This document shows positions 1 to 64,000 of a stretch of 64,000 nt of DNA, piece after piece. The notes under the pieces were generated by a model. The model had not been told where the DNA came from, ran no database searches, and saw only the letters and a program-made list of their open reading frames with translations. The stretch covers positions 5,159 to 69,158 of the forward strand of contig NZ_JAEMNU010000134.1 of assembly GCF_016461825.1 (NCBI RefSeq), written 5' to 3'. A program made the position numbers and the translations under genes. Source of the stretch: Rugamonas violacea. GTDB taxonomy: Bacteria; Pseudomonadota; Gammaproteobacteria; Burkholderiales; Burkholderiaceae_D. Position 1 is the stretch's first letter, and each line of letters opens with the position of its first letter.

Positions 1-475
1 CGAGGCGCCGGCGGCGCCGGCCCATGCCGGCGGCGCCGGCGCGGCCGGGCCGGCGCGGCAGCCGCTGCAGCAGCGCCTGTATCCCAACCTGCGGCCGGTC
101 GGCTTGGACCCGAACGCGCGGGAGCAGGCTTTTTCGCTGCACGAGTGGTATGGCAGCTACGGTATGCGCGGCAGCGGCGGCCGCGGCCTGTACGTGCCCA
201 ACGCGCGCTACGTCTTCGTGCGCACGCAGGGCGGCGAGACCTTGATGCATCCGCGCCTGCGCCATCCTGCGCTGGCGCGCGGCGAGCCGGTGCGCTACGC
301 CGGCGAGGCCTACTTCGAGAGCGGCGCGCTGCGTTGGTGGAGCAACGCCTCGGGCCACTACCGGCCCGACCCGCAGCACGCGCCGCAGGCCGGGCTGCCG
401 ATGGCGCTGTTCCGCAGCTGGGACGACGTGGTGCGGCGCGGCACCCGGCCCGCCGGGCCGGCGCCGGGCAAGTGA
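1..475 (+). CDS. Partial protein (C-terminal part), effector-like, unknown function
   Basis: The frame is open from base 2 to the TGA at 473-475, so the gene begins upstream of the window. A TTG at 104 is probably an internal codon. The visible product starts with an Ala/Pro/Gly-rich low-complexity stretch and then has a compact domain ending in the motif SNASGHYRPD. From family knowledge, the ending 'SN.SGHY.P' is frequent near the C-terminus of secreted or toxin-like proteins in T6SS and related loci. A role as T6SS cargo is inferred from this motif and from its position 140 bp upstream of tssB. No catalytic motif was recognised. Confidence 0.6.
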   Translation, partial: EAPAAPAHAGGAGAAGPARQPLQQRLYPNLRPVGLDPNAREQAFSLHEWYGSYGMRGSGGRGLYVPNARYVFVRTQGGETLMHPRLRHPALARGEPVRYAGEAYFESGALRWWSNASGHYRPDPQHAPQAGLPMALFRSWDDVVRRGTRPAGPAPGK

Positions 476-617
476 GGGCGGCGCCGTCGGCCGCCGGTTG
501 GTGTTGGCTGTTTTGCCGTACTGGTTTTGTATGCGTATTTAGTTGTGCCTTCGTATCCGGCGCCGGTGCCTGTTCCGACGCTCCTGTCCACCTGTCTTAC
601 AGTTAAAGGAGTTTGCG

Positions 618-1298
618 ATGTCTAGCGAAAGCAGTCAAAAGTGGTTAGAACGGAACCGCCCGCCGCGCGTGCAGATCTGCTACGAGGTCGAAACCGGCGG
701 CGCGCTGAAGAAGCGCGAATTGCCGCTGGTGGTCGGCATCCTGGCCAATCTGGAGGGGCGCGAGGATAGCGATGTGCGCAAGCTGACCGACCAGCGCTTC
801 ATCGAGATCGACCGCGACAACTTCGACGGCGTGATGGAGAAGATCGGGCCGAAGCTGGTCTTCGGCGAGTTCAAGACCCGGCCCGGCATCGCCACCGGCC
901 AGATCGCCTTCACCAAACTGGACCACTTCGAGCCGGGCCACCTGGTCGAACATGTCGACGGCCTCAAGGAGCTGTACGGCCAACGCCAACGCCTGCGCGA
1001 CCTGATGGCCAAGATCGACGGCAACCGCGACCTGCACGACGCCCTCACTTTGGAGCTGGACAAGACCTCCGGCCAGTTCGGCGGCTGGGTCGAGTTGGCG
1101 GCGGCCAAGCCGGGCGACAAGGGCGCCGCCGTCGATCCCGCCGGCTTGACGCCGGAGGCGCTGGCCGGCCTGGCGCCGGAAGCGCTGAAGGCCGCCAGCG
1201 ACGAGCAGTTGAAGGCGCTCAGCGCCGAGCAGAAGGCCGCCCTCACCGAGGCGCAGAAGGCCGCCCTGTCCGACGAACAACGGGCGCTGCTCGGCTAG
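618..1298 (+). CDS. tssB: T6SS contractile sheath small subunit TssB (VipA/ImpB)
   Basis: TssB pairs with TssC to build the cytoplasmic contractile sheath around the Hcp tube. The start chosen is ATG 618, preceded by AAAGGAG at 604-610; upstream in-frame starts lack a ribosome site. The N-terminus has the family signature (SSQKWLERNRPPRVQICYEV and then LPLVVGILANL). The protein is 226 aa, longer than the usual ~165-175 aa. The extra ~50 residues form degenerate 8-residue Ala/Leu/Glu repeats (LTPEAL, LAPEAL, SDEQLKAL, SAEQKAAL, TEAQKAAL, SDEQRALL). tssC follows 47 bp downstream in the same operon. Confidence 0.95.
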   Translation: MSSESSQKWLERNRPPRVQICYEVETGGALKKRELPLVVGILANLEGREDSDVRKLTDQRFIEIDRDNFDGVMEKIGPKLVFGEFKTRPGIATGQIAFTKLDHFEPGHLVEHVDGLKELYGQRQRLRDLMAKIDGNRDLHDALTLELDKTSGQFGGWVELAAAKPGDKGAAVDPAGLTPEALAGLAPEALKAASDEQLKALSAEQKAALTEAQKAALSDEQRALLG

Positions 1299-1345
1299 CT
1301 TGACAACATACACAGGACGCCGCGGCGTCCGCGAGGAGAATTGAG

Positions 1346-2902
1346 ATGGCAGACGAAGTGGTAGACAACAAAACCGGCACCATCAGCGCCGAGAGCAAGG
1401 CCGTGCTGGACAAGATCATCAAGGACAGCAAGATGGTGCTGGACCCGAGCAACGCCGAGGCGATGGACGCCGCCGCCCACATGCTGCGCGAGTTCGCCCA
1501 GCAGGCGGCGGCCAACAAGATCAAGTCCGACGAGAAGAAGGGCATCCTGAAGGCGCTGGGCGACGCCGTCGCCAGGCTCGACGAGGAACTCAGCAGGGGC
1601 CTCAACGAATTGATGCACGCGCCGGAGTTCCAGCGCCTGGAGAGCACCTGGCGCGGCCTGCACGGCCTGGTCAAGAACAGCGAGACCGGCGAGCGGCTCA
1701 AGCTGCGCCTGCTCAACGCCAACAAGGGCGACCTGTTCGACGACCTGACCAAGGCGGTCGACGTCGACCAGAGCCAGTTGTTCAAGAAGATCTACGAGGA
1801 GGAGTACGGCACCTTCGGCGGCGCGCCCTACAGCATGCTGGTGGCCGACCTGAGCATCAGCCGCAGCCCGTCCGACATGATCCTGGTGAAGGAACTGGCG
1901 CGGGTGGCGGCGATGGCCCACGCGCCGCTGATCGCGGCGGCCGATCCGGCCCTGTTCGACCTGGCCGGTTTCGGCGACCTGGGCAAGCCGCGCGACCTGT
2001 CGAAGACCTTCGAGGCGGCCGACGCGGCCGAATGGCGCGCCTTCCGCAACAGCGAGGATTCGCGCTACGTGGCGCTGACCCTGCCGCGCTACCTGCTGCG
2101 CCTGCCGTATGGCGAAAAGACCCGCAAGGTCACCCAATTCACCTTCGAGGAATTCGGCGCCTTCAACTGGAGCTTCGACGCCGACGGCCTGGCCGTGCCG
2201 CCCACCGACGGCGACGCCAACCGGCGCCACAACGCCTACCTGTGGGGCAATCCGGCCTACCTGCTGGCGCAGCGCGTCACGGCCGCCTTCGCCCGCTACG
2301 GCTGGTCGGTGGCGATCCGCGGCGTCGAGGGCGGCGGCGCGGTGGAGGACCTGCCTGTGCACACCTTCAACACCGGCGAGGGCGACCTGGTGATGAAGTG
2401 CCCGACCGAGGTCACCATCACCGACCGCCGCGAGAAGGAGCTCAATGACCTGGGCTTCATCGCCGTGGTGCACAAGAAGAACGAGAACCTCGCCGCCTTC
2501 TTCGGCGGCCAGACCGTCAACAAGCCGATCAGCTACAACACGGCGCTGGCCAACGCCAACGCCGCGCTGTCGTCCAAGCTGCCGTGCATCCTGGCGGCGT
2601 CGCGCTTCGCCCACTACATCAAGGTGATCATGCGCGACAAGATCGGCAGCTTCGCCACGCGCGACAACGTCGAGACCTACCTCAACAACTGGATCGCCGA
2701 CTACGTGCTGGTCAACGACAACGCCTCGCAGTCGCTGAAGGCGCAGTATCCGCTGCGCGAGGCGCGCATCGACGTCACCGAGGACCCCAACAAGCCGGGC
2801 GTGTACAAGGCCACGGTGTTCCTGCGGCCGCACTTCCAGCTCGAGGAGCTGACCGCCTCGATCCGCATGGTGGCGGAATTGCCCGCCTCGGCCGGCGCCT
2901 GA
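1346..2902 (+). CDS. tssC: T6SS contractile sheath large subunit TssC (VipB/ImpC)
   Basis: This is the large sheath subunit, which assembles with TssB into the helical sheath that contracts to fire Hcp-VgrG. The 518-aa length and sequence match the family: the N-terminal region contains ELSRGLNELMHAPEFQRLES and WRGLHGLV, and the C-terminal region ends with VFLRPHFQLEELTASIRMV, a TssC hallmark. The start at ATG 1346 is preceded by GAGGAG (1333-1338). It lies between tssB and hcp, all on the same strand, in the usual T6SS order. Confidence 0.97.
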   Translation: MADEVVDNKTGTISAESKAVLDKIIKDSKMVLDPSNAEAMDAAAHMLREFAQQAAANKIKSDEKKGILKALGDAVARLDEELSRGLNELMHAPEFQRLESTWRGLHGLVKNSETGERLKLRLLNANKGDLFDDLTKAVDVDQSQLFKKIYEEEYGTFGGAPYSMLVADLSISRSPSDMILVKELARVAAMAHAPLIAAADPALFDLAGFGDLGKPRDLSKTFEAADAAEWRAFRNSEDSRYVALTLPRYLLRLPYGEKTRKVTQFTFEEFGAFNWSFDADGLAVPPTDGDANRRHNAYLWGNPAYLLAQRVTAAFARYGWSVAIRGVEGGGAVEDLPVHTFNTGEGDLVMKCPTEVTITDRREKELNDLGFIAVVHKKNENLAAFFGGQTVNKPISYNTALANANAALSSKLPCILAASRFAHYIKVIMRDKIGSFATRDNVETYLNNWIADYVLVNDNASQSLKAQYPLREARIDVTEDPNKPGVYKATVFLRPHFQLEELTASIRMVAELPASAGA

Positions 2903-2976
2903 GCCGGCCGGCATGGCGCTACCACACAGGGCGCGGCCGTGGCCGCGCCTGATATTCAACCTTGGGGAGAACTGAC

Positions 2977-3459
2977 GTGGATGTAATTATCTTGGATATG
3001 CCTGGTATCGGCGGCGAGTGCCAGTTGAAGGATTACGTGAGCAAGATCGAATGCCTGTCCTTCAGCCACGCGGTGGCGATGCAGATGACCAGCGACGTGA
3101 GCAACAAGGAGCGCACCTCGGGCAAGCCGAACGTGCAGGACTTCACGCTGTCGAAGTACCTCGACGTTTCCTCGCCGGTGCTGAACCAGGCGTGCTGCGA
3201 AGGCCGCAAGATCGGCGAATGCAAGGTGACGGTGGGGCGCAACGAGGGCGGCGCGGTGATGCCGATGATCGTCTTCACGCTCAAGGAGGTGCTGATTTCC
3301 AGCGTCAGCGCGGCATCCTCGGGCGGCGACAAGCCGGCCGAAACGCTGACCCTGAACTTCACCGCGATCCAGTGGGACTACACGGCGCAAAACACCGATT
3401 CCACCAAGCAGGGCAACGCCCCCGGCAAGTGGGACATGAAGACCAACACCGCGGCCTAA
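2977..3459 (+). CDS. hcp: T6SS tube protein Hcp (160 aa, GTG start)
   Basis: Hcp forms hexameric rings that stack into the inner tube and is itself secreted. I chose the GTG at 2977 because GGGGAGA (2964-2970) lies 6 nt upstream and the resulting N-terminus, MDVIILDMPGIGGECQLKDY, fits Hcp; an upstream TTG at 2962 would overlap the ribosome site. Typical features are the early 'I.G(E/S)' turn, the central VSKIECLSFSHAV strand region and a C-terminal TLNFTAIQWDYTAQ beta segment. It follows tssC by 74 bp and precedes tssE by 3 bp. A second, divergent Hcp is at 32156-32650. Confidence 0.95.
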   Translation: MDVIILDMPGIGGECQLKDYVSKIECLSFSHAVAMQMTSDVSNKERTSGKPNVQDFTLSKYLDVSSPVLNQACCEGRKIGECKVTVGRNEGGAVMPMIVFTLKEVLISSVSAASSGGDKPAETLTLNFTAIQWDYTAQNTDSTKQGNAPGKWDMKTNTAA

Positions 3460-3462
3460 GGC

Positions 3463-3942
3463 ATGGCCGATCTGGACCTGTTGCAGGGCGCCCGCGCGCC
3501 CCTGTTCGAGCGCTTCGGCGGCGACGCCGCCGAAGCCGGTTTCCTGCCGTGGCGGCCGGGCCGGCGCGACGGCCTGGAGCTGGCGCTGTCGGCGCTGGAA
3601 CGCTCCATCGGCGCCGAGCTGGCGCGTCTGCTCAACACCCGCTGCGCCGCCTCGATGGCCCAGCTGGCCGAGCGCGAACGCACCGTGCTCGATTACGGCC
3701 TGCCGGATTATTCGGCCTATTACACCGGCAGCCTGGACGACCGGCAGCGCTTGACGGCGCTGGTGCGCTCGACCATCGTCGCCTTCGAGCCGCGTCTGCG
3801 CGATGTCGACGTCGAGCTGGCCTTGCCCGGCCACAGCCGCCAGGCGCTGGACGTGACGGTGCGCGCCGGGGTGATGCTGGAGGGCCGGCTCGAACCGGTG
3901 GCCTTCCAGGTCGCCGCCCTGGCCGAGAAAGGGGCGGCATGA
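3463..3942 (+). CDS. tssE: T6SS baseplate protein TssE (gp25-like)
   Basis: TssE is a small baseplate component related to phage T4 gp25 and helps initiate sheath polymerisation. The product is 159 aa and contains the gp25-like features: an N-terminal LFERFGG, a central region with LLNTRC, the TVLDYGLPDYS motif, and a C-terminal stretch with RLRDVDVELA. The start ATG 3463 lies 3 bp after hcp. Its TGA (3940-3942) overlaps the ATG of tssF, indicating translational coupling. Confidence 0.93.
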   Translation: MADLDLLQGARAPLFERFGGDAAEAGFLPWRPGRRDGLELALSALERSIGAELARLLNTRCAASMAQLAERERTVLDYGLPDYSAYYTGSLDDRQRLTALVRSTIVAFEPRLRDVDVELALPGHSRQALDVTVRAGVMLEGRLEPVAFQVAALAEKGAA

Positions 3943-5855
3943 TGCGCAGCGGCGGCGACGAAATGCTGGACTACTATCAGCGCGAGCTGGACTACCTGCG
4001 CCACGCCGGCGCCGAATTCGCGCGGCGCCATCCGCAGGCGGCGGCGCGGCTGGAACTGGGTGGCGCCGAGTCGCCCGACCCGCATGTGGAACGGCTGCTG
4101 GAGGCCTTCGCCTTTTTGACCGGCCGGGTGCGGCGCGAACTCGACAGCGAATTCCCCGAGATCGCCAGCGCGCTGCTGGAGGCGCTGCTGCCGAACGTGA
4201 CGGCGCCGCTGCCGTCGATGACCATCGTGCAGCTGGCGCCGGACCACAAGCAGGGCCTGGCCGCCGCCGGCCGCACCATCGAGGCGGGCACGCCGCTGCA
4301 CGCGGCGGCGCGGCGCGCCGAGGCCGGCGGCGAGGAGATCAGTTGCCAGTTCCGCACCTGTTATCCGCTGACGGTATGGCCGCTGCAGGTCGACTACGCC
4401 GGACTGGAGGCGCCGCATCTGCACCGCGGCCTGGCCGAGCGGCCGGAAGTGGCCAGCGTGCTGCGCCTGCGGCTGCGCTGCGGCGCCGGCGCCAGCTTCG
4501 GCGCGGGCGAGGGCGCCATCGCGCCGGACAGCCTGCGCTTCCACCTGCATGGCGATTGGGACCGCGCCGGGCCGCTGTACGAACTGCTGTTGTGCCAGGT
4601 CGCCGAACTGCTGCTGGTGGCGCCGGACGGCGACTGCGCCGACGCCATGGGCGGCGCCGGCCAAACGGCGATGCGGGCGGGCTGGCGCGAGGTCGGCTAC
4701 GCCGCCGACGAGGCGGTGCTGCCGGCCGCCGGCCAGGCCCACCCGGCCTACCGCCTGCTGCAAGAGTTCTTCGCCTTCCCGCGCAAGTTCCTCTTTTTCG
4801 AGGCGCATAATCTGGCCGCGCGGCTGCATGCGCTGAGCGCGCCGGCCGGCGGCATCGGCGACAGCGTCGACCTGCTGTTCCTGCTGAACGGCCAGGCGCC
4901 GTCCGGCCTGCGCGTCGGCGCCGGCGATTTCCTGCTCGGCTGCACGCCGGCCATCAACCTGTTCCCACGCACCAGCGAAACGCTGCGGCTGGACCAGCGC
5001 AGCGTCGAATACCGCCTCAGTCCCGACGCGCGGCGCGAGGCCAGCACCGAAATCCACAGCATCCTCTCGGTCGACGCCAGCTATGCCGACGGCCAGCCGG
5101 CCATGGCGCTGGCGCCTTACTACGGCTTCGGCCTGGCCCGCCCCGGCGAGGCGCCGCTCGACCACCACACGGCTTTATGGATGGCGCGCCGGGTGCCGGC
5201 CGCCGCGCCCGGCATGGGCGGCACCGAAATCCAGCTGTCCTTCGCCGAACTGGATCACCACCCGAGCCTGCCGCACGCCCCTCTGGTGTCCGCCCGCACG
5301 CTGTGCACCAACCGCGAACTGGCCGCCACGATCCGCCCCGATCCGCCCGGCGGCGCCACCTTCCTGGCGGCGCCGGCGGCCGGCGTGCTGCCGGTGCGCT
5401 GCCTGTACCAGCCCAGCCGCCAGCAAAGTCCGCCGCTCGACGGCGGCCAGCTGTGGCGGCTGGTCTCGCTGCTCCACCTGAACCAACTGACGTTGGAGCA
5501 GCTGTCGGCCGAGCCGGAGGCGGGCAGTCTGGCCACGCTGCGCCAGTTGCTCGAACTGTGCGCCAGCGTCGGCGCGCCCGGCGGCGCACGACATATCCGC
5601 GCGCTCAGGCGGGTGCAGTGCCGCCCGGTGGTGCGGCCGGTGCGCGGCGGGCCGGCGCCGGGCTTCCGCCGCGGCTTCGAGATCACCCTGGATCTGGCCG
5701 ACGGCAATTACGGCGACGGCACGCCGCTGATGCTGGCCGCCGTGCTGCAACGCTTCTTCTGCCTGTACACCCCGATCAATTCCTTCGCCTGCGTCAACGC
5801 GACCCACGGCGAAGAGAAAGTCAAAGCATGGCCCCCCGCGACCGCCGCCTGTTGA
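3939..5855 (+). CDS. tssF: T6SS baseplate protein TssF (VasA/ImpG)
   Basis: TssF is the large wedge subunit of the T6SS baseplate and pairs with TssG. The start at ATG 3939 (or the adjacent ATG 3942) overlaps the tssE stop. The N-terminus MLDYYQRELDYLRHAGAEFA is diagnostic, followed by the FAFLTGRV and EFPEIASALLEALLPN segments of the family. The length of 638 aa is normal. The last ~28 nt overlap the start of tssG, again indicating coupling. Confidence 0.95.
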   Translation: MMRSGGDEMLDYYQRELDYLRHAGAEFARRHPQAAARLELGGAESPDPHVERLLEAFAFLTGRVRRELDSEFPEIASALLEALLPNVTAPLPSMTIVQLAPDHKQGLAAAGRTIEAGTPLHAAARRAEAGGEEISCQFRTCYPLTVWPLQVDYAGLEAPHLHRGLAERPEVASVLRLRLRCGAGASFGAGEGAIAPDSLRFHLHGDWDRAGPLYELLLCQVAELLLVAPDGDCADAMGGAGQTAMRAGWREVGYAADEAVLPAAGQAHPAYRLLQEFFAFPRKFLFFEAHNLAARLHALSAPAGGIGDSVDLLFLLNGQAPSGLRVGAGDFLLGCTPAINLFPRTSETLRLDQRSVEYRLSPDARREASTEIHSILSVDASYADGQPAMALAPYYGFGLARPGEAPLDHHTALWMARRVPAAAPGMGGTEIQLSFAELDHHPSLPHAPLVSARTLCTNRELAATIRPDPPGGATFLAAPAAGVLPVRCLYQPSRQQSPPLDGGQLWRLVSLLHLNQLTLEQLSAEPEAGSLATLRQLLELCASVGAPGGARHIRALRRVQCRPVVRPVRGGPAPGFRRGFEITLDLADGNYGDGTPLMLAAVLQRFFCLYTPINSFACVNATHGEEKVKAWPPATAAC

Positions 5856-7096
5856 GCGGACCGGCGGCGCAGCTGCTGCGCCGGCCGGCCGACTTCGACT
5901 TCTTCCAGGCCGTGCGCCTGCTGGAGGAGGCGCGCCCGGAAACGGTTTCGCTGGGCACCGGCAGCGAGCCGCGACGCGAGGCGGTGGCCCTGCGCTCGGC
6001 CATCGGCTTCGAGTTCCCGCTGGCCGATCTGATGCAGGCGCACGGCCCGGACGCCTACGAGCGCACGGTGCTGGAGGTGGCCTTCATGGGGTTGGCCGGC
6101 GCCGACGGGCCGCTGCCGGCGCCCTACACGGAGCTGGTGCAGCAGTGCGCCCGCGCCGACGGCGGCGTGGCCGGCATCGATCCGCCGCCGCGCTACGGCC
6201 CGGACGACGACGCCCGCGACTTCCTCGACATCTTCAACCACCGTCTGTTGTCCTTCTTCTACCGGGCGCGCAAAAAGCACCGGTTGGCGCTGGGCGCCTC
6301 GGGCGAGGCGCCGGTCGAGCGCATGTTGTACCGTCTGATCGGCTTCGGCGAGGGCCTGACCCTGCCGTGGTTGCGCCGGCCCGCCGCGCTTGGCGTCGGC
6401 GTCGGCGTCGGCGCCGGCCAGGGCGCCGCGCCGGCGGCGGTGGCGCCGGCCGCGCCGGTGGCCAGCCGCATGCTGCTGCGCTATGCCGGCCTGCTGGCCT
6501 GCCAGAGCCGCTCGATGGCCGGCCTGCTGGCCATGCTGGCCGACGCCTTCGCCGTGCCGGTCGAGGGGCAGGAGCATCGCGGCCGCTGGCTCGACATCGA
6601 GCCGCGCTTCCAGAGCGCGCTGGGGCCGCATCATGGCCGCAATTGCGCGCTCGGCGTCGACATGGTGCTCGGCGCGCGCGCCTGGGAGCCGGACGGCGCC
6701 ATCGGCCTGCAGCTCGGCCCGATGGACCTGGAGCACTTTCGTTCCTTCCTGCCGGGTGGCGCGGCGCACGACGTGCTGACCTTCCTGGTGCGCTTTTATC
6801 TGCGCCAGGACCTGGATGTCCAGATCACGCTGCTGCTGACGGCCAGCGACGCCGAACTGGATCGCGCCGCACAACTGAACAGCGGCCAGTTGGGCTGGAC
6901 CACCTGGTTGCGCCAACAGCGCGGCGCCAGGCAGGCCGTGGCGAGCGGGCCGCCGGCGCCGCGGCCATCCGCTGCGCCGACAGCATCGGCAACAGCGGCA
7001 ACAGCGGCGGCAACGGCGGCGGCAGCGCTGGCGCCGCCGCAGCACCGCACCAGCTTCGCCTTGCCGCGCTGGGCCGCCGGGCGGGAGGCGCCATGA
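5828..7096 (+). CDS. tssG: T6SS baseplate protein TssG (VasB/ImpH)
   Basis: TssG is the second wedge protein of the T6SS baseplate. It starts at ATG 5828, inside the end of tssF. The family signature is the N-terminal ADFDFFQAVRLLE, followed by a middle region with DFLDIFNHRLLSFFYRA, typical of TssG. The protein is 422 aa, longer than many homologues. The excess is an Ala-rich insertion near residues 195-215 and a low-complexity Ala/Thr tail after about residue 370. Its TGA overlaps the vgrG ATG. Confidence 0.93.
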   Translation: MAPRDRRLLSGPAAQLLRRPADFDFFQAVRLLEEARPETVSLGTGSEPRREAVALRSAIGFEFPLADLMQAHGPDAYERTVLEVAFMGLAGADGPLPAPYTELVQQCARADGGVAGIDPPPRYGPDDDARDFLDIFNHRLLSFFYRARKKHRLALGASGEAPVERMLYRLIGFGEGLTLPWLRRPAALGVGVGVGAGQGAAPAAVAPAAPVASRMLLRYAGLLACQSRSMAGLLAMLADAFAVPVEGQEHRGRWLDIEPRFQSALGPHHGRNCALGVDMVLGARAWEPDGAIGLQLGPMDLEHFRSFLPGGAAHDVLTFLVRFYLRQDLDVQITLLLTASDAELDRAAQLNSGQLGWTTWLRQQRGARQAVASGPPAPRPSAAPTASATAATAAATAAAALAPPQHRTSFALPRWAAGREAP

Positions 7097-9045
7097 GCGG
7101 CGACGTCCTGGCCCTGGGTTTCAGCGGCGCCGGCGGCAAGCTGACGCTGGTCGGCCTGCACGGCGAGGAGGCCATGGGCGAGCTCTTCGTCTATCATCTG
7201 GAACTGTTTTCCGCCGACGCGGCGATCGATTTCTCCAGCGTGGTCGGGCAAAGCGCCAGCGCCAGCGTCACGCTGGCCGACGGCAAAAAACGCTACTTCA
7301 GCGGCGTGATCAGCCGCTTTGTGCAGGCCGGCGGCCTGCCGGGCGGCGCCAGCTACCGCGCCGAACTGCGGCCCTGGCTGTGGTGGTTGCTGCTGGAAGT
7401 GGACGCCCGCATCTTCCAGCAAAAGAGCGCGCCGGAGATCATCACCGCCCTGTTCGACGAATTCGGTTTCAGCGACTACCGCAACAGCCTGAGTGGCAGC
7501 TACAGCACGCGCGACTACTGCGTGCAGTACAACGAAAGCGCCTTCCACTTCGTCTCGCGGCTGATGGAAGAAGAGGGGATTTTTTACTACTTCGAACACG
7601 CCGCCGGCAGCCACACGCTGGTGTTGTTCGACGGCGGCGGGGAATATCCCGCCTGCACCGGCCTGACCAGCGCCCACTATCAGGAAACCGGCATCAGCCG
7701 CGACGCCTTTGACCTGGTGTACCGCTGCGAAGCCGAACAGTGCGCCGTGCCGGCCAAGTTCGCCAGCGGCGATTTCAGTTTCCAGACGCCGGACGCGCCG
7801 CTCAGCGCCGCCGCCGAAGGCAAGGGCGGCCGCATGCGCGTCTACGAATACCCCGGCGGCTATGCCGTGGCGGCCGACGGCGGCACCTTGGCGACGCGGC
7901 GCATGCAGTCGCTGGCGCAGGGCCGCCAGGCCATTCGCGGCGACAGCAGCTGCCGCGCCTTCACCGCCGGCCACCGTTTTGCGCTGGCCGGCCACTACCG
8001 CGCCGATCTGAACGCCGGCTATGTGCTGCAGCGGGTGCTGCACAATCTCAGCCACGACAGCTACAGCAACAGCTTCGACGCTTTTCCGCAGAGCCTGCCG
8101 TTCCGTTCGCCGTTGCGCACCTCGCGTGCGCGCATCCTCGGCACGCAGACGGCGACCGTGGTCGGCAAGGCCGGCGAGGAGATCTGGACCGACAGTTTCG
8201 GCCGCATCAAGGTGCAGTTCCACTGGGACCAGCGCGGCAAGAACGATGAGAACAGCTCCTGCTGGATCCGCGTGGCGCAAAGCTGGGCCGGCAAGGGCTG
8301 GGGCAATTTCTTCCTGCCGCGCATAGGCCAGGAGGTCGTCGTCAGCTTCCTCGACGGCGACCCGGACCGGCCGCTGGTCACCGGCGCCGTCTACAACGCC
8401 ACGCAGACGGTGCCGGAGCCGCTGCCGGCCAATCAGACGCGCAGCACCATGCGCAGCCGTTCCAGCAAGGACGGCAAGGCCGGCAACGAGCTGCGCTTCG
8501 AGGACAAGCTCGACGCCGAGGAACTGTATCTGCACGCGCAGAAGGACATGAACACGGTGGTCGAAAACTGCCGCAGCACGCGGGTGGTCGAGGGCAAGGA
8601 CAGCCTGGCGGTGGAAAAGGGCGAGCGCAGCGTCAACGTCAAGGGCGACGAGGAGCACGTCAACCAAGCCAATTTCACGCACAAGGTGACGGGCAACTTC
8701 ACGCATCAGGTGACCGGCAACTACGAGTTGAAAGTGGATGGAAATTTAACCATCACGGTTGCAGGTAACATCAGCATCAAGACCGACGGCAGCTTCAGCT
8801 GCGAGGCCGGCACTTCGCTCAGCAACAAGTCCGGCACCAGCTTGGCCAACAATGCCGGCACCACCTTCGCCAACAAGGCCGGCACCAGCATGAACAACGA
8901 GGCCGGCACCTCGCTGGAGAACAAGGCCGGCACGACGATGGTCAACGAGGCCGGCATTTCGCTGACCAACAAGGGTTCCGCTTCGCAGACGGTCGATGGT
9001 GGCGGCATGCTGACCTTGAAGGGAGGGATCGTCAAGATCAACTGA
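7093..9045 (+). CDS. vgrG: T6SS spike protein VgrG (TssI)
   Basis: VgrG trimerises to form the puncturing tip on the Hcp tube and carries effectors. The 650-aa product has the N-terminal gp27-like region (YCVQYNESAFHFVSRLMEEEG), the gp5 OB-like region (GKAGEEIWTDSFGRIKVQFH; WAGKGWGNFFLPRIGQEVVV) and a long beta-helical tail. Residues ~570-640 contain near-tandem 8-residue units of the type AGTSLxNK (AGTTFANK, AGTSMNNE, AGTSLENK, AGTTMVNE). No enzymatic C-terminal extension was recognised, so cargo is probably loaded through adjacent proteins. Start ATG 7093 overlaps the tssG stop. Confidence 0.96.
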   Translation: MSGDVLALGFSGAGGKLTLVGLHGEEAMGELFVYHLELFSADAAIDFSSVVGQSASASVTLADGKKRYFSGVISRFVQAGGLPGGASYRAELRPWLWWLLLEVDARIFQQKSAPEIITALFDEFGFSDYRNSLSGSYSTRDYCVQYNESAFHFVSRLMEEEGIFYYFEHAAGSHTLVLFDGGGEYPACTGLTSAHYQETGISRDAFDLVYRCEAEQCAVPAKFASGDFSFQTPDAPLSAAAEGKGGRMRVYEYPGGYAVAADGGTLATRRMQSLAQGRQAIRGDSSCRAFTAGHRFALAGHYRADLNAGYVLQRVLHNLSHDSYSNSFDAFPQSLPFRSPLRTSRARILGTQTATVVGKAGEEIWTDSFGRIKVQFHWDQRGKNDENSSCWIRVAQSWAGKGWGNFFLPRIGQEVVVSFLDGDPDRPLVTGAVYNATQTVPEPLPANQTRSTMRSRSSKDGKAGNELRFEDKLDAEELYLHAQKDMNTVVENCRSTRVVEGKDSLAVEKGERSVNVKGDEEHVNQANFTHKVTGNFTHQVTGNYELKVDGNLTITVAGNISIKTDGSFSCEAGTSLSNKSGTSLANNAGTTFANKAGTSMNNEAGTSLENKAGTTMVNEAGISLTNKGSASQTVDGGGMLTLKGGIVKIN

Positions 9046-9046
9046 G

Positions 9047-9721
9047 ATGAGCAGCGTGCCCCCGCCATCGCCGCCGGCCGGTATCGTGCCGCCGAGCCCC
9101 GTCGCCAGTCCGCTCAACGGTCAGGTGGAAAGCCATACGCCGCAAGGCGCGCTGGCCAGCCGCGCCCAGTTCGTCGGCGGTTTGTTGGACGGTTTGCTGG
9201 TGCTGTACGACGAGATGCAGCGGCCGAGCCAGCGCGCGCTGTACCGGCGCGGCCTGCAGCACGGCAGGACGCAGTTGTTCGGCGACGGCCACCTGCTGGC
9301 CGAGGTCCAATACTGCGACGGCCTGCGCGAGGGCCTGAGCTGCACCTACGACGACGCGGAGCAGATCAGCAGCAAGGTGCAGTACGTCGCCGGCCGCCAG
9401 CACGGCGCCGCCAGCTACTACTATCCCGACGGCGCGCTGGCGCGCAGCGCGCAATTCTTCAACGGCCTGGCGCACGGCGAGCAGCGCGATTACAGCCCGG
9501 CCGGCAAGCTGCTGATGGTGACGCCTTACGTCAACGGCAAGCGCCACGGCGCGCAAACGCGTTTCCATCTGAACGGCGCGCGCCAGGAGGTGATTCATTT
9601 CAAGGACGGCAAGCCGGTGGGCGAGCCGGTTCTGTATAACGAACAGGGCGAGCCGATCGGCGCCGCGTCGGCCGGCGAGCCGCCGCGCCGATCGCTGCTG
9701 GCGCGTCTGATCGAAGGCTAG
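9047..9721 (+). CDS. MORN-repeat-variant protein, probable T6SS accessory or immunity
   Basis: The 224-aa protein consists of repeated units of the MORN-variant type (for example YVAGRQHGAASYYYPDGAL, FFNGLAHGEQRDYSPAGKL, YVNGKRHGAQTRFHLNGAR), each ~20-22 residues. Such proteins are usually annotated as MORN-repeat variants or YwqK-type antitoxin-like proteins and often sit beside VgrG. No signal peptide is visible; the N-terminus is Pro-rich. The ATG is 1 bp after the vgrG stop, so it is cotranslated with vgrG. I infer an adaptor or immunity role for the DUF4157 effector two genes downstream; the sequence does not prove it. Confidence 0.75.
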   Translation: MSSVPPPSPPAGIVPPSPVASPLNGQVESHTPQGALASRAQFVGGLLDGLLVLYDEMQRPSQRALYRRGLQHGRTQLFGDGHLLAEVQYCDGLREGLSCTYDDAEQISSKVQYVAGRQHGAASYYYPDGALARSAQFFNGLAHGEQRDYSPAGKLLMVTPYVNGKRHGAQTRFHLNGARQEVIHFKDGKPVGEPVLYNEQGEPIGAASAGEPPRRSLLARLIEG

Positions 9722-9730
9722 GAGCAAAAA

Positions 9731-9973
9731 ATGGAATATCGATTTTCATTCAACAAACGCATGCTGGTCTGGCTGGGCGTGGCGCAGTTCCTGCTGTTGG
9801 CGCTGTGCTTCGCGATAGGGCTGGTGTCGGGACAGTATCGCAGCCACCAGGCGGCAGCGGCGCTGCCGTCCGCGCCGGCGACCACGTCGCCACATTCGCC
9901 GGCGACACCGCCGCAGGCCCAGGCGTCGGGCAAGATCAAGAGCGGCGGCATCGCGCTCAACGAGGGAGAGTGA
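9731..9973 (+). CDS. Small single-pass membrane protein of the vgrG operon
   Basis: This 80-aa protein has one N-terminal membrane segment (about residues 12-32, MLVWLGVAQFLLLALCFAIG) followed by a Pro/Ala-rich ~45-residue tail. TAGGAG just upstream gives a good ribosome site. It is separated by 9 bp from the MORN gene and by 1 bp from the DUF4157 gene, so the four genes vgrG-MORN-TM-effector form a single translation unit. I do not recognise the family. An inner-membrane immunity or anchoring role is possible from context alone. Confidence 0.7.
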   Translation: MEYRFSFNKRMLVWLGVAQFLLLALCFAIGLVSGQYRSHQAAAALPSAPATTSPHSPATPPQAQASGKIKSGGIALNEGE

Positions 9974-9974
9974 C

Positions 9975-10982
9975 ATGGCCAATTCAAGGGGTGTACTGAT
10001 TCAAGCGCATTTTGTACACGGCATCGTCGGCGCGCCGTCCTCCGGCGCGCGGTCCGGCGCCGTGCAGCGCCGCGCCGACGCCAACATCATACCGCTCGCC
10101 GCCGGCCAACTGCAGCTGGCCGGCAGCGTCGGCCGCGCCCTGCCGGACTCGGTGCAGCGCAAGATGGAGGCCTTCTTCAAGGCCGATTTTTCCGACGTGC
10201 GCATCTACCAGGGACCGCAGGCCCAGTCGATCGGCGCGCACGCCTTCACGATGGGATCGAGCATTTACTTCGCGCCGGGCCAGTATTCACCGGACACGGC
10301 GCGCGGCCAGCAACTGCTGGGCCATGAGCTGACCCACGTGCTGCAGCAGCGCGCCGGCCGGGTGCGCGCGCCGCAGGGCGGCGGCACGGTGGTGGTCAAC
10401 GATCACGGGCTGGAGGCCGAAGCGGACCGCATGGGCAGCCGCGCGGCCGCGTTTCGTCTGCCGCCGGTGCAGGCCAAACTGGCGCCGCCCGGCATGCCGC
10501 AGCGCGCCCAGCAGGCGGTGGCCTTGCAGGCGCGCCAGGCCGGCCACAAGTTGGTGATCGGCGCGTACATGCACCAGGGCGCGGCCGGCGCCGGCGCCCC
10601 GCCCGACTTGGCCGGCCACGCCTTCGTTTCGCTGCAGGGGCCGGCCGGCGGCCGTCAGACCTGGGGCTTCTCGCCGGAGAACTACAGCCGCTACGACCCG
10701 CGCAAGGATCTGGGCAAGCTGCGCGCCGGCGTGCCCGGCGTGGTGCACCGCGACGACCAGGCCTTCTCCAAGCCGGGCGTGAAGACGCGCAGCTATGCGC
10801 TCAGCCCGGCCCAGGCCAAGGCGGCGATGGCCAAGATCGACGAATACCGCACGCGCCACTACAGCTTCAGCGCGCAGTCGCGCCAGTGCACCACCTTCGC
10901 CAGCGACGTGCTGCGCGCCGCCAACGTGGCCGGCGCGCCGGCCAGCCGCATGGCGCCGGCGGATTTCTACCGCAAGATTTGA
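9975..10982 (+). CDS. DUF4157 (HExxH) protein with permuted papain-like C-terminal domain; probable secreted effector
   Basis: The 335-aa protein has two visible parts. Residues ~50-160 match DUF4157 (the eCIS-core type): LPDSVQRKMEAFFKADFSDVRIY, then HELTH at 117-121. Residues ~190-335 look like a permuted NlpC/P60- or YiiX-type papain fold: the conserved His comes first (GHAFVSL, H215), then WGFSPE, and the candidate nucleophile comes last (C305 in SRQCTTFASDVLRAAN). The linker contains QAKLAP (166-171). DUF4157 proteins are typical cargo of contractile injection systems; here the gene closes a vgrG operon, so T6SS delivery is inferred. A predicted amidase or lipid hydrolase activity rests only on the motif order. 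Confidence 0.8.
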   Translation: MANSRGVLIQAHFVHGIVGAPSSGARSGAVQRRADANIIPLAAGQLQLAGSVGRALPDSVQRKMEAFFKADFSDVRIYQGPQAQSIGAHAFTMGSSIYFAPGQYSPDTARGQQLLGHELTHVLQQRAGRVRAPQGGGTVVVNDHGLEAEADRMGSRAAAFRLPPVQAKLAPPGMPQRAQQAVALQARQAGHKLVIGAYMHQGAAGAGAPPDLAGHAFVSLQGPAGGRQTWGFSPENYSRYDPRKDLGKLRAGVPGVVHRDDQAFSKPGVKTRSYALSPAQAKAAMAKIDEYRTRHYSFSAQSRQCTTFASDVLRAANVAGAPASRMAPADFYRKI

Positions 10983-11014
10983 GTCTGCCTAGAGTTGCGC
11001 GCGGTCGATGTCAA

Positions 11015-11040
11015 AGGGAGGCCGCAAGTCCGGCCTCCCT
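11015..11040. terminator. Hairpin terminator between convergent genes
   Basis: AGGGAGGCC (11015-11023) pairs perfectly with GGCCTCCCT (11032-11040) around an 8-nt loop. It lies 32 bp after the DUF4157 effector stop and abuts the stop codon of the converging gene. There is no long T-run on the plus strand, so it may serve either direction weakly. Confidence 0.6.
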
Positions 11041-11666
11041 CATTTGACGACGATGCGGGCCCAGACATAGGTGACGGATGCGCCGGCATACGGCAGCAGC
11101 GCAATTTGGGCGACCGATAGCGCAGTATTTTTTTCGACATGGCCAATCTTGAAAAGAGCCTCTTTTTCTTTTTTATAGCCTTCCGGCGGCGTATCGCTGC
11201 ATTCTTTTTTGCTTAGATATTCGGCGTCGATCAAAGACATCTCGTTCAACGTTACTAGTGCGTCGCCTCGCTGCGGGTAGGACGAATGGCGGTAAATATC
11301 GCTGTACTTGAAACGGAGCAGCGTATAACGGGCGCTCTTGACATCGTAACTGCCCAAGTAGACCCAGGCGAAACTGCAGTCCACGCCGGCCGCCGGAACG
11401 ATTTTCCCCTTCGGCATATTACCCTCCGACGCTTTACCGATGGACGCGCCGTACGCGAGCACGCCAACCATCAAGACGAGAAATACAGACATTTTCGCGG
11501 CGACCGGAGCATTCCAAAAGAAGTAGGCGGCGATGAGCGAAATACAGATGATCGACAAGGCCAGAATTCCCAATGGACTCGCGGATGCCTGTTGAATAAT
11601 GGACGGTAAAGTCTCGACGAATTTCAAGATGAGCTCCAGCAAGCCCTCGTGCGCGATATTGGACAT
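11040..11666 (-). CDS. Hypothetical membrane protein, two N-terminal TM segments
   Basis: This 208-aa protein has two membrane segments at about residues 32-52 and 57-76, and an extracytoplasmic or cytoplasmic soluble part of ~130 residues rich in Tyr and Lys (YLGSYDVKSARYTLLRFKY, KKECSDTPPEGYKKEKEA). AAAAGGAAAACA precedes ATG 11666. Its base composition is visibly more A+T-rich than the T6SS genes beside it, which suggests horizontal acquisition. It is transcribed toward the T6SS effector operon. I do not recognise the family; an orphan immunity protein is one possibility. Confidence 0.65.
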   Translation of the reverse strand: MSNIAHEGLLELILKFVETLPSIIQQASASPLGILALSIICISLIAAYFFWNAPVAAKMSVFLVLMVGVLAYGASIGKASEGNMPKGKIVPAAGVDCSFAWVYLGSYDVKSARYTLLRFKYSDIYRHSSYPQRGDALVTLNEMSLIDAEYLSKKECSDTPPEGYKKEKEALFKIGHVEKNTALSVAQIALLPYAGASVTYVWARIVVK

Positions 11667-11703
11667 TGTTTTCCTTTTCTATCCAGATAAATCCGTTTTC
11701 GAA

Positions 11704-11766
11704 CACCGCCGGGGTCAACAAACACCGCCGGGGTCCACCGCCGGGGTCAGCACCGCCGGGGTCAGT
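11704..11766. repeat. Short near-tandem repeats, unit CACCGCCGGGGTC
   Basis: Four copies of CACCGCCGGGGTC or its core occur within 65 bp, with spacers of 0-6 bp. The last copy runs straight into the left arm of the inverted repeat described next. They lie just upstream of the 11040-11666 gene, so they could be part of its 5' region, but I see no promoter signature in them. Confidence 0.8.
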
Positions 11767-11856
11767 GCCGACATTCGTACACGAACCCAGCATTAAAAAG
11801 TTCGGCGGAAAGGCTAGGGATGAGGTCGTGTCCGAATGTCGGCACTGACCCCGGCG
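11754..11856. repeat. Palindromic (REPIN/MITE-like) element with 24-bp perfect inverted arms
   Basis: Positions 11754-11777 (CGCCGGGGTCAGTGCCGACA plus TTCG) are the exact reverse complement of 11833-11856. The similarity continues imperfectly inward (tacacgaaccc against gacacgacctc). The 55-bp centre has no ORF. The 103-bp structure sits between two divergently arranged genes. Its form is that of a REPIN or short non-autonomous element; no transposase is in the window. Confidence 0.8.
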
Positions 11857-11924
11857 TTCCTTACCCCGGGGTTTTGATACTACGCTTGGACTCTTGACCA
11901 TGCGTTGCTTCCTTGGCTGCTTTG

Positions 11925-12788
11925 CTATTTTCGTTTGGAGAGCTCGGCGACGCGGCGCAGTTGTTCGCCGATCGGCGCCATGTCGGCGCTGAGCTTGGTT
12001 TGCACGGTGGCCAACTGCTTGCCCAGCGCGGCCAGCGATTTGTTCAGGTTGTCGTTCATCTCCTTTTGCAGCGCGCCGTTCTGCACGGCGCGCGCGCCGC
12101 TTTGGTCGAGCGCGCGTTTGCCCTGCGCCGCCAGCTGCGACTCGAAGTCGCTCAGTTGTTGGCGCAGCTGCGCCAGCGCCTCGGCGGACTGTTGCAGCGC
12201 CAGCTCCTGCCGTTGCGCCGCCGTCTCCAATCCTTCCTGGCGCGGACCGATGATCTCCAGACCCTGACGCAGTTGTGCACCGATGCCGGCCAGCGCCGTG
12301 CTGTCGGCCAGCAGTTCGCGGAAGGCCTGGGTGCCGCGCTCGACCTGCTCGGCCAGGCGCCGCGTGTGGTGCATGGTCTCCATCTGTTCGTTGCGCTGCT
12401 TGTCGTGCAGATCGAGATTGACGGCCACCATGTCGGACAAGGTGCGTAGCTGCAGGTTGAACTGCGCGACGATGCGTTGGTTGAAGTCGGCGATGACTTC
12501 GCCGAGCGCGGCGGCCAGCTGCTCCAGGCTGTGCTGGCTCAGCTGCTCGCCAAGGGCGAGGAAGTCGGCACGCAGCGCGTCGGCGGCGGCCAGTTGCGCC
12601 GCGTTGAAGGCGTGCTGGTTGCTGGTGTGGCGGTCGATTTGTTGGGTGAGTTGGATTTGCAGCGCGAGCAGGGTGCTGCTCTGCTGGGCCGACAGCGTCA
12701 GGCACTGGCGCTGGAAGCGCCACAGCGCCAAGCCAAGGCCGATCAGCACGATCATGGTCAGGACGGCGATAGCATTGGCTAGGCTCAT
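11925..12788 (-). CDS. Membrane-anchored coiled-coil protein, unknown function
   Basis: The 287-aa product has one N-terminal membrane segment (residues ~6-24, AIAVLTMIVLIGLGLALWRF) followed by ~250 residues of Gln/Ala/Leu-rich helical sequence with heptad-like spacing and almost no Gly or Pro, indicating a long coiled coil. It resembles RmuC-type or methyl-accepting-protein stalks in composition, but no RmuC nuclease or signalling domain follows. No partner gene is evident: the upstream neighbour is the OprB-like porin on the same strand, 213 bp away. Confidence 0.65.
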   Translation of the reverse strand: MSLANAIAVLTMIVLIGLGLALWRFQRQCLTLSAQQSSTLLALQIQLTQQIDRHTSNQHAFNAAQLAAADALRADFLALGEQLSQHSLEQLAAALGEVIADFNQRIVAQFNLQLRTLSDMVAVNLDLHDKQRNEQMETMHHTRRLAEQVERGTQAFRELLADSTALAGIGAQLRQGLEIIGPRQEGLETAAQRQELALQQSAEALAQLRQQLSDFESQLAAQGKRALDQSGARAVQNGALQKEMNDNLNKSLAALGKQLATVQTKLSADMAPIGEQLRRVAELSKRK

Positions 12789-12949
12789 TGACGATCTTTC
12801 TGCAAGTCGGTGCGGCGGCGTTGTGTGTGCCGTCTTGCCGCATAGCGCCGCTGTGGCGGGCGCTGGGGGAGCTGTCTATTTTAAGGCTGTCTTGTCAATT
12901 TTGCCAGCCTTGCCGCCAGCTTGTGCGAGCGGATCGCACACGCCCGACG

Positions 12950-12966
12950 GCGCCCGTTGCGGGCGC
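12950..12966 (-). terminator. Hairpin downstream of the porin gene
   Basis: GCGCCCG (12950-12956) and CGGGCGC (12960-12966) form a perfect 7-bp stem with a 3-nt TTG loop, 35 bp beyond the porin stop codon on the minus strand. There is no strong U-tract, so it is only a possible terminator. Confidence 0.4.
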
Positions 12967-13001
12967 GCGTCGGCGGGCGCACTGGCGCGTGGAACTGCGG
13001 C

Positions 13002-14333
13002 TTAGAACTCGGCGTGCAGGCGCATGGCGTAGATGTTCACCGGACCGCGCGCGCGGTTGTAGGCCGGGTTGTTGGCACGCTGTAGATCGAGGCTCAGGCT
13101 GAGGTGCTGGTTCAAATGCGCCGAGTAGTAGGCTTCGACGATTTTCTCGGCACCGTAGCTAAGGCCACCGTCGCCGATCAGGATGCCGATGCCGCCCTGG
13201 CTGAAGTAGCCGCGCGCGGCGTGCGACAGGCCGTTGGCGACGGCGGCCACGCCGACGCTGTCCTGCGGCCGGCCCCAGCGCGCGCCGCCGACCACGGCGC
13301 CCAGCGACAGCGAGCGGTTGATCTCGGTGAACTCGTAGGCCTCCTTGCCGCCGTCGTTGACGCTGGCGCGGGCGAACAGGCCGACGTCGCCGTCCAGTTC
13401 CTGCTCCAGGTTGAGCGCCACGCCGCTGCGCCAGGCGCTGCGGCGCACCTGCGCCAGGTCCGGCACGCCGCCGTCGCGCCGGGCCAGCCGCACGGCGTCG
13501 TCGTAGCGCGCCATGTTGGCGTGGTTGGCGAAGCCGAGCAGCTTGATTTTGCCGGGGTGCTCGCGCCATTGGTAGCGTTGTTCCAGTTCGGCCACCAGCA
13601 TGTAGGCCTTGCTGTCGACGCTGGTGATCTTGCCGTTCGGTTCACTCGACAGCTGGAACAGGCCGGCGCGCGCGCTGCGCGTGCCCCGGTTCCATTCCGC
13701 CGCCAGGCCGTAGCTGAAGCCCCAGGCGTCGGCGGCGTAGTCGAAGGCGCCGGCGTCGATCACCGACCAGTTGAGGAAATCGCCGCGCGGGTCGTGGGCG
13801 TAGCGGTTGCCGTCAAAGATGTCGGTGACGGAGAATTTGCCGAAGGTGACGGTGACATTGTCGCTGGCCTGGCTGCCGGCCAGCACGTTGGCGCCGCCGG
13901 CCAGCGCCTCGCGCTCCTCGCCGAGGGCGAACACGCTGCGCACGAAGGCGCGCGGCAGGCGCAGATAGGGCGTGTTGGCGCCGACCTTGTAGGCCTCGCC
14001 GCTGGGGAAGCCGGCCATGCCGACGGTGTTGGACAGGCCGAAGCCCTGGTCGATCTCCGGATTGATCCACAGCTCGGTGTTGCTGGCCAGGCGCAGGCCG
14101 GCGTACAGCGTGAGGTCGGTGGTCTGCTCGGTGCGGCCGTGGCCGTCCAGGCTGTTCTGGCCCTGGTAGGGCGCGTCGAAGCCGGAGTGTTTTTGCGTGA
14201 CGTTGGTCAGTTGGCCGTGCAGCGCCCAGGTTTGCGGCGCGATGGTTTCGTCGGCGGCGGCGTGGCCGGCGGCGCCCAGCAGGCCGGCGGCCAGCTGCAG
14301 CATCAGTGGGGTGGTGTATTTTTTGCGGGTCAT
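13002..14333 (-). CDS. OprB-family carbohydrate-selective-type porin
   Basis: This is an outer-membrane beta-barrel of 443 aa with a signal peptide (cleavage near AAGHAAADE, residue ~27). The body alternates short beta strands with Gly-rich turns and ends in a terminal Phe (MRLHAEF), the usual outer-membrane assembly signal. Sequence blocks such as ELWINPEIDQGFGLSNTVGM, RLPRAFVRSVFALG and DIFDGNRYAHDPRGDFLNWS belong to the OprB family. It follows the Nramp gene by 31 bp on the same strand, so the likely substrate here is linked to metal uptake rather than sugar; that is an inference from the gene pairing. Confidence 0.85.
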   Translation of the reverse strand: MTRKKYTTPLMLQLAAGLLGAAGHAAADETIAPQTWALHGQLTNVTQKHSGFDAPYQGQNSLDGHGRTEQTTDLTLYAGLRLASNTELWINPEIDQGFGLSNTVGMAGFPSGEAYKVGANTPYLRLPRAFVRSVFALGEEREALAGGANVLAGSQASDNVTVTFGKFSVTDIFDGNRYAHDPRGDFLNWSVIDAGAFDYAADAWGFSYGLAAEWNRGTRSARAGLFQLSSEPNGKITSVDSKAYMLVAELEQRYQWREHPGKIKLLGFANHANMARYDDAVRLARRDGGVPDLAQVRRSAWRSGVALNLEQELDGDVGLFARASVNDGGKEAYEFTEINRSLSLGAVVGGARWGRPQDSVGVAAVANGLSHAARGYFSQGGIGILIGDGGLSYGAEKIVEAYYSAHLNQHLSLSLDLQRANNPAYNRARGPVNIYAMRLHAEF

Positions 14334-14364
14334 CGGGTGTGGTCCTTTCTGATGGTGTTCTGTT

Positions 14365-15666
14365 TTAGCCTTGGCCCAGCGTGGCGAACATGGCGACCAC
14401 GGCCAGCGCCATGGCGCCGGTGGCCAGCCAGCCCAGCCACTTCAGGCGGCGGGTGATGACGAAGCGGCCCATGACGGCGACGCGCGCGCTCATCAACATC
14501 ATCACGGCCATGATCGGCACCGAGATCACGCCGTTGACCACGGCGCTCCAGTACAGCGCCTTGATCGGATCGATCGGCATGAAGCCGAGCGCCACGCCGG
14601 CCAGGGTGGAGACGGCGATGATGGCGTAGAAGCGCTTGGCCATGGCCGGCTTGTGCTCCAGGCCCTTTTTCCAGTCGAAGGCGCCGGCCATGGCGTAGGC
14701 GGCCGAGCCGGCCAGCACCGGCACGGCCAGCAGGCCGGTGCCGATGATGCCGGCGGCGAACAGCAGGAAGGCGAACTCGCCGGCGATCGGACGCAGCGCC
14801 GTGGCGGCGTCGGCCGAGGTCTGGATGGTGTCGATGCCGTGCGCGTGCAAGGTCACGGCGGTGGTCAGGATGATGAAGAAGGCCACCAGGTTGGAGAAGC
14901 CCATGCCCAGCGCGGTGTCGATGCGAATGCGGCGGAAGCCGGCGCGGGCCTGCTCGGGCGCCTCGATCAGCGGCTGGCGGCCGGGCGTGGCCTGCATCTC
15001 TTCGACTTCCTGCGAGGCCTGCCAGAAGAACAGGTAGGGGCTGATGGTGGTGCCGAACACGGCGACCACGGTGGTGATGGTGGCGGCGTTCCACTCCAGC
15101 TTGGGCGCGATCAGGGCCAGGCCGACCTGCGGCCAGGAGATCTGCACGGCGAACGCCACGCCGACATAGGCCAGCAGGCCGAGAGTCAGCCATTTGAGCA
15201 GGCGCACGTAGCGGCTGTAGGGTACGAACACCTGCAGCAGCAGCGAGACGATGCCGAAGCCGGCGGCGTACAGGTGGGCCGGGCCGCCGGCCAGCAGGGC
15301 CAGCGCGTCGCCCATGGCGGCGACGTCGGCGGCGATGTTGATGGTGTTGGCCGCCAACAGCAGGCCGACAATGGCGTACAGCAGGGCGCGCGGGTAGTGC
15401 AGGCGGATGTTCCCGGCCAGCCCCTTGCCGGTGACGCGGCCGATGCGCGCGCTGATGATCTGGATGCCGACCATCAGCGGGTAGGTGAAGAACATGGTCC
15501 ACAGCAGGTTCAGGCCGAACTGGGCGCCGGCCTGCGAATAGGTGGCGATGCCGCTCGGGTCGTCGTCGGCGGCGCCGGTGATCAGGCCGGGGCCGAGTTT
15601 TTTCAGCCAGCTGCGCAGGGGACGGGCGGCCGTCAAGCCGGCGAAGGGGAGGAACGATTTTTGCAT
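14365..15666 (-). CDS. Nramp-family divalent metal transporter with atypical metal-site motifs
   Basis: This is an inner-membrane transporter of 433 aa with ~11 membrane segments. The first segment reads GAADDDPSGIATYSQAGAQF, where canonical MntH/Nramp has DPGN. The segment expected to carry the MPH motif reads GTTISPYLFFWQASQEVEE, with no Met or His at the metal-binding positions. From family knowledge these residues set Mn2+/Fe2+ selectivity, so the substrate should not be assumed to be Mn2+. It is the first gene of an operon with the OprB-like porin. Confidence 0.85.
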   Translation of the reverse strand: MQKSFLPFAGLTAARPLRSWLKKLGPGLITGAADDDPSGIATYSQAGAQFGLNLLWTMFFTYPLMVGIQIISARIGRVTGKGLAGNIRLHYPRALLYAIVGLLLAANTINIAADVAAMGDALALLAGGPAHLYAAGFGIVSLLLQVFVPYSRYVRLLKWLTLGLLAYVGVAFAVQISWPQVGLALIAPKLEWNAATITTVVAVFGTTISPYLFFWQASQEVEEMQATPGRQPLIEAPEQARAGFRRIRIDTALGMGFSNLVAFFIILTTAVTLHAHGIDTIQTSADAATALRPIAGEFAFLLFAAGIIGTGLLAVPVLAGSAAYAMAGAFDWKKGLEHKPAMAKRFYAIIAVSTLAGVALGFMPIDPIKALYWSAVVNGVISVPIMAVMMLMSARVAVMGRFVITRRLKWLGWLATGAMALAVVAMFATLGQG

Positions 15667-16161
15667 ACTAATTCTCGCTACAAGGGATGGCCGAGGCGCA
15701 TCCGGTCGTGATCAAGCGCCCGTCGGTAAGGACGGGCACGACGTGTTTGACTTGTGGCGTAGTGATACTGACGAACGACGCTTGCATCCTGACAGCCCAT
15801 CGTGACGCCTTGGTGACAAGGCGCGCGGCCACGCGACACGCGCACGGCAAAACCGGCGCGCCAAGGCGCGGGCCACGAGGGGCGAAACCAGGAGTGAGAA
15901 CTTGCAGCATCAGCGGGGCGGAAGTACTCCGGCCCGGTGGGACGCCATCATCCGCGAGGAGCAAGATGACGGCAGAAGAAGGGTTCTGCGTTTATCTTGT
16001 TCCGGCGGTGCCAGCTAGGCGCTGGCCACTACAATCACCTGAACAACTGCCCATGACGGGGCTCCATAAAATGAAAACATCGTGAATGTAAGTGTTTGGC
16101 CCGGCAAAGTCAATCCGTAAAACCCTGATGGCGATCTTCGGCAGGTGGTTGGGTCGCGCTT
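15667..16161. other. Gene-free region; structured 5' leader of the Nramp gene
   Basis: No convincing gene is present in these ~500 bp. On the minus strand, upstream of the Nramp start, two perfect hairpins are visible: GCCCGTC/GACGGGC at 15718-15737 (6-nt loop) and CGCCTTG/CAAGGCG at 15808-15825 (4-nt loop), with further GC-rich self-complementary stretches to ~15880. I compared it by eye with the yybP-ykoY (Mn2+) and M-box consensus and did not find their conserved cores, so no riboswitch is called. Confidence 0.4.
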
Positions 16162-16184
16162 AACATTCATTTTAAATACATGTT
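16162..16184. promoter_or_regulatory. NsrR-type operator upstream of hmp
   Basis: The sequence is an 11-1-11 dyad, AACATTCATTT-T-AAATACATGTT, with 9 of 11 positions symmetrical. It closely resembles the enterobacterial NsrR consensus (AAGATGCATTT-T-AAATGCATCTT). It lies 37 bp upstream of the hmp start. An NsrR homologue is encoded at 36057-36539, which supports NO-responsive repression. Confidence 0.75.
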
Positions 16185-16220
16185 AAGATGTGTTCCTCCA
16201 CATATGAAAGGAAGCACGCC

Positions 16221-17399
16221 ATGCTATCGACCGAACACCGCGCCATCGTCACCGCCACCGTCCCCATCCTGGAGCAGGGCGGCGAGGCGCTGACCCGCCA
16301 CTTCTACCTGAAACTGTTCGCCGACTTCCCCGAGGTGGCGCCGCTGTTCAACCAGGCGCACCAGCAGAATGGCGCCCAGCAGCGCGCGCTGGCCAACGGC
16401 ATCCTGATGTATGCCAAGCATATCGACCGCCTGGAAGAACTGGGACCGCTGGCCTCGGCCATCGTCAACAAGCACGTCGCGCTGCAGATCCTGCCGCAGC
16501 ACTATCCGATGGTCGGCGCCAGCCTGCTCAAGGCGATCCGCGAGGTGCTCGGCGCCGAGGTGGCGAGCGACGCGGTGATCGAGGCCTGGGCCGCCGCCTA
16601 CGGCCAGCTGGCCGACCTGCTGATCGGCGAGGAGGCCGGCGTCTACGCGCGGCATGAGGCGGCGGCCGGCGGCTGGCGCGGCGCGCGCCGTTTCCAGATC
16701 GCCGCCAAGGTCGAGGAAAGCAGCGAGATCACCTCCTTCGTGCTCAAGCCGGCCGACGGCGGCGCCGTGCTCGAATTCGCGCCAGGCCAGTACATCGGCC
16801 TGCGCGTGCTGGTCGACGGCGCCGAGATGCGTCGCCAATATTCGCTGTCGGACGTCAGCAACGGCCGCGACTACCGCATCAGCGTCAAACGCGAAGAGGG
16901 CGGCAAGGTCTCCGGCCACCTGCACCGGTTGGTGGTGGGCGACAGCGTCGAGCTGTTCCCGCCGTCGGGCGACTTCACGCTGCGCGACAGCGCGCGGCCG
17001 CTGGTGCTGATCAGCGGCGGCGTCGGCATCACGCCGACCATCGCCATGCTGGGCGCGGCCTTGAAGACGGGACGGCCGGTGCACTTCATCCACGCCGCCC
17101 GCCACGCCGGCGTGCACGCCTTCCGCAGCCAGGTCGACCATCTGGCGCAGCGCCATGCGCAGATGACGCGCCATTACTGCTATGCCGAGGCGAGCGAGGG
17201 CGGCGCGCAGCCGGATGCCGTCGGCCTGCTCGACCGCGCCCAACTGGCCGCCTGGCTGCCGGCCACGCGCGACGTCGACGCCTACTTCCTCGGCCCGCTG
17301 CCGTTCATGCGCGCCGTCAAGGGCCACCTGAAGGAGCTCGGCGTGCCGGAGGCGCAGACCTACTACGAGTTCTTCGGCCCGGCCAGCGCGCTCAATTGA
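16221..17399 (+). CDS. hmp: Flavohemoprotein Hmp, nitric oxide dioxygenase
   Basis: Hmp converts NO and O2 to nitrate with NAD(P)H. The 392-aa protein has an N-terminal globin domain (residues 1-~140, LSTEHRAIVTATVPILEQGG, then LPQHYPMVGASLL with the proximal His region), an FAD-binding domain (RRQYSLSD at ~195-205) and an NAD-binding domain (LISGGVGITPTIAML; YFLGPLPFM). I chose ATG 16221 because AAAGGAAG lies 7-14 nt upstream and it gives the conserved globin N-terminus. An NsrR-type dyad sits just upstream. Confidence 0.97.
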   Translation: MLSTEHRAIVTATVPILEQGGEALTRHFYLKLFADFPEVAPLFNQAHQQNGAQQRALANGILMYAKHIDRLEELGPLASAIVNKHVALQILPQHYPMVGASLLKAIREVLGAEVASDAVIEAWAAAYGQLADLLIGEEAGVYARHEAAAGGWRGARRFQIAAKVEESSEITSFVLKPADGGAVLEFAPGQYIGLRVLVDGAEMRRQYSLSDVSNGRDYRISVKREEGGKVSGHLHRLVVGDSVELFPPSGDFTLRDSARPLVLISGGVGITPTIAMLGAALKTGRPVHFIHAARHAGVHAFRSQVDHLAQRHAQMTRHYCYAEASEGGAQPDAVGLLDRAQLAAWLPATRDVDAYFLGPLPFMRAVKGHLKELGVPEAQTYYEFFGPASALN

Positions 17400-17572
17400 G
17401 CCATCGATCCGACCATTTGATCTGATGATGGCAGGAAGGGCGGCGGCAGATCGTGGCGGTGCACGCGCGCCAAGTCAGGTTGGCGGCCGGCGCCGACCTG
17501 GCCAACCTGGTCAACAAGCCGGTGTCGATCTTGCGCCAGCGCAGATGGCGGGCGGGCATTTTCCGGAGAATT

Positions 17573-17586
17573 TTGATCTGCGTCAA
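17573..17586. promoter_or_regulatory. FNR/Dnr box, TTGATCTGCGTCAA
   Basis: The 14-bp palindromic site TTGAT-CTGC-GTCAA matches the FNR/Anr/Dnr consensus in both half-sites. It lies 77 bp upstream of the translational-machinery-like gene start, in a 264-bp gap after hmp that otherwise shows no gene. It predicts low-oxygen or NO-linked induction of the two downstream genes. Confidence 0.8.
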
Positions 17587-17663
17587 ACGCGACCGATGAC
17601 TTGGCGGGGGGCGCAAGTTACATTGAGTGGCCAGAGTTGCTGGCGCTACCACGGAGATTGTTC

Positions 17664-18023
17664 ATGTTATCAAACCATGTTGTTGCCTGGATCGACCACG
17701 CACAGGCCCATGTCATCCACTTCAATCCCGCGGCGGCCGAGACCGAGGTCATCAAGACTCATTCCAGCCACCCGCACAACAAGGCCAACAGCGCCGAAAG
17801 CGCGCATTACTTCAACGCCGTCGCCAGCGCCTTGAACGGCGCCCGCGAGATCCTGCTGGTCGGCCCCGGCTTGGAAAAGCAGGCCTTCATGAAGCACCTG
17901 GAACAGCATCACCAAGGCGTCGCCAAATGCGTGATGGGTGTCGAGACGGTCGATCATCCGACCGACGGCCAACTGCTCAAGTACGCCCGCAAGTACTTCC
18001 TCAAAGTCGATCAGATGCTCTGA
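17664..18023 (+). CDS. Translational-machinery-type (eRF1 domain 3-like) small protein
   Basis: The 119-aa product begins LSNHVVAWIDHAQAHVIHFN and contains LVGPGLEKQAFMKHLEQHH and VETVDHPTDGQLLKYARKYF. This is the pattern of small proteins annotated in Burkholderiales as translational machinery or eRF1-domain-3-like proteins. ATG 17664 is preceded by GGAG (17653-17656); longer in-frame starts lack one. It is controlled by a perfect FNR/Dnr box and followed after 18 bp by an alcohol dehydrogenase, so a role under oxygen limitation is inferred. The molecular function is not known to me. Confidence 0.8.
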   Translation: MLSNHVVAWIDHAQAHVIHFNPAAAETEVIKTHSSHPHNKANSAESAHYFNAVASALNGAREILLVGPGLEKQAFMKHLEQHHQGVAKCVMGVETVDHPTDGQLLKYARKYFLKVDQML

Positions 18024-18041
18024 TCGATACCGGGGTAAGCC

Positions 18042-19067
18042 ATGCATAGCCAGTTCAGCCTAGCGTCGGAGCGCAGCATGACCGCAATGCGGCTGGAGCA
18101 GCCCGGCCTGGGCCTGGTGCTGCGGCGCGTGGCGATTCCCGTGCCGGCGCCGCACGAGCTGCTGCTGCGCGTAAGTGTCTGCGGCGTTTGCCGCAGCGAC
18201 CTGCATATCGTCGACGGCGAGCTGCCGGCGCACCGCCTGCCGCTGATTCCGGGCCACGAGGTGGTCGGCCATGTGGTGCAGGCCGGCTCTCAGGCGAGCG
18301 GTTTCGCCGTCGGCGAGCGGGTCGGCGTCGCCTGGCTGGGCGGCAGCTGCGGCCATTGCGCTTATTGCGGTGACGGGCGCGAGAACCTGTGCGACGGCGC
18401 CAGCTTCACCGGCTACCACCGCGACGGCGGCTATGCCGAATACATGGTGGCGGACTCGCGCTATGTGTTCCGTTTGCCGGAACGGTACGACGACGAACAG
18501 GTGGCGCCGCTGCTATGCGCCGGCTTGATCGGCTACCGCGCCTACGCCATGGCGGGGCCGGGCAAGCGCCTCGGCCTGTATGGCTTCGGCGCGGCGGCCC
18601 ACATCATTGCCCAGGTGGCGCGCCACCAGGGCCGCGAGGTGTACGCCTTCACCCGTCCGGGCGACGTGCGCGCGCAGAACTTCGCGCGTCAACTGCGTGT
18701 CGTTTGGGCCGGCGGTTCCGACGAGCCGACACCGGAGGAACTCGATACCGCCATCATCTTCGCCGCCAACGGTGATCTGCTGCCGAAGGCGCTGGGCGAC
18801 GTCGGCAAGGGCGGCAGTGTGATCTGCGCCGGCATCCACATGAGCGACATCCGGAGTTTTCCGTACGCCTTGTTGTGGGGTGAGCGCAGCGTGCGCTCCG
18901 TCGCCAACCTGACGCGCGCCGACGGCGAGGCCTTCTTCCGCATCGCCGCCGAGCTACCGCTGCGCACCCGCACCACGGCGTTCGCGCTGCGCGACGCGCA
19001 GAAGGCGCTGGACGCGCTGCGCGCCGGCGACGTCGACGGCGCCGCCGTGCTGCGCTGCCGCGACTGA
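18042..19067 (+). CDS. Zinc-dependent alcohol dehydrogenase (MDR family)
   Basis: This is a 341-aa medium-chain dehydrogenase. The catalytic zinc site is visible (CGVCRSDLH, then GHEVVGHV) and the structural zinc loop is present (CGHCAYCGDGRENLC). The NAD-binding fold is at GLYGFGAAAHI. It resembles the AdhA/YogA-type alcohol dehydrogenases. It probably shares the promoter with the preceding gene, 18 bp upstream, whose FNR/Dnr box fits the known Anr control of adhA-type genes in pseudomonads. ATG 18042 has GGGGTAA upstream; ATG 18078 is an alternative start. Confidence 0.88.
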   Translation: MHSQFSLASERSMTAMRLEQPGLGLVLRRVAIPVPAPHELLLRVSVCGVCRSDLHIVDGELPAHRLPLIPGHEVVGHVVQAGSQASGFAVGERVGVAWLGGSCGHCAYCGDGRENLCDGASFTGYHRDGGYAEYMVADSRYVFRLPERYDDEQVAPLLCAGLIGYRAYAMAGPGKRLGLYGFGAAAHIIAQVARHQGREVYAFTRPGDVRAQNFARQLRVVWAGGSDEPTPEELDTAIIFAANGDLLPKALGDVGKGGSVICAGIHMSDIRSFPYALLWGERSVRSVANLTRADGEAFFRIAAELPLRTRTTAFALRDAQKALDALRAGDVDGAAVLRCRD

Positions 19068-19140
19068 CTGGATGTGGCTCTGCATGACACAGCAGAATCG
19101 GTAAATATGCCTCGCCATACCGAGCCACTTTATCCCGTGT

Positions 19141-19875
19141 CTAGACGAAGCGGCCACCGCCGTCAATGTGCAAGACTTCGGCATTCATGTAGCTATTGCT
19201 CAATAGCAATACAATCGCCTGCGCGACTTCATCCGGATAGCCGGCGCGGCCCCCAGGCAATGTATCGGCCGCCTGCTTGAATATCGCGGCGCGAACCTCC
19301 GTACCGAATGAGTCAAACAGTGGCGTTTCAACGAGGCCGGGCGAGATGACATTGACCCGGATCGGTTTGAGTTCGAGAGCCAGGGCTCGCGCCAGCGCTT
19401 CCACGCCGCGCACAGCGGCGGCGACGACCGCAGTGCCGTTATCCGCCGGACGGTCCGAATACTGCCCGCCCGTCAAGACGATCGAAGCGGTGGGCGGCAT
19501 CAGCGGCAGGGCGGCTTTGATGGCATAGAGCGCGCCGGCGATACGTTCCTTGACCGCCGACAGTAGTTGGTCCGGATCCGTATCGGCCAACCTGCCGACA
19601 GGCAGACCACCGGCGGTGATCACCAGATGATCGACCCGCGTCATGCCGTCGAATACGGCTTCAACGCTTTTTCTATCCGCGATGTCGGCGACCGCTGTCC
19701 GGGCGCCGCCGATTTCGCCGGCAGCCGCCGCGAGCTTCGCCAGTGTTCGTCCGGCGAGGGTGACGGTGGCGCCTTGCGCTTTTACGGCCTTGGCCGTCGC
19801 CAGACCAATGCCTGTGCTGCCGCCAAATACGACGACATGGGCGCCGTCCAAGGATGTTTTCGTTACTGTGTTCAT
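19141..19875 (-). CDS. Short-chain dehydrogenase/reductase lacking the YxxxK catalytic motif
   Basis: The 244-aa protein has an SDR fold: cofactor motif GGSTGIG (residues ~18-24), ITAGG in place of NNAG, and the C-terminal RVNVISPG. Where YxxxK is expected the sequence reads GTAVVAAAVRGVEALARALA, so the catalytic Tyr and Lys are both absent. A subset of SDRs annotated only as family members has this feature, and their activity is unclear. It is divergent from a LysR gene (85-bp gap), which probably regulates it. AGGAAACC precedes ATG 19875. Confidence 0.85.
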   Translation of the reverse strand: MNTVTKTSLDGAHVVVFGGSTGIGLATAKAVKAQGATVTLAGRTLAKLAAAAGEIGGARTAVADIADRKSVEAVFDGMTRVDHLVITAGGLPVGRLADTDPDQLLSAVKERIAGALYAIKAALPLMPPTASIVLTGGQYSDRPADNGTAVVAAAVRGVEALARALALELKPIRVNVISPGLVETPLFDSFGTEVRAAIFKQAADTLPGGRAGYPDEVAQAIVLLLSNSYMNAEVLHIDGGGRFV

Positions 19876-19960
19876 CAGGTTTCCTGGGAAAAGAGGGGTG
19901 GAGACGAAATGTTATGTCATTCCAAATGGCACAGGAACGTGAGAGAATTGAATATAGCCT

Positions 19961-20890
19961 ATGCCACAGGAGAATGACTTGGATTCAATTCAGTCGCTGC
20001 GACTGTTCACGCGCGTGGTCGAATTGGGCAGTTTTTCGGCTGCGGCCCGCGAGGAAAATACCGGCCAACCGACGATCAGCAAGGTCATCGCCGCGCTGGA
20101 GCGCAAGCTTGGGGTCCGGTTGTTGGAGAGAACGACGACCAGTTTGACGCTGACCGACGAGGGCGCGCGGTTCTACGAGCGCAGCAAGCGCGTGATCGAG
20201 GAGTACGCCGACGCGGTGGCGGATGTGCGGGGTCAGACACAACGGCTTGCCGGAACGCTGCTGGTGAATGCGCCCGTGGGACTGGGAGAACTGCGCCTGA
20301 ATGCCCTATTGCTCGAATTTCTTGCCACCTATCCCGAGATCGAAATCGAGCTCGTTCTGAACGACCGGGTGATCGATCTGATCGAGGAAGGGGTCGACGT
20401 GGCCATACGGCTTGGCGATGAGCTGCCGCCCCACGTCGTGGCGCGGCATATCGCGTCGTCGCCGCGTGTGCTGGTGGCGACGCCCGAATACATCAAGCGC
20501 AGCCAAAAGGTGCGCCGGCCCGAAGACCTGGCGCAGCACGAATACATTCGCTATGCGGGAATCGCCTCCGGAAGCATGATGGAATTTTCCAATGCAGCTG
20601 AAAAAATTGTCGTTGCGACCACGGGGCGTTATCGCGTCAACAGTTCGCTGGCCCTGCGCCAATGCTTTCTTGCGGGGATAGGCTTGGGTACAGCCCCGGC
20701 ATGGTTGGTCCAGGATTTGATCGACACCGGTGCGCTGGTTCAGCTGCTCCCAAAATGGCAGATGGCTTCCCAGGCGGTTCACTTGGTGTACCCATCCCGC
20801 AAATACCAGCCGTTGAGGACGCGCACCTTGCTGCAGTTCCTGGCCGGGAGGGTCCCGCACCTGCCCGGGCTTCGCGCCGCCGTAAGTTAG
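19961..20890 (+). CDS. LysR-family transcriptional regulator
   Basis: The 309-aa protein has an N-terminal winged HTH (SLRLFTRVVELGSFSAAARE, then QPTISKVIAALERKLGVRLL) and a LysR effector-binding domain with VDVAIRLGDELP. The domain type matches CrgA-like regulators. It is transcribed divergently from the SDR gene, the standard arrangement for a LysR regulator and its target. ATG 19961 is used; a TTG at 19979 has AGGAGA upstream and would give a start at DSIQSLRLF, so the exact start is uncertain. Confidence 0.93.
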   Translation: MPQENDLDSIQSLRLFTRVVELGSFSAAAREENTGQPTISKVIAALERKLGVRLLERTTTSLTLTDEGARFYERSKRVIEEYADAVADVRGQTQRLAGTLLVNAPVGLGELRLNALLLEFLATYPEIEIELVLNDRVIDLIEEGVDVAIRLGDELPPHVVARHIASSPRVLVATPEYIKRSQKVRRPEDLAQHEYIRYAGIASGSMMEFSNAAEKIVVATTGRYRVNSSLALRQCFLAGIGLGTAPAWLVQDLIDTGALVQLLPKWQMASQAVHLVYPSRKYQPLRTRTLLQFLAGRVPHLPGLRAAVS

Positions 20891-20915
20891 CGGCTGCCAC
20901 AACGGCCTTCACGCT

Positions 20916-22352
20916 TCAAATACCGTTTGCAGCTTTGGGTGCCAGCGCGCTCAGGCGGCCGTACAGTCGCACCGCCGCGAACAGGTTCCACCACAAGGCC
21001 AGGCAGGACGCGCACAGCAGCGCCGCCGCCGGCCGCGCCAGCATGGCCGGCTGGTAGCAGGCCGCCAGCAGCAGCGCCAACGCCAGCAGATGCAGGCCGA
21101 GCTGCCAGCGCGCGTGGCGCTCGGCGATGATGCGGTTCACCCCCGGCACCAGGCCGGCGGCGCGCGCCGGCGTCGGCTGCAGGTGATACCAGACCAGGAA
21201 GGGCACGATCTTGTACAGCATGCCGTTGATCGACGACAGTCCGAAGCCGACGATCATCAACACGCCCAGCGCCAGCGGCCTGGCCGTCGCCGCGTAGGGC
21301 AGCAGCCAGACCAGCGGCGCCGCCAGCAGGCTGGCCATGGCGCAGCGCCAGAAGATGGTGGTCGGTTCGGCGCGCGGCCGCTTGCGCCGCGCCAGCAGCC
21401 ACAAGGTGCTCAGCGCGAACAGCGCGAACACGGCGCCCAGCAGCAGCGCCACGGCGCGGCGCGGCAGGCCATCGCCGGCATCGTCGCCGAGAGCGTAACC
21501 CAGGCTCAAGGCGGCGAGCAGCAGGAAGGCCAGCTTGCCGAACCAGCGCGTCAGGTAGGGCGGATACGGCTCGGTGACCTGGAACATTGGAATCACCTGG
21601 AAGGCGACGCCGGCCACCAGTACGCCTAGCCAACCGAGCAAGCCCCATGCGACATGCAGGTCGAGCAGGGTGGGTAGTGACGGCGTGTTCGGTGCGACGG
21701 GGAAGAAGGCGACGCTCCAGGCGGCGGCAACGGCGCGCGACGCCGCTGACACCGTTCTGGCGAAGCCGGCCGGCCAGGCGAAGGCGGCGGCCAGCAGGCC
21801 GCCCAGGGTGACGGTGACGGCCAGCGCGGCCAGCGCCAGGCGGATGCCGGTGACGGTGGGGCTGGCGTCGCCGCGCGCCTGTTGTTTGAGCTCGCCGGCG
21901 TGGCGCCATAGCCCCAATGCGCAGGCGGCGAGCAGCATCAGTAACGCCGGCAGCAGCGTGGCCAGGGCCAGCTGGAACAGCAGCGGACGTTGCAGCCAGA
22001 AGCCGGCCGCCAGCAGCAGGCTGCCGGCGCACAGGCCGAGGTGGGCGACGTTGCTGACCAGGGCGGCGCGCGGCAGGGCCACGCCGGCCACCACCGGCAG
22101 CAGTTGCAGCAGGGCGCCGACCATGGTCATGCTCAGGCAGCCCAGCGTCAGCAGATGGGTCAGCGCCAGCGTGGCCGGCGACCAGCGCGAACTGAGCGCG
22201 TCGGCGCCCTGCATCAGCAGCAGGCCGGCGGCCAAGGCGGCGAACAAGGGCGCGCTGAGGAAGTAGCGCAGCGGCGCCGACAGCGGTGGATTTCGCTCGA
22301 ACGCCAGCACGCGCCGTACCGATGGCGTGGCGGCTGCGGCTACGGCTGTCAA
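20916..22352 (-). CDS. Polytopic membrane protein (NnrS/heme-copper-oxidase-like), third gene of hemerythrin operon
   Basis: The ~478-aa protein has about 12 hydrophobic segments with several intramembrane His residues (THLLTLGCLSMTMVGALLQ; LDLHVAWGLLGWLGVLVAG; IVPFLVWYHL). This pattern recalls NnrS or subunit-I-like membrane proteins in NO-response clusters; I cannot assign a specific family. The start is inferred as TTG 22352, which overlaps the TGA of the upstream gene (TTGA) with GGCGGAAG upstream; a longer frame would overlap that gene extensively. Being coupled to hemerythrin and DUF2249 genes under an FNR box suggests a role in NO or oxygen handling. Confidence 0.7.
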   Translation of the reverse strand: MTAVAAAATPSVRRVLAFERNPPLSAPLRYFLSAPLFAALAAGLLLMQGADALSSRWSPATLALTHLLTLGCLSMTMVGALLQLLPVVAGVALPRAALVSNVAHLGLCAGSLLLAAGFWLQRPLLFQLALATLLPALLMLLAACALGLWRHAGELKQQARGDASPTVTGIRLALAALAVTVTLGGLLAAAFAWPAGFARTVSAASRAVAAAWSVAFFPVAPNTPSLPTLLDLHVAWGLLGWLGVLVAGVAFQVIPMFQVTEPYPPYLTRWFGKLAFLLLAALSLGYALGDDAGDGLPRRAVALLLGAVFALFALSTLWLLARRKRPRAEPTTIFWRCAMASLLAAPLVWLLPYAATARPLALGVLMIVGFGLSSINGMLYKIVPFLVWYHLQPTPARAAGLVPGVNRIIAERHARWQLGLHLLALALLLAACYQPAMLARPAAALLCASCLALWWNLFAAVRLYGRLSALAPKAANGI

Positions 22353-22639
22353 CGTTGAGCTTCCGCCTGTCCCGGACGGCCGGCGCGCAGCGGCTCCCAG
22401 ATGCGTACTTCGAAGCGGTAGTCGTCGCGCACGGTGGTGTGGTGGGCGTAGCCGTTCTTCTCCAGGATGCCGTACAGCGGATGCGGCTCGCGGTCGATCA
22501 GCACGCACAGGCGCTGGCGGGGACCGATGCGGTCGAGCGCGTCCAACACGCGCACCATCGGCTCCGGCGGCGCCAGGCCGCCAACGTCAAGCACGCTTTC
22601 CTCCCAGTCGTCGCCTTCATCGTAGGGGAGGTTCATCAT
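22349..22639 (-). CDS. DUF2249 (TusA/SirA-like) protein
   Basis: The 96-aa protein has the DUF2249 pattern: LDVGGLAPPEPMVRVLDALD, then LIDREPHPLYGILEKNGY, then RIWEP. These small TusA-like proteins are common in denitrification and NO-response operons, and their reaction is unknown. Its start overlaps the hemerythrin stop (ATGA) and its stop overlaps the proposed start of the membrane-protein gene, so all three are translationally coupled. A second DUF2249 gene lies next to norB at 33180. Confidence 0.88.
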   Translation of the reverse strand: MMNLPYDEGDDWEESVLDVGGLAPPEPMVRVLDALDRIGPRQRLCVLIDREPHPLYGILEKNGYAHHTTVRDDYRFEVRIWEPLRAGRPGQAEAQR

Positions 22640-23130
22640 GCGACTCCTTCCAGTTGACTGTGGCCGAGCGGTGCCTGGTGGTGGCTGGATTTGGCCATGT
22701 CGGCCATCGCCGCCAGCACCGCCGCTACCTGCGGCGGCGCCAGCATGCGGTCGGCCATCGGGTAGAGGATGCCTTCCTCCTTCAGATTATGCTGGCGCAT
22801 CAGCATGCGCAGCGTGTCGGCGTGGTCGAAGAAGTCGTCCTGCTCGCGCTGCGCGATGGCCGCGTGCATGTCCTGCAGGATGGCGCGCATGTGACCATGC
22901 TCGCCGCGCATGACGGCGGTGGGGCCGTTGGCGCTGCCCATGGCCTGCTCCAGCGCCGGGAACATCACCTGCTCCTCCATCGCCAGGTGGCCCTCCAGTT
23001 GGCGGCGGAACACGGCGAATTCGGCGCCGGCGCCGTCCCAGTCGCCTTGGTTGACCAGCGCCTCGGCGTGGGCGTAGCGCTGGTCGCAGTCGTGGTGATC
23101 CTGTTCCAGGTAATTGCCAATGCTGCTCAT
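22636..23130 (-). CDS. Hemerythrin-domain protein
   Basis: The 164-aa four-helix protein has the di-iron ligands spread as in hemerythrins: DHHDCDQRYAHAE, EGHLAMEEQVMFP, RGEHGHMRAIL and RQHNLKEEGILYPM. Related proteins bind O2 or NO or repair iron centres under nitrosative stress. I chose ATG 23130 (AAGGAAAT upstream) over an in-frame start at 23184, which would add a poorly conserved leader. A perfect FNR box (23196-23209) lies 66 bp upstream. Confidence 0.9.
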   Translation of the reverse strand: MSSIGNYLEQDHHDCDQRYAHAEALVNQGDWDGAGAEFAVFRRQLEGHLAMEEQVMFPALEQAMGSANGPTAVMRGEHGHMRAILQDMHAAIAQREQDDFFDHADTLRMLMRQHNLKEEGILYPMADRMLAPPQVAAVLAAMADMAKSSHHQAPLGHSQLEGVA

Positions 23131-23195
23131 TCGATTTCCTTTTGCTTTCGTGTTGTTGTTGAGCACATTGTCACACTCGGCCAAGGTCGGTTTCT

Positions 23196-23209
23196 TTGAT
23201 ACACATCAA
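23196..23209. promoter_or_regulatory. Perfect FNR/Anr box, TTGATACACATCAA
   Basis: This is an exact match to TTGATNNNNATCAA, located 66 bp upstream of the hemerythrin start and in the short gap after nrdG. It predicts anaerobic activation of the hemerythrin-DUF2249-membrane protein operon. Confidence 0.88.
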
Positions 23210-23231
23210 GAATTTCGAGGATGCCTGGACG

Positions 23232-23981
23232 CTAATGGGGCCGCCGCAGGGTAAAACGGGGGAACAGCGCCTCGACCTGGGCGATCACGTCCTGGCCGGG
23301 GTAGCCCGGCTGCGCGTGGGCCTTGAGCGCCGCGTCGTTGCAGCCCTCCGGCCGGAACTCCTGTAGCACGTAATTGCGCACGCCCATGCCGGCCAAGGTG
23401 CCGGCCAGCGCGACGATGTCGTGCGGCCGCAGCAGCGTCGGATGGATGGTGGTGCGGCACTCGTAGTCGACGCCGCTGTCGACGATGACGCGGGCGCAGG
23501 CCTGCGCCTGCTCGCCGCTGTCCGGCGCGCCGGTGATGCCGGCGTAGTGCGCGAACGGCGCCTTGATGTCGAAGCCGACCCAGTCGACCAGCGGCAGCAC
23601 CTCGGCCAGCCGCTCGGGGTAGATACAGGCCGTGTGCAGGCCGATCTTGAAGCCGAGCGCGCGTGCCTGTCGCATGGCGCCGGCCAGCGCCGGGTCGATG
23701 GTCGGCTCGCCGCCGCTGAACACCACCGCGTCGATCAGGCCGACGCGGCGCTCGAGCAATGCGAGCACGTGCTGCCACGGCAAGGGGCTGTGCGCCGGGC
23801 GCGCCTGCAGATGCGGATTGTGGCAGTAGCCGCAGCGCCAGGGGCAGCCCTGCACGAACACCACGGCCGACAATTGGCCGGGGTAGTCGGTGGCGCTGAA
23901 CGGCGTGATGCCGCCCACCTTCAACTGTCGCGTCGCCGGCGCCGTGGCGCCGCCGTCCATCCTCACCAGGCGCGCTTCCAT
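23232..23981 (-). CDS. nrdG: Anaerobic ribonucleotide reductase activase NrdG (radical SAM)
   Basis: NrdG installs the glycyl radical on NrdD using S-adenosylmethionine and a 4Fe-4S cluster. The 249-aa protein has the CxxxCxxC cluster motif (C46, C50, C53 in QGCPWRCGYCHNP), preceded by FSATDYPG and followed by the SAM-binding FSGGEPT. An alternative start at Met8 is possible. It is the last gene of the nrdD operon, 1 bp from the small glycyl-radical gene. Confidence 0.95.
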   Translation of the reverse strand: MEARLVRMDGGATAPATRQLKVGGITPFSATDYPGQLSAVVFVQGCPWRCGYCHNPHLQARPAHSPLPWQHVLALLERRVGLIDAVVFSGGEPTIDPALAGAMRQARALGFKIGLHTACIYPERLAEVLPLVDWVGFDIKAPFAHYAGITGAPDSGEQAQACARVIVDSGVDYECRTTIHPTLLRPHDIVALAGTLAGMGVRNYVLQEFRPEGCNDAALKAHAQPGYPGQDVIAQVEALFPRFTLRRPH

Positions 23982-23982
23982 C

Positions 23983-24177
23983 TTAGTGGCAGGCGGCCGC
24001 GCACGGCTCCTGGAAGTATTTGCGTTCGTAGAACTCGCCTTTTTTGCCGGTGTTGAAGGACGAGACGGGGCGGTGGTAGCCCATCACGCGGGTCCAGATT
24101 TCGCACGGTTGGCGTTCGCTGTCGTCCAGCATGACGGCTTGGTTGGCGGCGTGCAGGGTCAGGCTCAGATCGGTCAT
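23983..24177 (-). CDS. nrdD: Small glycyl-radical segment of anaerobic ribonucleotide reductase
   Basis: The 64-aa ORF contains WTRVMGYHRPVSSFNTGKK and EFYERKYF, which match the extreme C-terminal glycyl-radical region of class III reductases (RVxGYxRPV; presumptive radical Gly33). The large NrdD ORF upstream ends just before this region. The two frames are in register, separated by a TAG and 22 codons, and the small ORF has its own site (AAGGAATCACC-ATG). It therefore either works as a separate subunit, in the way YfiD relates to pyruvate formate-lyase, or is joined by readthrough. Cys-rich tail: EPCAAACH. Confidence 0.85.
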   Translation of the reverse strand: MTDLSLTLHAANQAVMLDDSERQPCEIWTRVMGYHRPVSSFNTGKKGEFYERKYFQEPCAAACH

Positions 24178-24200
24178 GGTGATTCCTTGGTCGTGGTGGT

Positions 24201-24229
24201 GGAAGTTGAAGTTGAGGTTGAAGTTGAGG
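24201..24229. repeat. Short GAAGTT/GAGGTT tandem repeat between the nrdD ORFs
   Basis: On the plus strand the gap between the two nrdD parts reads as about four hexamers of GAAGTT or GAGGTT. On the minus strand it would encode an Asn/Phe/Leu-rich linker if the preceding TAG were read through. Confidence 0.7.
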
Positions 24230-24243
24230 TGCGCAGCGTCCGT

Positions 24244-26253
24244 CTAGGCTACGGCCAGCTGCTTTTTGGCGATCAGGTCGGCGTCGCATTTCGGGCAGAA
24301 CTTGTGGCTGCCGTTCAGATAGCCGTGCTTCGGACAGATCGAGAAAGTCGGCGTGATCGTGATGTAGGGCAGGCCGAAGCGGCTCAGCGCGCGCTTGACC
24401 AAGGTGCGGCAGGCGTCCGCGCTCGACAGCGCCTCGGTCATGTACAGGTGCAGCACGGTGCCGCCGGTGTACTTGCGCTGCAGCGCGTCCTGCTGTTCCA
24501 GCGCCTCGAAGGGGTCGTCGGTGTAGCCGACCGGCAGTTGCGAGGAGTTGGTGTAGTAAGGCATATCCTCGGTGCCGGCCTGTAGGATCTCCGGATAGCG
24601 CTTGCGGTCCTCCTTGGCGAAGCGGTAGGTGGTGCCCTCGGCCGGCGTCGCCTCCAGGTTGTACATATGGCCGGTCTCCTCCTGGAATTCGAGCATGCGG
24701 GCGCGCACGTGGTCGAGCAGGCGCAGGGCGAAGTCGCGGCCCCAGGTGCTGGTGATGTCGTGCTGGTCGCCGCTGAAATTGCGGATCATCTCGTTGATGC
24801 CGTTCACGCCCAAGGTGGAGAAGTGGTTGCGCAGCGTGCCCAGGTAGCGTTTCGTGTACGGGAACAGGCCGTTGTCCATATGCCGCTGGATCACCTTGCG
24901 CTTGATTTCCAGGCTCTGTTTGCCCAGCTCCATCAGACGGTCCAGCGCGGCCAGCAGGCCGTCCTCGTCGCCCTGGTATAGATGGCCGAGGCGGGCGCAG
25001 TTGATCGTCACCACGCCGAGCGATCCGGTCTGCTCGGCCGAGCCGAACAGGCCGTTGCCGCGCTTGAGCAGTTCGCGCAGATCGAGCTGCAGGCGGCAGC
25101 ACATCGAGCGGATCATGTTCGGCTTCAGCTCCGAGTTGATGAAGTTCTGGAAGTAGGGCAGGCCGTAGCGCGCCGTCATCTCGAACAGCAGCTCGGCGTT
25201 CGGGCTGTGCCAGGCGAAGTCCTCGGTGATGTTGTAGGTCGGGATGGGGAAGGTGAAGGCGCGGCCCTTGGCGTCGCCGGTCATCATGATCTCGATGTAG
25301 GCGCGGTTGATCATGTCCATCTCGTCTTGCAGCTCGCCGTAGCAGAAGGCCATCTCCTGGCCGGCGATCAGCGGCACCTGCTCGCGCAAGTCCTCCGGGC
25401 AGACCCAGTCGAAGGTCAGGTTGGTGAACGGCGTCTGGGTGCCCCAGCGCGACGGCACGTTGAGGTTGTAGATCAGCTCCTGGATGTACTGCTTGACGTC
25501 GGCGTAGCTCAGGCTGTCCTTGCGCACGTAGGGCGCCATGTAGGTGTCGAAGGAGCTGAAGGCCTGCGCGCCGGCCCACTCGTTTTGCAGCGTGCCGAGG
25601 AAGTTGACGATCTGGCCGATGGCGCTCGACATGTGCTTCGGCGGTCCCGATTCGACCTTGCCCGGCACGCCGTTCAGGCCCTCGTTGAGCAGGGTGCGCA
25701 GCGACCAGCCGGCGCAATAACCGGCCAGCATGTCGAGGTCGTGGATGTGCAGGTCGGCCTCGCGGTGGGCCTGGCCCACCTCGGGCGGATAGACGTGGTT
25801 GAGCCAGTAGTTGGCGATCACCTTGCCCGACACGTTGAGGATCAGGCCACCCAGCGAGTAGCCCTGGTTGGCGTTGGCGTTGACGCGCCAGTCCTGCTGG
25901 TTGAGGTATTCGTTGATCGAGGTTTCGACGTCGATCAACGACTTGCGGTCCTGCCGCAGCGCCTGGTGCTGCGAGCGGTAGATCACGTAGGCGCGCAGGG
26001 TCTTGCGGTAGCCGGCGTCGTACAGCACGTTCTCCACCAGGTCCTGCAACACCTCGACGCTGAGCATGCTGTGGTGGTCGATTGCGCTGCGTCGCAGCAC
26101 CACCGTTTGCGCCAGGTTGCCGGCCGTGTGGGCGTCGTATTCGCCGCTGGCCTCGCCGGCGCGTTGCAGCGCCGAGACGATCTTGGCGACGTCGAACGCC
26201 TGCGTGCTGCCGTCGCGTTTGATGATGTTGCTATGGAAATTAACTGCTGCCAC
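24244..26253 (-). CDS. nrdD: Anaerobic (class III) ribonucleoside-triphosphate reductase, large part, without glycyl-radical tail
   Basis: NrdD reduces NTPs to dNTPs anaerobically. The ~669-aa product has an N-terminal ATP-cone (KRDGSTQAFDVAKIVSALQR), the catalytic barrel (e.g. YCAGWSLRTLLNEGL, SAIGQIVNFLGTLQNEWAGA, NLNVPSRWGTQTPFTNLTFD) and the zinc site near the end (FSICPKHGYLNGSHKFCPKC). It stops with a TAG right after the zinc site, before the RVxGY loop, which is in the next ORF. I prefer GTG 26253, 5 nt after GAGGAG, to GTG 26259, which lies inside that site. A Dnr-like box is 93-106 bp upstream. Confidence 0.93.
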   Translation of the reverse strand: MAAVNFHSNIIKRDGSTQAFDVAKIVSALQRAGEASGEYDAHTAGNLAQTVVLRRSAIDHHSMLSVEVLQDLVENVLYDAGYRKTLRAYVIYRSQHQALRQDRKSLIDVETSINEYLNQQDWRVNANANQGYSLGGLILNVSGKVIANYWLNHVYPPEVGQAHREADLHIHDLDMLAGYCAGWSLRTLLNEGLNGVPGKVESGPPKHMSSAIGQIVNFLGTLQNEWAGAQAFSSFDTYMAPYVRKDSLSYADVKQYIQELIYNLNVPSRWGTQTPFTNLTFDWVCPEDLREQVPLIAGQEMAFCYGELQDEMDMINRAYIEIMMTGDAKGRAFTFPIPTYNITEDFAWHSPNAELLFEMTARYGLPYFQNFINSELKPNMIRSMCCRLQLDLRELLKRGNGLFGSAEQTGSLGVVTINCARLGHLYQGDEDGLLAALDRLMELGKQSLEIKRKVIQRHMDNGLFPYTKRYLGTLRNHFSTLGVNGINEMIRNFSGDQHDITSTWGRDFALRLLDHVRARMLEFQEETGHMYNLEATPAEGTTYRFAKEDRKRYPEILQAGTEDMPYYTNSSQLPVGYTDDPFEALEQQDALQRKYTGGTVLHLYMTEALSSADACRTLVKRALSRFGLPYITITPTFSICPKHGYLNGSHKFCPKCDADLIAKKQLAVA

Positions 26254-26345
26254 GATCACTCCTCGTCACTAGATGTAGTTGGTTTGAGTAGGTTAATCAC
26301 TAGCCATGGTATGGTCAACCAAAGTTGCGGCAATTTTCACAGTTC

Positions 26346-26359
26346 TTGATTCAAGTTAA
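26346..26359. promoter_or_regulatory. FNR/Dnr-like box upstream of nrdD
   Basis: TTGAT-TCAA-GTTAA has a perfect left half and a right half with one mismatch to GTCAA. It lies ~93 bp upstream of the nrdD start. The same 13-mer pattern CTTGATNNAAGTT recurs upstream of nirK and norB, which argues that it is functional. Confidence 0.6.
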
Positions 26360-26382
26360 TTCCATCGCCGCCCCGGCCCTTT

Positions 26383-26964
26383 TCAGAGCGTTTTGAGCGC
26401 CGCCAGCAGTTGTTTGAGGAAGAGCGGATCGGGCGTCACATCGAGCTTGCTGCTGGCCGTCTGCACGCTGCCGGCGCCGTCGAGCAGGGCGATGCGGGTG
26501 GTGTGGTTGATCTCGCCGCCGCCCAGCACGCGGTACTTGATGTTCAGCGCCGAGGCCAGCATGCGGGTCTGGCTCTCGTCCTTGGCGACGGCGATGCGGA
26601 ACTGGCGCGGGTCGAGTTTGTGGGTGCTCATCAGCTGGCCCAGCGAACCGGGCGTGTCGTGGAAGGGATCGAGGCTGACCATCAGCACAGTCAGTTTTTT
26701 TCCATTGGCGCCGAGCGCCGTCACGGTCTGCTTGAGGTTCTCGATGACGATCGGGCAGGCGGTGTTGCAGTCGCCGTAGAACATGGTGATCAGCAGCGGC
26801 TTGCCGGCCAGGTCGGCCAGGGTGAAGCGCTGGTTCTGCGTGTCGACCAGCGCGGTGTTGAGGCGGTACAGCGAATCGCCGGGCAGGGCGGCGGCGTGCA
26901 AGCAGTGCAGCGGAGCGACGGCGGCCGTGATGGCGGCGCATTGCAGGAAGGTGCGGCGTTTCAT
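26383..26964 (-). CDS. SCO1/SenC-type copper-thioredoxin protein
   Basis: This is a 193-aa exported protein: a twin-Arg-like start (MKRRTFLQC) and a hydrophobic signal to about residue 26, then a thioredoxin fold with the SCO copper motif CxxxCP (C66, C70 in GDCNTACPIV) and the distal His in GEINHTTRIALLD. SCO proteins deliver copper to, or keep reduced thiols in, copper oxidases. Here it overlaps nirV by 4 bp in the nirK operon, so copper maturation of NirK is the likely role. Confidence 0.88.
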   Translation of the reverse strand: MKRRTFLQCAAITAAVAPLHCLHAAALPGDSLYRLNTALVDTQNQRFTLADLAGKPLLITMFYGDCNTACPIVIENLKQTVTALGANGKKLTVLMVSLDPFHDTPGSLGQLMSTHKLDPRQFRIAVAKDESQTRMLASALNIKYRVLGGGEINHTTRIALLDGAGSVQTASSKLDVTPDPLFLKQLLAALKTL

Positions 26965-27854
26965 GGTGTGCTTTCTTGGGTGGTCGGGACGGCGTCGCGG
27001 GCGCAGCGGAAGCCGAGGTTGGCGCCGTCCTGGTTGCTTTCCATCGCGGCCAGCAGGGCCAGGCGCATCAGCACCGCGTAGTTGCGCCGGTCGGCCAGGG
27101 TGACGGCGGCGCCGCCGCAGTAGTCGAGCTGCTTCTGCTCGCCCTTGGCGCGGCTGTCGGCGTTGACGAACAGGCCGTTGTAGTCCTCCACCCATTCCCA
27201 CACCAGGCCGTGCATGTCTTCGATGGCGTAGTAGTTGGGCGTGCCCTGGCCGATGGCGCCGGGCGGCGTGTTGCCGGGCCGGGAGTACCAGTTGAGGATG
27301 CGCGCCAGCCAGGCCGGATCGTCGCGCGCGTCGGCGCGGCTGTCGTCGGCGGCGCCGGCGAATTCCCACTCGTGCCAGCGCGGCAGGCGCGCCTGTTCGC
27401 TGGCGCAGTAGGCCTGCGCGGCGTACCAGCTGACGTTGATGACCGGGGCGGCGTCGGCCAGCGGCGCCGGCGCGTCGTCGCCGCCCCAGCCGCGTAGATA
27501 GGTGGGGCTGGCGAACAGCGCGGCCACCTGGCCACGGCGCCACTCGGGATGCTGTTGGATGAAGTCGCGGAACTCGGCGTTGCTGACCGGCCGCGTGCGC
27601 AGCTGGAAGGGCGCCACCAGCGCCGGCGCGTCGACGCCGTCGCCCGGCAGCACGCTGCGCAGCGAACCGCCGGGCACGGGGCGGTAGTCGGCGCCCATGC
27701 CGGCGCGGGCGGCCGCCAGCGCCGGCGCCGCGTTCTGGATATTGAGCGGAGCGCCGTCGGCGCAGAGGGCACTGGCGGCGCTGCCGGCATACAGCAGGCC
27801 GACCAGGGCCGTCCGTGCCGCCAGTGTGGCGCGGCGAGGCAGGCCCGGGCCCAT
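26961..27854 (-). CDS. nirV: NirV-like formylglycine-generating-enzyme-fold protein
   Basis: The 297-aa protein has a signal peptide and an FGE-sulfatase/SUMF1-type fold: VPGGSLRSVLP, RTRPVSNAEFRDFI, PVINVSWYAAQAYCASEQAR, LPRWHEWEFAGAAD and the C-terminal NLGFRCAR. FGE-fold proteins encoded directly after nirK are called NirV; their function is not settled. Its ATG shares one base with the nirK TAA (TAATG), so the two are coupled. Confidence 0.88.
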   Translation of the reverse strand: MGPGLPRRATLAARTALVGLLYAGSAASALCADGAPLNIQNAAPALAAARAGMGADYRPVPGGSLRSVLPGDGVDAPALVAPFQLRTRPVSNAEFRDFIQQHPEWRRGQVAALFASPTYLRGWGGDDAPAPLADAAPVINVSWYAAQAYCASEQARLPRWHEWEFAGAADDSRADARDDPAWLARILNWYSRPGNTPPGAIGQGTPNYYAIEDMHGLVWEWVEDYNGLFVNADSRAKGEQKQLDYCGGAAVTLADRRNYAVLMRLALLAAMESNQDGANLGFRCARDAVPTTQESTP

Positions 27855-29281
27855 TACTTGGTCAAGCGCATATCGCGCACCTGGGCCGGCGTCAGCAAGG
27901 CCTTGCCCTTGTTGAAGTCCGTGCTGACGTAGTTGATGACGGCGGCGACGTCGTCATCGCTCAGTTCCTGCGGCGGCATCACGCCGCTGTAGTGTTCACC
28001 GTTGACCACCAGTTCGCCGCTGCGGCCGTTGATGACGATGTGCGCCATCTCATACGGACGTTGTTGGAAGAAGTCGGAATTGGCCAGCGGCGGGAAGACC
28101 CCGGCGACACCTTTGCCGTCGGGCTGGTGGCAGGCGGCGCAGGTGGACTCGTAGACTTCCTTGCCGCGCACCTTCTGCGCCGGTGTGGTGGCCACGGCGG
28201 GGGCGGCGGCGGGTTTGGCGGCCGGCTTGGCGCCCGGCGCCGCCGGCAGCGGGGTCTTGACGCCTTTGCCGTAGATGGCGAAATTGTCCGGACCGCTGAC
28301 CGACAGCAGGCCGATGGCGCCTTTGTTGAAGGCCCGCGTCAACGAGTGGTCGACGATGGTCAGGTTGCCCGGCACGCGCGGGGTGAACTCGACGATGGTC
28401 GAGCCGCCGGCCGGCACCATGGTGGTCTGCACGTTTTCCTGGAAGTGCTTGCCGCCCTCGGTGTAGACCTTGTCGAAGATCGCACCGATGATGTGGAAGC
28501 TCGACGTGGTGTTGGGGCCGCCGACGCCGAAGTACATGCGCACCGATTCGTTGGTCTTGGCGGTCAGCGACTTGGCGCCGGTCAGCGCGCCGTCGGCGCC
28601 GTTGAACAGCACGTAGGTCGGCTTCTCGTCGATGGCTTTTTGCATGTCGAAGGCTTGCAGGCCGGGCGCGCGGTAGGCGCCGGTGGTGTAGAAATCGCCC
28701 TGCATGACGTAGTATTCCTTGTCGACCGGGGTCATGCCTTCCTTCGGCTCGACCAGGATCATGCCGTACATGCCGTTGGCGACGTGCATGCCGACCGGCG
28801 CGGTGGCGCAGTGGTAGACGTACAGGCCGGGGGCCAGCGCCTTGAAGGTGAAGCTGGCTTCGTTGCCCGGCGCGATCAGGGTCTGGCTGGCGCCGCCGCC
28901 CGGGCCGGTCACGGCGTGCAGGTCGATATTGTGCGGCAGCTTGTTGTTTGGCAGGTTCAGCAGATGCAGTTCGACGGTGTCGCCCTCGCGCACGCGGATC
29001 ATCTTGCCCGGCACGGTGCCGCCGAAGGTCCAGAAGGTGTAGCTGGTGCCCGGCGCGATTTCGCGCTCGATTTCCTCGACGGTCAGGTTGACCACGACGT
29101 GGGCGGCGGTCTTGCGGGTGATGCGCGGCGGCAGCGATGGCGGCGCCACCAGCTCCTGCACCACCACGGGCAAGCCGTCCGACGCGGGTGCGGCGACTGG
29201 CGCGCTGCCGACCGGCGACATGCAGAGGGCGGCAGTGACGCCGGCAAGCCAGGAGGCGGCAAGTTTGTAGTTCTTTTTCAT
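27854..29281 (-). CDS. nirK: Copper nitrite reductase NirK with C-terminal cytochrome c domain
   Basis: NirK reduces nitrite to NO in the periplasm. The 475-aa protein has a signal peptide (ending near SPVGSAPVAA), two cupredoxin domains with type 1/type 2 Cu ligands (NNKLPHNIDLHAV; YVYHCATAPVGMHVANGMYG; SSFHIIGAIFD), an Ala/Pro linker and a fused cytochrome c domain with CAACH at residues 381-385 and a Met ligand near VMPPQELSDD. The fusion makes it a self-supplying electron acceptor. I chose ATG 29281 (AAGGTGAATCAG upstream); the 29323 start adds residues ahead of the signal peptide. Confidence 0.95.
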   Translation of the reverse strand: MKKNYKLAASWLAGVTAALCMSPVGSAPVAAPASDGLPVVVQELVAPPSLPPRITRKTAAHVVVNLTVEEIEREIAPGTSYTFWTFGGTVPGKMIRVREGDTVELHLLNLPNNKLPHNIDLHAVTGPGGGASQTLIAPGNEASFTFKALAPGLYVYHCATAPVGMHVANGMYGMILVEPKEGMTPVDKEYYVMQGDFYTTGAYRAPGLQAFDMQKAIDEKPTYVLFNGADGALTGAKSLTAKTNESVRMYFGVGGPNTTSSFHIIGAIFDKVYTEGGKHFQENVQTTMVPAGGSTIVEFTPRVPGNLTIVDHSLTRAFNKGAIGLLSVSGPDNFAIYGKGVKTPLPAAPGAKPAAKPAAAPAVATTPAQKVRGKEVYESTCAACHQPDGKGVAGVFPPLANSDFFQQRPYEMAHIVINGRSGELVVNGEHYSGVMPPQELSDDDVAAVINYVSTDFNKGKALLTPAQVRDMRLTK

Positions 29282-29368
29282 CTGATTCACCTTGTTTTTT
29301 ATTAGGGTCATGACATCGCTCAAATCTTGATGTCCTAACCATGCTATGCGTAGGGACGAACACTTTCC

Positions 29369-29382
29369 TTGATGTAAGTTGT
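29369..29382. promoter_or_regulatory. Possible FNR/Dnr half-site upstream of nirK
   Basis: TTGAT-GTAA-GTTGT has a perfect left half but a poor right half. It is called because the extended pattern CTTGATNNAAGTT is shared exactly with the sites upstream of nrdD and norB. It lies ~88 bp upstream of the nirK start. Confidence 0.4.
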
Positions 29383-29543
29383 GTATTTGCCTAAGTAAAG
29401 CAGGGAATCGGGCACGCTTGATCTGGAACTGGACAAAGCTTGTCCAATGTCAATTCGGTCTTCTTGCATTTGTAGGCATGCCAAGGTCTGGCGATGCTCG
29501 GTACCTTGCGGCTACAATGAGTTTCGATAAAGAAAAGGTAACT

Positions 29544-30707
29544 ATGCAACCATCACGCGTGCCGTCCACCAAGCGAAGTGCCTCATGGGCTCGGCATATC
29601 GGTTTCTTGCTGCTGATACCGCTGACATCGATATTTTTGTCCGGCTGCGCCTCTCCCAAGCGGACTGATTTGAGCTCAAAGAACCTGCACGAGACACTAA
29701 AAATTCTTGCGGAAACACACCATGTCTGCGCTGTGTCGCTTGCTGTCATCAAGGACCGAAAACTTGATTCGATTGATTCCGCGACCGGCTGCCCGCCAGC
29801 TCCATCGCCGAATCCAGACAGCGTTTTTCAAGCGGCATCTCTTAGCAAACCGGTCTTTGCCTATGCGGTGTTGAAGTTGGTGGCGCAAGGAAAATTGGAG
29901 CTTGATGCGCCCGTAATGAAGTATTTGCCGCAAGGGTATCGACACCAATTCGATCCTTTGAAAGCGGAGCCTTCCGATCTGGTGAGCGATCCCCGACTTG
30001 CGGCGATCACCGTTCGGATGGTTCTGAACCACACATCCGGATTGCCGAATTGGGCCTCCGGGCCACTGAATTTCGATTCGACTCCCGGAGAAAAATGGAA
30101 TTATTCAGGGGAAGGCTACGTGTTGCTGCAGCGCGCCGTGGAGGCGGTCACCGGCCAGCCACTGGATCAATTCATGCGCTCGCAGGTATTCAAGCCCTTG
30201 GCCATGGACCACAGTGATTACGTATGGAACGAAGGAATCGCGCAAAACCTTCTGCCTGGAACCAAGGCGAATGGGACGCCGAGGACGACAATGGCGCTGA
30301 AAAACCCGATTGCCGCTTTTTCCCTCCACACCACGGCGGCGGATTATGGAAAATTTCTCGTCAAGCTGCTAAACGATGACGATGTGGTCAAACAGTTGAT
30401 CGCATCACCTGTCTCTGTTGATCCAAGCCTCGGTCTCAGTTGGGGCTTGGGTTGGGGAATGGAGCGCGATCAGGACGATTCCTATCTTTGGCAGTGGGGC
30501 AACAATACCGGTTACCGCGCATTCGTCATGGCATCTGTTCGAACGGGAGACGGCTTTGTGATGCTGACCAACAGTGAAAATGGATTGGAACTGGCGGAAC
30601 CAATCGCACAAAAGATCCTACCGGGCGAACACAAGCTTTTTCAGTCTTCCATACTGGGCAAGGACATCACGAATTTGCTCTGCAATAGATTGCGTTTGTG
30701 CCTTTGA
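29544..30707 (+). CDS. Serine hydrolase, class C beta-lactamase/esterase-like lipoprotein
   Basis: The 387-aa protein has a lipoprotein signal (LTSIFLSGC, Cys ~31) and a beta-lactamase-like fold: SLSK (SxxK active site) around residue 99, NHTSGLPNWAS and the YSGEGY (YxN-like) loop. It could be a D-aminopeptidase, esterase or weak beta-lactamase; substrate is not predictable. ATG 29544 has AAAAGG 6 nt upstream. Base composition is clearly lower in G+C than the nirK operon, and the gene borders a region of mobile-element debris, so it may be acquired. Confidence 0.85.
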   Translation: MQPSRVPSTKRSASWARHIGFLLLIPLTSIFLSGCASPKRTDLSSKNLHETLKILAETHHVCAVSLAVIKDRKLDSIDSATGCPPAPSPNPDSVFQAASLSKPVFAYAVLKLVAQGKLELDAPVMKYLPQGYRHQFDPLKAEPSDLVSDPRLAAITVRMVLNHTSGLPNWASGPLNFDSTPGEKWNYSGEGYVLLQRAVEAVTGQPLDQFMRSQVFKPLAMDHSDYVWNEGIAQNLLPGTKANGTPRTTMALKNPIAAFSLHTTAADYGKFLVKLLNDDDVVKQLIASPVSVDPSLGLSWGLGWGMERDQDDSYLWQWGNNTGYRAFVMASVRTGDGFVMLTNSENGLELAEPIAQKILPGEHKLFQSSILGKDITNLLCNRLRLCL

Positions 30708-30754
30708 CTACTATCCACACAGGATCGTCATCATCAAATTTATCGGCACCCACG

Positions 30755-30890
30755 GGGCGCCTGAATCGGGTTTATGAAATTCTAAGCGGCGCCCATCCGC
30801 TAACGTTGGCGATGATCCGGCGCCTGCACGAAGGGCTGGGCATTCCGGGCGAGTTGCTGATCCAACCGGGCCGGCGTGGACTTGAAGCTT
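30755..30890 (+). pseudogene. C-terminal remnant of a HigA/XRE-type antitoxin
   Basis: The frame encodes LNRVYEILSGAHPLTLAMIRRLHEGLGIPGELLI, which matches the C-terminal half of HigA-type antitoxins (usually NRVSEVLNGKRPLTLAMIRRLHEGLGIPAE). The N-terminal part and any toxin gene are missing. It lies directly upstream of the sirB-derived repeat and is one of several fragments marking a recombination junction. Confidence 0.7.
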
Positions 30891-30906
30891 TCTCGCAACC
30901 CGTCGG

Positions 30907-31155
30907 TGCGCAGAGTTTGGCGGATGGTCCGGCGGAAGGCTAGAACGGCAGCGCTTGCTTGCTGACGGCGACGATGTAGCCGAAACAGGCGAGGGCGGCG
31001 GCGAAGGCGGTGGCGCGCACGGCGCGGGTCTTGCCGCGCTTGAGGGCGATGGTGCCCAGCACGATGTAGAGCAGCAGGGCGACCACCTTGGCGCTCAGCC
31101 AGCCCTGCGCCAGCGGATACTGCGCGCTCGTCACCGCCAGGGTGACGGCGCTGGC
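30907..31155. repeat. Direct repeat copy 1, duplicated 3' end of sirB
   Basis: These ~249 bp are nearly identical to 32762-33017, differing by a 6-bp deletion (GGCGAC) and a few substitutions. The homology starts at TGCGCAGA, upstream of the sirB stop in plus orientation, and ends abruptly in sirB coding sequence at CGCTGGC. The two copies are in the same orientation and enclose the hcp-effector-immunity cassette. Confidence 0.92.
30940..31155 (-). pseudogene. Truncated sirB (3' fragment)
   Basis: The frame encodes the last ~70 residues of the SirB2-type membrane protein (ASAVTLAVTSAQYPLAQGWL onward, ending SKQALPF) but lacks the N-terminal half found in the complete gene at 32795-33172. Upstream of the break the sequence changes to IstB-like DNA. 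Confidence 0.85.
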
Positions 31156-31220
31156 TATCGCCGACGCCATCCTCGACCGAATCATGCAGCGCAACCACCG
31201 CTTCACGCTGACCGGCGACT
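31151..31220 (+). pseudogene. IS21-type IstB C-terminal remnant
   Basis: In the plus frame the sequence reads AIADAILDRIMQRNHRFTLT followed by GD, which matches the C-terminal end of IS21-family IstB ATPases (usually ADAILDRLVHNAHRI.LKGES). Only ~23 codons remain. It joins directly onto the truncated sirB copy, identifying an IS21-like element in the history of this junction. Confidence 0.6.
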
Positions 31221-31238
31221 GCGGCTGCACTTGGACCG

Positions 31239-31619
31239 CTAACAAATCGACCCGTTGGTGCTCTTGCCGGTTGGTACGTCGAGACCGAAATAGCACGAAT
31301 ATCCATCGTCCTTGGTGTAGGTGCAGGAGAGATCGCCCCTGTTCCGTTCCCTGTAGCCCGCAGCGTCGCTGCAAGACATCTTTGCGTCAGGACCGATTTG
31401 ATTGAACAGATCTTTCGCAAGCGGCCCCTTGAACATGAATGCCACCTTTCTATCTTTGCTCGTGGGAGGAATTGCTTCGGATAGGGTGCCACCATACACT
31501 TGGTAGTCTCCTTTGAGCGGCTTTGGCGTGCCGTCCCAGGCCGGCGGAACTTTCTCGGCTGCCTGCGCCAGCGAATACAAGCCCAGCACGGCGGCAATGA
31601 ACACCATGCGCGTGCTCAT
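31239..31619 (-). CDS. Probable periplasmic immunity protein for the adjacent endopeptidase-like effector
   Basis: The 126-aa protein has a signal peptide (MSTRMVFIAAVLGLYSLAQA, cleavage after AQA) and a small Cys-containing domain (MSCSDAAGYR, DLSCTYTKDD, GYSCYFGLD). Its ATG overlaps the effector stop (ATGA). Export to the periplasm, small size and coupling to a peptidoglycan-hydrolase-like gene are the standard features of T6SS immunity proteins. I do not recognise a named family. The immunity call is an inference. Confidence 0.7.
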   Translation of the reverse strand: MSTRMVFIAAVLGLYSLAQAAEKVPPAWDGTPKPLKGDYQVYGGTLSEAIPPTSKDRKVAFMFKGPLAKDLFNQIGPDAKMSCSDAAGYRERNRGDLSCTYTKDDGYSCYFGLDVPTGKSTNGSIC

Positions 31620-32146
31620 GATGCCAACCGTGCCCAGAGTTCAACATGGAAGTGGTCGTCGTGGCGCAGTTGACTCGTCACGCGGCTGCCCAGCGCTCCC
31701 TGTATATTGGGGTCGTTGAAGTAGACGAGCTTCACCCATGGATGTTCCACGAACAGGCAGATGAGCCAAAGCGTGGCCTCGAAGTCGTACACGGCGGTGT
31801 CTCGATACGAACAGCGCGCGTCCTGGCCGGTCATCATGTCCTTGCGAACTGGGCGACAGTCCATCTCGATGCCCTTTTGGTGGGACTTGTGACTGTCGTA
31901 CTGCTTCCCCCCGTCAATGCTGATGTTCCCGATCCCGAACTTGCGATTGCAGATGGCCTGCCAGTCACGCTCAATCTGGAAGATTAGGGTGAGCAGCTTG
32001 GGGTGCGCGTACTGGGCCAGGCGCCCCGTTCCCGGCACGTAGTGCAGGTTCCCGTACACGTAATAGCCGGCGTCTTCTGGCGCTTGCGGCAACATATAGT
32101 AGCCGCGGGAATCCTTCGGCTGAATTGGCACTCCGGTGGCATCCAT
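31616..32146 (-). CDS. Putative T6SS effector, MepA/LAS-type peptidoglycan endopeptidase
   Basis: The 176-aa protein has the LAS metallopeptidase signature: H89-x6-D96 (HKSHQKGIEMD) and H165-x-H167 (RHDDHFHVEL), with the ISIDGGKQYD strand before it, as in penicillin-insensitive murein endopeptidases. It has no signal peptide, consistent with delivery by a secretion machine rather than by Sec. It lies 9 bp downstream of an Hcp-family gene and overlaps a periplasmic small-protein gene, which gives an Hcp-effector-immunity cassette. Confidence 0.82.
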   Translation of the reverse strand: MDATGVPIQPKDSRGYYMLPQAPEDAGYYVYGNLHYVPGTGRLAQYAHPKLLTLIFQIERDWQAICNRKFGIGNISIDGGKQYDSHKSHQKGIEMDCRPVRKDMMTGQDARCSYRDTAVYDFEATLWLICLFVEHPWVKLVYFNDPNIQGALGSRVTSQLRHDDHFHVELWARLAS

Positions 32147-32155
32147 GACCGCCCC

Positions 32156-32650
32156 CTAAGCGCAGCACTTTTTGGCGTTCAGATCCCATCCGCCGGCAGT
32201 GCTACCGCTACTGCCTCCGGCGATCTTCTGCTGCGTGTACGTCCACTTCACCTTGGAGAAGCACAACCCGAACTCGTCGAGGAGCAGGCCGCCGTCGCGC
32301 ATCAGCTGGTCCATGTGGGATAGCAGAACGTTTTCCAGTTCGACCTGGTAATACTTCACCGGCTTGCCGTCGCCATCGGCCCGCATGAATTCCAACCTGG
32401 CCTTCGGAATCGTTTTGCCCATAGAGCAGTGCTGCATCAGGATCGGCGAGGCGAGATCCGCAAGCTTGGTAAGCGACAGGGAGCGATGCTCGGAGTGACC
32501 TGTCGTGTGGCCGCCGCCGGTGGACATGCTGCTGCTTTTGGGCTGCGTTACACCCAGGTGTGCCGAGGTTATTTCGATCCATCCCAGGTGCGCCGAGTCG
32601 GCCGACTCGCCCTTGATGCCGTCAATTTGTAGATATGCGTCGATTGCCAT
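32156..32650 (-). CDS. hcp: Second Hcp-family protein (cassette-encoded)
   Basis: The 164-aa protein matches the Hcp family: MAIDAYLQIDGIKGESADSA at the N-terminus, VELENVLLSHMDQL in the middle and FGLCFSKVKWTYTQQK at the C-terminus. ATG 32650 follows GGAGACATC. It is quite different from the Hcp at 2977 and probably acts as tube subunit and carrier for the downstream endopeptidase. Composition is less G+C-rich than the main T6SS locus. Confidence 0.9.
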   Translation of the reverse strand: MAIDAYLQIDGIKGESADSAHLGWIEITSAHLGVTQPKSSSMSTGGGHTTGHSEHRSLSLTKLADLASPILMQHCSMGKTIPKARLEFMRADGDGKPVKYYQVELENVLLSHMDQLMRDGGLLLDEFGLCFSKVKWTYTQQKIAGGSSGSTAGGWDLNAKKCCA

Positions 32651-32761
32651 GATGTCTCCGAATAATTGAGGGAACGTCCAGGCATTGTTGTCCACCCCCC
32701 GCATGGACGGATTGGGCGGTGTCAACCGGCGTGTAACTTGGGAAGGTTTGTTGGTCGATGC

Positions 32762-33017
32762 TGCGCAGAATTTGGCGGATGGTCCGGCGGAAGGCTAGAA
32801 CGGCAGCGCTTGCTTGCTGACGGCGACGGCGACGATGTAGCCGAAGCAGGCGAGGGCGGCGGCGAAGGCGGTGGCGCGCACGGCGCGGGTCTTGCCGCGC
32901 TTGAGGGCGACCGTGCCCAGCACGATGTAGAGCAGCAGGGCGACCACCTTGGCGCTCAGCCAGCCCTGCGCCAGCGGATACTGCGCGCTCGTCACCGCCA
33001 GGGTGACGGCGCTGGCC
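32762..33017. repeat. Direct repeat copy 2, 3' end of intact sirB
   Basis: These ~256 bp contain the last ~220 bp of the complete sirB gene plus 33 bp downstream of its stop, and match copy 1 at 30907-31155. The outer edge of the match (plus-strand left) is 112 bp upstream of the cassette hcp start. Confidence 0.92.
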
Positions 33018-33172
33018 AGCAGCGCCGTGTCGATGATGTGGGGAGCCACGCGCACCCAGCGCTGTTGCAGCCGGGCCGGCTGGAACAGCATCCAGCAGCC
33101 GCGCAACAGGAACAGGCTGCCGCTGAGGGCGGCGCAAGTCATGTGCAGGTGCTTGAGCGCGTAGTAGTCCAT
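32795..33172 (-). CDS. sirB: SirB2-family membrane protein
   Basis: The 125-aa protein has four hydrophobic segments; the N-terminal MDYYALKHLHMTCAALSGSL and the GWLSAKVVALLLYIVLGTVA region are typical of SirB (COG3094) proteins. The function is not established. It lies 7 bp downstream of a DUF2249 gene on the same strand, so it forms a small operon with it after norB. Its 3' end is duplicated 1.9 kb away. Confidence 0.85.
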   Translation of the reverse strand: MDYYALKHLHMTCAALSGSLFLLRGCWMLFQPARLQQRWVRVAPHIIDTALLASAVTLAVTSAQYPLAQGWLSAKVVALLLYIVLGTVALKRGKTRAVRATAFAAALACFGYIVAVAVSKQALPF

Positions 33173-33179
33173 AAGTCGT

Positions 33180-33452
33180 TTAATCCAGTGATTCGGTGAC
33201 CAAGAAGTCGATGACGATCTCGCCGGGCTGGCGCGAAACGTAGCCGACCTTCACTTTGGAGCCGAAGAAATTGTTGATTTGCTGGAGCAGCGGAATCGGA
33301 TCGTGGTCGTTACAGAACCGCATGACTTCTCCAGGGTTGAGGGCGTCCAGGGCGCCGAAGATGGCGGCGTGGCGGAAGCGTTTGGCGACACCGCGCGCGT
33401 CGAATGGGTAGATGCCTTCGGGGCCGGTGGGGTGCGAACAATCGTGTGCCAT
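33180..33452 (-). CDS. DUF2249 protein of the norB region
   Basis: The 90-aa protein carries the DUF2249 core: FDARGVAKRFRHAAIFGALD, then the NDHDPIPLLQQINNFFG motif. HDPxPL-containing DUF2249 proteins are frequent beside nor genes and hemerythrins. CTGGAG precedes ATG 33452. It is separated from norB by 118 bp containing a strong hairpin, so it may be read from norB partly or have its own promoter. Confidence 0.88.
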   Translation of the reverse strand: MAHDCSHPTGPEGIYPFDARGVAKRFRHAAIFGALDALNPGEVMRFCNDHDPIPLLQQINNFFGSKVKVGYVSRQPGEIVIDFLVTESLD

Positions 33453-33482
33453 TTTATAAACTCCAGGTCATTTAGTCAAAGC

Positions 33483-33510
33483 GGGGAGGCGGCCGACCGG
33501 CGGCCTCCCC
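33483..33510. terminator. Strong GC hairpin between norB and the DUF2249 gene
   Basis: GGGGAGGC (33483-33490) pairs with GCCTCCCC (33503-33510), with further pairing of GCC and GGC inside. It lies 61 bp after the norB stop on the minus strand. A short CTTACTTCT-type repeat (33513-33548) follows on the plus strand. It may attenuate readthrough into DUF2249-sirB. Confidence 0.55.
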
Positions 33511-33570
33511 GGGCTTACTTCTACTTCTTACTTCTTACTTCCTACTGCTTATTTCATTGCAGATCCAACC

Positions 33571-35847
33571 TCAGGCGCGGTTGCTGCCGGCCACGGTTTG
33601 CGCGGCGCTGGCTTTTTTGCCGCCCGTCAGCAGGCGCCAGGCGAACAGCGCCAGGAACAGCGTGCCGATGGCGAACACCACGTCGCCGGGGACGCGCATC
33701 CAGACCAGGGTTTCCATCAGTTTCGAGTGGATCACCTCGGGCGAACGGGCGAACCACATGCCTTTGCTGACGCTGGCCCAGGCCTGGTAGATGCCGGCCG
33801 GAACCAGCGAGATGAACACCATCATGCCCAGGCCGATATTCAGCATCCAGAACATCGGTGCCAGCAGGCGGTCGGACCAGGCGGCGCGGTCGCTCAGGCC
33901 GCGCAGGCAGAACAGCAGCAGGCCGATGCCGAGCATGCCGTAGACGCCGAACAGGGCGGCATGGCCGTGGGCGGCGGTCAGGTTCAGGCCTTGCATGTAG
34001 TACAGCGCGATCGGTGTGTTGATCGAGAAGCCCAGCAGGCCGGCGCCGATGGTGTTCCAGAAGCCGACGGCGATGAAGCACAGGATCGACCATTTGTAGG
34101 TGGCGACCCACGGTGCGACCTTGGAACGTTGGTAGTTGCGATAGGCTTCGATGCCGATCAGCGACAGCGGCACCACTTCCAGCGCCGAGAACATGGCGCC
34201 GATGGCGATGACGAAGGTCGGCGTGCCGGTGAAGTACAGGTGGTGCAGCGTACCGAGGATGCCGCCGAACAGGAAGACGATGGTCTCGAGCACGATGGCG
34301 CTGTTGGCGGTGGCGGCGCGGATCAGGCCCAGTCGGGTGAACAGCAGGGCGATGACGGCGGTGGCGAAGACCTCGAAGAAGCCCTCGACCCACAGGTGGA
34401 CCAACCACCAGCGCCAGTATTCGATCATCGAGTAGTGGCTATGGCGACCCCAGGTCAGCGAGGTGGCGTAGAAGCCGCCGATGCACAGCGCGGCGAGGAA
34501 CACCATGACGATCAGGCCACGGCTTTCCGACGGTGTGCGCAGCGCCGGCCACAGGGCGCGGCCGAGCAGGGTGACCCAGAACAGCAGGCCGACGAACAGC
34601 AGGATCTGCCAGATCCGGCCCATGCTGGTGAACTCCAGGCCCTGGTTGCCGATCCAGAAGGCGAAGGCGGTGCCCTTGTGTTGCAGCGAACCGATCCAGC
34701 CGAAGGCGGTCGAGCCGACGACGATGAACAGCAACGCGTAGAACAGCAGGTTGACGCCGAGCTTTTGGAACTTCGGCTCGTGGCCGGAGATGGCCGGGGC
34801 GATGTACAGGCCGGTGGCCAGCCAGGCGGTGGCGATCCACAGCACGGCGAACTGGGTGTGGATGGTGCGGCTGACGACGAACGGCAGGATCTCGGCCAGC
34901 GGGTAGCCGAAGAAGCTTTGTCCCTCGACGGCGTAATGGGCGGTGATGACGCCCATGCCGACCTGGGCCAGGATCAGGCCGATGACGACGAAGAAGTACT
35001 TCTTGGTGGCCAGCATGGACGGCGTCGGCTTCAGGTTGAACAGCGGGTCGGCCTTGGGCGCGACGGGATCGCCTTCCTCCTTGGCGGTCGAGTGCAGCAT
35101 CACCATGCCGGCGATGGCGCCGATCATCAGGATGATACTGGCGATCGACCAAATGCCGGCGCCGGCGCTGGGACGGTTGTCGACCAGCGGTTCGTGCGGC
35201 CAGTTGCTGGTGTAGCTCAGGTCGACCTCGTTGGGCCGGTCGGTGGCGGCGGCCCAGGCCGACCAGAAGACGAAGGCCGGCAGGGCGCGCAGATCGTCCT
35301 GGTCGGTCAGCGAGTTGCTGTTCATGGCGTACTGGCTGCGCAGGGTGTCGAGTTCGCGGGCGTCGCCGAACAAGTCCATATAGTGCTTGGCAACCTGGCG
35401 CACGGCTTCGGCGCGGTCGGCCGACAGGGTGATGGTGGCGCTGTTGGCGTCGTAGCTGTTATGCCGCATCTCTTCCTTCAGGCGGGCGTTCAGCGCGCCT
35501 TTCTTGGACACGTCGAGCTGCTCGAAGGGCGCGCCGAACTCGCGCTGGGCCCAGATCTCGCGCAAGGCGACGGCTTCGCGGTGCAGCCAGTCGGCCGACC
35601 AGTCCGGCGCCACATAACTGCCGTGGCCCCAGACGGAGCCGAGCTGCTGGCCGCCGGCCGACAGCCAGGCTTGCTGGCCACGGTCGACCTGGCCTTCGGA
35701 GAACAGCACTTTTCCTTCGATGCTGATCACTTGTTTGGGAATCGGCGGCGCGGTCAGATAAATCTCCGCACCCACCCAGCCGAGGACGGCGAAGGAGAGT
35801 GCGCAGATGACGGCGAGCCAGGTCCAGAGTTTGCGCGTAGCGTGCAT
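33571..35847 (-). CDS. norB: Quinol-dependent nitric oxide reductase NorB (qNOR, NorZ)
   Basis: qNOR reduces two NO to N2O using quinol in the inner membrane. The 758-aa length and the long N-terminal extension (LFSEGQVDRGQQAWLSAGGQ, DWSADWLHREA) define the single-subunit qNOR rather than the NorCB form. Catalytic-subunit regions are present: RTIHTQFAVLWIATAWLATG, YWRWWLVHLWVEGFFEVFAT, ETIVFLFGGILGTLHHLYFT and NLTAAHGHAALFGVYGMLG. ATG 35847 has AGAGGAACC upstream. An NsrR-type dyad and a Dnr-like site lie in the 209-bp divergent region with nsrR. Confidence 0.97.
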   Translation of the reverse strand: MHATRKLWTWLAVICALSFAVLGWVGAEIYLTAPPIPKQVISIEGKVLFSEGQVDRGQQAWLSAGGQQLGSVWGHGSYVAPDWSADWLHREAVALREIWAQREFGAPFEQLDVSKKGALNARLKEEMRHNSYDANSATITLSADRAEAVRQVAKHYMDLFGDARELDTLRSQYAMNSNSLTDQDDLRALPAFVFWSAWAAATDRPNEVDLSYTSNWPHEPLVDNRPSAGAGIWSIASIILMIGAIAGMVMLHSTAKEEGDPVAPKADPLFNLKPTPSMLATKKYFFVVIGLILAQVGMGVITAHYAVEGQSFFGYPLAEILPFVVSRTIHTQFAVLWIATAWLATGLYIAPAISGHEPKFQKLGVNLLFYALLFIVVGSTAFGWIGSLQHKGTAFAFWIGNQGLEFTSMGRIWQILLFVGLLFWVTLLGRALWPALRTPSESRGLIVMVFLAALCIGGFYATSLTWGRHSHYSMIEYWRWWLVHLWVEGFFEVFATAVIALLFTRLGLIRAATANSAIVLETIVFLFGGILGTLHHLYFTGTPTFVIAIGAMFSALEVVPLSLIGIEAYRNYQRSKVAPWVATYKWSILCFIAVGFWNTIGAGLLGFSINTPIALYYMQGLNLTAAHGHAALFGVYGMLGIGLLLFCLRGLSDRAAWSDRLLAPMFWMLNIGLGMMVFISLVPAGIYQAWASVSKGMWFARSPEVIHSKLMETLVWMRVPGDVVFAIGTLFLALFAWRLLTGGKKASAAQTVAGSNRA

Positions 35848-35962
35848 GGCTTGGTTCCTCTTTGTTGTAGTTGAAAAACTGTGGCGAACGGGCATGACCA
35901 GATCGTCTGGTGCCGATTCTAGGCCTGTTTTTGTAAAGAGGCATACAAAATATATCTTTTTC

Positions 35963-35976
35963 TTGATCCAAGTTAT
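35963..35976. promoter_or_regulatory. Possible FNR/Dnr site upstream of norB
   Basis: TTGAT-CCAA-GTTAT has one perfect half-site. The extended CTTGATNNAAGTT pattern is identical to the nrdD and nirK sites. It lies 116-129 bp upstream of the norB start and immediately beside the NsrR-type dyad. Confidence 0.45.
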
Positions 35977-35980
35977 GAAC

Positions 35981-35997
35981 ATATATTTGAGATGCAT
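35981..35997. promoter_or_regulatory. NsrR-type dyad between norB and nsrR
   Basis: ATATATTT-G-AGATGCAT matches the NsrR core ATGCATTT-N-AAATGCAT at 6 of 8 and 7 of 8 positions with the correct 1-bp centre. It lies 60 bp upstream of nsrR and ~135 bp upstream of norB, consistent with joint repression and autoregulation. Confidence 0.6.
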
Positions 35998-36056
35998 CAA
36001 TAATGTGTCCAGGCCGGCATGGTGCCGGCCGCCCCCATTTTTGAACGGATGCAAGC

Positions 36057-36539
36057 ATGAGGCTGACCGCATACACCGACTACACCTTGCGCGCCCTGAT
36101 CTTTCTGGCAGGCAACCGCGAGCGCCTGGTCAAGATCCAGGACATCGCCGACCAGCACGGCATTTCCAAGAACCATCTGACGAAGGTGATCTACCAACTG
36201 GGCTTGAGCGGTCTGATCCAGACGGTGCGCGGCCGCAACGGCGGCCTGCGCCTGGCGCGCGAGCCGGAGGCCATCAATATAGGCGCCGTGGTGCGCGGCA
36301 CCGAAACCGACTTCTTCATGGCGGCCTGCTTCGACGCCGGCCGCGAGGCTTGCCCCTACGCCGAGTGCTGCGGCCTGAAGGGGCTGCTGGGCCGCGCCAC
36401 CGCCGCCTATCTGGCGGTGCTGGACGCGGCCAGCCTGGCCGACCTGCTGGCCGGGCCGCAACTGGCGTCCGGCCAGCTGACGGCGCAGCCGTGGCAGCGC
36501 ATGTTGGCGGGGACTAGTCACTTTGGCGGAGGCCGCTAG
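36057..36539 (+). CDS. nsrR: NsrR, Rrf2-family NO-sensing repressor
   Basis: NsrR uses an iron-sulfur cluster to sense NO and represses NO-detoxification genes. The 160-aa protein has the Rrf2 winged HTH (RLTAYTDYTLRALIFLAGN; IADQHGISKNHLTKVIYQL; VRGRNGGLRLA) and the three-Cys cluster region (C91, C99, C104/C105 in FDAGREACPYAECCGLKG). It is divergent from norB, and probable target sites are visible upstream of norB and hmp. Confidence 0.92.
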   Translation: MRLTAYTDYTLRALIFLAGNRERLVKIQDIADQHGISKNHLTKVIYQLGLSGLIQTVRGRNGGLRLAREPEAINIGAVVRGTETDFFMAACFDAGREACPYAECCGLKGLLGRATAAYLAVLDAASLADLLAGPQLASGQLTAQPWQRMLAGTSHFGGGR

Positions 36540-36637
36540 GCCGATTGCCTTGCTGAATTATCCCTCCGGCCAATAGTGTCTTTTAGTATCACCGCTTACC
36601 CTGACGTCATCGGATTGTGTCTGTCGGGAGAAGGAAA

Positions 36638-37894
36638 GTGGCAACTACTGTAAAAAGCAATAACAAGGCGGTGCAGGTGCTGGCGAGCAGCACCTTTGCC
36701 TTCACGATCTGTTTCGCCATCTGGATGATGTTCGCCGTGCTGGGCATTCCCATCAAGAAGCAACTGGGTCTGAACGAGACCGAATTCGGCCTGCTGGCCG
36801 CCATGCCGGTGCTCAGCGGCTCGCTGGTGCGGGTGCCGCTGGGCATCTGGTGCGACAAGTTCGGCGGCCGCATCGTGTTCTTCCTGTTGATGTTGGCCAC
36901 CGTCGTGCCGATCTACCTGATCGGCCTGGCCACGGCCTACTGGCAGTTCCTGGTGCTGGGCCTGTTCGTCGGCCTGGCCGGCGGCTCGTTCTCGGTCGGC
37001 ACGCCGTATGTGGCGCGCTGGTTCCCCAAGGAGCGGCGCGGTCTGGCGATGGGTATCTTCGGCGCCGGTAACTCCGGCTCCGCGCTGACCAAGTTCGTGG
37101 CGCCGGCCATCATCGCCGCCTGGGGCTGGCAGAGCCTGCCGACGGTGTACGCCGTCGCCATGCTGGTCACGGCGCTGGCGTTCTGGGCCTTCTCGGCCAG
37201 CGACCCGTCGCACCTGGTGGCCGGCACGGTGAGTTTCGCCGAGCAGATGAAGGTGTTGAAGGACCGCCGCGTCTGGCGCTACTGCCAGTACTACTCGGTG
37301 GTGTTCGGCGGCTATGTCGGCCTGGCGCTGTGGATGACCAAGTACTACGTCGCCGAATACGGCTTCGACCTGCGCCTGGCGGCCCTGCTGGCGGCCTGCT
37401 TCTCGCTGCCGGGCGGCGTGCTGCGCGCCATGGGTGGCTGGATCGCCGACCGCTACGGCGCCTACAAGGTGACCTGGTGGGTGATGTGGGTCTGCTGGGT
37501 GTGCTTCTTCCTGCTGTCGTATCCGCAGACCAGCATGGTCATCAAGACCGTCAAGGGCGACATGGTGATGAACCTCGGCCTCACGCCGTGGATGTTCACC
37601 GCGCTGCTGTTCGTGGTCGGCACCGCCATGGCGATCGGCAAGGCCTCGGTGTTCAAGTTCATCGGCGACGAGTTCACCGACAACATCGGCGCCGTCTCCG
37701 GCGTGGTCGGCCTGGCCGGCGGCCTGGGCGGCTTCATCCTGCCGATCATGTTCGGCGCCCTGGTCGACCTGACCGGCGTGCGTTCCAGCGCCTTCATGCT
37801 GTTGTACGGCACGGTCTGCGTCTCGCTGATCTGGATGCATTACTCCTTCCCGCCGGCCGCCAAGGCACCGGCGGCCGGCGCCGTGGCAGTCTGA
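36638..37894 (+). CDS. narK: NarK1-type nitrate/nitrite transporter (MFS)
   Basis: This is an inner-membrane MFS transporter of 418 aa with 12 predicted segments and the nitrate signature motifs GLAGGSFSVGTPYVARWFP and GLAGGLGGFILPIMFG. It resembles NarK1, the proton-coupled nitrate importer. I chose GTG 36638 with GGGAGAAGG just upstream; a GTG at 36617 lacks one. It is followed 59 bp later by a second NarK. No narGHJI is in the window. Confidence 0.92.
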   Translation: MATTVKSNNKAVQVLASSTFAFTICFAIWMMFAVLGIPIKKQLGLNETEFGLLAAMPVLSGSLVRVPLGIWCDKFGGRIVFFLLMLATVVPIYLIGLATAYWQFLVLGLFVGLAGGSFSVGTPYVARWFPKERRGLAMGIFGAGNSGSALTKFVAPAIIAAWGWQSLPTVYAVAMLVTALAFWAFSASDPSHLVAGTVSFAEQMKVLKDRRVWRYCQYYSVVFGGYVGLALWMTKYYVAEYGFDLRLAALLAACFSLPGGVLRAMGGWIADRYGAYKVTWWVMWVCWVCFFLLSYPQTSMVIKTVKGDMVMNLGLTPWMFTALLFVVGTAMAIGKASVFKFIGDEFTDNIGAVSGVVGLAGGLGGFILPIMFGALVDLTGVRSSAFMLLYGTVCVSLIWMHYSFPPAAKAPAAGAVAV

Positions 37895-37953
37895 GCGGCG
37901 GCGAAAAACCTATACATTCAGCGCACCCCGCGCAGACGACACTGGAGATTGAA

Positions 37954-39339
37954 ATGAGCAAATATATGATCAACACCTGGGAGCCGGAGGCGCCCGCATT
38001 CTGGAAGAGCGAAGGGCGCGGCACCGCCAACCGCAACCTGTGGCTGTCCATCCCCGCGCTGGCGCTGGCCTTCGCCGTGTGGATGGTGTGGAGCGTGGTG
38101 GTGGTCAACCTGCCGACCATCGGCTTCAAGTACAGCACCAACCAGCTGTTCTGGCTGACCGCCTTGCCCGGCCTGTCCGGCGCCACCTTGCGCATCTTCT
38201 ACTCCTTCATGGTGCCGATCTTCGGCGGCCGCAAATGGACCACCATCTCCACCGCCTCGCTGCTGATTCCGGCGATCGGTATCGGCATGGCGGTGCAGGA
38301 CGTCGGCACCGGCTATCCGACCATGCTGATCCTGGCGTTGCTGTGCGGTTTCGGCGGCGGCAACTTCGCCTCCTCGATGGCCAACATCAGCTTCTTCTTC
38401 CCCAAAGCGCAGAAGGGCTACGCGCTGGGCATGAACGCCGGCCTGGGCAACCTGGGCGTGTCGGCGGTGCAGTTCATCGTGCCGCTGGTGATCACCGCCG
38501 GCGTCTTCGGCAGCCTGGGCGGCGAAGCGCAAAGCGTCACCAAGCTGGGTCATCAAAGCAGTCTGTGGCTGCAGAACGCCGGCTTCATCTGGGTGCCCTT
38601 CATCGCCGTCAGCGCCGTGCTGGCCTGGTTCGGCATGAACGACCTGTCCTCGGCCAAGGCCTCCTTCGCCGAGCAGGCGGTGATTTTCAAGCGCAAGCAT
38701 AACTGGCTGATGTGCTGGCTCTACACCGGCACCTTCGGCTCCTTCATCGGCTACTCGGCCGGCTTCCCGCTGCTCATCAAGACTCAGTTCCCCGACGTGA
38801 ACCCGCTGCAGTACGCCTTCCTCGGCCCGCTGGTCGGCGCCCTGGCGCGGGTTGTCGGCGGCATCATCGCCGACAAGCTGGGCGGCGCCAAGGTCACCGT
38901 CTGGACCTTCGTCGTCATGTGCCTGGCCGTCTACGGCGTGCTGCAGTTTCTGCCGCACGGCGGCGTGGCCGGCAATTTCACCGGCTTCTTCTGGATGTTC
39001 ATGCTGCTGTTCGCCGGCACCGGCGTCGGCAACGCCTCGACCTTCCGCATGATTCCGGTGATCTTCCTGACCGAGCGCCAACGCGCCGCCGCCGGCAAGC
39101 CGAAGGCCATGCAGGAACAGGCCATCGTCGACGCCAACAAAGAGGGCGCCGCCGTGCTGGGCTTCACCTCGGCGGTGGCTGCCTACGGCGCCTTCTTCAT
39201 CCCGAAAAGCTACGGCACCTCGATCGCCTTGACCGGCGGTCCGGACGCGGCGCTGTGGTGCTTCATCGGCTTCTACGTCAGCTGCATCGCCATCACCTGG
39301 TGGTGCTACGCCCGTAAAAACGCCGCCATGCCTTGCTAA
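37954..39339 (+). CDS. narK2: NarK2-type nitrate/nitrite antiporter (MFS)
   Basis: The 461-aa MFS protein has the NarK2 signatures: FGGGNFASSMANISFFFPKA, the matching GFTSAVAAYGAFFIPKS half, and the long insert between segments typical of nitrate/nitrite exchangers (ending with ARKNAAMPC). ATG 37954 follows GGAGATTG. Paired narK1-narK2 genes usually serve respiratory nitrate import and nitrite export. hemN begins 13 bp downstream. Confidence 0.92.
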   Translation: MSKYMINTWEPEAPAFWKSEGRGTANRNLWLSIPALALAFAVWMVWSVVVVNLPTIGFKYSTNQLFWLTALPGLSGATLRIFYSFMVPIFGGRKWTTISTASLLIPAIGIGMAVQDVGTGYPTMLILALLCGFGGGNFASSMANISFFFPKAQKGYALGMNAGLGNLGVSAVQFIVPLVITAGVFGSLGGEAQSVTKLGHQSSLWLQNAGFIWVPFIAVSAVLAWFGMNDLSSAKASFAEQAVIFKRKHNWLMCWLYTGTFGSFIGYSAGFPLLIKTQFPDVNPLQYAFLGPLVGALARVVGGIIADKLGGAKVTVWTFVVMCLAVYGVLQFLPHGGVAGNFTGFFWMFMLLFAGTGVGNASTFRMIPVIFLTERQRAAAGKPKAMQEQAIVDANKEGAAVLGFTSAVAAYGAFFIPKSYGTSIALTGGPDAALWCFIGFYVSCIAITWWCYARKNAAMPC

Positions 39340-39352
39340 CCGGAGAACAAGC

Positions 39353-40783
39353 ATGAACCAGCCCGCCAGCGTGATCAAGATCACGCCCTCCGTCGAGTTC
39401 GACGCCGCCCTGGTGCGCAAACTGAACCAGATGGGGCCGCGCTACACCTCCTACCCGACGGCCGACCGCTTCGCCGGCGACTTCGGCGCGGAGCAGTACC
39501 GCCACGCGGTCGGGCAGGTGCGCGCGGCCGGCCAGCTGGCCGACCTGTCGCTGTACATCCACATCCCGTTCTGCGAGTCGCTGTGCTACTACTGCGCCTG
39601 CAACAAGATCATCACCCAGGACCACGGCAAGGCGGTGGAATACCTGGACTACCTGCGCCGCGAGATTTCCATGCAAGGCAAGCTGTTCGCCGGCGTGAAC
39701 CGGGTCGAGCAGCTGCACTTCGGCGGCGGCACGCCGACTTATTTGAGCGACGAGCAGATGGACGGCCTGCTGGCGGACCTGCGCCGCTGGTTCGACTTCG
39801 CCTCGGACGAGGAGGGCGAGTTCTCCATCGAGGTCGACCCGCGCACCGTCTCGCCGGCGCGCATCGCCCGCCTGCGCGCGCAGGGTTTCAACCGCATCAG
39901 CCTGGGCATCCAGGACTTCGACCCGCTGGTGCAGCAGGCGGTCAACCGTGTGCAACCCTATGAGCAGACCATGGAGGTGCTGCTGGCGGCGCGCGCCAGC
40001 GGCTTCCGCTCGATCAGCGTCGACTTGATCTACGGCCTGCCCAAGCAGACCCTGGCCAGCATCGCGCCGACCATGGACAAGGTGATCGCGGCGCGGCCCG
40101 ACCGCATCGCGCTGTACAACTACGCCCATCTGCCGCACCTGTTCAAGGCGCAGCGCCTGATCGTCGCCGAGGACCTGCCCGACGCCGAGACCAAGCTGCA
40201 GATGCTGGGCCTGTGCATCGCCCGGCTGACCGGGGCCGGCTACGTCTACATCGGCATGGACCACTTCGCGCTGCCCGAGGACGACCTGGCGCGCAGCCAG
40301 CGCGAGGGCGGGTTGCAGCGCAATTTCCAGGGCTACTCGACCCACGCCGATGCGCCGATGGTGGCGCTGGGCGTGTCGGCCATCAGCGCCGTCGGGCGCA
40401 GCTACAGCCAGAACGAGAAGGTGCTGAGTCACTACTATGAACGGCTCGACCGGGGCGAGCTGCCGGTGGCGCGCGGCATCGCCCTGAACGATGACGACCT
40501 GTTGCGGCGCGGCGTCATCGGCGTGCTGATGTGCGACTTCGAGCTGGACCTGGGCGCGCTGGCGCTGCCCGGCGGCGTGCCGGCCGGGGCCTACTTCGGC
40601 GCCGAACTGGAACGCCTGCGGCCGTTGGCCGAACAGGGTTTGCTCAGCATAGATGGCCTGCGTTTGACGGTGAGCATGCGCGGCCGCCTATTGATCCGTA
40701 ATATCTGCATGGTGTTCGATCACTATTTGCACGCGCCACGACCGGAAGGCCCAAGTCCGGCACGCTACTCCAAGACCATCTGA
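39353..40783 (+). CDS. hemN: Oxygen-independent coproporphyrinogen III dehydrogenase HemN
   Basis: HemN is the anaerobic heme-synthesis radical SAM enzyme. The 476-aa protein carries the cluster motif C74-x3-C78-x2-C81 followed by C83 (PFCESLCYYCACNK) and the conserved YTSYPTADRF, FGGGTPTYL and SVDLIYGLPKQT segments. It supplies heme for cytochromes and NorB under anaerobiosis. It lies 13 bp after narK2 and 8 bp before the Dnr-type regulator, so all belong to one operon. Confidence 0.96.
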   Translation: MNQPASVIKITPSVEFDAALVRKLNQMGPRYTSYPTADRFAGDFGAEQYRHAVGQVRAAGQLADLSLYIHIPFCESLCYYCACNKIITQDHGKAVEYLDYLRREISMQGKLFAGVNRVEQLHFGGGTPTYLSDEQMDGLLADLRRWFDFASDEEGEFSIEVDPRTVSPARIARLRAQGFNRISLGIQDFDPLVQQAVNRVQPYEQTMEVLLAARASGFRSISVDLIYGLPKQTLASIAPTMDKVIAARPDRIALYNYAHLPHLFKAQRLIVAEDLPDAETKLQMLGLCIARLTGAGYVYIGMDHFALPEDDLARSQREGGLQRNFQGYSTHADAPMVALGVSAISAVGRSYSQNEKVLSHYYERLDRGELPVARGIALNDDDLLRRGVIGVLMCDFELDLGALALPGGVPAGAYFGAELERLRPLAEQGLLSIDGLRLTVSMRGRLLIRNICMVFDHYLHAPRPEGPSPARYSKTI

Positions 40784-40791
40784 GACCTATC

Positions 40792-41472
40792 ATGGACAAG
40801 ACCAAAATCAAGGTACAGACCTTCCTCTCGCGCGTGCCGCTGTTTAACTCGATGCGGCCGGAGGAGCTCGACCGCATCGCCCTCGGCACCACCGAGGTGC
40901 GCGTCGAGCGCGGCCAGGCCATCTTCCAGCGCGGCGATCCCTGCGTCGGCTTCCATGTGGTGTTGTACGGCCAGGTCAAACTGTCGTTCATCTCGGCCCA
41001 GGGCGCCGAGAAGGTGATCGAGCTGATCGGCCCCGGCCACAGCTTCGGCGAGGCGCTGATGTTCATGGGCAGCCCCTACATCGTCTCGGCCCAGGCGATG
41101 ACGGACACGCTGCTGCTGCACGTGTCGAAGCCGGCGATCTTCCGCGAGATCGAGTCCGACTGCGGCTTCGCTTGCAAGATGCTGGCCGGCCTGAGCCAGC
41201 GCATGCACAGCCTGATGTGCGACATGGAGTCCTACTCGCTGCGTTCGGGCACCCAGCGCGTGGTCGGCTACCTGCTGAAGGACCGCGCCGTCGACTGCGT
41301 CGACGAGATCACGCTGCCGGTGGCCAAGTCGGTGCTGGCCTCGCGCTTGAACCTGACGCCCGAGCACTTCTCGCGCATCATGGCCGATTTGAGCAACCAG
41401 CAACTGATCGCTTTCAAGGGCCGCCGCGTCACCATCCTCGACGGCGACAAACTGCGCCTGTGCGCCGGTTGA
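40792..41472 (+). CDS. dnr: Dnr/FNR-family transcriptional regulator without Fe-S cysteines
   Basis: The 226-aa protein has a cyclic-nucleotide-type sensor domain (residues ~15-140) and a C-terminal HTH whose recognition helix reads TPEHFSRIMADL, with the ExxSR motif that reads TTGAT half-sites. The N-terminal Cys cluster of FNR is absent, which fits the Dnr/NNR subgroup that senses NO through heme. Candidate target sites TTGATNNNN(A/G)TCAA occur elsewhere in the window. It is the last gene of the narK-hemN operon. Confidence 0.85.
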   Translation: MDKTKIKVQTFLSRVPLFNSMRPEELDRIALGTTEVRVERGQAIFQRGDPCVGFHVVLYGQVKLSFISAQGAEKVIELIGPGHSFGEALMFMGSPYIVSAQAMTDTLLLHVSKPAIFREIESDCGFACKMLAGLSQRMHSLMCDMESYSLRSGTQRVVGYLLKDRAVDCVDEITLPVAKSVLASRLNLTPEHFSRIMADLSNQQLIAFKGRRVTILDGDKLRLCAG

Positions 41473-41533
41473 TCCGCACCGGCCAGCGTTTATCCGCGCC
41501 GACCGTTGCGCCGGCCTCTTTGTGGAGTACACC

Positions 41534-42103
41534 ATGCTCAAGCCCTTGAACAGCCGCATGCGGCTACTCTTCGCCGCCGGCCTGTTGGCCGTGTTGCTGG
41601 TGGTCGGCGGCGCGGCCGGCTTGATCGTGCTGGCCGGCGGCGTGGAGGCCGGCACCGGCACGCGCATCGTATGCCTGGCCGCCGTTTGCGCCGGCGTGCT
41701 GCTGTCGATCGCCGCCGGCCTGCTGCTGCAGCGCAGCGTCGTGCGGCCGCTGCGGCAGGCCTGGCGCGAGGCGGGCGGCGTGTGCGGCGACAGTGCCGCC
41801 GTCGAGGCGCGCCGGCTGCGCGCCTCGCTCGATGAGATGAACCACAGCCTGGCGCGGATCGGCCAGATCGTCGGCGCCATCAACGATATCGGCGTCGACA
41901 CCCGGAGCCCGACGCGGGCAGGGCAGGCGCCGCAGGGCGGCGCCACCGTGCTGGCGCTGGACGCGGCGCGCGAGCGCCGGCGCAGCAGGGCGCCAATCGC
42001 CTGCGCCGAGGTCGCCGCCGCCGCCGCCGCTGCCGCCGCCGACGACACCTCGCCACAGCCGGCCCGGCGTCACGACGCCGACGCCGGCCGGGGCGACACC
42101 TAG
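41534..42103 (+). CDS. Short two-TM protein, truncated chemoreceptor-like
   Basis: The 189-aa protein starts like a chemoreceptor (MLKPLNSRMRLLFAAGLLAV), has two membrane segments (~residues 10-35 and ~45-65) with almost no periplasmic loop between them, and then a short HAMP-like start (RSVVRPLRQAWREAGG). The signalling domain is missing; the tail is Ala/Arg-rich low-complexity sequence. TGGAG (41523-41527) supports ATG 41534. It may be a degenerate methyl-accepting-protein gene or a small membrane adaptor; function is unknown. Confidence 0.55.
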   Translation: MLKPLNSRMRLLFAAGLLAVLLVVGGAAGLIVLAGGVEAGTGTRIVCLAAVCAGVLLSIAAGLLLQRSVVRPLRQAWREAGGVCGDSAAVEARRLRASLDEMNHSLARIGQIVGAINDIGVDTRSPTRAGQAPQGGATVLALDAARERRRSRAPIACAEVAAAAAAAAADDTSPQPARRHDADAGRGDT

Positions 42104-42115
42104 CAAGGAACCATC

Positions 42116-42790
42116 ATGGAAGACATCGAAAAATTCGTCCACGGCTTCAGCCGTTTTCAACAGCAGTACTTCAGCGAGTCGCAGACCTTGTACGACAATC
42201 TGCGCGCCGGCCAACGGCCCGGCACCCTGCTGATCGGCTGCTGCGACTCGCGGGTCGACCCGATACTGCTGATGGGCGGCGACCCCGGCGACCTGTTCGT
42301 CGTGCGCAACATCGCCAACCTGGTGCCGGAATGCACGCCGACGGCCTCGGCCGGGGTCAGCTCGGCCATCGAGTTCGCCGTCTGCAACCTGGAGGTGGCG
42401 CGGGTGATCGTGCTGGGCCACGCCCGTTGCGGCGGCATCCGCGCGCTGATGGCGCCGCGCGAGCCGGTCGCCGAGACCGACTTCGTCGGCCAGTGGATGC
42501 GCATCGCCGAGCCGGTGGCGCAGCGCGTGCGGCGCGACCTGGCGCACCGCAGCTCGGAGCAGCAACACAAGGCCTGCGAGCTGGCCAGCATCCTGCTATC
42601 GCTCGACAACCTGCTGACCTACCCGTGGATCAAGCGCCGCGTCGAGCAGGGCCAGCTCAAGCTGCACGGCTGGTACTTCGACATCGAGAGCGGCGCCTTG
42701 ATGGCCTATTCGGCGCGCCAGCAACAGTTCCTGCCCTTGGTGTGTCCGCTTCGGCCGGCCAACGAGAGGGCCGCCGCGGCGGCCGCATGA
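42116..42790 (+). CDS. Beta-class carbonic anhydrase
   Basis: The 224-aa protein has the beta-CA zinc ligands: C42 and D44 in GCCDSRVDP, H102 and C105 in LGHARCGGI, with the conserved RNIANLVP loop. It interconverts CO2 and bicarbonate. The tail is a poly-Ala run. It begins 12 bp after the truncated chemoreceptor-like gene; no operon partner suggests a specialised role. Confidence 0.95.
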   Translation: MEDIEKFVHGFSRFQQQYFSESQTLYDNLRAGQRPGTLLIGCCDSRVDPILLMGGDPGDLFVVRNIANLVPECTPTASAGVSSAIEFAVCNLEVARVIVLGHARCGGIRALMAPREPVAETDFVGQWMRIAEPVAQRVRRDLAHRSSEQQHKACELASILLSLDNLLTYPWIKRRVEQGQLKLHGWYFDIESGALMAYSARQQQFLPLVCPLRPANERAAAAAA

Positions 42791-42932
42791 GCTTGAAAGG
42801 TTCGAATTCGCGGCCTGTCAGCTGTGACAAAGCGCGCATTTTTCGTATGGGCAGGATGCTATGCTTTAAGCGGTTGGCGGAGTGGCACCAAAAGCGGCGG
42901 TGTTGCATAAATCGAATTTGACGGCGAAGTCA

Positions 42933-44984
42933 ATGAACATTGTCCCACGCGCATTGAAGTCCTGGCCGGCGCGCATCGCGCTGGCGCTGCTGTTGATCGT
43001 GCTGCTGCCGCCGCTGGTTGTGGTGCTGCTCAATGTGCGCGAGGCATCGGATACCGATCCGGGGCGCGGCGCGGCCATCGTCGCGCAGGACGTGTTCGGC
43101 GACAGCTTCACCGAGGTGACCTATCTCGAGCAGAACTGGAAGCCCGAGGACAGCCTATGGTTCTACAGCACCACCCAAGGCTCCGACCTGCTGCCGTACG
43201 ACTTCTTCATGGCGCTCGAACAGCCCGGCTCGACCAAGCTGTTCCGCGCCAACGAGAACATGAACAACTACCGCTACCTGCCGCAGCGGGCCACGGCGTC
43301 CAATCCGGACGCGCTGCCGGTCGGCTTCGTCAAAGACGGCTACCTGAACAAGAATTACGTTGGCCTGACCTGCGCCGCTTGCCACACCGGGCAGATCAAT
43401 TACCGTGGGCTGGGCATGCGCATCGACGGCGGGCCGGGCGGCGCGGACATGGTCGGCTTCCTCGACGCGCTGACCAAGGCGATGACGGCGGCGCGCGACG
43501 ATGCCGCCGTCCAGCAACGCTTCGTCAAGGCCGTGCTGGCGCGCGGCGCCTATGCCAGCGCGGACGAGGTCGTCAAGGACATCGCCACCTACACCCAGCG
43601 CCTGGTGAGCTACAACGTCATCAACCGCAGCGCGACCAATTACGGCTACGCGCGCCTGGATGCGTTTGGCCGCATCTATAACCGCCTGCTCGAACACCTG
43701 CTCAACCGCAGCCAACTGGAAGCGGTGCTGCGCAACATCCTGACACCTGAGGAAATCGCCGTGGCGCTGCAGGGCGTGGGGGAAACGCTGAGCTCGGCGC
43801 AGCGCGACCAGGTCATCCTGCGCGTGGCGAAGAAACCGCGCGATATCGCTTGGCTGAAGCGTGAACTGTTCATCAAGGCCGACGCGCCCGTCAGCTACCC
43901 TTTCCTGTGGGACGTGCCGCAGCATGACGTGGTGCAATGGAATGGTCTCGGCAACAATGCCGGCCTCGGCCCGTTGGGGCGCAATACCGGCGAGGTGATC
44001 GGCGTGTTCGGCTCGCTCGAATGGCAGGACGGCAGCGAGTATTCGCTGGTGTCGCTGCTGGCCGGGCAGGGCCTCAAGCGCCAGACCACCCACTTCAACT
44101 CCTCCGTCAACGCCGACAACCTGCGCCGCATTGAGAACCATCTGGTCTCGCTGCAGTCGCCCCAGTGGCCGGTCAAAGTGTTCGGTGCCGGCTCGGTCGA
44201 CGCGGCGCGGGTGGCGCGCGGCGAGCGCCTCTTCAACAATCATTGCGTCGGCTGCCACGCCGGCATCGAACGGAGCTCCCCGGCCCGCCGCATCGTCGCC
44301 TATATGTCGAAGGTGGAAGAGGTGGGCACCGATCCGACCATGGCGAACAACAGCGTCCAATACCTGGGCTATTCGGGCATCCTGCGCAACAGCTACGTGG
44401 GGGCAGGGGTGGGCAGCATCCTGCTCGACAAGAAGGCGCCGATCGCGGCCCTGCTGACCAAGGCCACCACCAATGTGCTGAACACGCGCGATCCCGACAA
44501 ATCCTTCGTGCAACGCTGGGCCGAATGGCTGGTCAACATTGTGAGAGCTTTTCTCAGCAACGAAATCAAGCCGTCCAACAAGCAGGGCAACTACGTGATC
44601 GACACCACCATCAGTCCGTACGCGTCGCTGCGGGCCTACAAAGGCCGCGCGCTGAACGGCATCTGGGCCACGGCGCCCTACCTGCATAACGGCTCGGTGC
44701 CCACGTTGTACGATTTGCTGCTGCCGGCGGCATGCCCGGCCGGCGACCAGGACGCGGAGTGCCGGCCGGGCAAATTTCAAGTTGGATCGCGCGAATTCGA
44801 CCCGGTCAAGGTCGGCTTGAAAAGCGACGGCTACCAGGGCTTCACCTTCGACACGCGATTGGCCGGCAACAGCAACGCCGGCCACGAATACGGCACGGTC
44901 GCAATCGTCAGAGGTGAAACGACCCTGCAGCCGCTGAGCAAAGAGGAGCGCCTGGACTTGCTCGATTACTTGAAAGTGCAGTAA
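42933..44984 (+). CDS. Di-heme cytochrome c of the RoxA/RoxB-MauG-CcpA group
   Basis: The 683-aa protein has an N-terminal membrane segment (residues ~13-35), then a large periplasmic part with two c-type heme sites: CAACH at 147-151 and CVGCH at 438-442. The C-terminal region (RALNGIWATAPYLHNGSVPT LYDLL) is the shared CcpA/RoxA motif for the end of this fold. The ~680-aa size and the wide heme spacing favour the RoxA/RoxB rubber-oxygenase-like group over ordinary ~350-aa cytochrome c peroxidases. The substrate is unknown; rubber cleavage is only one possibility. Confidence 0.8.
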   Translation: MNIVPRALKSWPARIALALLLIVLLPPLVVVLLNVREASDTDPGRGAAIVAQDVFGDSFTEVTYLEQNWKPEDSLWFYSTTQGSDLLPYDFFMALEQPGSTKLFRANENMNNYRYLPQRATASNPDALPVGFVKDGYLNKNYVGLTCAACHTGQINYRGLGMRIDGGPGGADMVGFLDALTKAMTAARDDAAVQQRFVKAVLARGAYASADEVVKDIATYTQRLVSYNVINRSATNYGYARLDAFGRIYNRLLEHLLNRSQLEAVLRNILTPEEIAVALQGVGETLSSAQRDQVILRVAKKPRDIAWLKRELFIKADAPVSYPFLWDVPQHDVVQWNGLGNNAGLGPLGRNTGEVIGVFGSLEWQDGSEYSLVSLLAGQGLKRQTTHFNSSVNADNLRRIENHLVSLQSPQWPVKVFGAGSVDAARVARGERLFNNHCVGCHAGIERSSPARRIVAYMSKVEEVGTDPTMANNSVQYLGYSGILRNSYVGAGVGSILLDKKAPIAALLTKATTNVLNTRDPDKSFVQRWAEWLVNIVRAFLSNEIKPSNKQGNYVIDTTISPYASLRAYKGRALNGIWATAPYLHNGSVPTLYDLLLPAACPAGDQDAECRPGKFQVGSREFDPVKVGLKSDGYQGFTFDTRLAGNSNAGHEYGTVAIVRGETTLQPLSKEERLDLLDYLKVQ

Positions 44985-45016
44985 TGCAGCTTGCCGCCTG
45001 GCTGTCCAAGACTTAT

Positions 45017-45154
45017 GGGCAACTCGAAAAACCGTCATTCCGCATCGGCGGACCGCCGCGCAGGCGGGAATCTATACCCCGCATGTTCATTGGCTCAGCA
45101 TGGGTTCCCGCCTACGCGGGAACGACAATTTGGTGGTTTTTCGAAGTTCCCTTA
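45017..45154. repeat. MITE-like dispersed repeat, copy 1 (138 bp)
   Basis: This copy matches 62501-62638 with few differences. The ends are imperfect terminal inverted repeats (left GGGCAACTCGAAAAACC, right GGTTTTTCGAAGTTCCCTTA), and the interior holds two hairpins with GCGGGAA/TTCCCGC arms, reminiscent of dRS3-type repeats. It starts 32 bp after the di-heme cytochrome gene. Its right end supplies the TAA stop of the radical SAM gene on the minus strand. Confidence 0.88.
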
Positions 45155-46615
45155 TTGCTGCACTTTAATTGGGATTGTCGCTGACCGGAGCAGTTTCGAT
45201 GTGGTTTCCATGGCACTCGACAAACTCAGGGTATTGCTCGCCTGTTGTTCCTCGTAAGCGAACCAGCCGGATTTTGCCCATTGCCGGGTGGCAGCCAGTT
45301 TTACTTGATATTCTCTGTGCAGCTTGCCGTGTTCGCCGCCGAATTGCTTCATCAACATGGAAATGCCTTCCAGGCCCATGCGGGCGCGGCCATGATACAG
45401 GCCAAGTTTGCTCATGCTTCGGCGTACCCGTTTCTGCGTGCATATCAAGTTGTTCGCCCATTCCTGCAACTCTTTCATTTGTACCGGGCTGATGTTGGGA
45501 TGGTTCCATACCAGATTTCTTGAATTGTATTTGCGTAGATCGAATTCAAAAATACCATATTTTTGCTCGATCAGGCGGCGTTGCTCGGTGCGGGGGTAGG
45601 GCGTCAACACTTGAATTTGTGCCACATCGAAATCCTGTTCCGCCAGCAGTTGTATATCCTCCTTAATGGATTCCGGCGTGTCTTCTTCGAATCCAAGTAT
45701 GTAGAATATTTGCGCGAACATATTATGCTTGCCCAGCAACTTGAGCATGTCCAAATTATTATGTTGATCGGTCCGTTTCGACGCCCCGCTTAGTGAACGA
45801 TCATTCAGGCTTTCAATACCCAAGTGGGCGCCGAACATGCCATGTTCATGCCAGAATTCGAAATTTTTTCTTAAGGTGTCGACCCGCGTCAACGCCACCC
45901 ACCTGAGATTGTTCTTATGCAGAATTTTGACAACCTCTTGGGCATGTTGCTTGAATGTACCGAAATTTTCATCCAGAATATTGATTCCGCTCACGCCTCT
46001 TTTTTTGTAGGTCCACACTATGCGTTCGATCTCTTCCAGGGGGACCATGGTCGCTCGGCCATAGAAGTCTGGCGTCTGGCAGAAATTGCACGTGAACGGG
46101 CAACTGCGGGAGGTGAACAAGGTGCCTGAGAACAGCATGCGGGGAAATAGATTGGTGCCGACCACGCCATAGATTTCGGGATGGATCAGTTTGGTGTTGA
46201 CGTCCGGCTCCAGGCCCATGATTTGCGCGAGCTTGGCTTCACCCCAACCCTGCACCACGTGATCGAATTCGCTCACAATTTCCGGTGTATAGGAGCCGAA
46301 ATTGCCGGCCCAGATCTCTTTCACCCCCAATTTCCGGGCATGGCGCGCCATGGCGAGCGCTTGTTCTGTTTCATTGATATAAAAAGAGATACCCAACACG
46401 TCCGGCAGCGGATTCAAGCTCTTGCAAAAATCCTCCCAGGTGGGATAGTGTAAAACTTTCACCGGAAGATTTGCCTCCAGAAAAGCGAGTGCGGGATGAT
46501 GCAGAAAGCTCATGATCATTCGCATGCCCTTGCTCGACTTGTCCCATGAGTAAATATCCGGGGAAACGCCACCGATCGGCTGCACTGGCGAGGTTATTAC
46601 AACGTTACGCATCAT
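45152..46615 (-). CDS. B12-binding-domain radical SAM protein, unknown reaction
   Basis: The 487-aa protein has an N-terminal cobalamin-binding-like domain (residues ~1-140, without an obvious DxHxxG) and a radical SAM domain with C172-x3-C176-x2-C179 (SRSCPFTCNFCQTP), then SGINILDENFGTF and VALTRVDTLRKN. It resembles the large class that includes methyltransferases and hopanoid-type enzymes; the substrate cannot be predicted. Its codon use and base composition are markedly more A+T-rich than the neighbouring genes, and its stop codon lies in a MITE end. Both features suggest it was acquired. Confidence 0.85.
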   Translation of the reverse strand: MMRNVVITSPVQPIGGVSPDIYSWDKSSKGMRMIMSFLHHPALAFLEANLPVKVLHYPTWEDFCKSLNPLPDVLGISFYINETEQALAMARHARKLGVKEIWAGNFGSYTPEIVSEFDHVVQGWGEAKLAQIMGLEPDVNTKLIHPEIYGVVGTNLFPRMLFSGTLFTSRSCPFTCNFCQTPDFYGRATMVPLEEIERIVWTYKKRGVSGINILDENFGTFKQHAQEVVKILHKNNLRWVALTRVDTLRKNFEFWHEHGMFGAHLGIESLNDRSLSGASKRTDQHNNLDMLKLLGKHNMFAQIFYILGFEEDTPESIKEDIQLLAEQDFDVAQIQVLTPYPRTEQRRLIEQKYGIFEFDLRKYNSRNLVWNHPNISPVQMKELQEWANNLICTQKRVRRSMSKLGLYHGRARMGLEGISMLMKQFGGEHGKLHREYQVKLAATRQWAKSGWFAYEEQQASNTLSLSSAMETTSKLLRSATIPIKVQQ

Positions 46616-46705
46616 GATGCACTCCGTGAAATAGTATTTCTTACGCTTTACAAGGCCAGTGTCAGTGTGTTACTTTTTTGAAAAGTATCTGCCCCTGCCG
46701 ATCCA

Positions 46706-47071
46706 ATGTCAAGCTCACTTTTCAAAGGACGAAAAAATGAAGGTCCATCGCCTGCGGACGTCGACATGATCGTTTTTCTTATATTCATAAGTGCTTTGTT
46801 TGGTATCGGAAGGTTTTTTGTCAGCGGGCATGTGTTGACGGTTCCGGGGACATATGAAACCTTCGCGCATATCTGGTCGGGCTTTTTACTGGCAGTGGCC
46901 ATGCCGGAATTTGCGTGGGTGTTCAGTTCCGCCAAGAGCCTACTCAGGCATACGCCGATTCCGCCCATGCCGCCCACCAAAGGCGCCGCCGGATTTTCTG
47001 TGCTGATTATTTCGATGATTGAACTGTATATGTTCAACTATCAGGGATGGTTGGCCGCCACCTTCGGCTAG
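46706..47071 (+). CDS. Small membrane protein, unknown
   Basis: The 121-aa ORF has three hydrophobic segments (DMIVFLIFISALFGIGRFFV, HIWSGFLLAVAMPEFAWVF, FSVLIISMIELYMFNY). It is divergent from the radical SAM gene with a 90-bp gap and shares its lower G+C, so the two may have arrived together. No ribosome site is visible before ATG 46706; ATG 46766 is an alternative that starts at the first membrane segment. I do not recognise the family. Confidence 0.6.
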   Translation: MSSSLFKGRKNEGPSPADVDMIVFLIFISALFGIGRFFVSGHVLTVPGTYETFAHIWSGFLLAVAMPEFAWVFSSAKSLLRHTPIPPMPPTKGAAGFSVLIISMIELYMFNYQGWLAATFG

Positions 47072-47115
47072 GTGCGGTGGAAGACGCGATCCTCGTCAAG
47101 TGGCGGTCGTGGCGG

Positions 47116-47547
47116 CTACCACACCTGGTTTGCCTTATACGCGACGGCGGTGGCCTCGATCTCGAACAGCATGCCGAGCAGCGCCAGGCGCGGTACCGGA
47201 ATCAAGGTGCAGGCCGGCGCCCGCTCGCCCCAGATGGCGCGCACGGCGGCGCTGAAGACGGCCAGCCGCTCCTCGCTGTGGTGGACGATCAGCGCGGTGA
47301 GCTTGACCACGTCGGCCGGCGTGGCGTCGGCCGCCGCCAGCGCGGTGCGCAGATTCGCCAACGCCTGGCCCACCTGCTCGGCGAAGTCGGGCGACAGCTC
47401 GCCGAGCTGGTTCTCGCCGCCCTGGCCGGCGACATAGATCAGCCGGGCCGGCGTGCTCGCCTCGACGACGTGGCTGTAGCCGTTTGGCCGTGGGTCGTAC
47501 AGGCCGGGGGGATTGCTGAAGGTGTGCGATGGATGCGAGCTGCTCAT
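47116..47547 (-). CDS. RidA/YjgF-family protein
   Basis: The 143-aa protein has the RidA-type features: PNGYSHVVEAS, the IYVAGQGGEN motif, QVGQALANLRTALAAADATP and the final CTLIPVPRLALLGMLFEIEA. Members deaminate reactive enamines/imines, although this divergent form may have another ligand. ATG 47547 is supported by AGAGG upstream; an in-frame start at 47607 adds an unconserved leader. Confidence 0.88.
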   Translation of the reverse strand: MSSSHPSHTFSNPPGLYDPRPNGYSHVVEASTPARLIYVAGQGGENQLGELSPDFAEQVGQALANLRTALAAADATPADVVKLTALIVHHSEERLAVFSAAVRAIWGERAPACTLIPVPRLALLGMLFEIEATAVAYKANQVW

Positions 47548-47657
47548 GGGGCCTCTGTGGTTGCGGTGGATCGGTGTGAGCGGAGTGCCACACCGGACAG
47601 AGGCCACTGTAAAACATCAAGTCAACTTGAGGTCAAGCGCTTTTTCAGAGCGGGCGC

Positions 47658-47981
47658 TTAGCCGATCTTCAGCGCCTTCTTCTGGATCTCGGCGTCCAGC
47701 TTTTCCTTGATCTTGGCGGCGATTTTCTCCTCGATGTTTTGCCGCGCGGCCGGCGGCATGTTCGCTACGTCGCTTTCCTTCAGACCCATCGAGTCCAATG
47801 CCGCCGCGCGCATGCGCTGGGCCGGGGTCATTTTGGCGTAGGCCGCCAGCTCGGCCGCCGGCCCCGATTCGGCCGCAGTGGCCGCCGCCAAATACGAGCC
47901 GAAGCTGACGCCTTTGTTGGATACGCTGACGCTGACCGAGGCGGCCGGGGCGCTGCTGTCGTTGACTGTTTGAATTTTCAT
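47658..47981 (-). CDS. Small hypothetical protein, divergent from the kinase-effector-like gene
   Basis: The 107-aa protein has a Ser/Val-rich head and a helical tail (KMTPAQRMRAAALDSMGLKE, then NMPPAARQNIEEKIAAKIKE). Homologous tails occur in various hypothetical proteins; I cannot name the family. AGGAG precedes ATG 47981. It is transcribed divergently from 48231 with a 249-bp gap that contains no other gene, and could be functionally linked to it, but this is not shown by the sequence. Confidence 0.65.
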   Translation of the reverse strand: MKIQTVNDSSAPAASVSVSVSNKGVSFGSYLAAATAAESGPAAELAAYAKMTPAQRMRAAALDSMGLKESDVANMPPAARQNIEEKIAAKIKEKLDAEIQKKALKIG

Positions 47982-48230
47982 GGGTTCTCCTGACGGGTGG
48001 TTGATGGTGGATGATGCCGCGCCGGCGCGATGGGCGGCGTGATCGCCTAAGCGGAGGGCGATGGATACGCCGCCGCGTGGCCGCGTCGGCGGCCATATCA
48101 TCACGCTAGCCGGAAGCGGCAGGCGGATCTCGGAGCGTAAATCCTCGGCGGGGCGGGAGAGTTTTCTCGGACGGTATTTTGAGTAGAAAAAACGTGGTAG
48201 CCTGACGGTCGAACGTTGGAGGATGATGTG

Positions 48231-49904
48231 ATGACGCCGTCGCCAAAAAATATGCTCGTGTTGTCGCCGGCCGTTGCGGCGGTTCGCCCCCCAGCTGTAT
48301 TCAAGCCGCCGCCGCCAGCGGCGGGCGGCCTGGCACAACGTGCCAGCGGAGGTGGCGTGCTTGCTGTTCCGGCGGTGTTCCGGCCACCGTCCGCCATCCG
48401 CACCCTGCAAGCGAAATCGGCAACGATGGCGCCGGCCGGCGCGCAACTGGCCCGGCGTCCGCCTCCATCCACTGCCGCACCAGCACCAGCACCAGTACCA
48501 GCACCAGCACCAGCACCAGCACTCGCAGCGGCACTGGCGCCTCATCGCTCGCTCGTACCTCGGCAGACACGCGGGCCTGGCGCGTTGCCGCCGATACCGC
48601 CAGCGTTTCGAGCGGCAGCCGGCGTTGGGCCTCTACAGGCCAAACTGGCCCCCGCCTTGGGCAAGCCGATTGGCGTCTCGCCTTTCCGTCCGCCCGCACC
48701 CGCACCCGCACCCGCAGCGGTGCGCGTTCCGGCGAGCGGCTGGCCACACGCGATACTGCGGCCCGGATCGCTGATCGCTCCGGCAACAGCTGACCGCGCG
48801 AGGCCTGGGTCGATACCGAGGGCAGCGCTGGCGCAATTGCGTGCCGCGCCGGCGAGTGTTCTTCCGCCGTCGGGTGTGGCCGGTGCCGGTGTCGGTGTCG
48901 GGATGAGCGTGCTGCAGATGAGCCGGCGCGGGCAGGACCGGCAAAGCCGGCAGTCGAACAAGACTCAGATGCGATTCCAGAAGGAGCAACGCAGGCAACA
49001 GGAAGCGCCGCCCAAAAAAACCAGCGCGCGGGCGGCGCGGCGCCAGCCGCCGCCGCGCGGGGCCGCCAGCCCCAGTGCGCCGCAGACCTGGGGGCTCATG
49101 CACTATCTGGTGTTCTATTTGGCCTTGAGCGCGATGCTGGCGCCGGTGTCCGGCAGTCCGGTGGCGCGACGGGACAGGGCGCGTTTGCCGGCCGAACCCG
49201 GCCCCGGCGGACCGTTGGGAACTGCCGTCGGCAGCGCATCGTCCGGCCTCAGCCTGGGAAATTGCACGGCGACCGACGGCGCCGTCGAGTTCCGCCGCGC
49301 CGAAATGGGACGGTTGGACAGCCGCATGGAGCAGCTGCGGGCAGAGCTGCCGTCCTGCCCGACCATCCGCGACATGGACTCGGTCCGCGAGCAAATCAAG
49401 CAGTTGTACGCTGAGACGCCCGTGCACTATCGCAACCGGGCGCTATGTAACCCGAATCCGAGCAAGGGCAGGGTGGTGGCAATGGTCGGATTGCCGGGCA
49501 GCGGCAAGTCGACCAAGCAGAACGAATGCACGGCGCTGGGCTACCACGAGTATGATGACATCGGGCGCTATTGGCCGGACTTGCACGAGGTCGGGGAGCG
49601 CGCTCGCAGGGGCGAGAATGTGGTGATGTCGGACATTGTGCTGACCAACGATCGCACGCGGGCGCAGAAAGAGAAGGAACTGGGACTGCCGATCGACTAC
49701 ATCTATTTCGCGAACAATCCGGAGCAGTGCAAGAAGAACGCCGTGTATCGCCAAGCCACGACGCACCCGGAACGCGACGTAGCTGGCGAGCGTCGCAATA
49801 TCGATAGCATGTCGCGCGACTACCACCCGCCAGAAAACGCCCATCCAGTGGGCGTGGCGCCGGAACTGCCGACGGCAAGCGGCGGCCCTGGCGGGGGCCG
49901 TTGA
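48231..49904 (+). CDS. Large protein with disordered head and C-terminal P-loop kinase-like domain; putative polymorphic toxin
   Basis: The 557-aa protein has no classical signal peptide. Residues 1-~290 are Pro/Ala-rich with the recurring short motifs LQAKS (59-63), LQAKLAP (135-141) and VLQMSRR (227-233), which are typical of eCIS/T6SS-type polymorphic toxin heads. A hydrophobic segment is at 288-305. The C-terminal domain is a P-loop kinase/zeta-toxin-like fold: GLPGSGKST at 420-428, then YDDIGRYWPD, VVMSDIVLTNDRTRAQKEKE and YIYFANNPEQCKKNAVYR. Zeta-type kinases phosphorylate UDP-sugars; this activity is not proven here. GGAGG (48218-48222) supports ATG 48231. Confidence 0.75.
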   Translation: MTPSPKNMLVLSPAVAAVRPPAVFKPPPPAAGGLAQRASGGGVLAVPAVFRPPSAIRTLQAKSATMAPAGAQLARRPPPSTAAPAPAPVPAPAPAPALAAALAPHRSLVPRQTRGPGALPPIPPAFRAAAGVGPLQAKLAPALGKPIGVSPFRPPAPAPAPAAVRVPASGWPHAILRPGSLIAPATADRARPGSIPRAALAQLRAAPASVLPPSGVAGAGVGVGMSVLQMSRRGQDRQSRQSNKTQMRFQKEQRRQQEAPPKKTSARAARRQPPPRGAASPSAPQTWGLMHYLVFYLALSAMLAPVSGSPVARRDRARLPAEPGPGGPLGTAVGSASSGLSLGNCTATDGAVEFRRAEMGRLDSRMEQLRAELPSCPTIRDMDSVREQIKQLYAETPVHYRNRALCNPNPSKGRVVAMVGLPGSGKSTKQNECTALGYHEYDDIGRYWPDLHEVGERARRGENVVMSDIVLTNDRTRAQKEKELGLPIDYIYFANNPEQCKKNAVYRQATTHPERDVAGERRNIDSMSRDYHPPENAHPVGVAPELPTASGGPGGGR

Positions 49905-49925
49905 TGCCGGCTGCGGCTTGCCGGT

Positions 49926-49950
49926 CAGCTCCAGGCAGCTCCAGGCAGCT
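49926..49950. repeat. Short tandem repeat CCAGGCAGCT
   Basis: CAGCT is followed by two CCAGGCAGCT units, in the gap between the convergent kinase-like gene and the DUF5694-like gene. No other feature was seen here. Confidence 0.7.
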
Positions 49951-49995
49951 CGAATATGGCGACTTGGCTAAAAAGATGAATTGCTCAGCGCTTCC

Positions 49996-51069
49996 TTAGC
50001 GCAATGTGTCGTCCGTACTGACGACACGTACGTCATGCATTTGATTCAAGTATGCTTCCAGATACGCTTTATGCGAGGCGCCAACGATAACCAAAGTACG
50101 CATGCCGGGTGTGCTCATCGTTTCTCGAATGTTCGACGCCATGCGCAAATTGCGCGCTTCCCAATATGCGACGTAAGCACGACCAAAATGTTGAGGAGAG
50201 GGTTCTTCGAGAGCCGCACCGAAATCGCTTTTGAAAACCAGGCCGGCGACGCCCCGCTCATTGTGGGCGCGGTACATCGCCAGAACGCCTGCCGGCGTAT
50301 CTAGATGACTTTGTAGCGTGACGGCGATTCGCTTGCGTTCCGCCGTAAATGGATTGTCCCAGGCTTTCATAATGGCTTCGCCATATGCTTTCTCGTCAGC
50401 TTCGGACTTATCGGCGGTGTGGTCATCCATTGTGTACACCCGTTCGTGTCCGCTTTTCGCCGCGAGCGGCACGGCGATAAGATAAGTCTCGTCACGCCGC
50501 ACCCGCAGCGAATGCAGCGTCGCCACCAACCGTTCATTTAAGCCGTCGCCGACGCGTCGTTCGTTCATTGGCAGGCGTAGCCATTGCACCGTTGCCGAGG
50601 CGGGTTCGCCGGCGGCCAGAAACAAGGACGCCAGCGTACGCCGCTGAGCGGCAGATGGCGATGCCGGCAAGACGCTCAGGAGCTGCTCGGCCTGCGCCAT
50701 GGCCTCGACAGTATCAAGGCCAGTTGCGGCTTTGGCGGCCGAAGTATCCTGGCAATAGGATTTGACCGTGTCGCTGTAGCGCTGTGGGTAGCTTCGCAAG
50801 TAAGCGCACTGCAAGCCGGAAATCTCTTCTATCGCGATGGCCTTTGGTTGCCAATTTGACAGGCGCTCATTCAGCAGACTTAATTGGCCCGCGTCGAACG
50901 ACTTTGGCAATTGCGATAAATGCGGTGTACCGAGTACCAACACCTCGTTTATTTGCCCCCTCGCCAGTTTCAGCGTACTGGGAGAAAATTCCGATGTATG
51001 GGGTTCAGCCGCGAATACTTGGGCATGAACGCCAGCCACAAACAAAATGCAAACGGATAAGCGACGCAT
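49996..51069 (-). CDS. Exported DUF5694-type protein (TraB-like)
   Basis: The 357-aa protein begins with a signal peptide (MRRLSVCILFVAGVHAQVFA, cleavage after AEP region). The body matches DUF5694-type exported proteins: INEVLVLGTPHLSQLPKSF, AIAIEEISGLQCAYLRSYP, ARNLRMASNIRETMSTPGMR and the terminal VIVGASHKAYLEAYLNQM, the last reminiscent of the TraB/GumN 'VGxxH' element. ATG 51069 is preceded by CAGGAAACCC; upstream in-frame starts are ignored. Function is unknown. It is somewhat less G+C-rich than comEC. Confidence 0.8.
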   Translation of the reverse strand: MRRLSVCILFVAGVHAQVFAAEPHTSEFSPSTLKLARGQINEVLVLGTPHLSQLPKSFDAGQLSLLNERLSNWQPKAIAIEEISGLQCAYLRSYPQRYSDTVKSYCQDTSAAKAATGLDTVEAMAQAEQLLSVLPASPSAAQRRTLASLFLAAGEPASATVQWLRLPMNERRVGDGLNERLVATLHSLRVRRDETYLIAVPLAAKSGHERVYTMDDHTADKSEADEKAYGEAIMKAWDNPFTAERKRIAVTLQSHLDTPAGVLAMYRAHNERGVAGLVFKSDFGAALEEPSPQHFGRAYVAYWEARNLRMASNIRETMSTPGMRTLVIVGASHKAYLEAYLNQMHDVRVVSTDDTLR

Positions 51070-51378
51070 GGGTTTCCTGAACTTGGTTGAGAACGAAAGA
51101 TTGACAATACATGATTTCTTTCTTCGGTTTCGTGGATTGCGACAGACCGCCACATCGAGAACGCAGAAAGCAAATTTGAGGGACGGACGGCAACCCGCAG
51201 GCGGCCGTCGAGGCGCCGTTGCATGAGGGCGGCCGCGAGGAAATCCTCTCCAACGAAGCGGGAAATGCATCATCGGTGACTGAGCGATGTCAAGCCGGCC
51301 GCAGCGGATCCGCCCGCCGGTCGCGGGCATGCGTAGCATGGCTGCTGTTGCCAATCATGGAGGCGAGCGGGCGCAAGC
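51070..51378. other. Gene-free region between the DUF5694-like gene and comEC
   Basis: These 309 bp separate two divergent genes. I see no convincing ORF, RNA gene or palindromic operator. The right half is very GC-rich and the left half A+T-richer, which marks a composition change near 51180. Confidence 0.5.
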
Positions 51379-53859
51379 ATGCGGATAGCGATACTCGGCT
51401 TTGTCGCCGGCGCGGCCTGGCTGCAAACGCAGGCGGCCCTACCGGAGTTTCCCTGGTTGCTGCCGGGGGGAGGGTTGGCGTTGGCCGGCGCGCTGTTGGC
51501 AGCATATGCGCCGGGCGGGCCGCCGGCGCGGCGCATGGCGCTGCCGCCGCGCCGCCTGCCGCCGCGCCGCCTGCTGGCGTTGGCCGCCGGCCTCATGCTC
51601 GGTTTCGGCTGGGCCGCGCTGCTGGCGGCGCGCGCGTTGGCGCCGCAGCTGGCCGCCGCCGACGAGGGGCGCGACCTGACCTTGATCGGCGTGGTGGATA
51701 ATCTGCCCTATCGTTTCAGCGACGGTGTGCGCTTCCAGTTCAAGGTTGAGAGTGTGGTCGGCGGTGCGGCGCTGGTGCCGCCGCGCGTGGCCTTGTCGTG
51801 GTATGCCGGCCAGCGCGGCGTGGTCAACCAGGTCGGCGCGGTGCGGCCCGGCGAGCGCTGGCGGCTGACGGTGCGCCTGCAACGGCCGCACGGCAATGCC
51901 AACCCGTATGGCTTCGATTACGAGGTGTGGCTGCTGGAGCAGGGCGTGCGCGCCACCGGCTATGTGCGGCCGGCGGGCGGCAACCGGCGGCTGGACGGCT
52001 TCGTGGCCAGCGTTGGCAACGCGGTCGAGCGTTGCCGCGACGCGCTGCGCGAGCGTATCCTGACCGCCTTGCCGGGGCGCGAATACGCCGGCGTGTTGGT
52101 GGCGCTGGTGGTGGGCGAGCAGCGCGGCATCGCCCAGTCCGACTGGCAGGTGTTCAACCGTACGGGCATAGGCCACCTCATTTCCATCTCCGGTTTGCAT
52201 ATCACGATGGTCGCCGGCTTGGCCGCGCTGGCGCTTTCCGCGCTCTGGCGGCGCTCCTTCTTCACGCATGCGCAACTGCCGCTGCGGCTGCCGGCGCAGA
52301 AGGTCGCCGCATTGACCGGCGCCGGCGTGGCCTTGTTGTATGTGCTGTTGGCCGGCTTTGGCGTGCCGGCGCAGCGCACCTTGTACATGCTGGCGGTGGT
52401 GGCCGTCGCGTTGTGGCTGGACCGGATCACCAGCGTCTCGCATGTGCTCTGCGCGGCGCTCGGCCTGGTGGTGCTGCTCGACCCGTGGGCCGTGCTGTGG
52501 CCGGGCTTCTGGCTGTCGTTCGGCGCGGTGGCGCTGATCATGTACGCGACGGTGGGCCGCACGCTCGAGCGGATCGACGACGCGGCCATGGCCACGGCCG
52601 GCTTGGCGCCCGCCGCCGCACTGGCGCGAACGCGGGCGCGGCGCGCCTGGCTGGCTTTGCGTTTGGGCGCGCACACCCAATACGTGGTCACCTGCGGATT
52701 GGTGCCGTTGACGATGCTGTTGTTCGCCCAGGTGTCGCTGGTCAGTCCGCTCGCCAATGCGGTGGCGATTCCGCTGGTTAGTCTGGTGGTGACGCCATTG
52801 GCGCTGCTGGGCAGCGTGATGCCCACGCCGCTGGCCGTGCCGGTGCTGGGCCTGGCGCATTGGCTGGTGCAGGCGTTGGCGGCCTGCCTGCAATGGTTCA
52901 GTGGCTGGGAACTGGCGGTGTGGTGCGCGCCGACGCCGTCGTGGTGGTTGTTCGGCTGGGCCATGCTCGGCACCTTGTGGCTGCTGGCGCCGCGCGGCTG
53001 GCCGGGCCGCTGGCTTGGACTACTGAGCTGGATTCCGCTGTTGACGGCGACGCCGGCGCGGCCGCCCGCCGGCCAATTCTGGGTCACCGCGCTCGACGTT
53101 GGCCAGGGCATGGCGCTGCTGGTCGAGACGGCCGGCCACCGGCTGCTGTACGACACCGGGCCGACGTATTCGCCCGAGTCGAACGGCGGCAACCGGGTGA
53201 TCCTGCCGTACCTGCGGGCGCGCGGCATCGCCGAGTTGGACGGCATGGTCGTCAGCCACAGCGACATCGACCATGCCGGCGGCGCGTTGACGGTGCTGGG
53301 CGGCGTGCGGGTCGGCTGGCTGCTGTCCTCGCTGAGCGCGGACCATGCCATCGTGCGCGCGGCGCCGCGCCACGCGCCATGTGTGGCGGGGCAGGGCTGG
53401 AGCTGGGACGGCGTGCGCTTCGAGGTGCTGCATCCGCTGGCCGACAGTTACGCCGACGTCGGGCTCAAGCCGAACGCGCGCGGTTGCACACTGCGCATCA
53501 GCGCCGGCGGCCGCGCCATGCTGCTGGCGGCCGACATCGAGGCGGCGCAGGAGGCGGCGCTGCTGGCGCGCGCGCCGGACCGGCTGCGCGCCGACGTGTT
53601 GTTGGCGCCGCACCACGGCAGCGGCACCTCGTCGACGCTGCCGTTCCTGCTGGCGGTGCGGCCCGAGCTGGCGCTGTTCCAGGTCGGCTACCGCAACCGC
53701 TACCACCATCCGAAGGCCGAGGTGTTCGAGCGCTACGGCGTGCTGGGCGTGCGGCGATTGCGCAGCGACGAGGCCGGCGCCGTCACGCTGGCGTTCGGCG
53801 CCGAGCTCGATGTGGCGGCCTACCGCCAGCAACATGCGCGCTACTGGTACGCGCGCTAG
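51379..53859 (+). CDS. comEC: ComEC/Rec2 DNA-internalisation competence protein
   Basis: ComEC forms the inner-membrane channel for single-stranded DNA in natural transformation. The 826-aa protein has an N-terminal membrane and OB-like region, the competence membrane domain (LVVGEQRGIAQSDWQVFNRT, GIGHLISISGLHITMVAGLA) and a C-terminal metallo-beta-lactamase-like domain (ALDVGQGMALLVET, VVSHSDIDHAGGAL, LLAPHHGSGTSSTLPFL). It is complete. A diverged copy of its last codons lies at ~60812-60880. Confidence 0.95.
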   Translation: MRIAILGFVAGAAWLQTQAALPEFPWLLPGGGLALAGALLAAYAPGGPPARRMALPPRRLPPRRLLALAAGLMLGFGWAALLAARALAPQLAAADEGRDLTLIGVVDNLPYRFSDGVRFQFKVESVVGGAALVPPRVALSWYAGQRGVVNQVGAVRPGERWRLTVRLQRPHGNANPYGFDYEVWLLEQGVRATGYVRPAGGNRRLDGFVASVGNAVERCRDALRERILTALPGREYAGVLVALVVGEQRGIAQSDWQVFNRTGIGHLISISGLHITMVAGLAALALSALWRRSFFTHAQLPLRLPAQKVAALTGAGVALLYVLLAGFGVPAQRTLYMLAVVAVALWLDRITSVSHVLCAALGLVVLLDPWAVLWPGFWLSFGAVALIMYATVGRTLERIDDAAMATAGLAPAAALARTRARRAWLALRLGAHTQYVVTCGLVPLTMLLFAQVSLVSPLANAVAIPLVSLVVTPLALLGSVMPTPLAVPVLGLAHWLVQALAACLQWFSGWELAVWCAPTPSWWLFGWAMLGTLWLLAPRGWPGRWLGLLSWIPLLTATPARPPAGQFWVTALDVGQGMALLVETAGHRLLYDTGPTYSPESNGGNRVILPYLRARGIAELDGMVVSHSDIDHAGGALTVLGGVRVGWLLSSLSADHAIVRAAPRHAPCVAGQGWSWDGVRFEVLHPLADSYADVGLKPNARGCTLRISAGGRAMLLAADIEAAQEAALLARAPDRLRADVLLAPHHGSGTSSTLPFLLAVRPELALFQVGYRNRYHHPKAEVFERYGVLGVRRLRSDEAGAVTLAFGAELDVAAYRQQHARYWYAR

Positions 53860-54035
53860 TTGATGCGGTGTCTTTGCTGCGCCCTCGGTACGAACCATGC
53901 ACCTGAAATGACGCGACACCTATCGGGGCGTGGCGCGGCGGCGTCAATGCCAGCGGCCAGCACTCGCCGGTCGTGGCTGACGCCGGAATTTCACTTGGTC
54001 AGGCCGGCTGGTGGCAGGTTTTTAGGCCCGACTGG

Positions 54036-54854
54036 TCAAAGCGACGTCTCAAAAAAACATAGCTGCAGGGCAGAACATGCCATGCCGGCAAGCGCTTCTT
54101 GCCCCGCCAAATCGCAAGGACCGTCGCGATCAAATTGCTCGCACCAGGACATGCAACCGGCCGCAACATCGATCACGCGCAGAGAAACACGCGCCCCGGC
54201 GGCGGCGGCGCGCACGCTTCCCTCAAGCACATGGGTGATTTTCCGGGCCTTCCCGGTCAATGCCTGGCTCTGCGCGAAGTGGTTCGGGACGATGCGATGG
54301 GAAAAAGCGTGGAACAGGCGGAATGCGAGTTCCTCGTTCAATCCTTGCGTGAATGCGCTCGCGTCCCTCCCAGGATTGCAATTCACCAAGGGCACGACAG
54401 ACAGCAGCATTGCCTCATCTAGCGCTTTGCCCCCCGGCGTCACGCGGGCGATGATGGGGCGATAGCTCCCAAGGGGCACGGAAAAGCGGTATGCCGAGGC
54501 CGCGCCGGCCTGTGCGTAGTAGTGGGCCAGTCTTTCGCGCAGCCGCCCCATCTGCACGCGCACGATCGGGTCCTCACAGGTGCTGTAGCTCCTCGCGTCG
54601 CGGTCAAACACTTCCATCCCCACGGCGTACTCACATAGGCTTGCGGTTTCGCCCATCAGCTCCGCTTCGATCAGGAAGGTGATCAGCCGGGACATTCTTT
54701 GGGCTTTGGAAAAATTTATACTCGCCAACAATTGTTGCAGCGAAAGGCGTATCGCGCAGGCCTCGCCGTCGTCGATATCCCGGTCCGCCGCGTTGGCGCG
54801 CGCCACTGCGGCGTAGCCTTGAGACGGTAGTGAGAACAATGAACAGTGTTGCAT
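54036..54854 (-). CDS. Regulator-like protein: conserved N-terminal domain plus TolB-like domain
   Basis: The 272-aa protein has two parts. Residues ~35-140 (RMSRLITFLIEAELMGETA; CEYAVGMEVFDRDA; CEDPIVRVQMGRLRERLAHY; YRFSVPLGSYRP) are a domain that commonly precedes TolB-like, cyclase or TPR modules in acidobacterial and proteobacterial regulators. Residues ~150-270 resemble the TolB/FlgO N-terminal domain (LNEELAFRLFHAFSHRIVPN; HVLEGSVRAAAAGARVSLRV). No membrane segment is visible. It diverges from the giant STAND gene across 162 bp that contains a dyad, suggesting linked control. Confidence 0.7.
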   Translation of the reverse strand: MQHCSLFSLPSQGYAAVARANAADRDIDDGEACAIRLSLQQLLASINFSKAQRMSRLITFLIEAELMGETASLCEYAVGMEVFDRDARSYSTCEDPIVRVQMGRLRERLAHYYAQAGAASAYRFSVPLGSYRPIIARVTPGGKALDEAMLLSVVPLVNCNPGRDASAFTQGLNEELAFRLFHAFSHRIVPNHFAQSQALTGKARKITHVLEGSVRAAAAGARVSLRVIDVAAGCMSWCEQFDRDGPCDLAGQEALAGMACSALQLCFFETSL

Positions 54855-54898
54855 TTTTCACTCTCTGACATGAATGCAAAAAAAGAAAGATTAGTAAG

Positions 54899-54912
54899 GA
54901 TGCATTTGCATC
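54899..54912. promoter_or_regulatory. Dyad GATGCATTTGCATC in the divergent regulator promoter region
   Basis: GATGCA and TGCATC are perfectly complementary around TT, and a second GATGC follows 1 bp later. It lies between the TolB-like and STAND genes, ~45 bp from the former's start. It could be an operator for either protein; no factor can be assigned. Confidence 0.45.
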
Positions 54913-55016
54913 GATGCTTGGGTTAGACTCTACAAGGCGCCGGCGAAACTGACCTTCCGATAGTCTTCCTTTTTCCAAGCATATGATTTCATTCAGTATT
55001 TTCTGCTGTTCTGCAT

Positions 55017-58000
55017 ATGCAAACCGAACCTGAACGGCGCCCGGAAAGGTTGAAGCCGGCGGCTTTTTTGTTTGGCGATTGGCGCGTCGCCCAGGCCAGC
55101 AACTCCATTCAGCAAGGTGAGGTCAGCCGCCAGCTGGAACCCAAGGCGATGGATGTCCTGGTGGCCTTGTGCAGCAACGCGGGTAATGTCCTGAGCGCGG
55201 AGGAATTGCTGGAGCGGTGCTGGGGAAGCACATTGCACGGCGACAATCAGGTGCACAAAACGATCACCCAGCTGAGAAAGTTGCTCGGCGATCGAGCCGG
55301 TACGCCGACGTATATCGAAACCATACGCAAACGCGGCTATCGCGCGATCGCTGCCGTGACGCGCGACGAACAGACAACTGCCTGGCTGGCAGAATCCCCG
55401 TTTCGCGGCCTGGAAGCGTTTGAAGCCCGCCACGCGGCCGTATTTTTCGGCAGGGAGGCGGACAGCCGCCGCCTGCTCGACGCCGTCCACGCCCAGGCCG
55501 GATCGGCTCATGGCCTGGTGATCGTGCTTGGACCTAGCGGGTGCGGCAAGACGTCGCTGATTCAGGCGTCGTTGGTGCCGGCCCTGGAGCGGGGCGCGGA
55601 CGACCGCGCCGGCCTGTCGTTCACGTCACTCGATCTCGGTTTGCCCGCGCCCGGGCGGCTGTTTGTCGAACTGGGCAGCGCGATGCTGGACTGGCAGGAC
55701 GGAGAAGAACCGGTGTTCCACGGCGCCAGCGCCGATTCACTGGGAAAACTGCTGGCCAGCGCGCCCGCATCCCTGACCGCGCGCTTGGCCACGCGCTGGC
55801 CGGCGCCGGCACGGCGACTGGGTTTGTTTCTCGACCGCTTCGAAGCGCTCTTCGCCCTCCCCAGCGTCAGCGAGGACGAACGGAGCGCCATGGTCCACGC
55901 GATCGACGTCCTCGCCGCCAGTCCTCAAGTGATCCTCGTACTTGCTTGCCGCAATGATTTCTACCCCCGCATCGCGGAGTATGAGGCACTCATGCGTGGC
56001 AAGCCGAACGGCGCCCACGTGGACATCACACGCCCGGACAGCAGCGAGCTGGCGCGCATCATCCGCTTGCCAGCTCAGGCCGCCCGGCTCAGGTTCGGCG
56101 TCGACCAGGCAAGCGGCGCGCGCCTCGACGACGTCCTGTGTCAGAGCGTGAGCGGCAGCCCTGACGCGCTTCCCTTGCTGCAATACACTTTGCAGGAACT
56201 GTATCGTCAGCGCAGCGCGGACGGGGAACTGGCGTACGCGGTCTTCACCCACCTCGGCGGTGTCGACGGGGCGATCGGACGGCGTGCAGAAGAAGTGATT
56301 GCCGCGCTCGACCCGGCTCAGCGAGCGGCGCTGCCGCGCGTGCTGGCGCTGATCGTGACGGTCTCCGCCACCACCGACGCCGTCACCAGCTGCAGCGCGC
56401 GCTGGGCCGATTTGCACGACGAGGACCAGCGCAAGCTGGTCAGCGCCCTGGTGGAGGCACGGCTGCTGGTCAGCGAACTGGTCGGATCGGTGGCGGGCTT
56501 CCGGGTCGCCCACGAGGCCCTGTTGCGGCGTTGGCCGCGTGCGACGGAATGGATCGCTTCACATCGCAACAGTTTGTTGATCCGTGCGCGCACCGCCGCA
56601 CTGGCCGAACGCTGGATCGGCGCCAATCGTCCCGTGGACCTCTTGCTGCCGCCGGGGCAACAGCTGGACGAGGTGCGCGCCATGCTCGTCCGCGGCGATC
56701 TGGCGCTGGGGGAGCGCGGCCTGGCCCTGGTGCAGGCCTCGCATCAACGGGCGCGTTCGCGCGCGCGCATCCGCATGACGGCCATGGCACTGATTTTGAC
56801 CCTGGCCACGCTGTCCGCCGTGCTCGGCGTTATGGCGGGCGCGGCGCGCAATGCCGCCGAACAGCGCCGCGTGGATGCGGAAGGGCTGGTGCAATTCATG
56901 CTGGGCGAGCTGGTGGAAAAACTGCGTCCGCTGGGCCGGCTGGACCTGCTGGACGGCGTCAGCACGAGGGCGCTCGCTCATCTGACGCGCGACCACGGCG
57001 GCGACACCGCCCCGTCGGGCGTCCTGCAGCGCGCCAAGGCCTTGCAGGTGATCGGCGAGGTGCGCCTGGCGCGCGGCGACCTGCGCGCCGCCATTAGCGC
57101 GTTCAGCGCGGCCGGCCGCCTGCTTGAGCCGGCGCTGAGCGCCCGCCCCGGCGACGCCGAGTTGCTCAAGCTGCTGGGGACGAACGCCTATTGGCTCGGG
57201 AAAATCGAGCTCGACAGAAGCGCCTTGCCGGAAGCGCGCAAGTACTTTCTGTTGTACAGCGTCTATGCCGACCGCCTGCACGCGCTCGATCCGGACAACG
57301 TGGCGACCTGGATCGAGCAATCCTATGCGTACAACAATCTCGGAACGTTGGCGTACCGCACCGGCGATCTCGATGCGGCGAACCGGGCGTTCACCACGTC
57401 GCTCGACTTGAAGACACGGGCCCAGGCGCGCCGGCCGGAGGACCGTGAGCTGTCGGCCGATATTGCGGACAGCCTGTCCTGGCTGGGCGAACTGTGCCTG
57501 ACGGACGGGCGCCTTAAAGACGCGCTCGCCTACTACGAGCGCGAACTGAGCATCATCACCGCCATGCATGCGGCCCGCCCTGCGGACAGCAAACTGGCCG
57601 AGCAGCGCGCCGACGCCTTGCAGCATCGCGCGCTGCTGCTGGCGGCGTTCGGCGACGATCAATCCGCATTGCACGACTACGCGCTCGCCGACCAGCTCCT
57701 GGCCCGCAACTTGCTGCTGGAACCGGGCAACAGTGAATGGCAGCGCGCACTGATCTATGTGCAACTGGAACAGCTGCGCATCCGCACCCACAGCACCCTT
57801 GGCGAGGCCGAACTGGCCGCGCTGAGCGGCGTGGAACAGCGCAGCGCCGCGCTGGCGCAACGCGATCCGGAGAACGATGTATGGACCAAGCTGGTGGCAA
57901 CGGCGCGCACGCGTTATGCCCTGGCATTGCTCGAGCGTTCACGCCACGATGCCGCCGGCGACCTGCTCGCCCTTGCACGGACCAGTCTGACTGCGCAGTT

Positions 58001-58298
58001 GTTGCGCGACCCCGAGGATCAAAGCAGCACGGTCACCCTGGCGATCAACCACCTTGCGCAAGCCCGGCTGCTGGCGGCGCGCGGTGAGCATGACGGCGAA
58101 CGCGCCAGCTGCCTTGCCGCGCGCGACCGATTGCGATCGGCTGCGGAGCGCGGCAGCAGTTTCAAGGTGCTTGACCCCTGGGTACGCGCCCTCTCGTGCC
58201 TGGGCCATTCCGACCTTGCCGCTGCATCCATGGCCCGGCTATCGGCCATGGGCTATCGCGACGCGGCTTACCGGCAGTTCCTTTTACACCAACGATGA
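55017..58298 (+). CDS. wHTH-nSTAND-TM-TPR signalling protein (1093 aa)
   Basis: Visible domain order: OmpR/CadC-type winged HTH (residues ~15-113; QLEPKAMDVLVALCSNAGNV, KTITQLRKLLGD, YIETIRKRGYRAIA), a STAND NTPase (FRGLEAFEARHAAVFFGREA; Walker A GPSGCGKTS at 172-180; Walker B-like LGLFLDRFEALF at ~265-280; VAHEALLRRWPRATEWI near 510), one membrane segment (~585-607) and ~480 residues of TPR-like helices. The HTH is therefore cytoplasmic and the TPR part lies across the membrane. The sequence suggests a membrane-bound sensor that controls nearby genes. The likely targets are the two genes immediately downstream. Confidence 0.85.
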   Translation: MQTEPERRPERLKPAAFLFGDWRVAQASNSIQQGEVSRQLEPKAMDVLVALCSNAGNVLSAEELLERCWGSTLHGDNQVHKTITQLRKLLGDRAGTPTYIETIRKRGYRAIAAVTRDEQTTAWLAESPFRGLEAFEARHAAVFFGREADSRRLLDAVHAQAGSAHGLVIVLGPSGCGKTSLIQASLVPALERGADDRAGLSFTSLDLGLPAPGRLFVELGSAMLDWQDGEEPVFHGASADSLGKLLASAPASLTARLATRWPAPARRLGLFLDRFEALFALPSVSEDERSAMVHAIDVLAASPQVILVLACRNDFYPRIAEYEALMRGKPNGAHVDITRPDSSELARIIRLPAQAARLRFGVDQASGARLDDVLCQSVSGSPDALPLLQYTLQELYRQRSADGELAYAVFTHLGGVDGAIGRRAEEVIAALDPAQRAALPRVLALIVTVSATTDAVTSCSARWADLHDEDQRKLVSALVEARLLVSELVGSVAGFRVAHEALLRRWPRATEWIASHRNSLLIRARTAALAERWIGANRPVDLLLPPGQQLDEVRAMLVRGDLALGERGLALVQASHQRARSRARIRMTAMALILTLATLSAVLGVMAGAARNAAEQRRVDAEGLVQFMLGELVEKLRPLGRLDLLDGVSTRALAHLTRDHGGDTAPSGVLQRAKALQVIGEVRLARGDLRAAISAFSAAGRLLEPALSARPGDAELLKLLGTNAYWLGKIELDRSALPEARKYFLLYSVYADRLHALDPDNVATWIEQSYAYNNLGTLAYRTGDLDAANRAFTTSLDLKTRAQARRPEDRELSADIADSLSWLGELCLTDGRLKDALAYYERELSIITAMHAARPADSKLAEQRADALQHRALLLAAFGDDQSALHDYALADQLLARNLLLEPGNSEWQRALIYVQLEQLRIRTHSTLGEAELAALSGVEQRSAALAQRDPENDVWTKLVATARTRYALALLERSRHDAAGDLLALARTSLTAQLLRDPEDQSSTVTLAINHLAQARLLAARGEHDGERASCLAARDRLRSAAERGSSFKVLDPWVRALSCLGHSDLAAASMARLSAMGYRDAAYRQFLLHQR

Positions 58299-58308
58299 AA
58301 GCAAAACC

Positions 58309-58701
58309 ATGTCTCCTTCCCGCACTCCCTCGATTGACGTCCCGGTCTTTCTGAGCGTTGAAGTCAACGTCACGAAATGCGCCGGTCCGGTCTGCAATGC
58401 AGGCGACTACAACGTGACGTACAACGGACACCCGACTCTGATGATCGAGGTCCCCATGCGTGACAGCGTGATCCGCTTTGGCCTGGACGCCGCGACACCG
58501 GAGGACGTCCTTTTTGTCGGCATGACGACTTCGCGGAAACGCTCCGATCCGCAGCTGAGCAGCTACTCCATTTCGGTCGACCGGCGCGTCCTGGTCTGCA
58601 CCGATGTCGATTCAAAGCCGGGACAGTTCGACGTAACACTGCAATGGATCATTGGCAAGCCCCTGGCGCACGATCCGCAGGTGCACAACAAACCGGGCTA
58701 A
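58309..58701 (+). CDS. Conserved small protein downstream of the STAND gene
   Basis: The 130-aa protein has no signal peptide and predicted beta-rich content (IDVPVFLSVEVNVTKCAGPV; NVTYNGHPTLMIEVPMRDSV; YSISVDRRVLVCTDVD; FDVTLQWIIGK). The family is not recognised. Its start lies 10 bp after the STAND stop, so it is almost certainly cotranscribed. Its small, folded, Cys-containing character would fit a ligand, partner or cargo of the STAND protein, but this is inference from context only. Confidence 0.65.
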   Translation: MSPSRTPSIDVPVFLSVEVNVTKCAGPVCNAGDYNVTYNGHPTLMIEVPMRDSVIRFGLDAATPEDVLFVGMTTSRKRSDPQLSSYSISVDRRVLVCTDVDSKPGQFDVTLQWIIGKPLAHDPQVHNKPG

Positions 58702-58910
58702 GCGCCACCAAGGTCGCCTTCTCCGCCTGTGGCAGGGCGGGCCGCTGTGGACCGAGCGTATCGCCGAAGTCAGATATCGCTGTAACCGTAATGATACTGA
58801 CGCTGCGATGCGGTCTTGCCTACAGTGGCTCCATGGTCACCCACATGACGTGCGCTTCGCCATCATGCCGAGAGGGTGGCCTCGACCGCAATGCCCTTCC
58901 GGAGAAAGCC

Positions 58911-60806
58911 ATGCCCGTCCAATCACCGAACGCCAATGCCAGTTCACCGCTTCCCCTGAACCTGGTGCGGCAATTCGCGCCCACCATCGTGTTCCACCCC
59001 GACGAAATTTTCTTGCCGTGTTCGATAGAGCATATTCTGGCGAACGCCACGCTGCAAGCCGATCCCGCCGTGCAGATTCCCAACCAATTCATCGCCGGGG
59101 ACAATGGCAGCAATCAGCCCATTCCCGCTTACGCTCAGATGAACGGCGTGCTCTACCTTGCGTATCAGGACCTCAACGACAACATCTGGGTCAGCTCCTC
59201 GCCCGACGGCATCAATAACTGGTCGCAGCCGATCAACAGCTGCGGCGGCATCAACCCCTCGCTGGTGGCCCACAGCGACGGCAAACTCTGGATGGCTTAC
59301 ACCTACAACGAAAATATCTGCGTGGCTTACTCGGCCGATGGCGTCAGCTGGACAAACATGGGCCAGATCCCCAACCAGGCCACCGTGTATCCCATCCTGA
59401 CCTCGTTCATGGGCAGCTTGTGGATCGTCTATACCGGCAATGACAGCTCCCAGCTGTACATCACCACGTCCAGCGATGGGGCCCAGAGCTGGAATTGCTG
59501 GGAAGTCCCGGGCAACACCTCGGTTCCGGCCGTAACGGTGTACAACAACGCGCTCTGGCTGGTCTACAGCAGTTCTGACGGCTCCGAGCTGTACTGCGCT
59601 TCCTCGCCGGATGGCGTAAAGTGGACGACCAATCCCATCCCCAAGCAGACCAGCTCGATTCCGGCACTGGCGACCTTCAATGGCGCCTTGTGGATTGTCT
59701 ATTCGGATTCGGACAGTTCCGACATGTTCGTCTCCACCTCGACCGATGGTGTGAGCTGGACCGTGAACCCACTGGGGAACCAGTTCACCTCGGTCCCCGC
59801 GCTCGCCGTGCTGGGGCAGACCCTGTGCATGGTGTATCCCGACTCGACGCCGAGCTCCTCGGGGGGCGGCCATATCCGCCAGCTGTGGGCCAGTTGCTCG
59901 CAAGATGGTTGGGACTGGCAGCCAAGTGACATCGACAACCCAACCCAGCAGGACATGGCCAATCACTACGCTGGCCAGTACCACCTGAATATCAACGAGG
60001 CAGCCTTTACCGGCGAAGGCTTGAACGCGCCGATGTATTACGCAGTGCAGAATTTTTCGGACTACACCGAAATCACCTACCTGCTCTTCTTCGGCTTCAA
60101 CGGCTGCCAGACCGTCCACATTCCGATCTTCGGCAACGACTATGAATGCATCCTGTACGATTATGCGCGCCACCAGGGCGACCTGGAACGGGTGACGATC
60201 CGGATCTCGAACGACCCGGGCAATCCACAGGTGCTGGACGTGTGTACCGAATCGCATGGCGACGCCAGCCACTGGACGCCCGATCAGGTGAGTTTCACCC
60301 CCGGCACGTCCAGCGCCGTCATTCATTCCTCGCTGAACGCCCACGGCACCTTCATCGAAGGGCAGCAGGGTAGCTGGATCAGCAAGCAAAACGCCGTCGT
60401 GGCCGATTTTGGCGACGCCATCGGCGAAGGCGGGGTCTGGACGCCGAGCGAATATCGGCTGGTTGGTCTGGACAGCCAGTCGAACCCGGTCAACGAGCAG
60501 GTATGGGCCAAGTTCTGCGGCCGGATCGGCGCGCACCTGGACAATAGCCTGACCGCCGGGACGGACTATCAACGCAATGACTTGTCCGGCGTACTGTGGG
60601 TCTACATCCAGGGCTGCAACGCCATCGCCGGTGCCTTCGGTCTGATGCCGGCGGACGCGGTCTCCGGCGATGGCCCGAAAGGACTGGGGGAGCGTCCGTA
60701 CATCCGGCCGGCCAACCAGGCGGCGGCCAGCACGGCCGTCGCCAGCGCGGCGCGGGCCCAGGCAGTGCCGGCCAAGGCGCCGTCGGGCGACCTGGTACAA
60801 GCCTGA
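58911..60806 (+). CDS. Vps62-domain protein with inserted six-bladed beta-propeller repeats
   Basis: The 631-aa protein begins LVRQFAPTIVFHPDEIFLP, the start of a Vps62 (DUF946-like) domain, and resumes it at residues ~380-560 (YYAVQNFSDYTEITYLLFFG; RHQGDLERVTIRISND; VIHSSLNAHGTFIEGQQGSW). Between the two halves are about six ~40-residue sialidase/propeller-type repeats (e.g. NNALWLVYSSSDGSELYCAS, NGALWIVYSDSDSSDMFVST). No signal peptide is visible. GGAGAAAG supports ATG 58911. Function is unknown; proximity to the STAND regulator suggests a shared system. Confidence 0.75.
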   Translation: MPVQSPNANASSPLPLNLVRQFAPTIVFHPDEIFLPCSIEHILANATLQADPAVQIPNQFIAGDNGSNQPIPAYAQMNGVLYLAYQDLNDNIWVSSSPDGINNWSQPINSCGGINPSLVAHSDGKLWMAYTYNENICVAYSADGVSWTNMGQIPNQATVYPILTSFMGSLWIVYTGNDSSQLYITTSSDGAQSWNCWEVPGNTSVPAVTVYNNALWLVYSSSDGSELYCASSPDGVKWTTNPIPKQTSSIPALATFNGALWIVYSDSDSSDMFVSTSTDGVSWTVNPLGNQFTSVPALAVLGQTLCMVYPDSTPSSSGGGHIRQLWASCSQDGWDWQPSDIDNPTQQDMANHYAGQYHLNINEAAFTGEGLNAPMYYAVQNFSDYTEITYLLFFGFNGCQTVHIPIFGNDYECILYDYARHQGDLERVTIRISNDPGNPQVLDVCTESHGDASHWTPDQVSFTPGTSSAVIHSSLNAHGTFIEGQQGSWISKQNAVVADFGDAIGEGGVWTPSEYRLVGLDSQSNPVNEQVWAKFCGRIGAHLDNSLTAGTDYQRNDLSGVLWVYIQGCNAIAGAFGLMPADAVSGDGPKGLGERPYIRPANQAAASTAVASAARAQAVPAKAPSGDLVQA

Positions 60807-60811
60807 CGGCT

Positions 60812-60880
60812 CGTACCGCCGTCAGCGGCGGCTGCGCTATTGGCACGCGGGCTCGTTGATGCGGTGTCTTTGCGGCGCCC
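60812..60880 (+). repeat. Diverged remnant of the comEC 3' end
   Basis: The segment 60836-60880 (CGCTATTGGCACGCGGGCTC then GTTGATGCGG) aligns with 53840-53884 at the end of comEC (CGCTACTGGTACGCGCGCTA then GTTGATGCGG) with few differences. GTTGATGCGGTGTCTTTGC is exactly shared. The upstream codons YRRQRRLRYWHA correspond to the comEC YRQQHARYWYAR end. The alignment was made by eye. Confidence 0.7.
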
Positions 60881-61059
60881 GCGTCGCGGTGAATTTCCCC
60901 GGAACGTCCATCGCGCCGGCGGGTCGAAGCATGTGACGTCGCATGTCGCGGCGTCGCGGCGGAGCTTGAACGCGCGGCCGGGCCGGCTCGTGTCGGTGTC
61001 GAGCATACGTGGCGTCCAGATTCCGACCAAACACTTCACCTGTTTGAGAGGAGTAAGAC

Positions 61060-62495
61060 ATGCAGACACATACAGAATCGGCGGATGTGGGCGGTGGCGG
61101 CCGGGAGTTGTCGGCGGGGTTATTGTCGGACCAGGACGAGATCGGCGAACTGCGCGTGCTGTTCGACGGCCAGGCCGGCAACCCCTTGCAGCCGGCCGAG
61201 ACGCCACGGGGCAAGGCCCGCGCCGCCGTCGTGTCGACGGACTATTACGGCGCGTTCAGCGTCGAAAAATTCGCTGCGGCAAGCAGTCTCAGCTATACGC
61301 ACGAGGACGCCGGCGGTTGGCTCAACTACGTGCAACAATTCCAGGCGGCGAACTTCTGGTACCAGGACGCCGGCGTGGCGCCCTGGGCCTACTACGAGCA
61401 GTACGACAACTGGCAGGATACATACGGCATGGACGCGGTGATGGCGGTCTACCATTCCGGCCACGGCGCGATGGACGGCAACGGCGTGTTCTACGCCGCC
61501 ATGGGCGCCTGTTCAACTGGGGCGCGGTGAGCCGCGACTACTGGCACTGGCGTTGGTACTACGCCGCCTCGCTGGCGCTGGCGTCGCGGGCGCGCAACCA
61601 CAAGGTGCCGGAACGCATCGCCACGGCGCAGCTGGGCATCGAACAGGTTGGCGGCAAGCTGGTGCGCGGCATCCTGGAGCGCCTGCCGGTTGAGCTGGCG
61701 CTGCCGCAGGAGGTGGCGGCCAATCCGGCCGGCATCATCGTGCTGTCCGACGGCGGCCGGCGCATTTCGATCGATCCGCACGGCACCTACGACGCCCAGC
61801 TCAGCCAGCCCAACCTGGAGAGCGGCAACGAGCTGTTGCTGAGCGCGACGCTGCTCAAGGCCAACGACGTGGTGCGCCAGTTCGGTCTGGACCGCAACGA
61901 CATCACCTTCGACCGCGTGCTGCACAAGTATGACTGCAGCGGCAGCACCAAGGGCAGCGGCGAGATCGGCACGCCGCGCATCACCGAGACGGTGGTGCAG
62001 TTCACCCAGTTGATCGACGGCATACCCGTCATCGGGCCGGGCGAGGGCAAGGTGGCGATCACCTTCGACAACGACGCCAACGTGACGGCGGTGCTCGACA
62101 CGACGCGACGGATCGACAAGCTGATCGATGCCTTCAGCGCGCCGCGGGCGGACGACAGTTCCGCGCCGCACAGCAATGGCCGCAACGGCGCCACCGCGGG
62201 TTACCGCGGCAATGGCGGCGGCCTGGGCGCCCACCGCTCCGGCGGCATCGATCCGCAGGCGCTGCTGGCCGGCGTGTGGCAGGAGCGCATGAAGACCTGG
62301 GTGCTGGGCAATGGCATGCCGGAACGTTATTCGGTGGTGCCGGACAGCTACGAGGTAGGCTATGTGATCCGGGGCAACAGCGCGTTGTTGGTGGCGCGCG
62401 AGGAGGTCGAGGTCGACTGCGGTGGCGGCTTCGTCAAGCGTTTCGCCGTCGAGGCGCCGCTGCATCCGACGGCGCAGACGCAGGTCTACCACTAG
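61060..62495 (+). pseudogene. Frameshifted, internally deleted DUF6345-type gene
   Basis: The first frame (61060-61530, start after GAGGAGTAAGAC) encodes the N-terminal part ending HSGHGAMDGNGVFYAAMGAC, then runs into a TGA. The +1-shifted frame continues from ~61505 with LFNWGAVSRDYWHWRWYYAA to 62495. In DUF6345 proteins ~130 residues normally lie between these blocks (with the HNPIRTW-type region), so both a deletion and a frameshift at ~61505 have occurred. The gene is probably non-functional as read. Confidence 0.78.
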
Positions 62496-62500
62496 CTTAG

Positions 62501-62638
62501 GGCCATCTCGAATAACCGTCATTCCGCATCGGCGGACCGCCGCGCAGGCGGGAATCTATACCCCGCATGTCCATTGGCTCAGCATGGGTTCCCGCCTACG
62601 CGGGAACGACAATTTGGTGGTTTTTCGAAGTGCCCTTA
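62501..62638. repeat. MITE-like dispersed repeat, copy 2 (138 bp)
   Basis: It matches copy 1 at 45017-45154 over its whole length. Terminal inverted repeats: left end (reverse complement) TAAGGGC...TTCGAAAAACC-like, right end GGTTTTTCGAAGTGCCCTTA. It begins 6 bp after the DUF6345 pseudogene stop. Confidence 0.88.
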
Positions 62639-62650
62639 GGAGGAAACCCC

Positions 62651-62676
62651 GTCGTTCTCGCTTTGGCGGGAACGAC
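62651..62676. repeat. dRS3-like hairpin adjoining MITE copy 2
   Basis: GTCGTTCTCGC (62651-62661) and GCGGGAACGAC (62666-62676) are complementary except for one wobble pair. This is the same GTCGTTCCCGC hairpin type as inside the MITE and suggests a second, shorter element. Together with the MITE it fills much of the 375-bp gene-free stretch 62496-62870, which holds no ORF. Confidence 0.65.
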
Positions 62677-62870
62677 AAATTGGGGGTTATGCAAAGCGCG
62701 GCGGCGCGCCAGTATTGCGTATTGGTCTGGGGCAATGTTGTCAAATTGTGGTAAAGTGCGCGGCCATATCGTGCCAATTAATAAAGCTTGCTTGCTGAAT
62801 ATTTGGCGCGGGACTCAAGGCGGCGCCATCTGCGCGCCCGCATTTCATGTGTTTTTGAACAAGGAAGAAT

Positions 62871-63197
62871 ATGTTTATTGTTTGGCAAGGTCTCGGTTTC
62901 GTCGTTCCGCTCATCCCCATCCTTTTCGTGTTGCTCGGCCAGTTCCTGCTGGACGCGGTGATGGGTGCCGGCTTTTACCACTCGCACGGTTGGTCGGTGG
63001 CCTTGATGTTGCTGTTGTCGGGTGTGGCCGTGTGGATGTTGGGTTCGCGCCTGAACAACAAGCCGGGCCGTGAGTTGATCGACCCGCAAACCCAGGAAAC
63101 CGTGATCTTGCGCAAGCGCCACACCCTGTTCTGGATTCCCTTCCAATACTTCGGCGTCATCATCGCCGTGCTCGCCGCCCTGATCCTGTTCGCCTAA
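62871..63197 (+). CDS. Small conserved membrane protein
   Basis: The 108-aa protein has an N-terminal membrane segment (FVVPLIPILFVLLGQFLLDA), a second (ALMLLLSGVAVWMLGSRL) and a C-terminal segment (FWIPFQYFGVIIAVLAALIL) separated by a soluble loop with NNKPGRELIDPQTQE and RKRHTLFWIP. I recognise the type from many proteobacteria as hypothetical, without a known role. AAGGAAG upstream of ATG 62871 supports the start. It converges with the chemoreceptor gene. Confidence 0.75.
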   Translation: MFIVWQGLGFVVPLIPILFVLLGQFLLDAVMGAGFYHSHGWSVALMLLLSGVAVWMLGSRLNNKPGRELIDPQTQETVILRKRHTLFWIPFQYFGVIIAVLAALILFA

Positions 63198-63275
63198 TCG
63201 GCGCACCGGGCGCGGGCCGCTCCGCCAAGCGGCGAGGGCGGCCGGCGGGGGAGCGGTGCGGGCGACATTAATTGC

Positions 63276-64000
63276 CTAGTGACCCAGCCGGAGGGGGCTG
63301 CCGCCACGCCGGACCGCGCCGGACCGGCCCTGCGCCTGCCCCTGTGCTTGGCGCTCGTCGAGCTTGAACACGCTGACCACCTGGGCCAGCTGGGCCGCCT
63401 GGTCCTGCATGGCCTCGGCGGCGGCCGCCGCCTGCTCCACCAGCGCCGCGTTTTGCTGTGTCACCTGGTCCATCTGCGTGATCGCCTGGTTGACCTGGCC
63501 GATGCCGGCGGTCTGCTCCTGGGTCGCGGAGCTGATCTCGGCCATGATGTCGGCCACCCGCTTGACGCTGTCGACGATCTCCGTCATGGTCGTGCCGGCT
63601 TCGCCGACCAGCTTGCTGCCGGCGTCCACCTTGTCCACCGAATCGTCGATCAAACCCTTGATTTCCTTTGCCGCCGCCGCCGAGCGGTGCGCCAGGTTGC
63701 GCACCTCGGAGGCGACCACGGCGAAGCCTCGGCCTTGCTCGCCGGCCCTGGCCGCTTCCACCGCCGCGTTCAAGGCCAGAATGTTCGTCTGGAAGGCGAT
63801 GCCGTCGATCACGCCGATGATGTCGGCGATCTTGCGCGAGGAGGCGTTGATCGAGCTCATCGTGTCGACCACCTGGGCCACCACCGTGCCGCCCTTGCTG
63901 GCCACGGCCGAGGCGCTGGCCGCCAGTCCGTTGGCTTGGCGCGCGTTGTCGGCGTTCTGTTTGACGGTGGAGGTCAGCTCCTCCATCGAGGAGGCGGTTT
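63276..64000 (-). CDS. Methyl-accepting chemotaxis protein, C-terminal part
   Basis: The gene continues past the right edge; only its C-terminal signalling domain is present. Frame from the edge reads [20 protein letters not shown], and the hairpin tip of all chemoreceptors is visible: [20 protein letters not shown] followed by [21 protein letters not shown] methylation/adaptation helix follows ([20 protein letters not shown]). The ligand domain is outside the window, so the signal is unknown. No CheR-tethering NWETF-like end is present; the tail is [11 protein letters not shown]. Confidence 0.93.

Follow-up and report, generated by a model that had tools for sequence, protein, structure and literature searches.

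Gene pairing and a shared C-terminal tail suggest an unrecognised peptide-sensing switch around a STAND regulator, rather than phage defence

Introduction

The STAND transcription regulators MalT and AfsR are soluble proteins in which an NTPase is followed by a helical-repeat sensor, and the receptors of RRNPP systems combine a DNA-binding domain with TPRs. In RRNPP pairs, the genes for receptor and propeptide are adjacent, and the receptors are intracellular and belong to Firmicutes (PMC10075063). The crystallised protein SO1698 of Shewanella oneidensis, a self-cleaving Asp-Pro peptidase, belongs to the DP-EP family (PF08985/DUF1888), and its module has been tried as a biotechnology tool (PMC11655445); no cellular role or partner of SO1698 was found in the literature searched.

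The locus described here occupies positions 54036..60806 of the window, the whole stretch of 64,000 nucleotides from Rugamonas violacea that was analysed, and all four of its open reading frames are present (Table 1). A sequence-only reading had taken these genes for a four-gene sense-and-respond unit, possibly for defence. The first part of this proposal is supported for the STAND gene together with the small gene behind it, which are kept side by side in several families of Proteobacteria, but not for all four genes.

Table 1. Features of the locus, with positions in the window
Feature	Position	Strand	Evidence and proposed role
TolB-like regulator, divergent	54036..54854	-	Partly conserved partner
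wHTH-nSTAND1-TM-TPR protein, 1093 aa	55017..58298	+	Proposed receptor and transcription regulator; Pfam, topology, model
OmpR/CadC-type winged helix, ~residues 17-116	55065..55364	+	Trans_reg_C, PF00486, E 9e-17; CadC 5ju7, E 3.8e-13
nSTAND1 NTPase, residues 128-538	55398..56630	+	PF20703, E 3.3e-82; Walker A GPSGCGKTS
Predicted single TM segment, ~residues 587-608, N-terminus inside	56775..56840	+	Hydropathy and charge
TPR superhelix, ~residues 661-1085, predicted periplasmic	56997..58271	+	TPR_2 match, topology, structure match
Small DP-EP-like beta-sandwich protein, 130 aa	58309..58701	+	Proposed peptide precursor; relatives match PF08985; fold model
C-terminal peptide PQVHNKPG behind Asp122	58675..58698	+	Tail alignment of relatives

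A conserved core of two genes

The composition originally read from the central protein (wHTH, STAND NTPase, membrane segment, and TPR domain) is borne out by domain matches and topology prediction, and the strands and helices of the winged helix are also visible in the secondary structure. Lysine 178 of the Walker A motif is invariant in two alignments of relatives (A2 and A4). The earlier placement of the TPR domain on the other side of the membrane from the NTPase agrees with the topology prediction, which covered 119 STAND sequences (duplicates of some genomes included) and puts the domain outside the cytoplasm because of the charges that flank the membrane segment.

The small gene begins 10 bp downstream of the STAND gene, as had been noted, and the pairing of the two is highly conserved. 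A small protein with a D-P tail is encoded directly downstream in 73 of the 80 named STAND loci. Among the STAND matches listed for 60 genomes of the genus, all DP-EP matches (47/47) lie directly behind a STAND gene, a count that used full or near-full STAND matches only (at least 63 places, taken from the 12 candidates scored per genome) and omitted fragments and wHTH-only matches. The same arrangement was found for 7/7 DP-EP matches in a sample of 398 genomes of the phylum. The genus set and the named loci share several genomes, so that their counts are not additive. A contig scan of genomes with the small protein alone as query retrieved no relative of it; the later scan used the STAND alignment. 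Half of the tabulated gaps between the two genes (36/72) are overlaps, 27 of them of 4 bp, and the sequence distances of STAND and DP-EP proteins are strongly correlated (r 0.85). Many of the genus copies of the STAND gene lie in a common chromosomal context. The hosts of the STAND regulator are soil and water bacteria.

The conserved core is the STAND gene with the small gene behind it, and the four genes are not one system. The TolB-like gene, which diverges from the STAND gene on the minus strand as first described, is a partly conserved neighbour, found directly next to the STAND gene in 15 of the 80 named loci. A profile search recovered no solved relative of its family (best E 0.2), and Pfam matches among the 15 members were weak (FlgO in one, Trans_reg_C in two). 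The last protein of the block does carry the BNR and Vps62 matches expected of a Vps62-propeller protein, and the most likely start of its gene is 58911, downstream of the GGAGAAAG stretch and about 210 bp past the small gene. Its membership in the module was rejected, because no conserved neighbourhood was found in the 60 genus genomes: the only full-length protein is the window's own copy, and partial matches in five other genomes lie apart from the STAND places (among the matches listed). In gammaproteobacteria, a diguanylate cyclase gene is located further downstream in 24/24 loci. Scans for promoters and terminators around the genes yielded none above chance. A repeat scan, which gives no chance estimate, listed short inverted repeats around the genes.

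A divergent DP-EP protein with an invariant tail

The small protein had been recognised as beta-rich, which agrees with its predicted structure, a beta-sandwich (pLDDT 88.3); it is related to the DP-EP family, though divergent. A structure search with the model returned 12 matches at E ≤ 0.001, all of them entries of SO1698 (TM 0.62-0.72 by query length), followed by PixA inclusion-body proteins as the next-best folds. PF08985 is matched by 7 of 13 relatives (best 1.6e-6) and not by the window copy alone; a profile of the relatives finds SO1698 at E 1.8e-8, and the identity between SO1698 and the window protein is about 22%.

The Asp-Pro at the cut position is kept in all 57 DP-EP sequences, including the window copy. 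The tail common to DP-EP proteins is D-P-[QE]-x-x-N, with D122, P123, and N127 invariant in 57 relatives; in the model of the window protein, it forms a short strand (residues 125-127). The SO1698 mutants of D37 and S114 are deposited in the PDB as chains of uncut length, suggesting that both residues are needed for cleavage. The window copy has I and A at these positions; across the 57 sequences, D is present at the former in 9 and S at the latter in 32. By crude hydropathy, a signal peptide is not evident in most DP-EP proteins, the window copy among them.

The same peptide in double-glycine precursors

At some STAND loci, this peptide also forms the end of double-glycine-leader peptides, which are unrelated to DP-EP proteins and do not have their fold. 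In some relatives within the genus, their leaders carry L-12, E-8, and G-2, with G or A at -1, and their genes adjoin those for HlyD and a C39-ABC protein. Short reading frames behind the STAND gene end in PExxN in four genus genomes without a DP-EP fold at that place; no motif-bearing frame was found behind the STAND gene of genome G058, and the double-glycine copy of genome G017 is interrupted by a stop within the aligned region. In the window genome, we found neither a double-glycine peptide with the tail motif nor a C39 exporter near the locus.

Six loci have both types of precursor, and their peptides agree better within than across loci. The observed mean was reached by 8/720 permutations over seven positions and by 16/720 over eight (5/120 in an earlier version with five loci), in a comparison whose double-glycine peptides were selected with a motif in which G-2 and P1 are fixed, positions 2, 3, and 5 restricted, and position 7 free, and that includes locus L155, where the double-glycine copy has an inner stop. 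Peptide and TPR domain covary only weakly beyond what the NTPase shows (partial r 0.154) among the 89 pairs that were left after removal of copies with identical STAND C-termini and of four pairs off the tail pattern (L178, L181, L201, and L132, for which the wrong reading frame had been chosen).

A candidate receptor-peptide pair and its alternatives

We consider it close to an even chance that the module is a pair of receptor and peptide precursor, with the tail peptide as the signal and the STAND protein as its receptor. The small gene would then be a propeptide gene. Its product would display at its C-terminus a peptide some 8-10 residues long, which cleavage at Asp-Pro would free, commonly as P[QE][VI]xN[DE]P and in the window strain as PQVHNKPG; at some loci, the same peptide may also be supplied by the double-glycine-leader precursors via the C39-peptidase ABC exporter. 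The TPR superhelix might sense the exported peptide at the periplasmic side of the inner membrane, and binding would turn the cytoplasmic NTPase into an active oligomer whose wHTH domain controls transcription. Likely targets would be the operon itself, the diguanylate cyclase gene in gammaproteobacteria, and, where present, the genes for exporter and peptide. The two-way pairing of the genes, the invariant tail residues, the recurrence of the peptide in unrelated precursors and in the PExxN frames, its better match within loci, and the predicted location of the TPR domain, which is where exported peptides would be, count in favour of such a pair. Weighing against it are the changed D37 and S114 positions of the window copy, the weak covariation of peptide and TPR domain, the lack of a double-glycine peptide and of a nearby C39 exporter in the window genome, and the departing copies of G058 and G017. 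Moreover, most DP-EP proteins lack an evident signal peptide, so that their peptide has no apparent way out of the cell.

That same lack would fit a role of the entire DP-EP protein as a ligand or co-regulator in the cytoplasm, which would bind to the STAND protein and govern its NTPase, with the tail as the last beta-strand, conserved for folding or docking. The short strand formed by the tail and the correlated distances of the two proteins point in this direction; however, the motif is kept in precursors without a DP-EP fold, and the TPR domain is predicted to lie outside the cytoplasm, which makes such a partnership rather unlikely. Still more doubtful is a role of the DP-EP protein as the output of a CadC-like STAND activator: the activator would respond to some other stimulus and switch on a self-cleaving protein that acts structurally or outside the cell. 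Translational coupling, indicated by the overlapping genes, and the similarity to PixA inclusion-body proteins would suit this explanation, but it does not account for the recurrence of the peptide in double-glycine precursors or for the match within loci.

A STAND-based antiphage system, the remaining alternative and the function originally suspected, is very improbable and was rejected. nSTAND1 NTPases are present in predicted conflict systems (PMC10907252), and two phage families in PHROGs match the NTPase and the wHTH, but both are of unknown function. A comparison with antiphage families in PADLOC gave only weak matches, most of them on the NTPase (mad8 over 60 residues with E 1e-7, mad3 with E 0.002, and a TPR model with E 0.06), and neither PADLOC nor domain searches detected a toxic effector domain. 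Moreover, the N-terminus of the STAND protein is DNA-binding, and the chromosomal contexts shared within the genus and the diguanylate cyclase partner of gammaproteobacteria also argue against defence.

Returning to the receptor-peptide pair, we more tentatively propose a form of peptide communication in Gram-negative bacteria that has so far gone unrecognised. In it, two unrelated kinds of precursor, the DP-EP protein cleaved at Asp-Pro and the double-glycine peptides exported by a C39 transporter, would yield one short peptide with an N-terminal proline, and a membrane-spanning STAND receptor would read this peptide and directly control transcription and, in gammaproteobacteria, also c-di-GMP. 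Such a system, if real, would give the orphan self-cleaving SO1698 a biological role. The linkage itself connects DP-EP proteins with a single receptor gene in several proteobacterial families. If the peptide is the signal, Gram-negative bacteria would possess a means of sensing peptides whose core is a membrane-bound STAND NTPase, and a STAND NTPase would gain a defined candidate ligand.

Comparison with known systems

The small protein shares its fold (TM 0.71) and the D-P-Q-x-x-N tail with SO1698 (PDB 3n55, 3njf-3njn), whereas the window copy differs by its changed D37 and S114 positions and the lack of a direct Pfam match. The double-glycine peptides have the same leader and neighbouring genes as other peptides of the C39 type, but their mature part comprises only about 8-12 residues and equals the DP-EP tail.

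The STAND protein resembles CadC-type activators in having a wHTH inside, one membrane segment, and a sensor predicted outside, but differs from them by the STAND NTPase between wHTH and membrane, the TPR sensor, and the DP-EP partner. The succession of NTPase and helical-repeat sensor is that of STAND-TPR proteins such as 6mfv, which was a structure match of the TPR region; unlike in MalT and AfsR, a membrane segment divides the two. The logic of the pair appears to be RRNPP-like, by analogy with PlcR-PapR, NprR-NprX, and their kin, where adjacent genes likewise encode receptor and precursor of a short peptide. By contrast, the hosts here are Gram-negative, the TPR domain is predicted to lie outside, and it is separated from the DNA-binding domain by a STAND NTPase plus one membrane segment; because its proposed receptor contains nSTAND1 and a membrane segment, the STAND-DP-EP pair is not classed as RRNPP.

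Architecture of the STAND protein

The window belongs to a 6.9 Mb genome (G000, contig C40), and the four ORFs that a sequence-only reading had joined into a signalling system with a possible role in defense (54036–60806) are all present as described. In the STAND protein (1093 aa), Pfam recognizes an OmpR/CadC-type wHTH (PF00486, E 9e-17), an nSTAND1 NTPase (PF20703, E 3.3e-82; Walker A GPSGCGKTS), and TPRs; the top PDB sequence match is the wHTH of CadC. A hydrophobic segment occurs in 116 of 119 family sequences (from genus or phylum genomes and named loci, some included twice). The N-side of the best segment is more positive in 111 of them (5 ties), which predicts an extracytoplasmic TPR domain. 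For some sequences (e.g., at the STAND locus L101), the topology script picked the Walker-A strand instead of the membrane segment. The AlphaFold model (pLDDT 87.5) comprises the wHTH, the NTPase, a membrane stretch of poor model quality, and a long superhelix of TPRs, with a domain arrangement that is uncertain because of the pTM of 0.49. Its Foldseek matches include the STAND-TPR protein 6mfv and partner-bound TPR domains of LGN; the modelled TPR fold is compatible with peptide binding, without proving it.

Features of the window and of two related loci
Feature	Sequence	Coordinates	Strand	Remark
Type VI secretion genes	window	1–10982		VipB sheath, TssF, VgrG-like hub; range includes the eCIS protein below
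eCIS core domain protein	window	10062–10982		after the type VI secretion genes
STAND gene	window	55017–58298	+	
Small gene	window	58309–58701	+	starts 10 bp past the STAND stop codon
Vps62 + BNR-propeller protein	window	58911–60806		
Two overlapping ORFs	window	61060–62495		past the Vps62 gene; resemble a single gene interrupted by a frame change; Pfam match for neither
STAND-divergent gene	L105	5134–6222	-	N-terminal part like the window TolB-like protein, different body
Second tandem DP-EP protein	L210 (G307:C1)	282376–282714		N-terminus signal-peptide-like

Linkage of STAND and DP-EP genes

The conserved core consists of the STAND gene and the small gene behind it. When named genomes were searched with the STAND alignment, 280 relatives emerged; the best 80, which were retained, are mostly from Oxalobacteraceae, with other hosts in Dyella, Pseudoxanthomonas, Roseateles, Azospirillum, Rheinheimera, Alishewanella, Shewanella, Paraglaciecola, and Agaribacter. 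Among these best 80, a D-P-tailed small protein follows directly in 73 loci, the tail is altered in three (L171, L197, L200), a double-glycine peptide stands alone in three (L148, L152, L169), and no recognizable small protein lies behind the STAND gene in one (L135). Half of the 72 tabulated gaps (36) are overlaps, of which 27 span 4 bp; no more than 50 bp separates the two genes in 69.

Within the genus, 50 of 60 genomes encode the STAND protein (according to the list of 63 copies), 45 possess both genes, and none has DP-EP without a STAND gene. All 47 DP-EP profile matches in these genomes lie directly downstream of a STAND gene on the same strand, accounting for 47 of the 63 copies; the other 16 are accompanied by diverged small proteins that keep DP[QE]xxN (11), by short ORFs with PExxN ends (4), or, in genome G058, by neither. 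PF08985 is present in 6 of 398 phylum genomes (seven matches, two in tandem in one genome), always behind a relative of the window STAND gene. The distances of STAND NTPase and DP-EP are correlated (r 0.85 over 89 pairs), as expected if both were inherited as one unit.

Among the best 80 of 280 STAND relatives, a diguanylate cyclase (PAS-GGDEF, domains assigned on one copy) lies 0.5–3.9 kb downstream on the same strand in all 24 gammaproteobacterial loci and in none of the other 56; in the phylum sample, it is likewise downstream in five of the six genomes with PF08985. The TolB-like gene, proposed as part of the system, adjoins STAND in 15 of the best 80 of 280 (divergently in 11). The proposed membership of the Vps62/propeller gene does not hold, because it is not a conserved STAND neighbor; its protein has no full-length relative in the 60 genus genomes, and the gene is probably a separate acquisition. 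At L105, within the genus, a copy of a different STAND-divergent gene joins an N-terminal part similar to that of the TolB-like protein to another body, which presumably recalls DUF1906. Another STAND-divergent gene (families F17/F19) occurs at loci L104–L108, L121–L126, L144, L148, L152, and L169; one copy examined had no Pfam match, and by eye we take it to resemble TULIP/P47 proteins.

Relationship of the small protein to DP-EP

The window small protein alone has no Pfam match, but a profile of 13 relatives, seven of which match PF08985 (DP-EP), detects the structures of SO1698 from Shewanella oneidensis (E 1.8e-8). Its model (pLDDT 88.3) superimposes on SO1698 with a TM of 0.71, and all 12 Foldseek matches at E ≤ 0.001 are SO1698 entries. 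The PDB entries are titled aspartic peptidase and include mutants such as D116A and P117A. Deposited chains have 128 aa in D37A, S114A, D116A, and P117A and 119 aa in the wild type, Y26F, K98A, P115A, and Q118A; because chain residue 119 aligns with Asp116, SO1698 appears to be cleaved after Asp116, directly before Pro117. For SO1698, the original paper is reportedly Osipiuk 2012 (J Biol Chem 287:19452), which PMC11655445 cites.

The tail motif D-P-[QE]-x-x-N has invariant D, P, and N in an alignment of 57 proteins. In the same alignment, the window copy has I and A where SO1698 has D37 and S114, which renders its self-cleavage uncertain. Several DP-EP proteins (L104, L106, L172, and others) have at least two motif copies.

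The same peptide in double-glycine precursors

The tail peptide also occurs without the DP-EP fold. Small ORFs that combine it with a double-glycine leader are present at STAND loci of genomes G029 (7), G034 (4), and G043 (2), at locus L151 (2), and in genome G496 (7), where the order is STAND, DP-EP, HlyD, C39-ABC, peptides. Pfam identified the exporter genes (HlyD and Peptidase_C39/ABC) at L144; those of other loci were identified by similarity or motif. Double-glycine leaders follow the rule L-12, E-8, G-2; among 18 leaders, L and E each occupy their position in 17, and G, the selection criterion, in 18.

Among 18,400 ORFs of 25–250 aa drawn from the study loci (duplicates included), the tail motif occurs in 86 versus 3 with shuffled tails, and its double-glycine form in 20 versus 6. 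At six loci with both precursor types, mean peptide identity is 5.12/7 within versus 4.34 across loci, a match reached by 8 of 720 permutations over seven positions and 16 of 720 over eight. The precursor profile matches 9 of 74 genus genomes, each with a STAND-adjoining match. Three of the nine, G492, G498, and G499, carry the variant PE[LI]GHD at loci where no DP-EP was found, and the G017 copy has an internal stop. The window genome, searched also with the precursor profile, yielded no double-glycine peptide with the tail motif; its five C39 matches are all on contigs other than that of the window.

At L123 and L124 (genomes G003 and G031), short ORFs with signal-peptide-like starts repeat at their ends the PEEPN tail of the STAND-adjoining ORF. 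Further double-glycine peptides (GGPE[VLF]EV, GGPECEV) occur at L297, L299, and L300, with no STAND gene in the surrounding 14–16 kb.

A proposed peptide-sensing module

The conservation of the peptide beyond any single precursor, next to a membrane regulator with an outer TPR superhelix, leads us to propose peptide sensing. The peptide would be released from its precursor, presumably also in the window strain, and, if exported when derived from DP-EP, may be recognized outside by the TPR domain; the NTPase would then drive assembly of the STAND protein, and the wHTH would provide the output. Three observations count against peptide sensing: most DP-EP proteins show no clear signal peptide (one tandem copy of G307 looks exported), the window copy lacks D37 and S114 of SO1698, and the peptide covaries weakly with the TPR domain (partial r 0.154 given the NTPase, a value reached in 0 of 999 permutations).

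No report of the STAND/DP-EP linkage was found in searches of the open-licence literature, including PMC7159879. The nearest in logic are the RRNPP pairs, which, according to PMC10075063, are intracellular and Gram-positive, unlike the STAND/DP-EP module, for which we do not claim membership among them.
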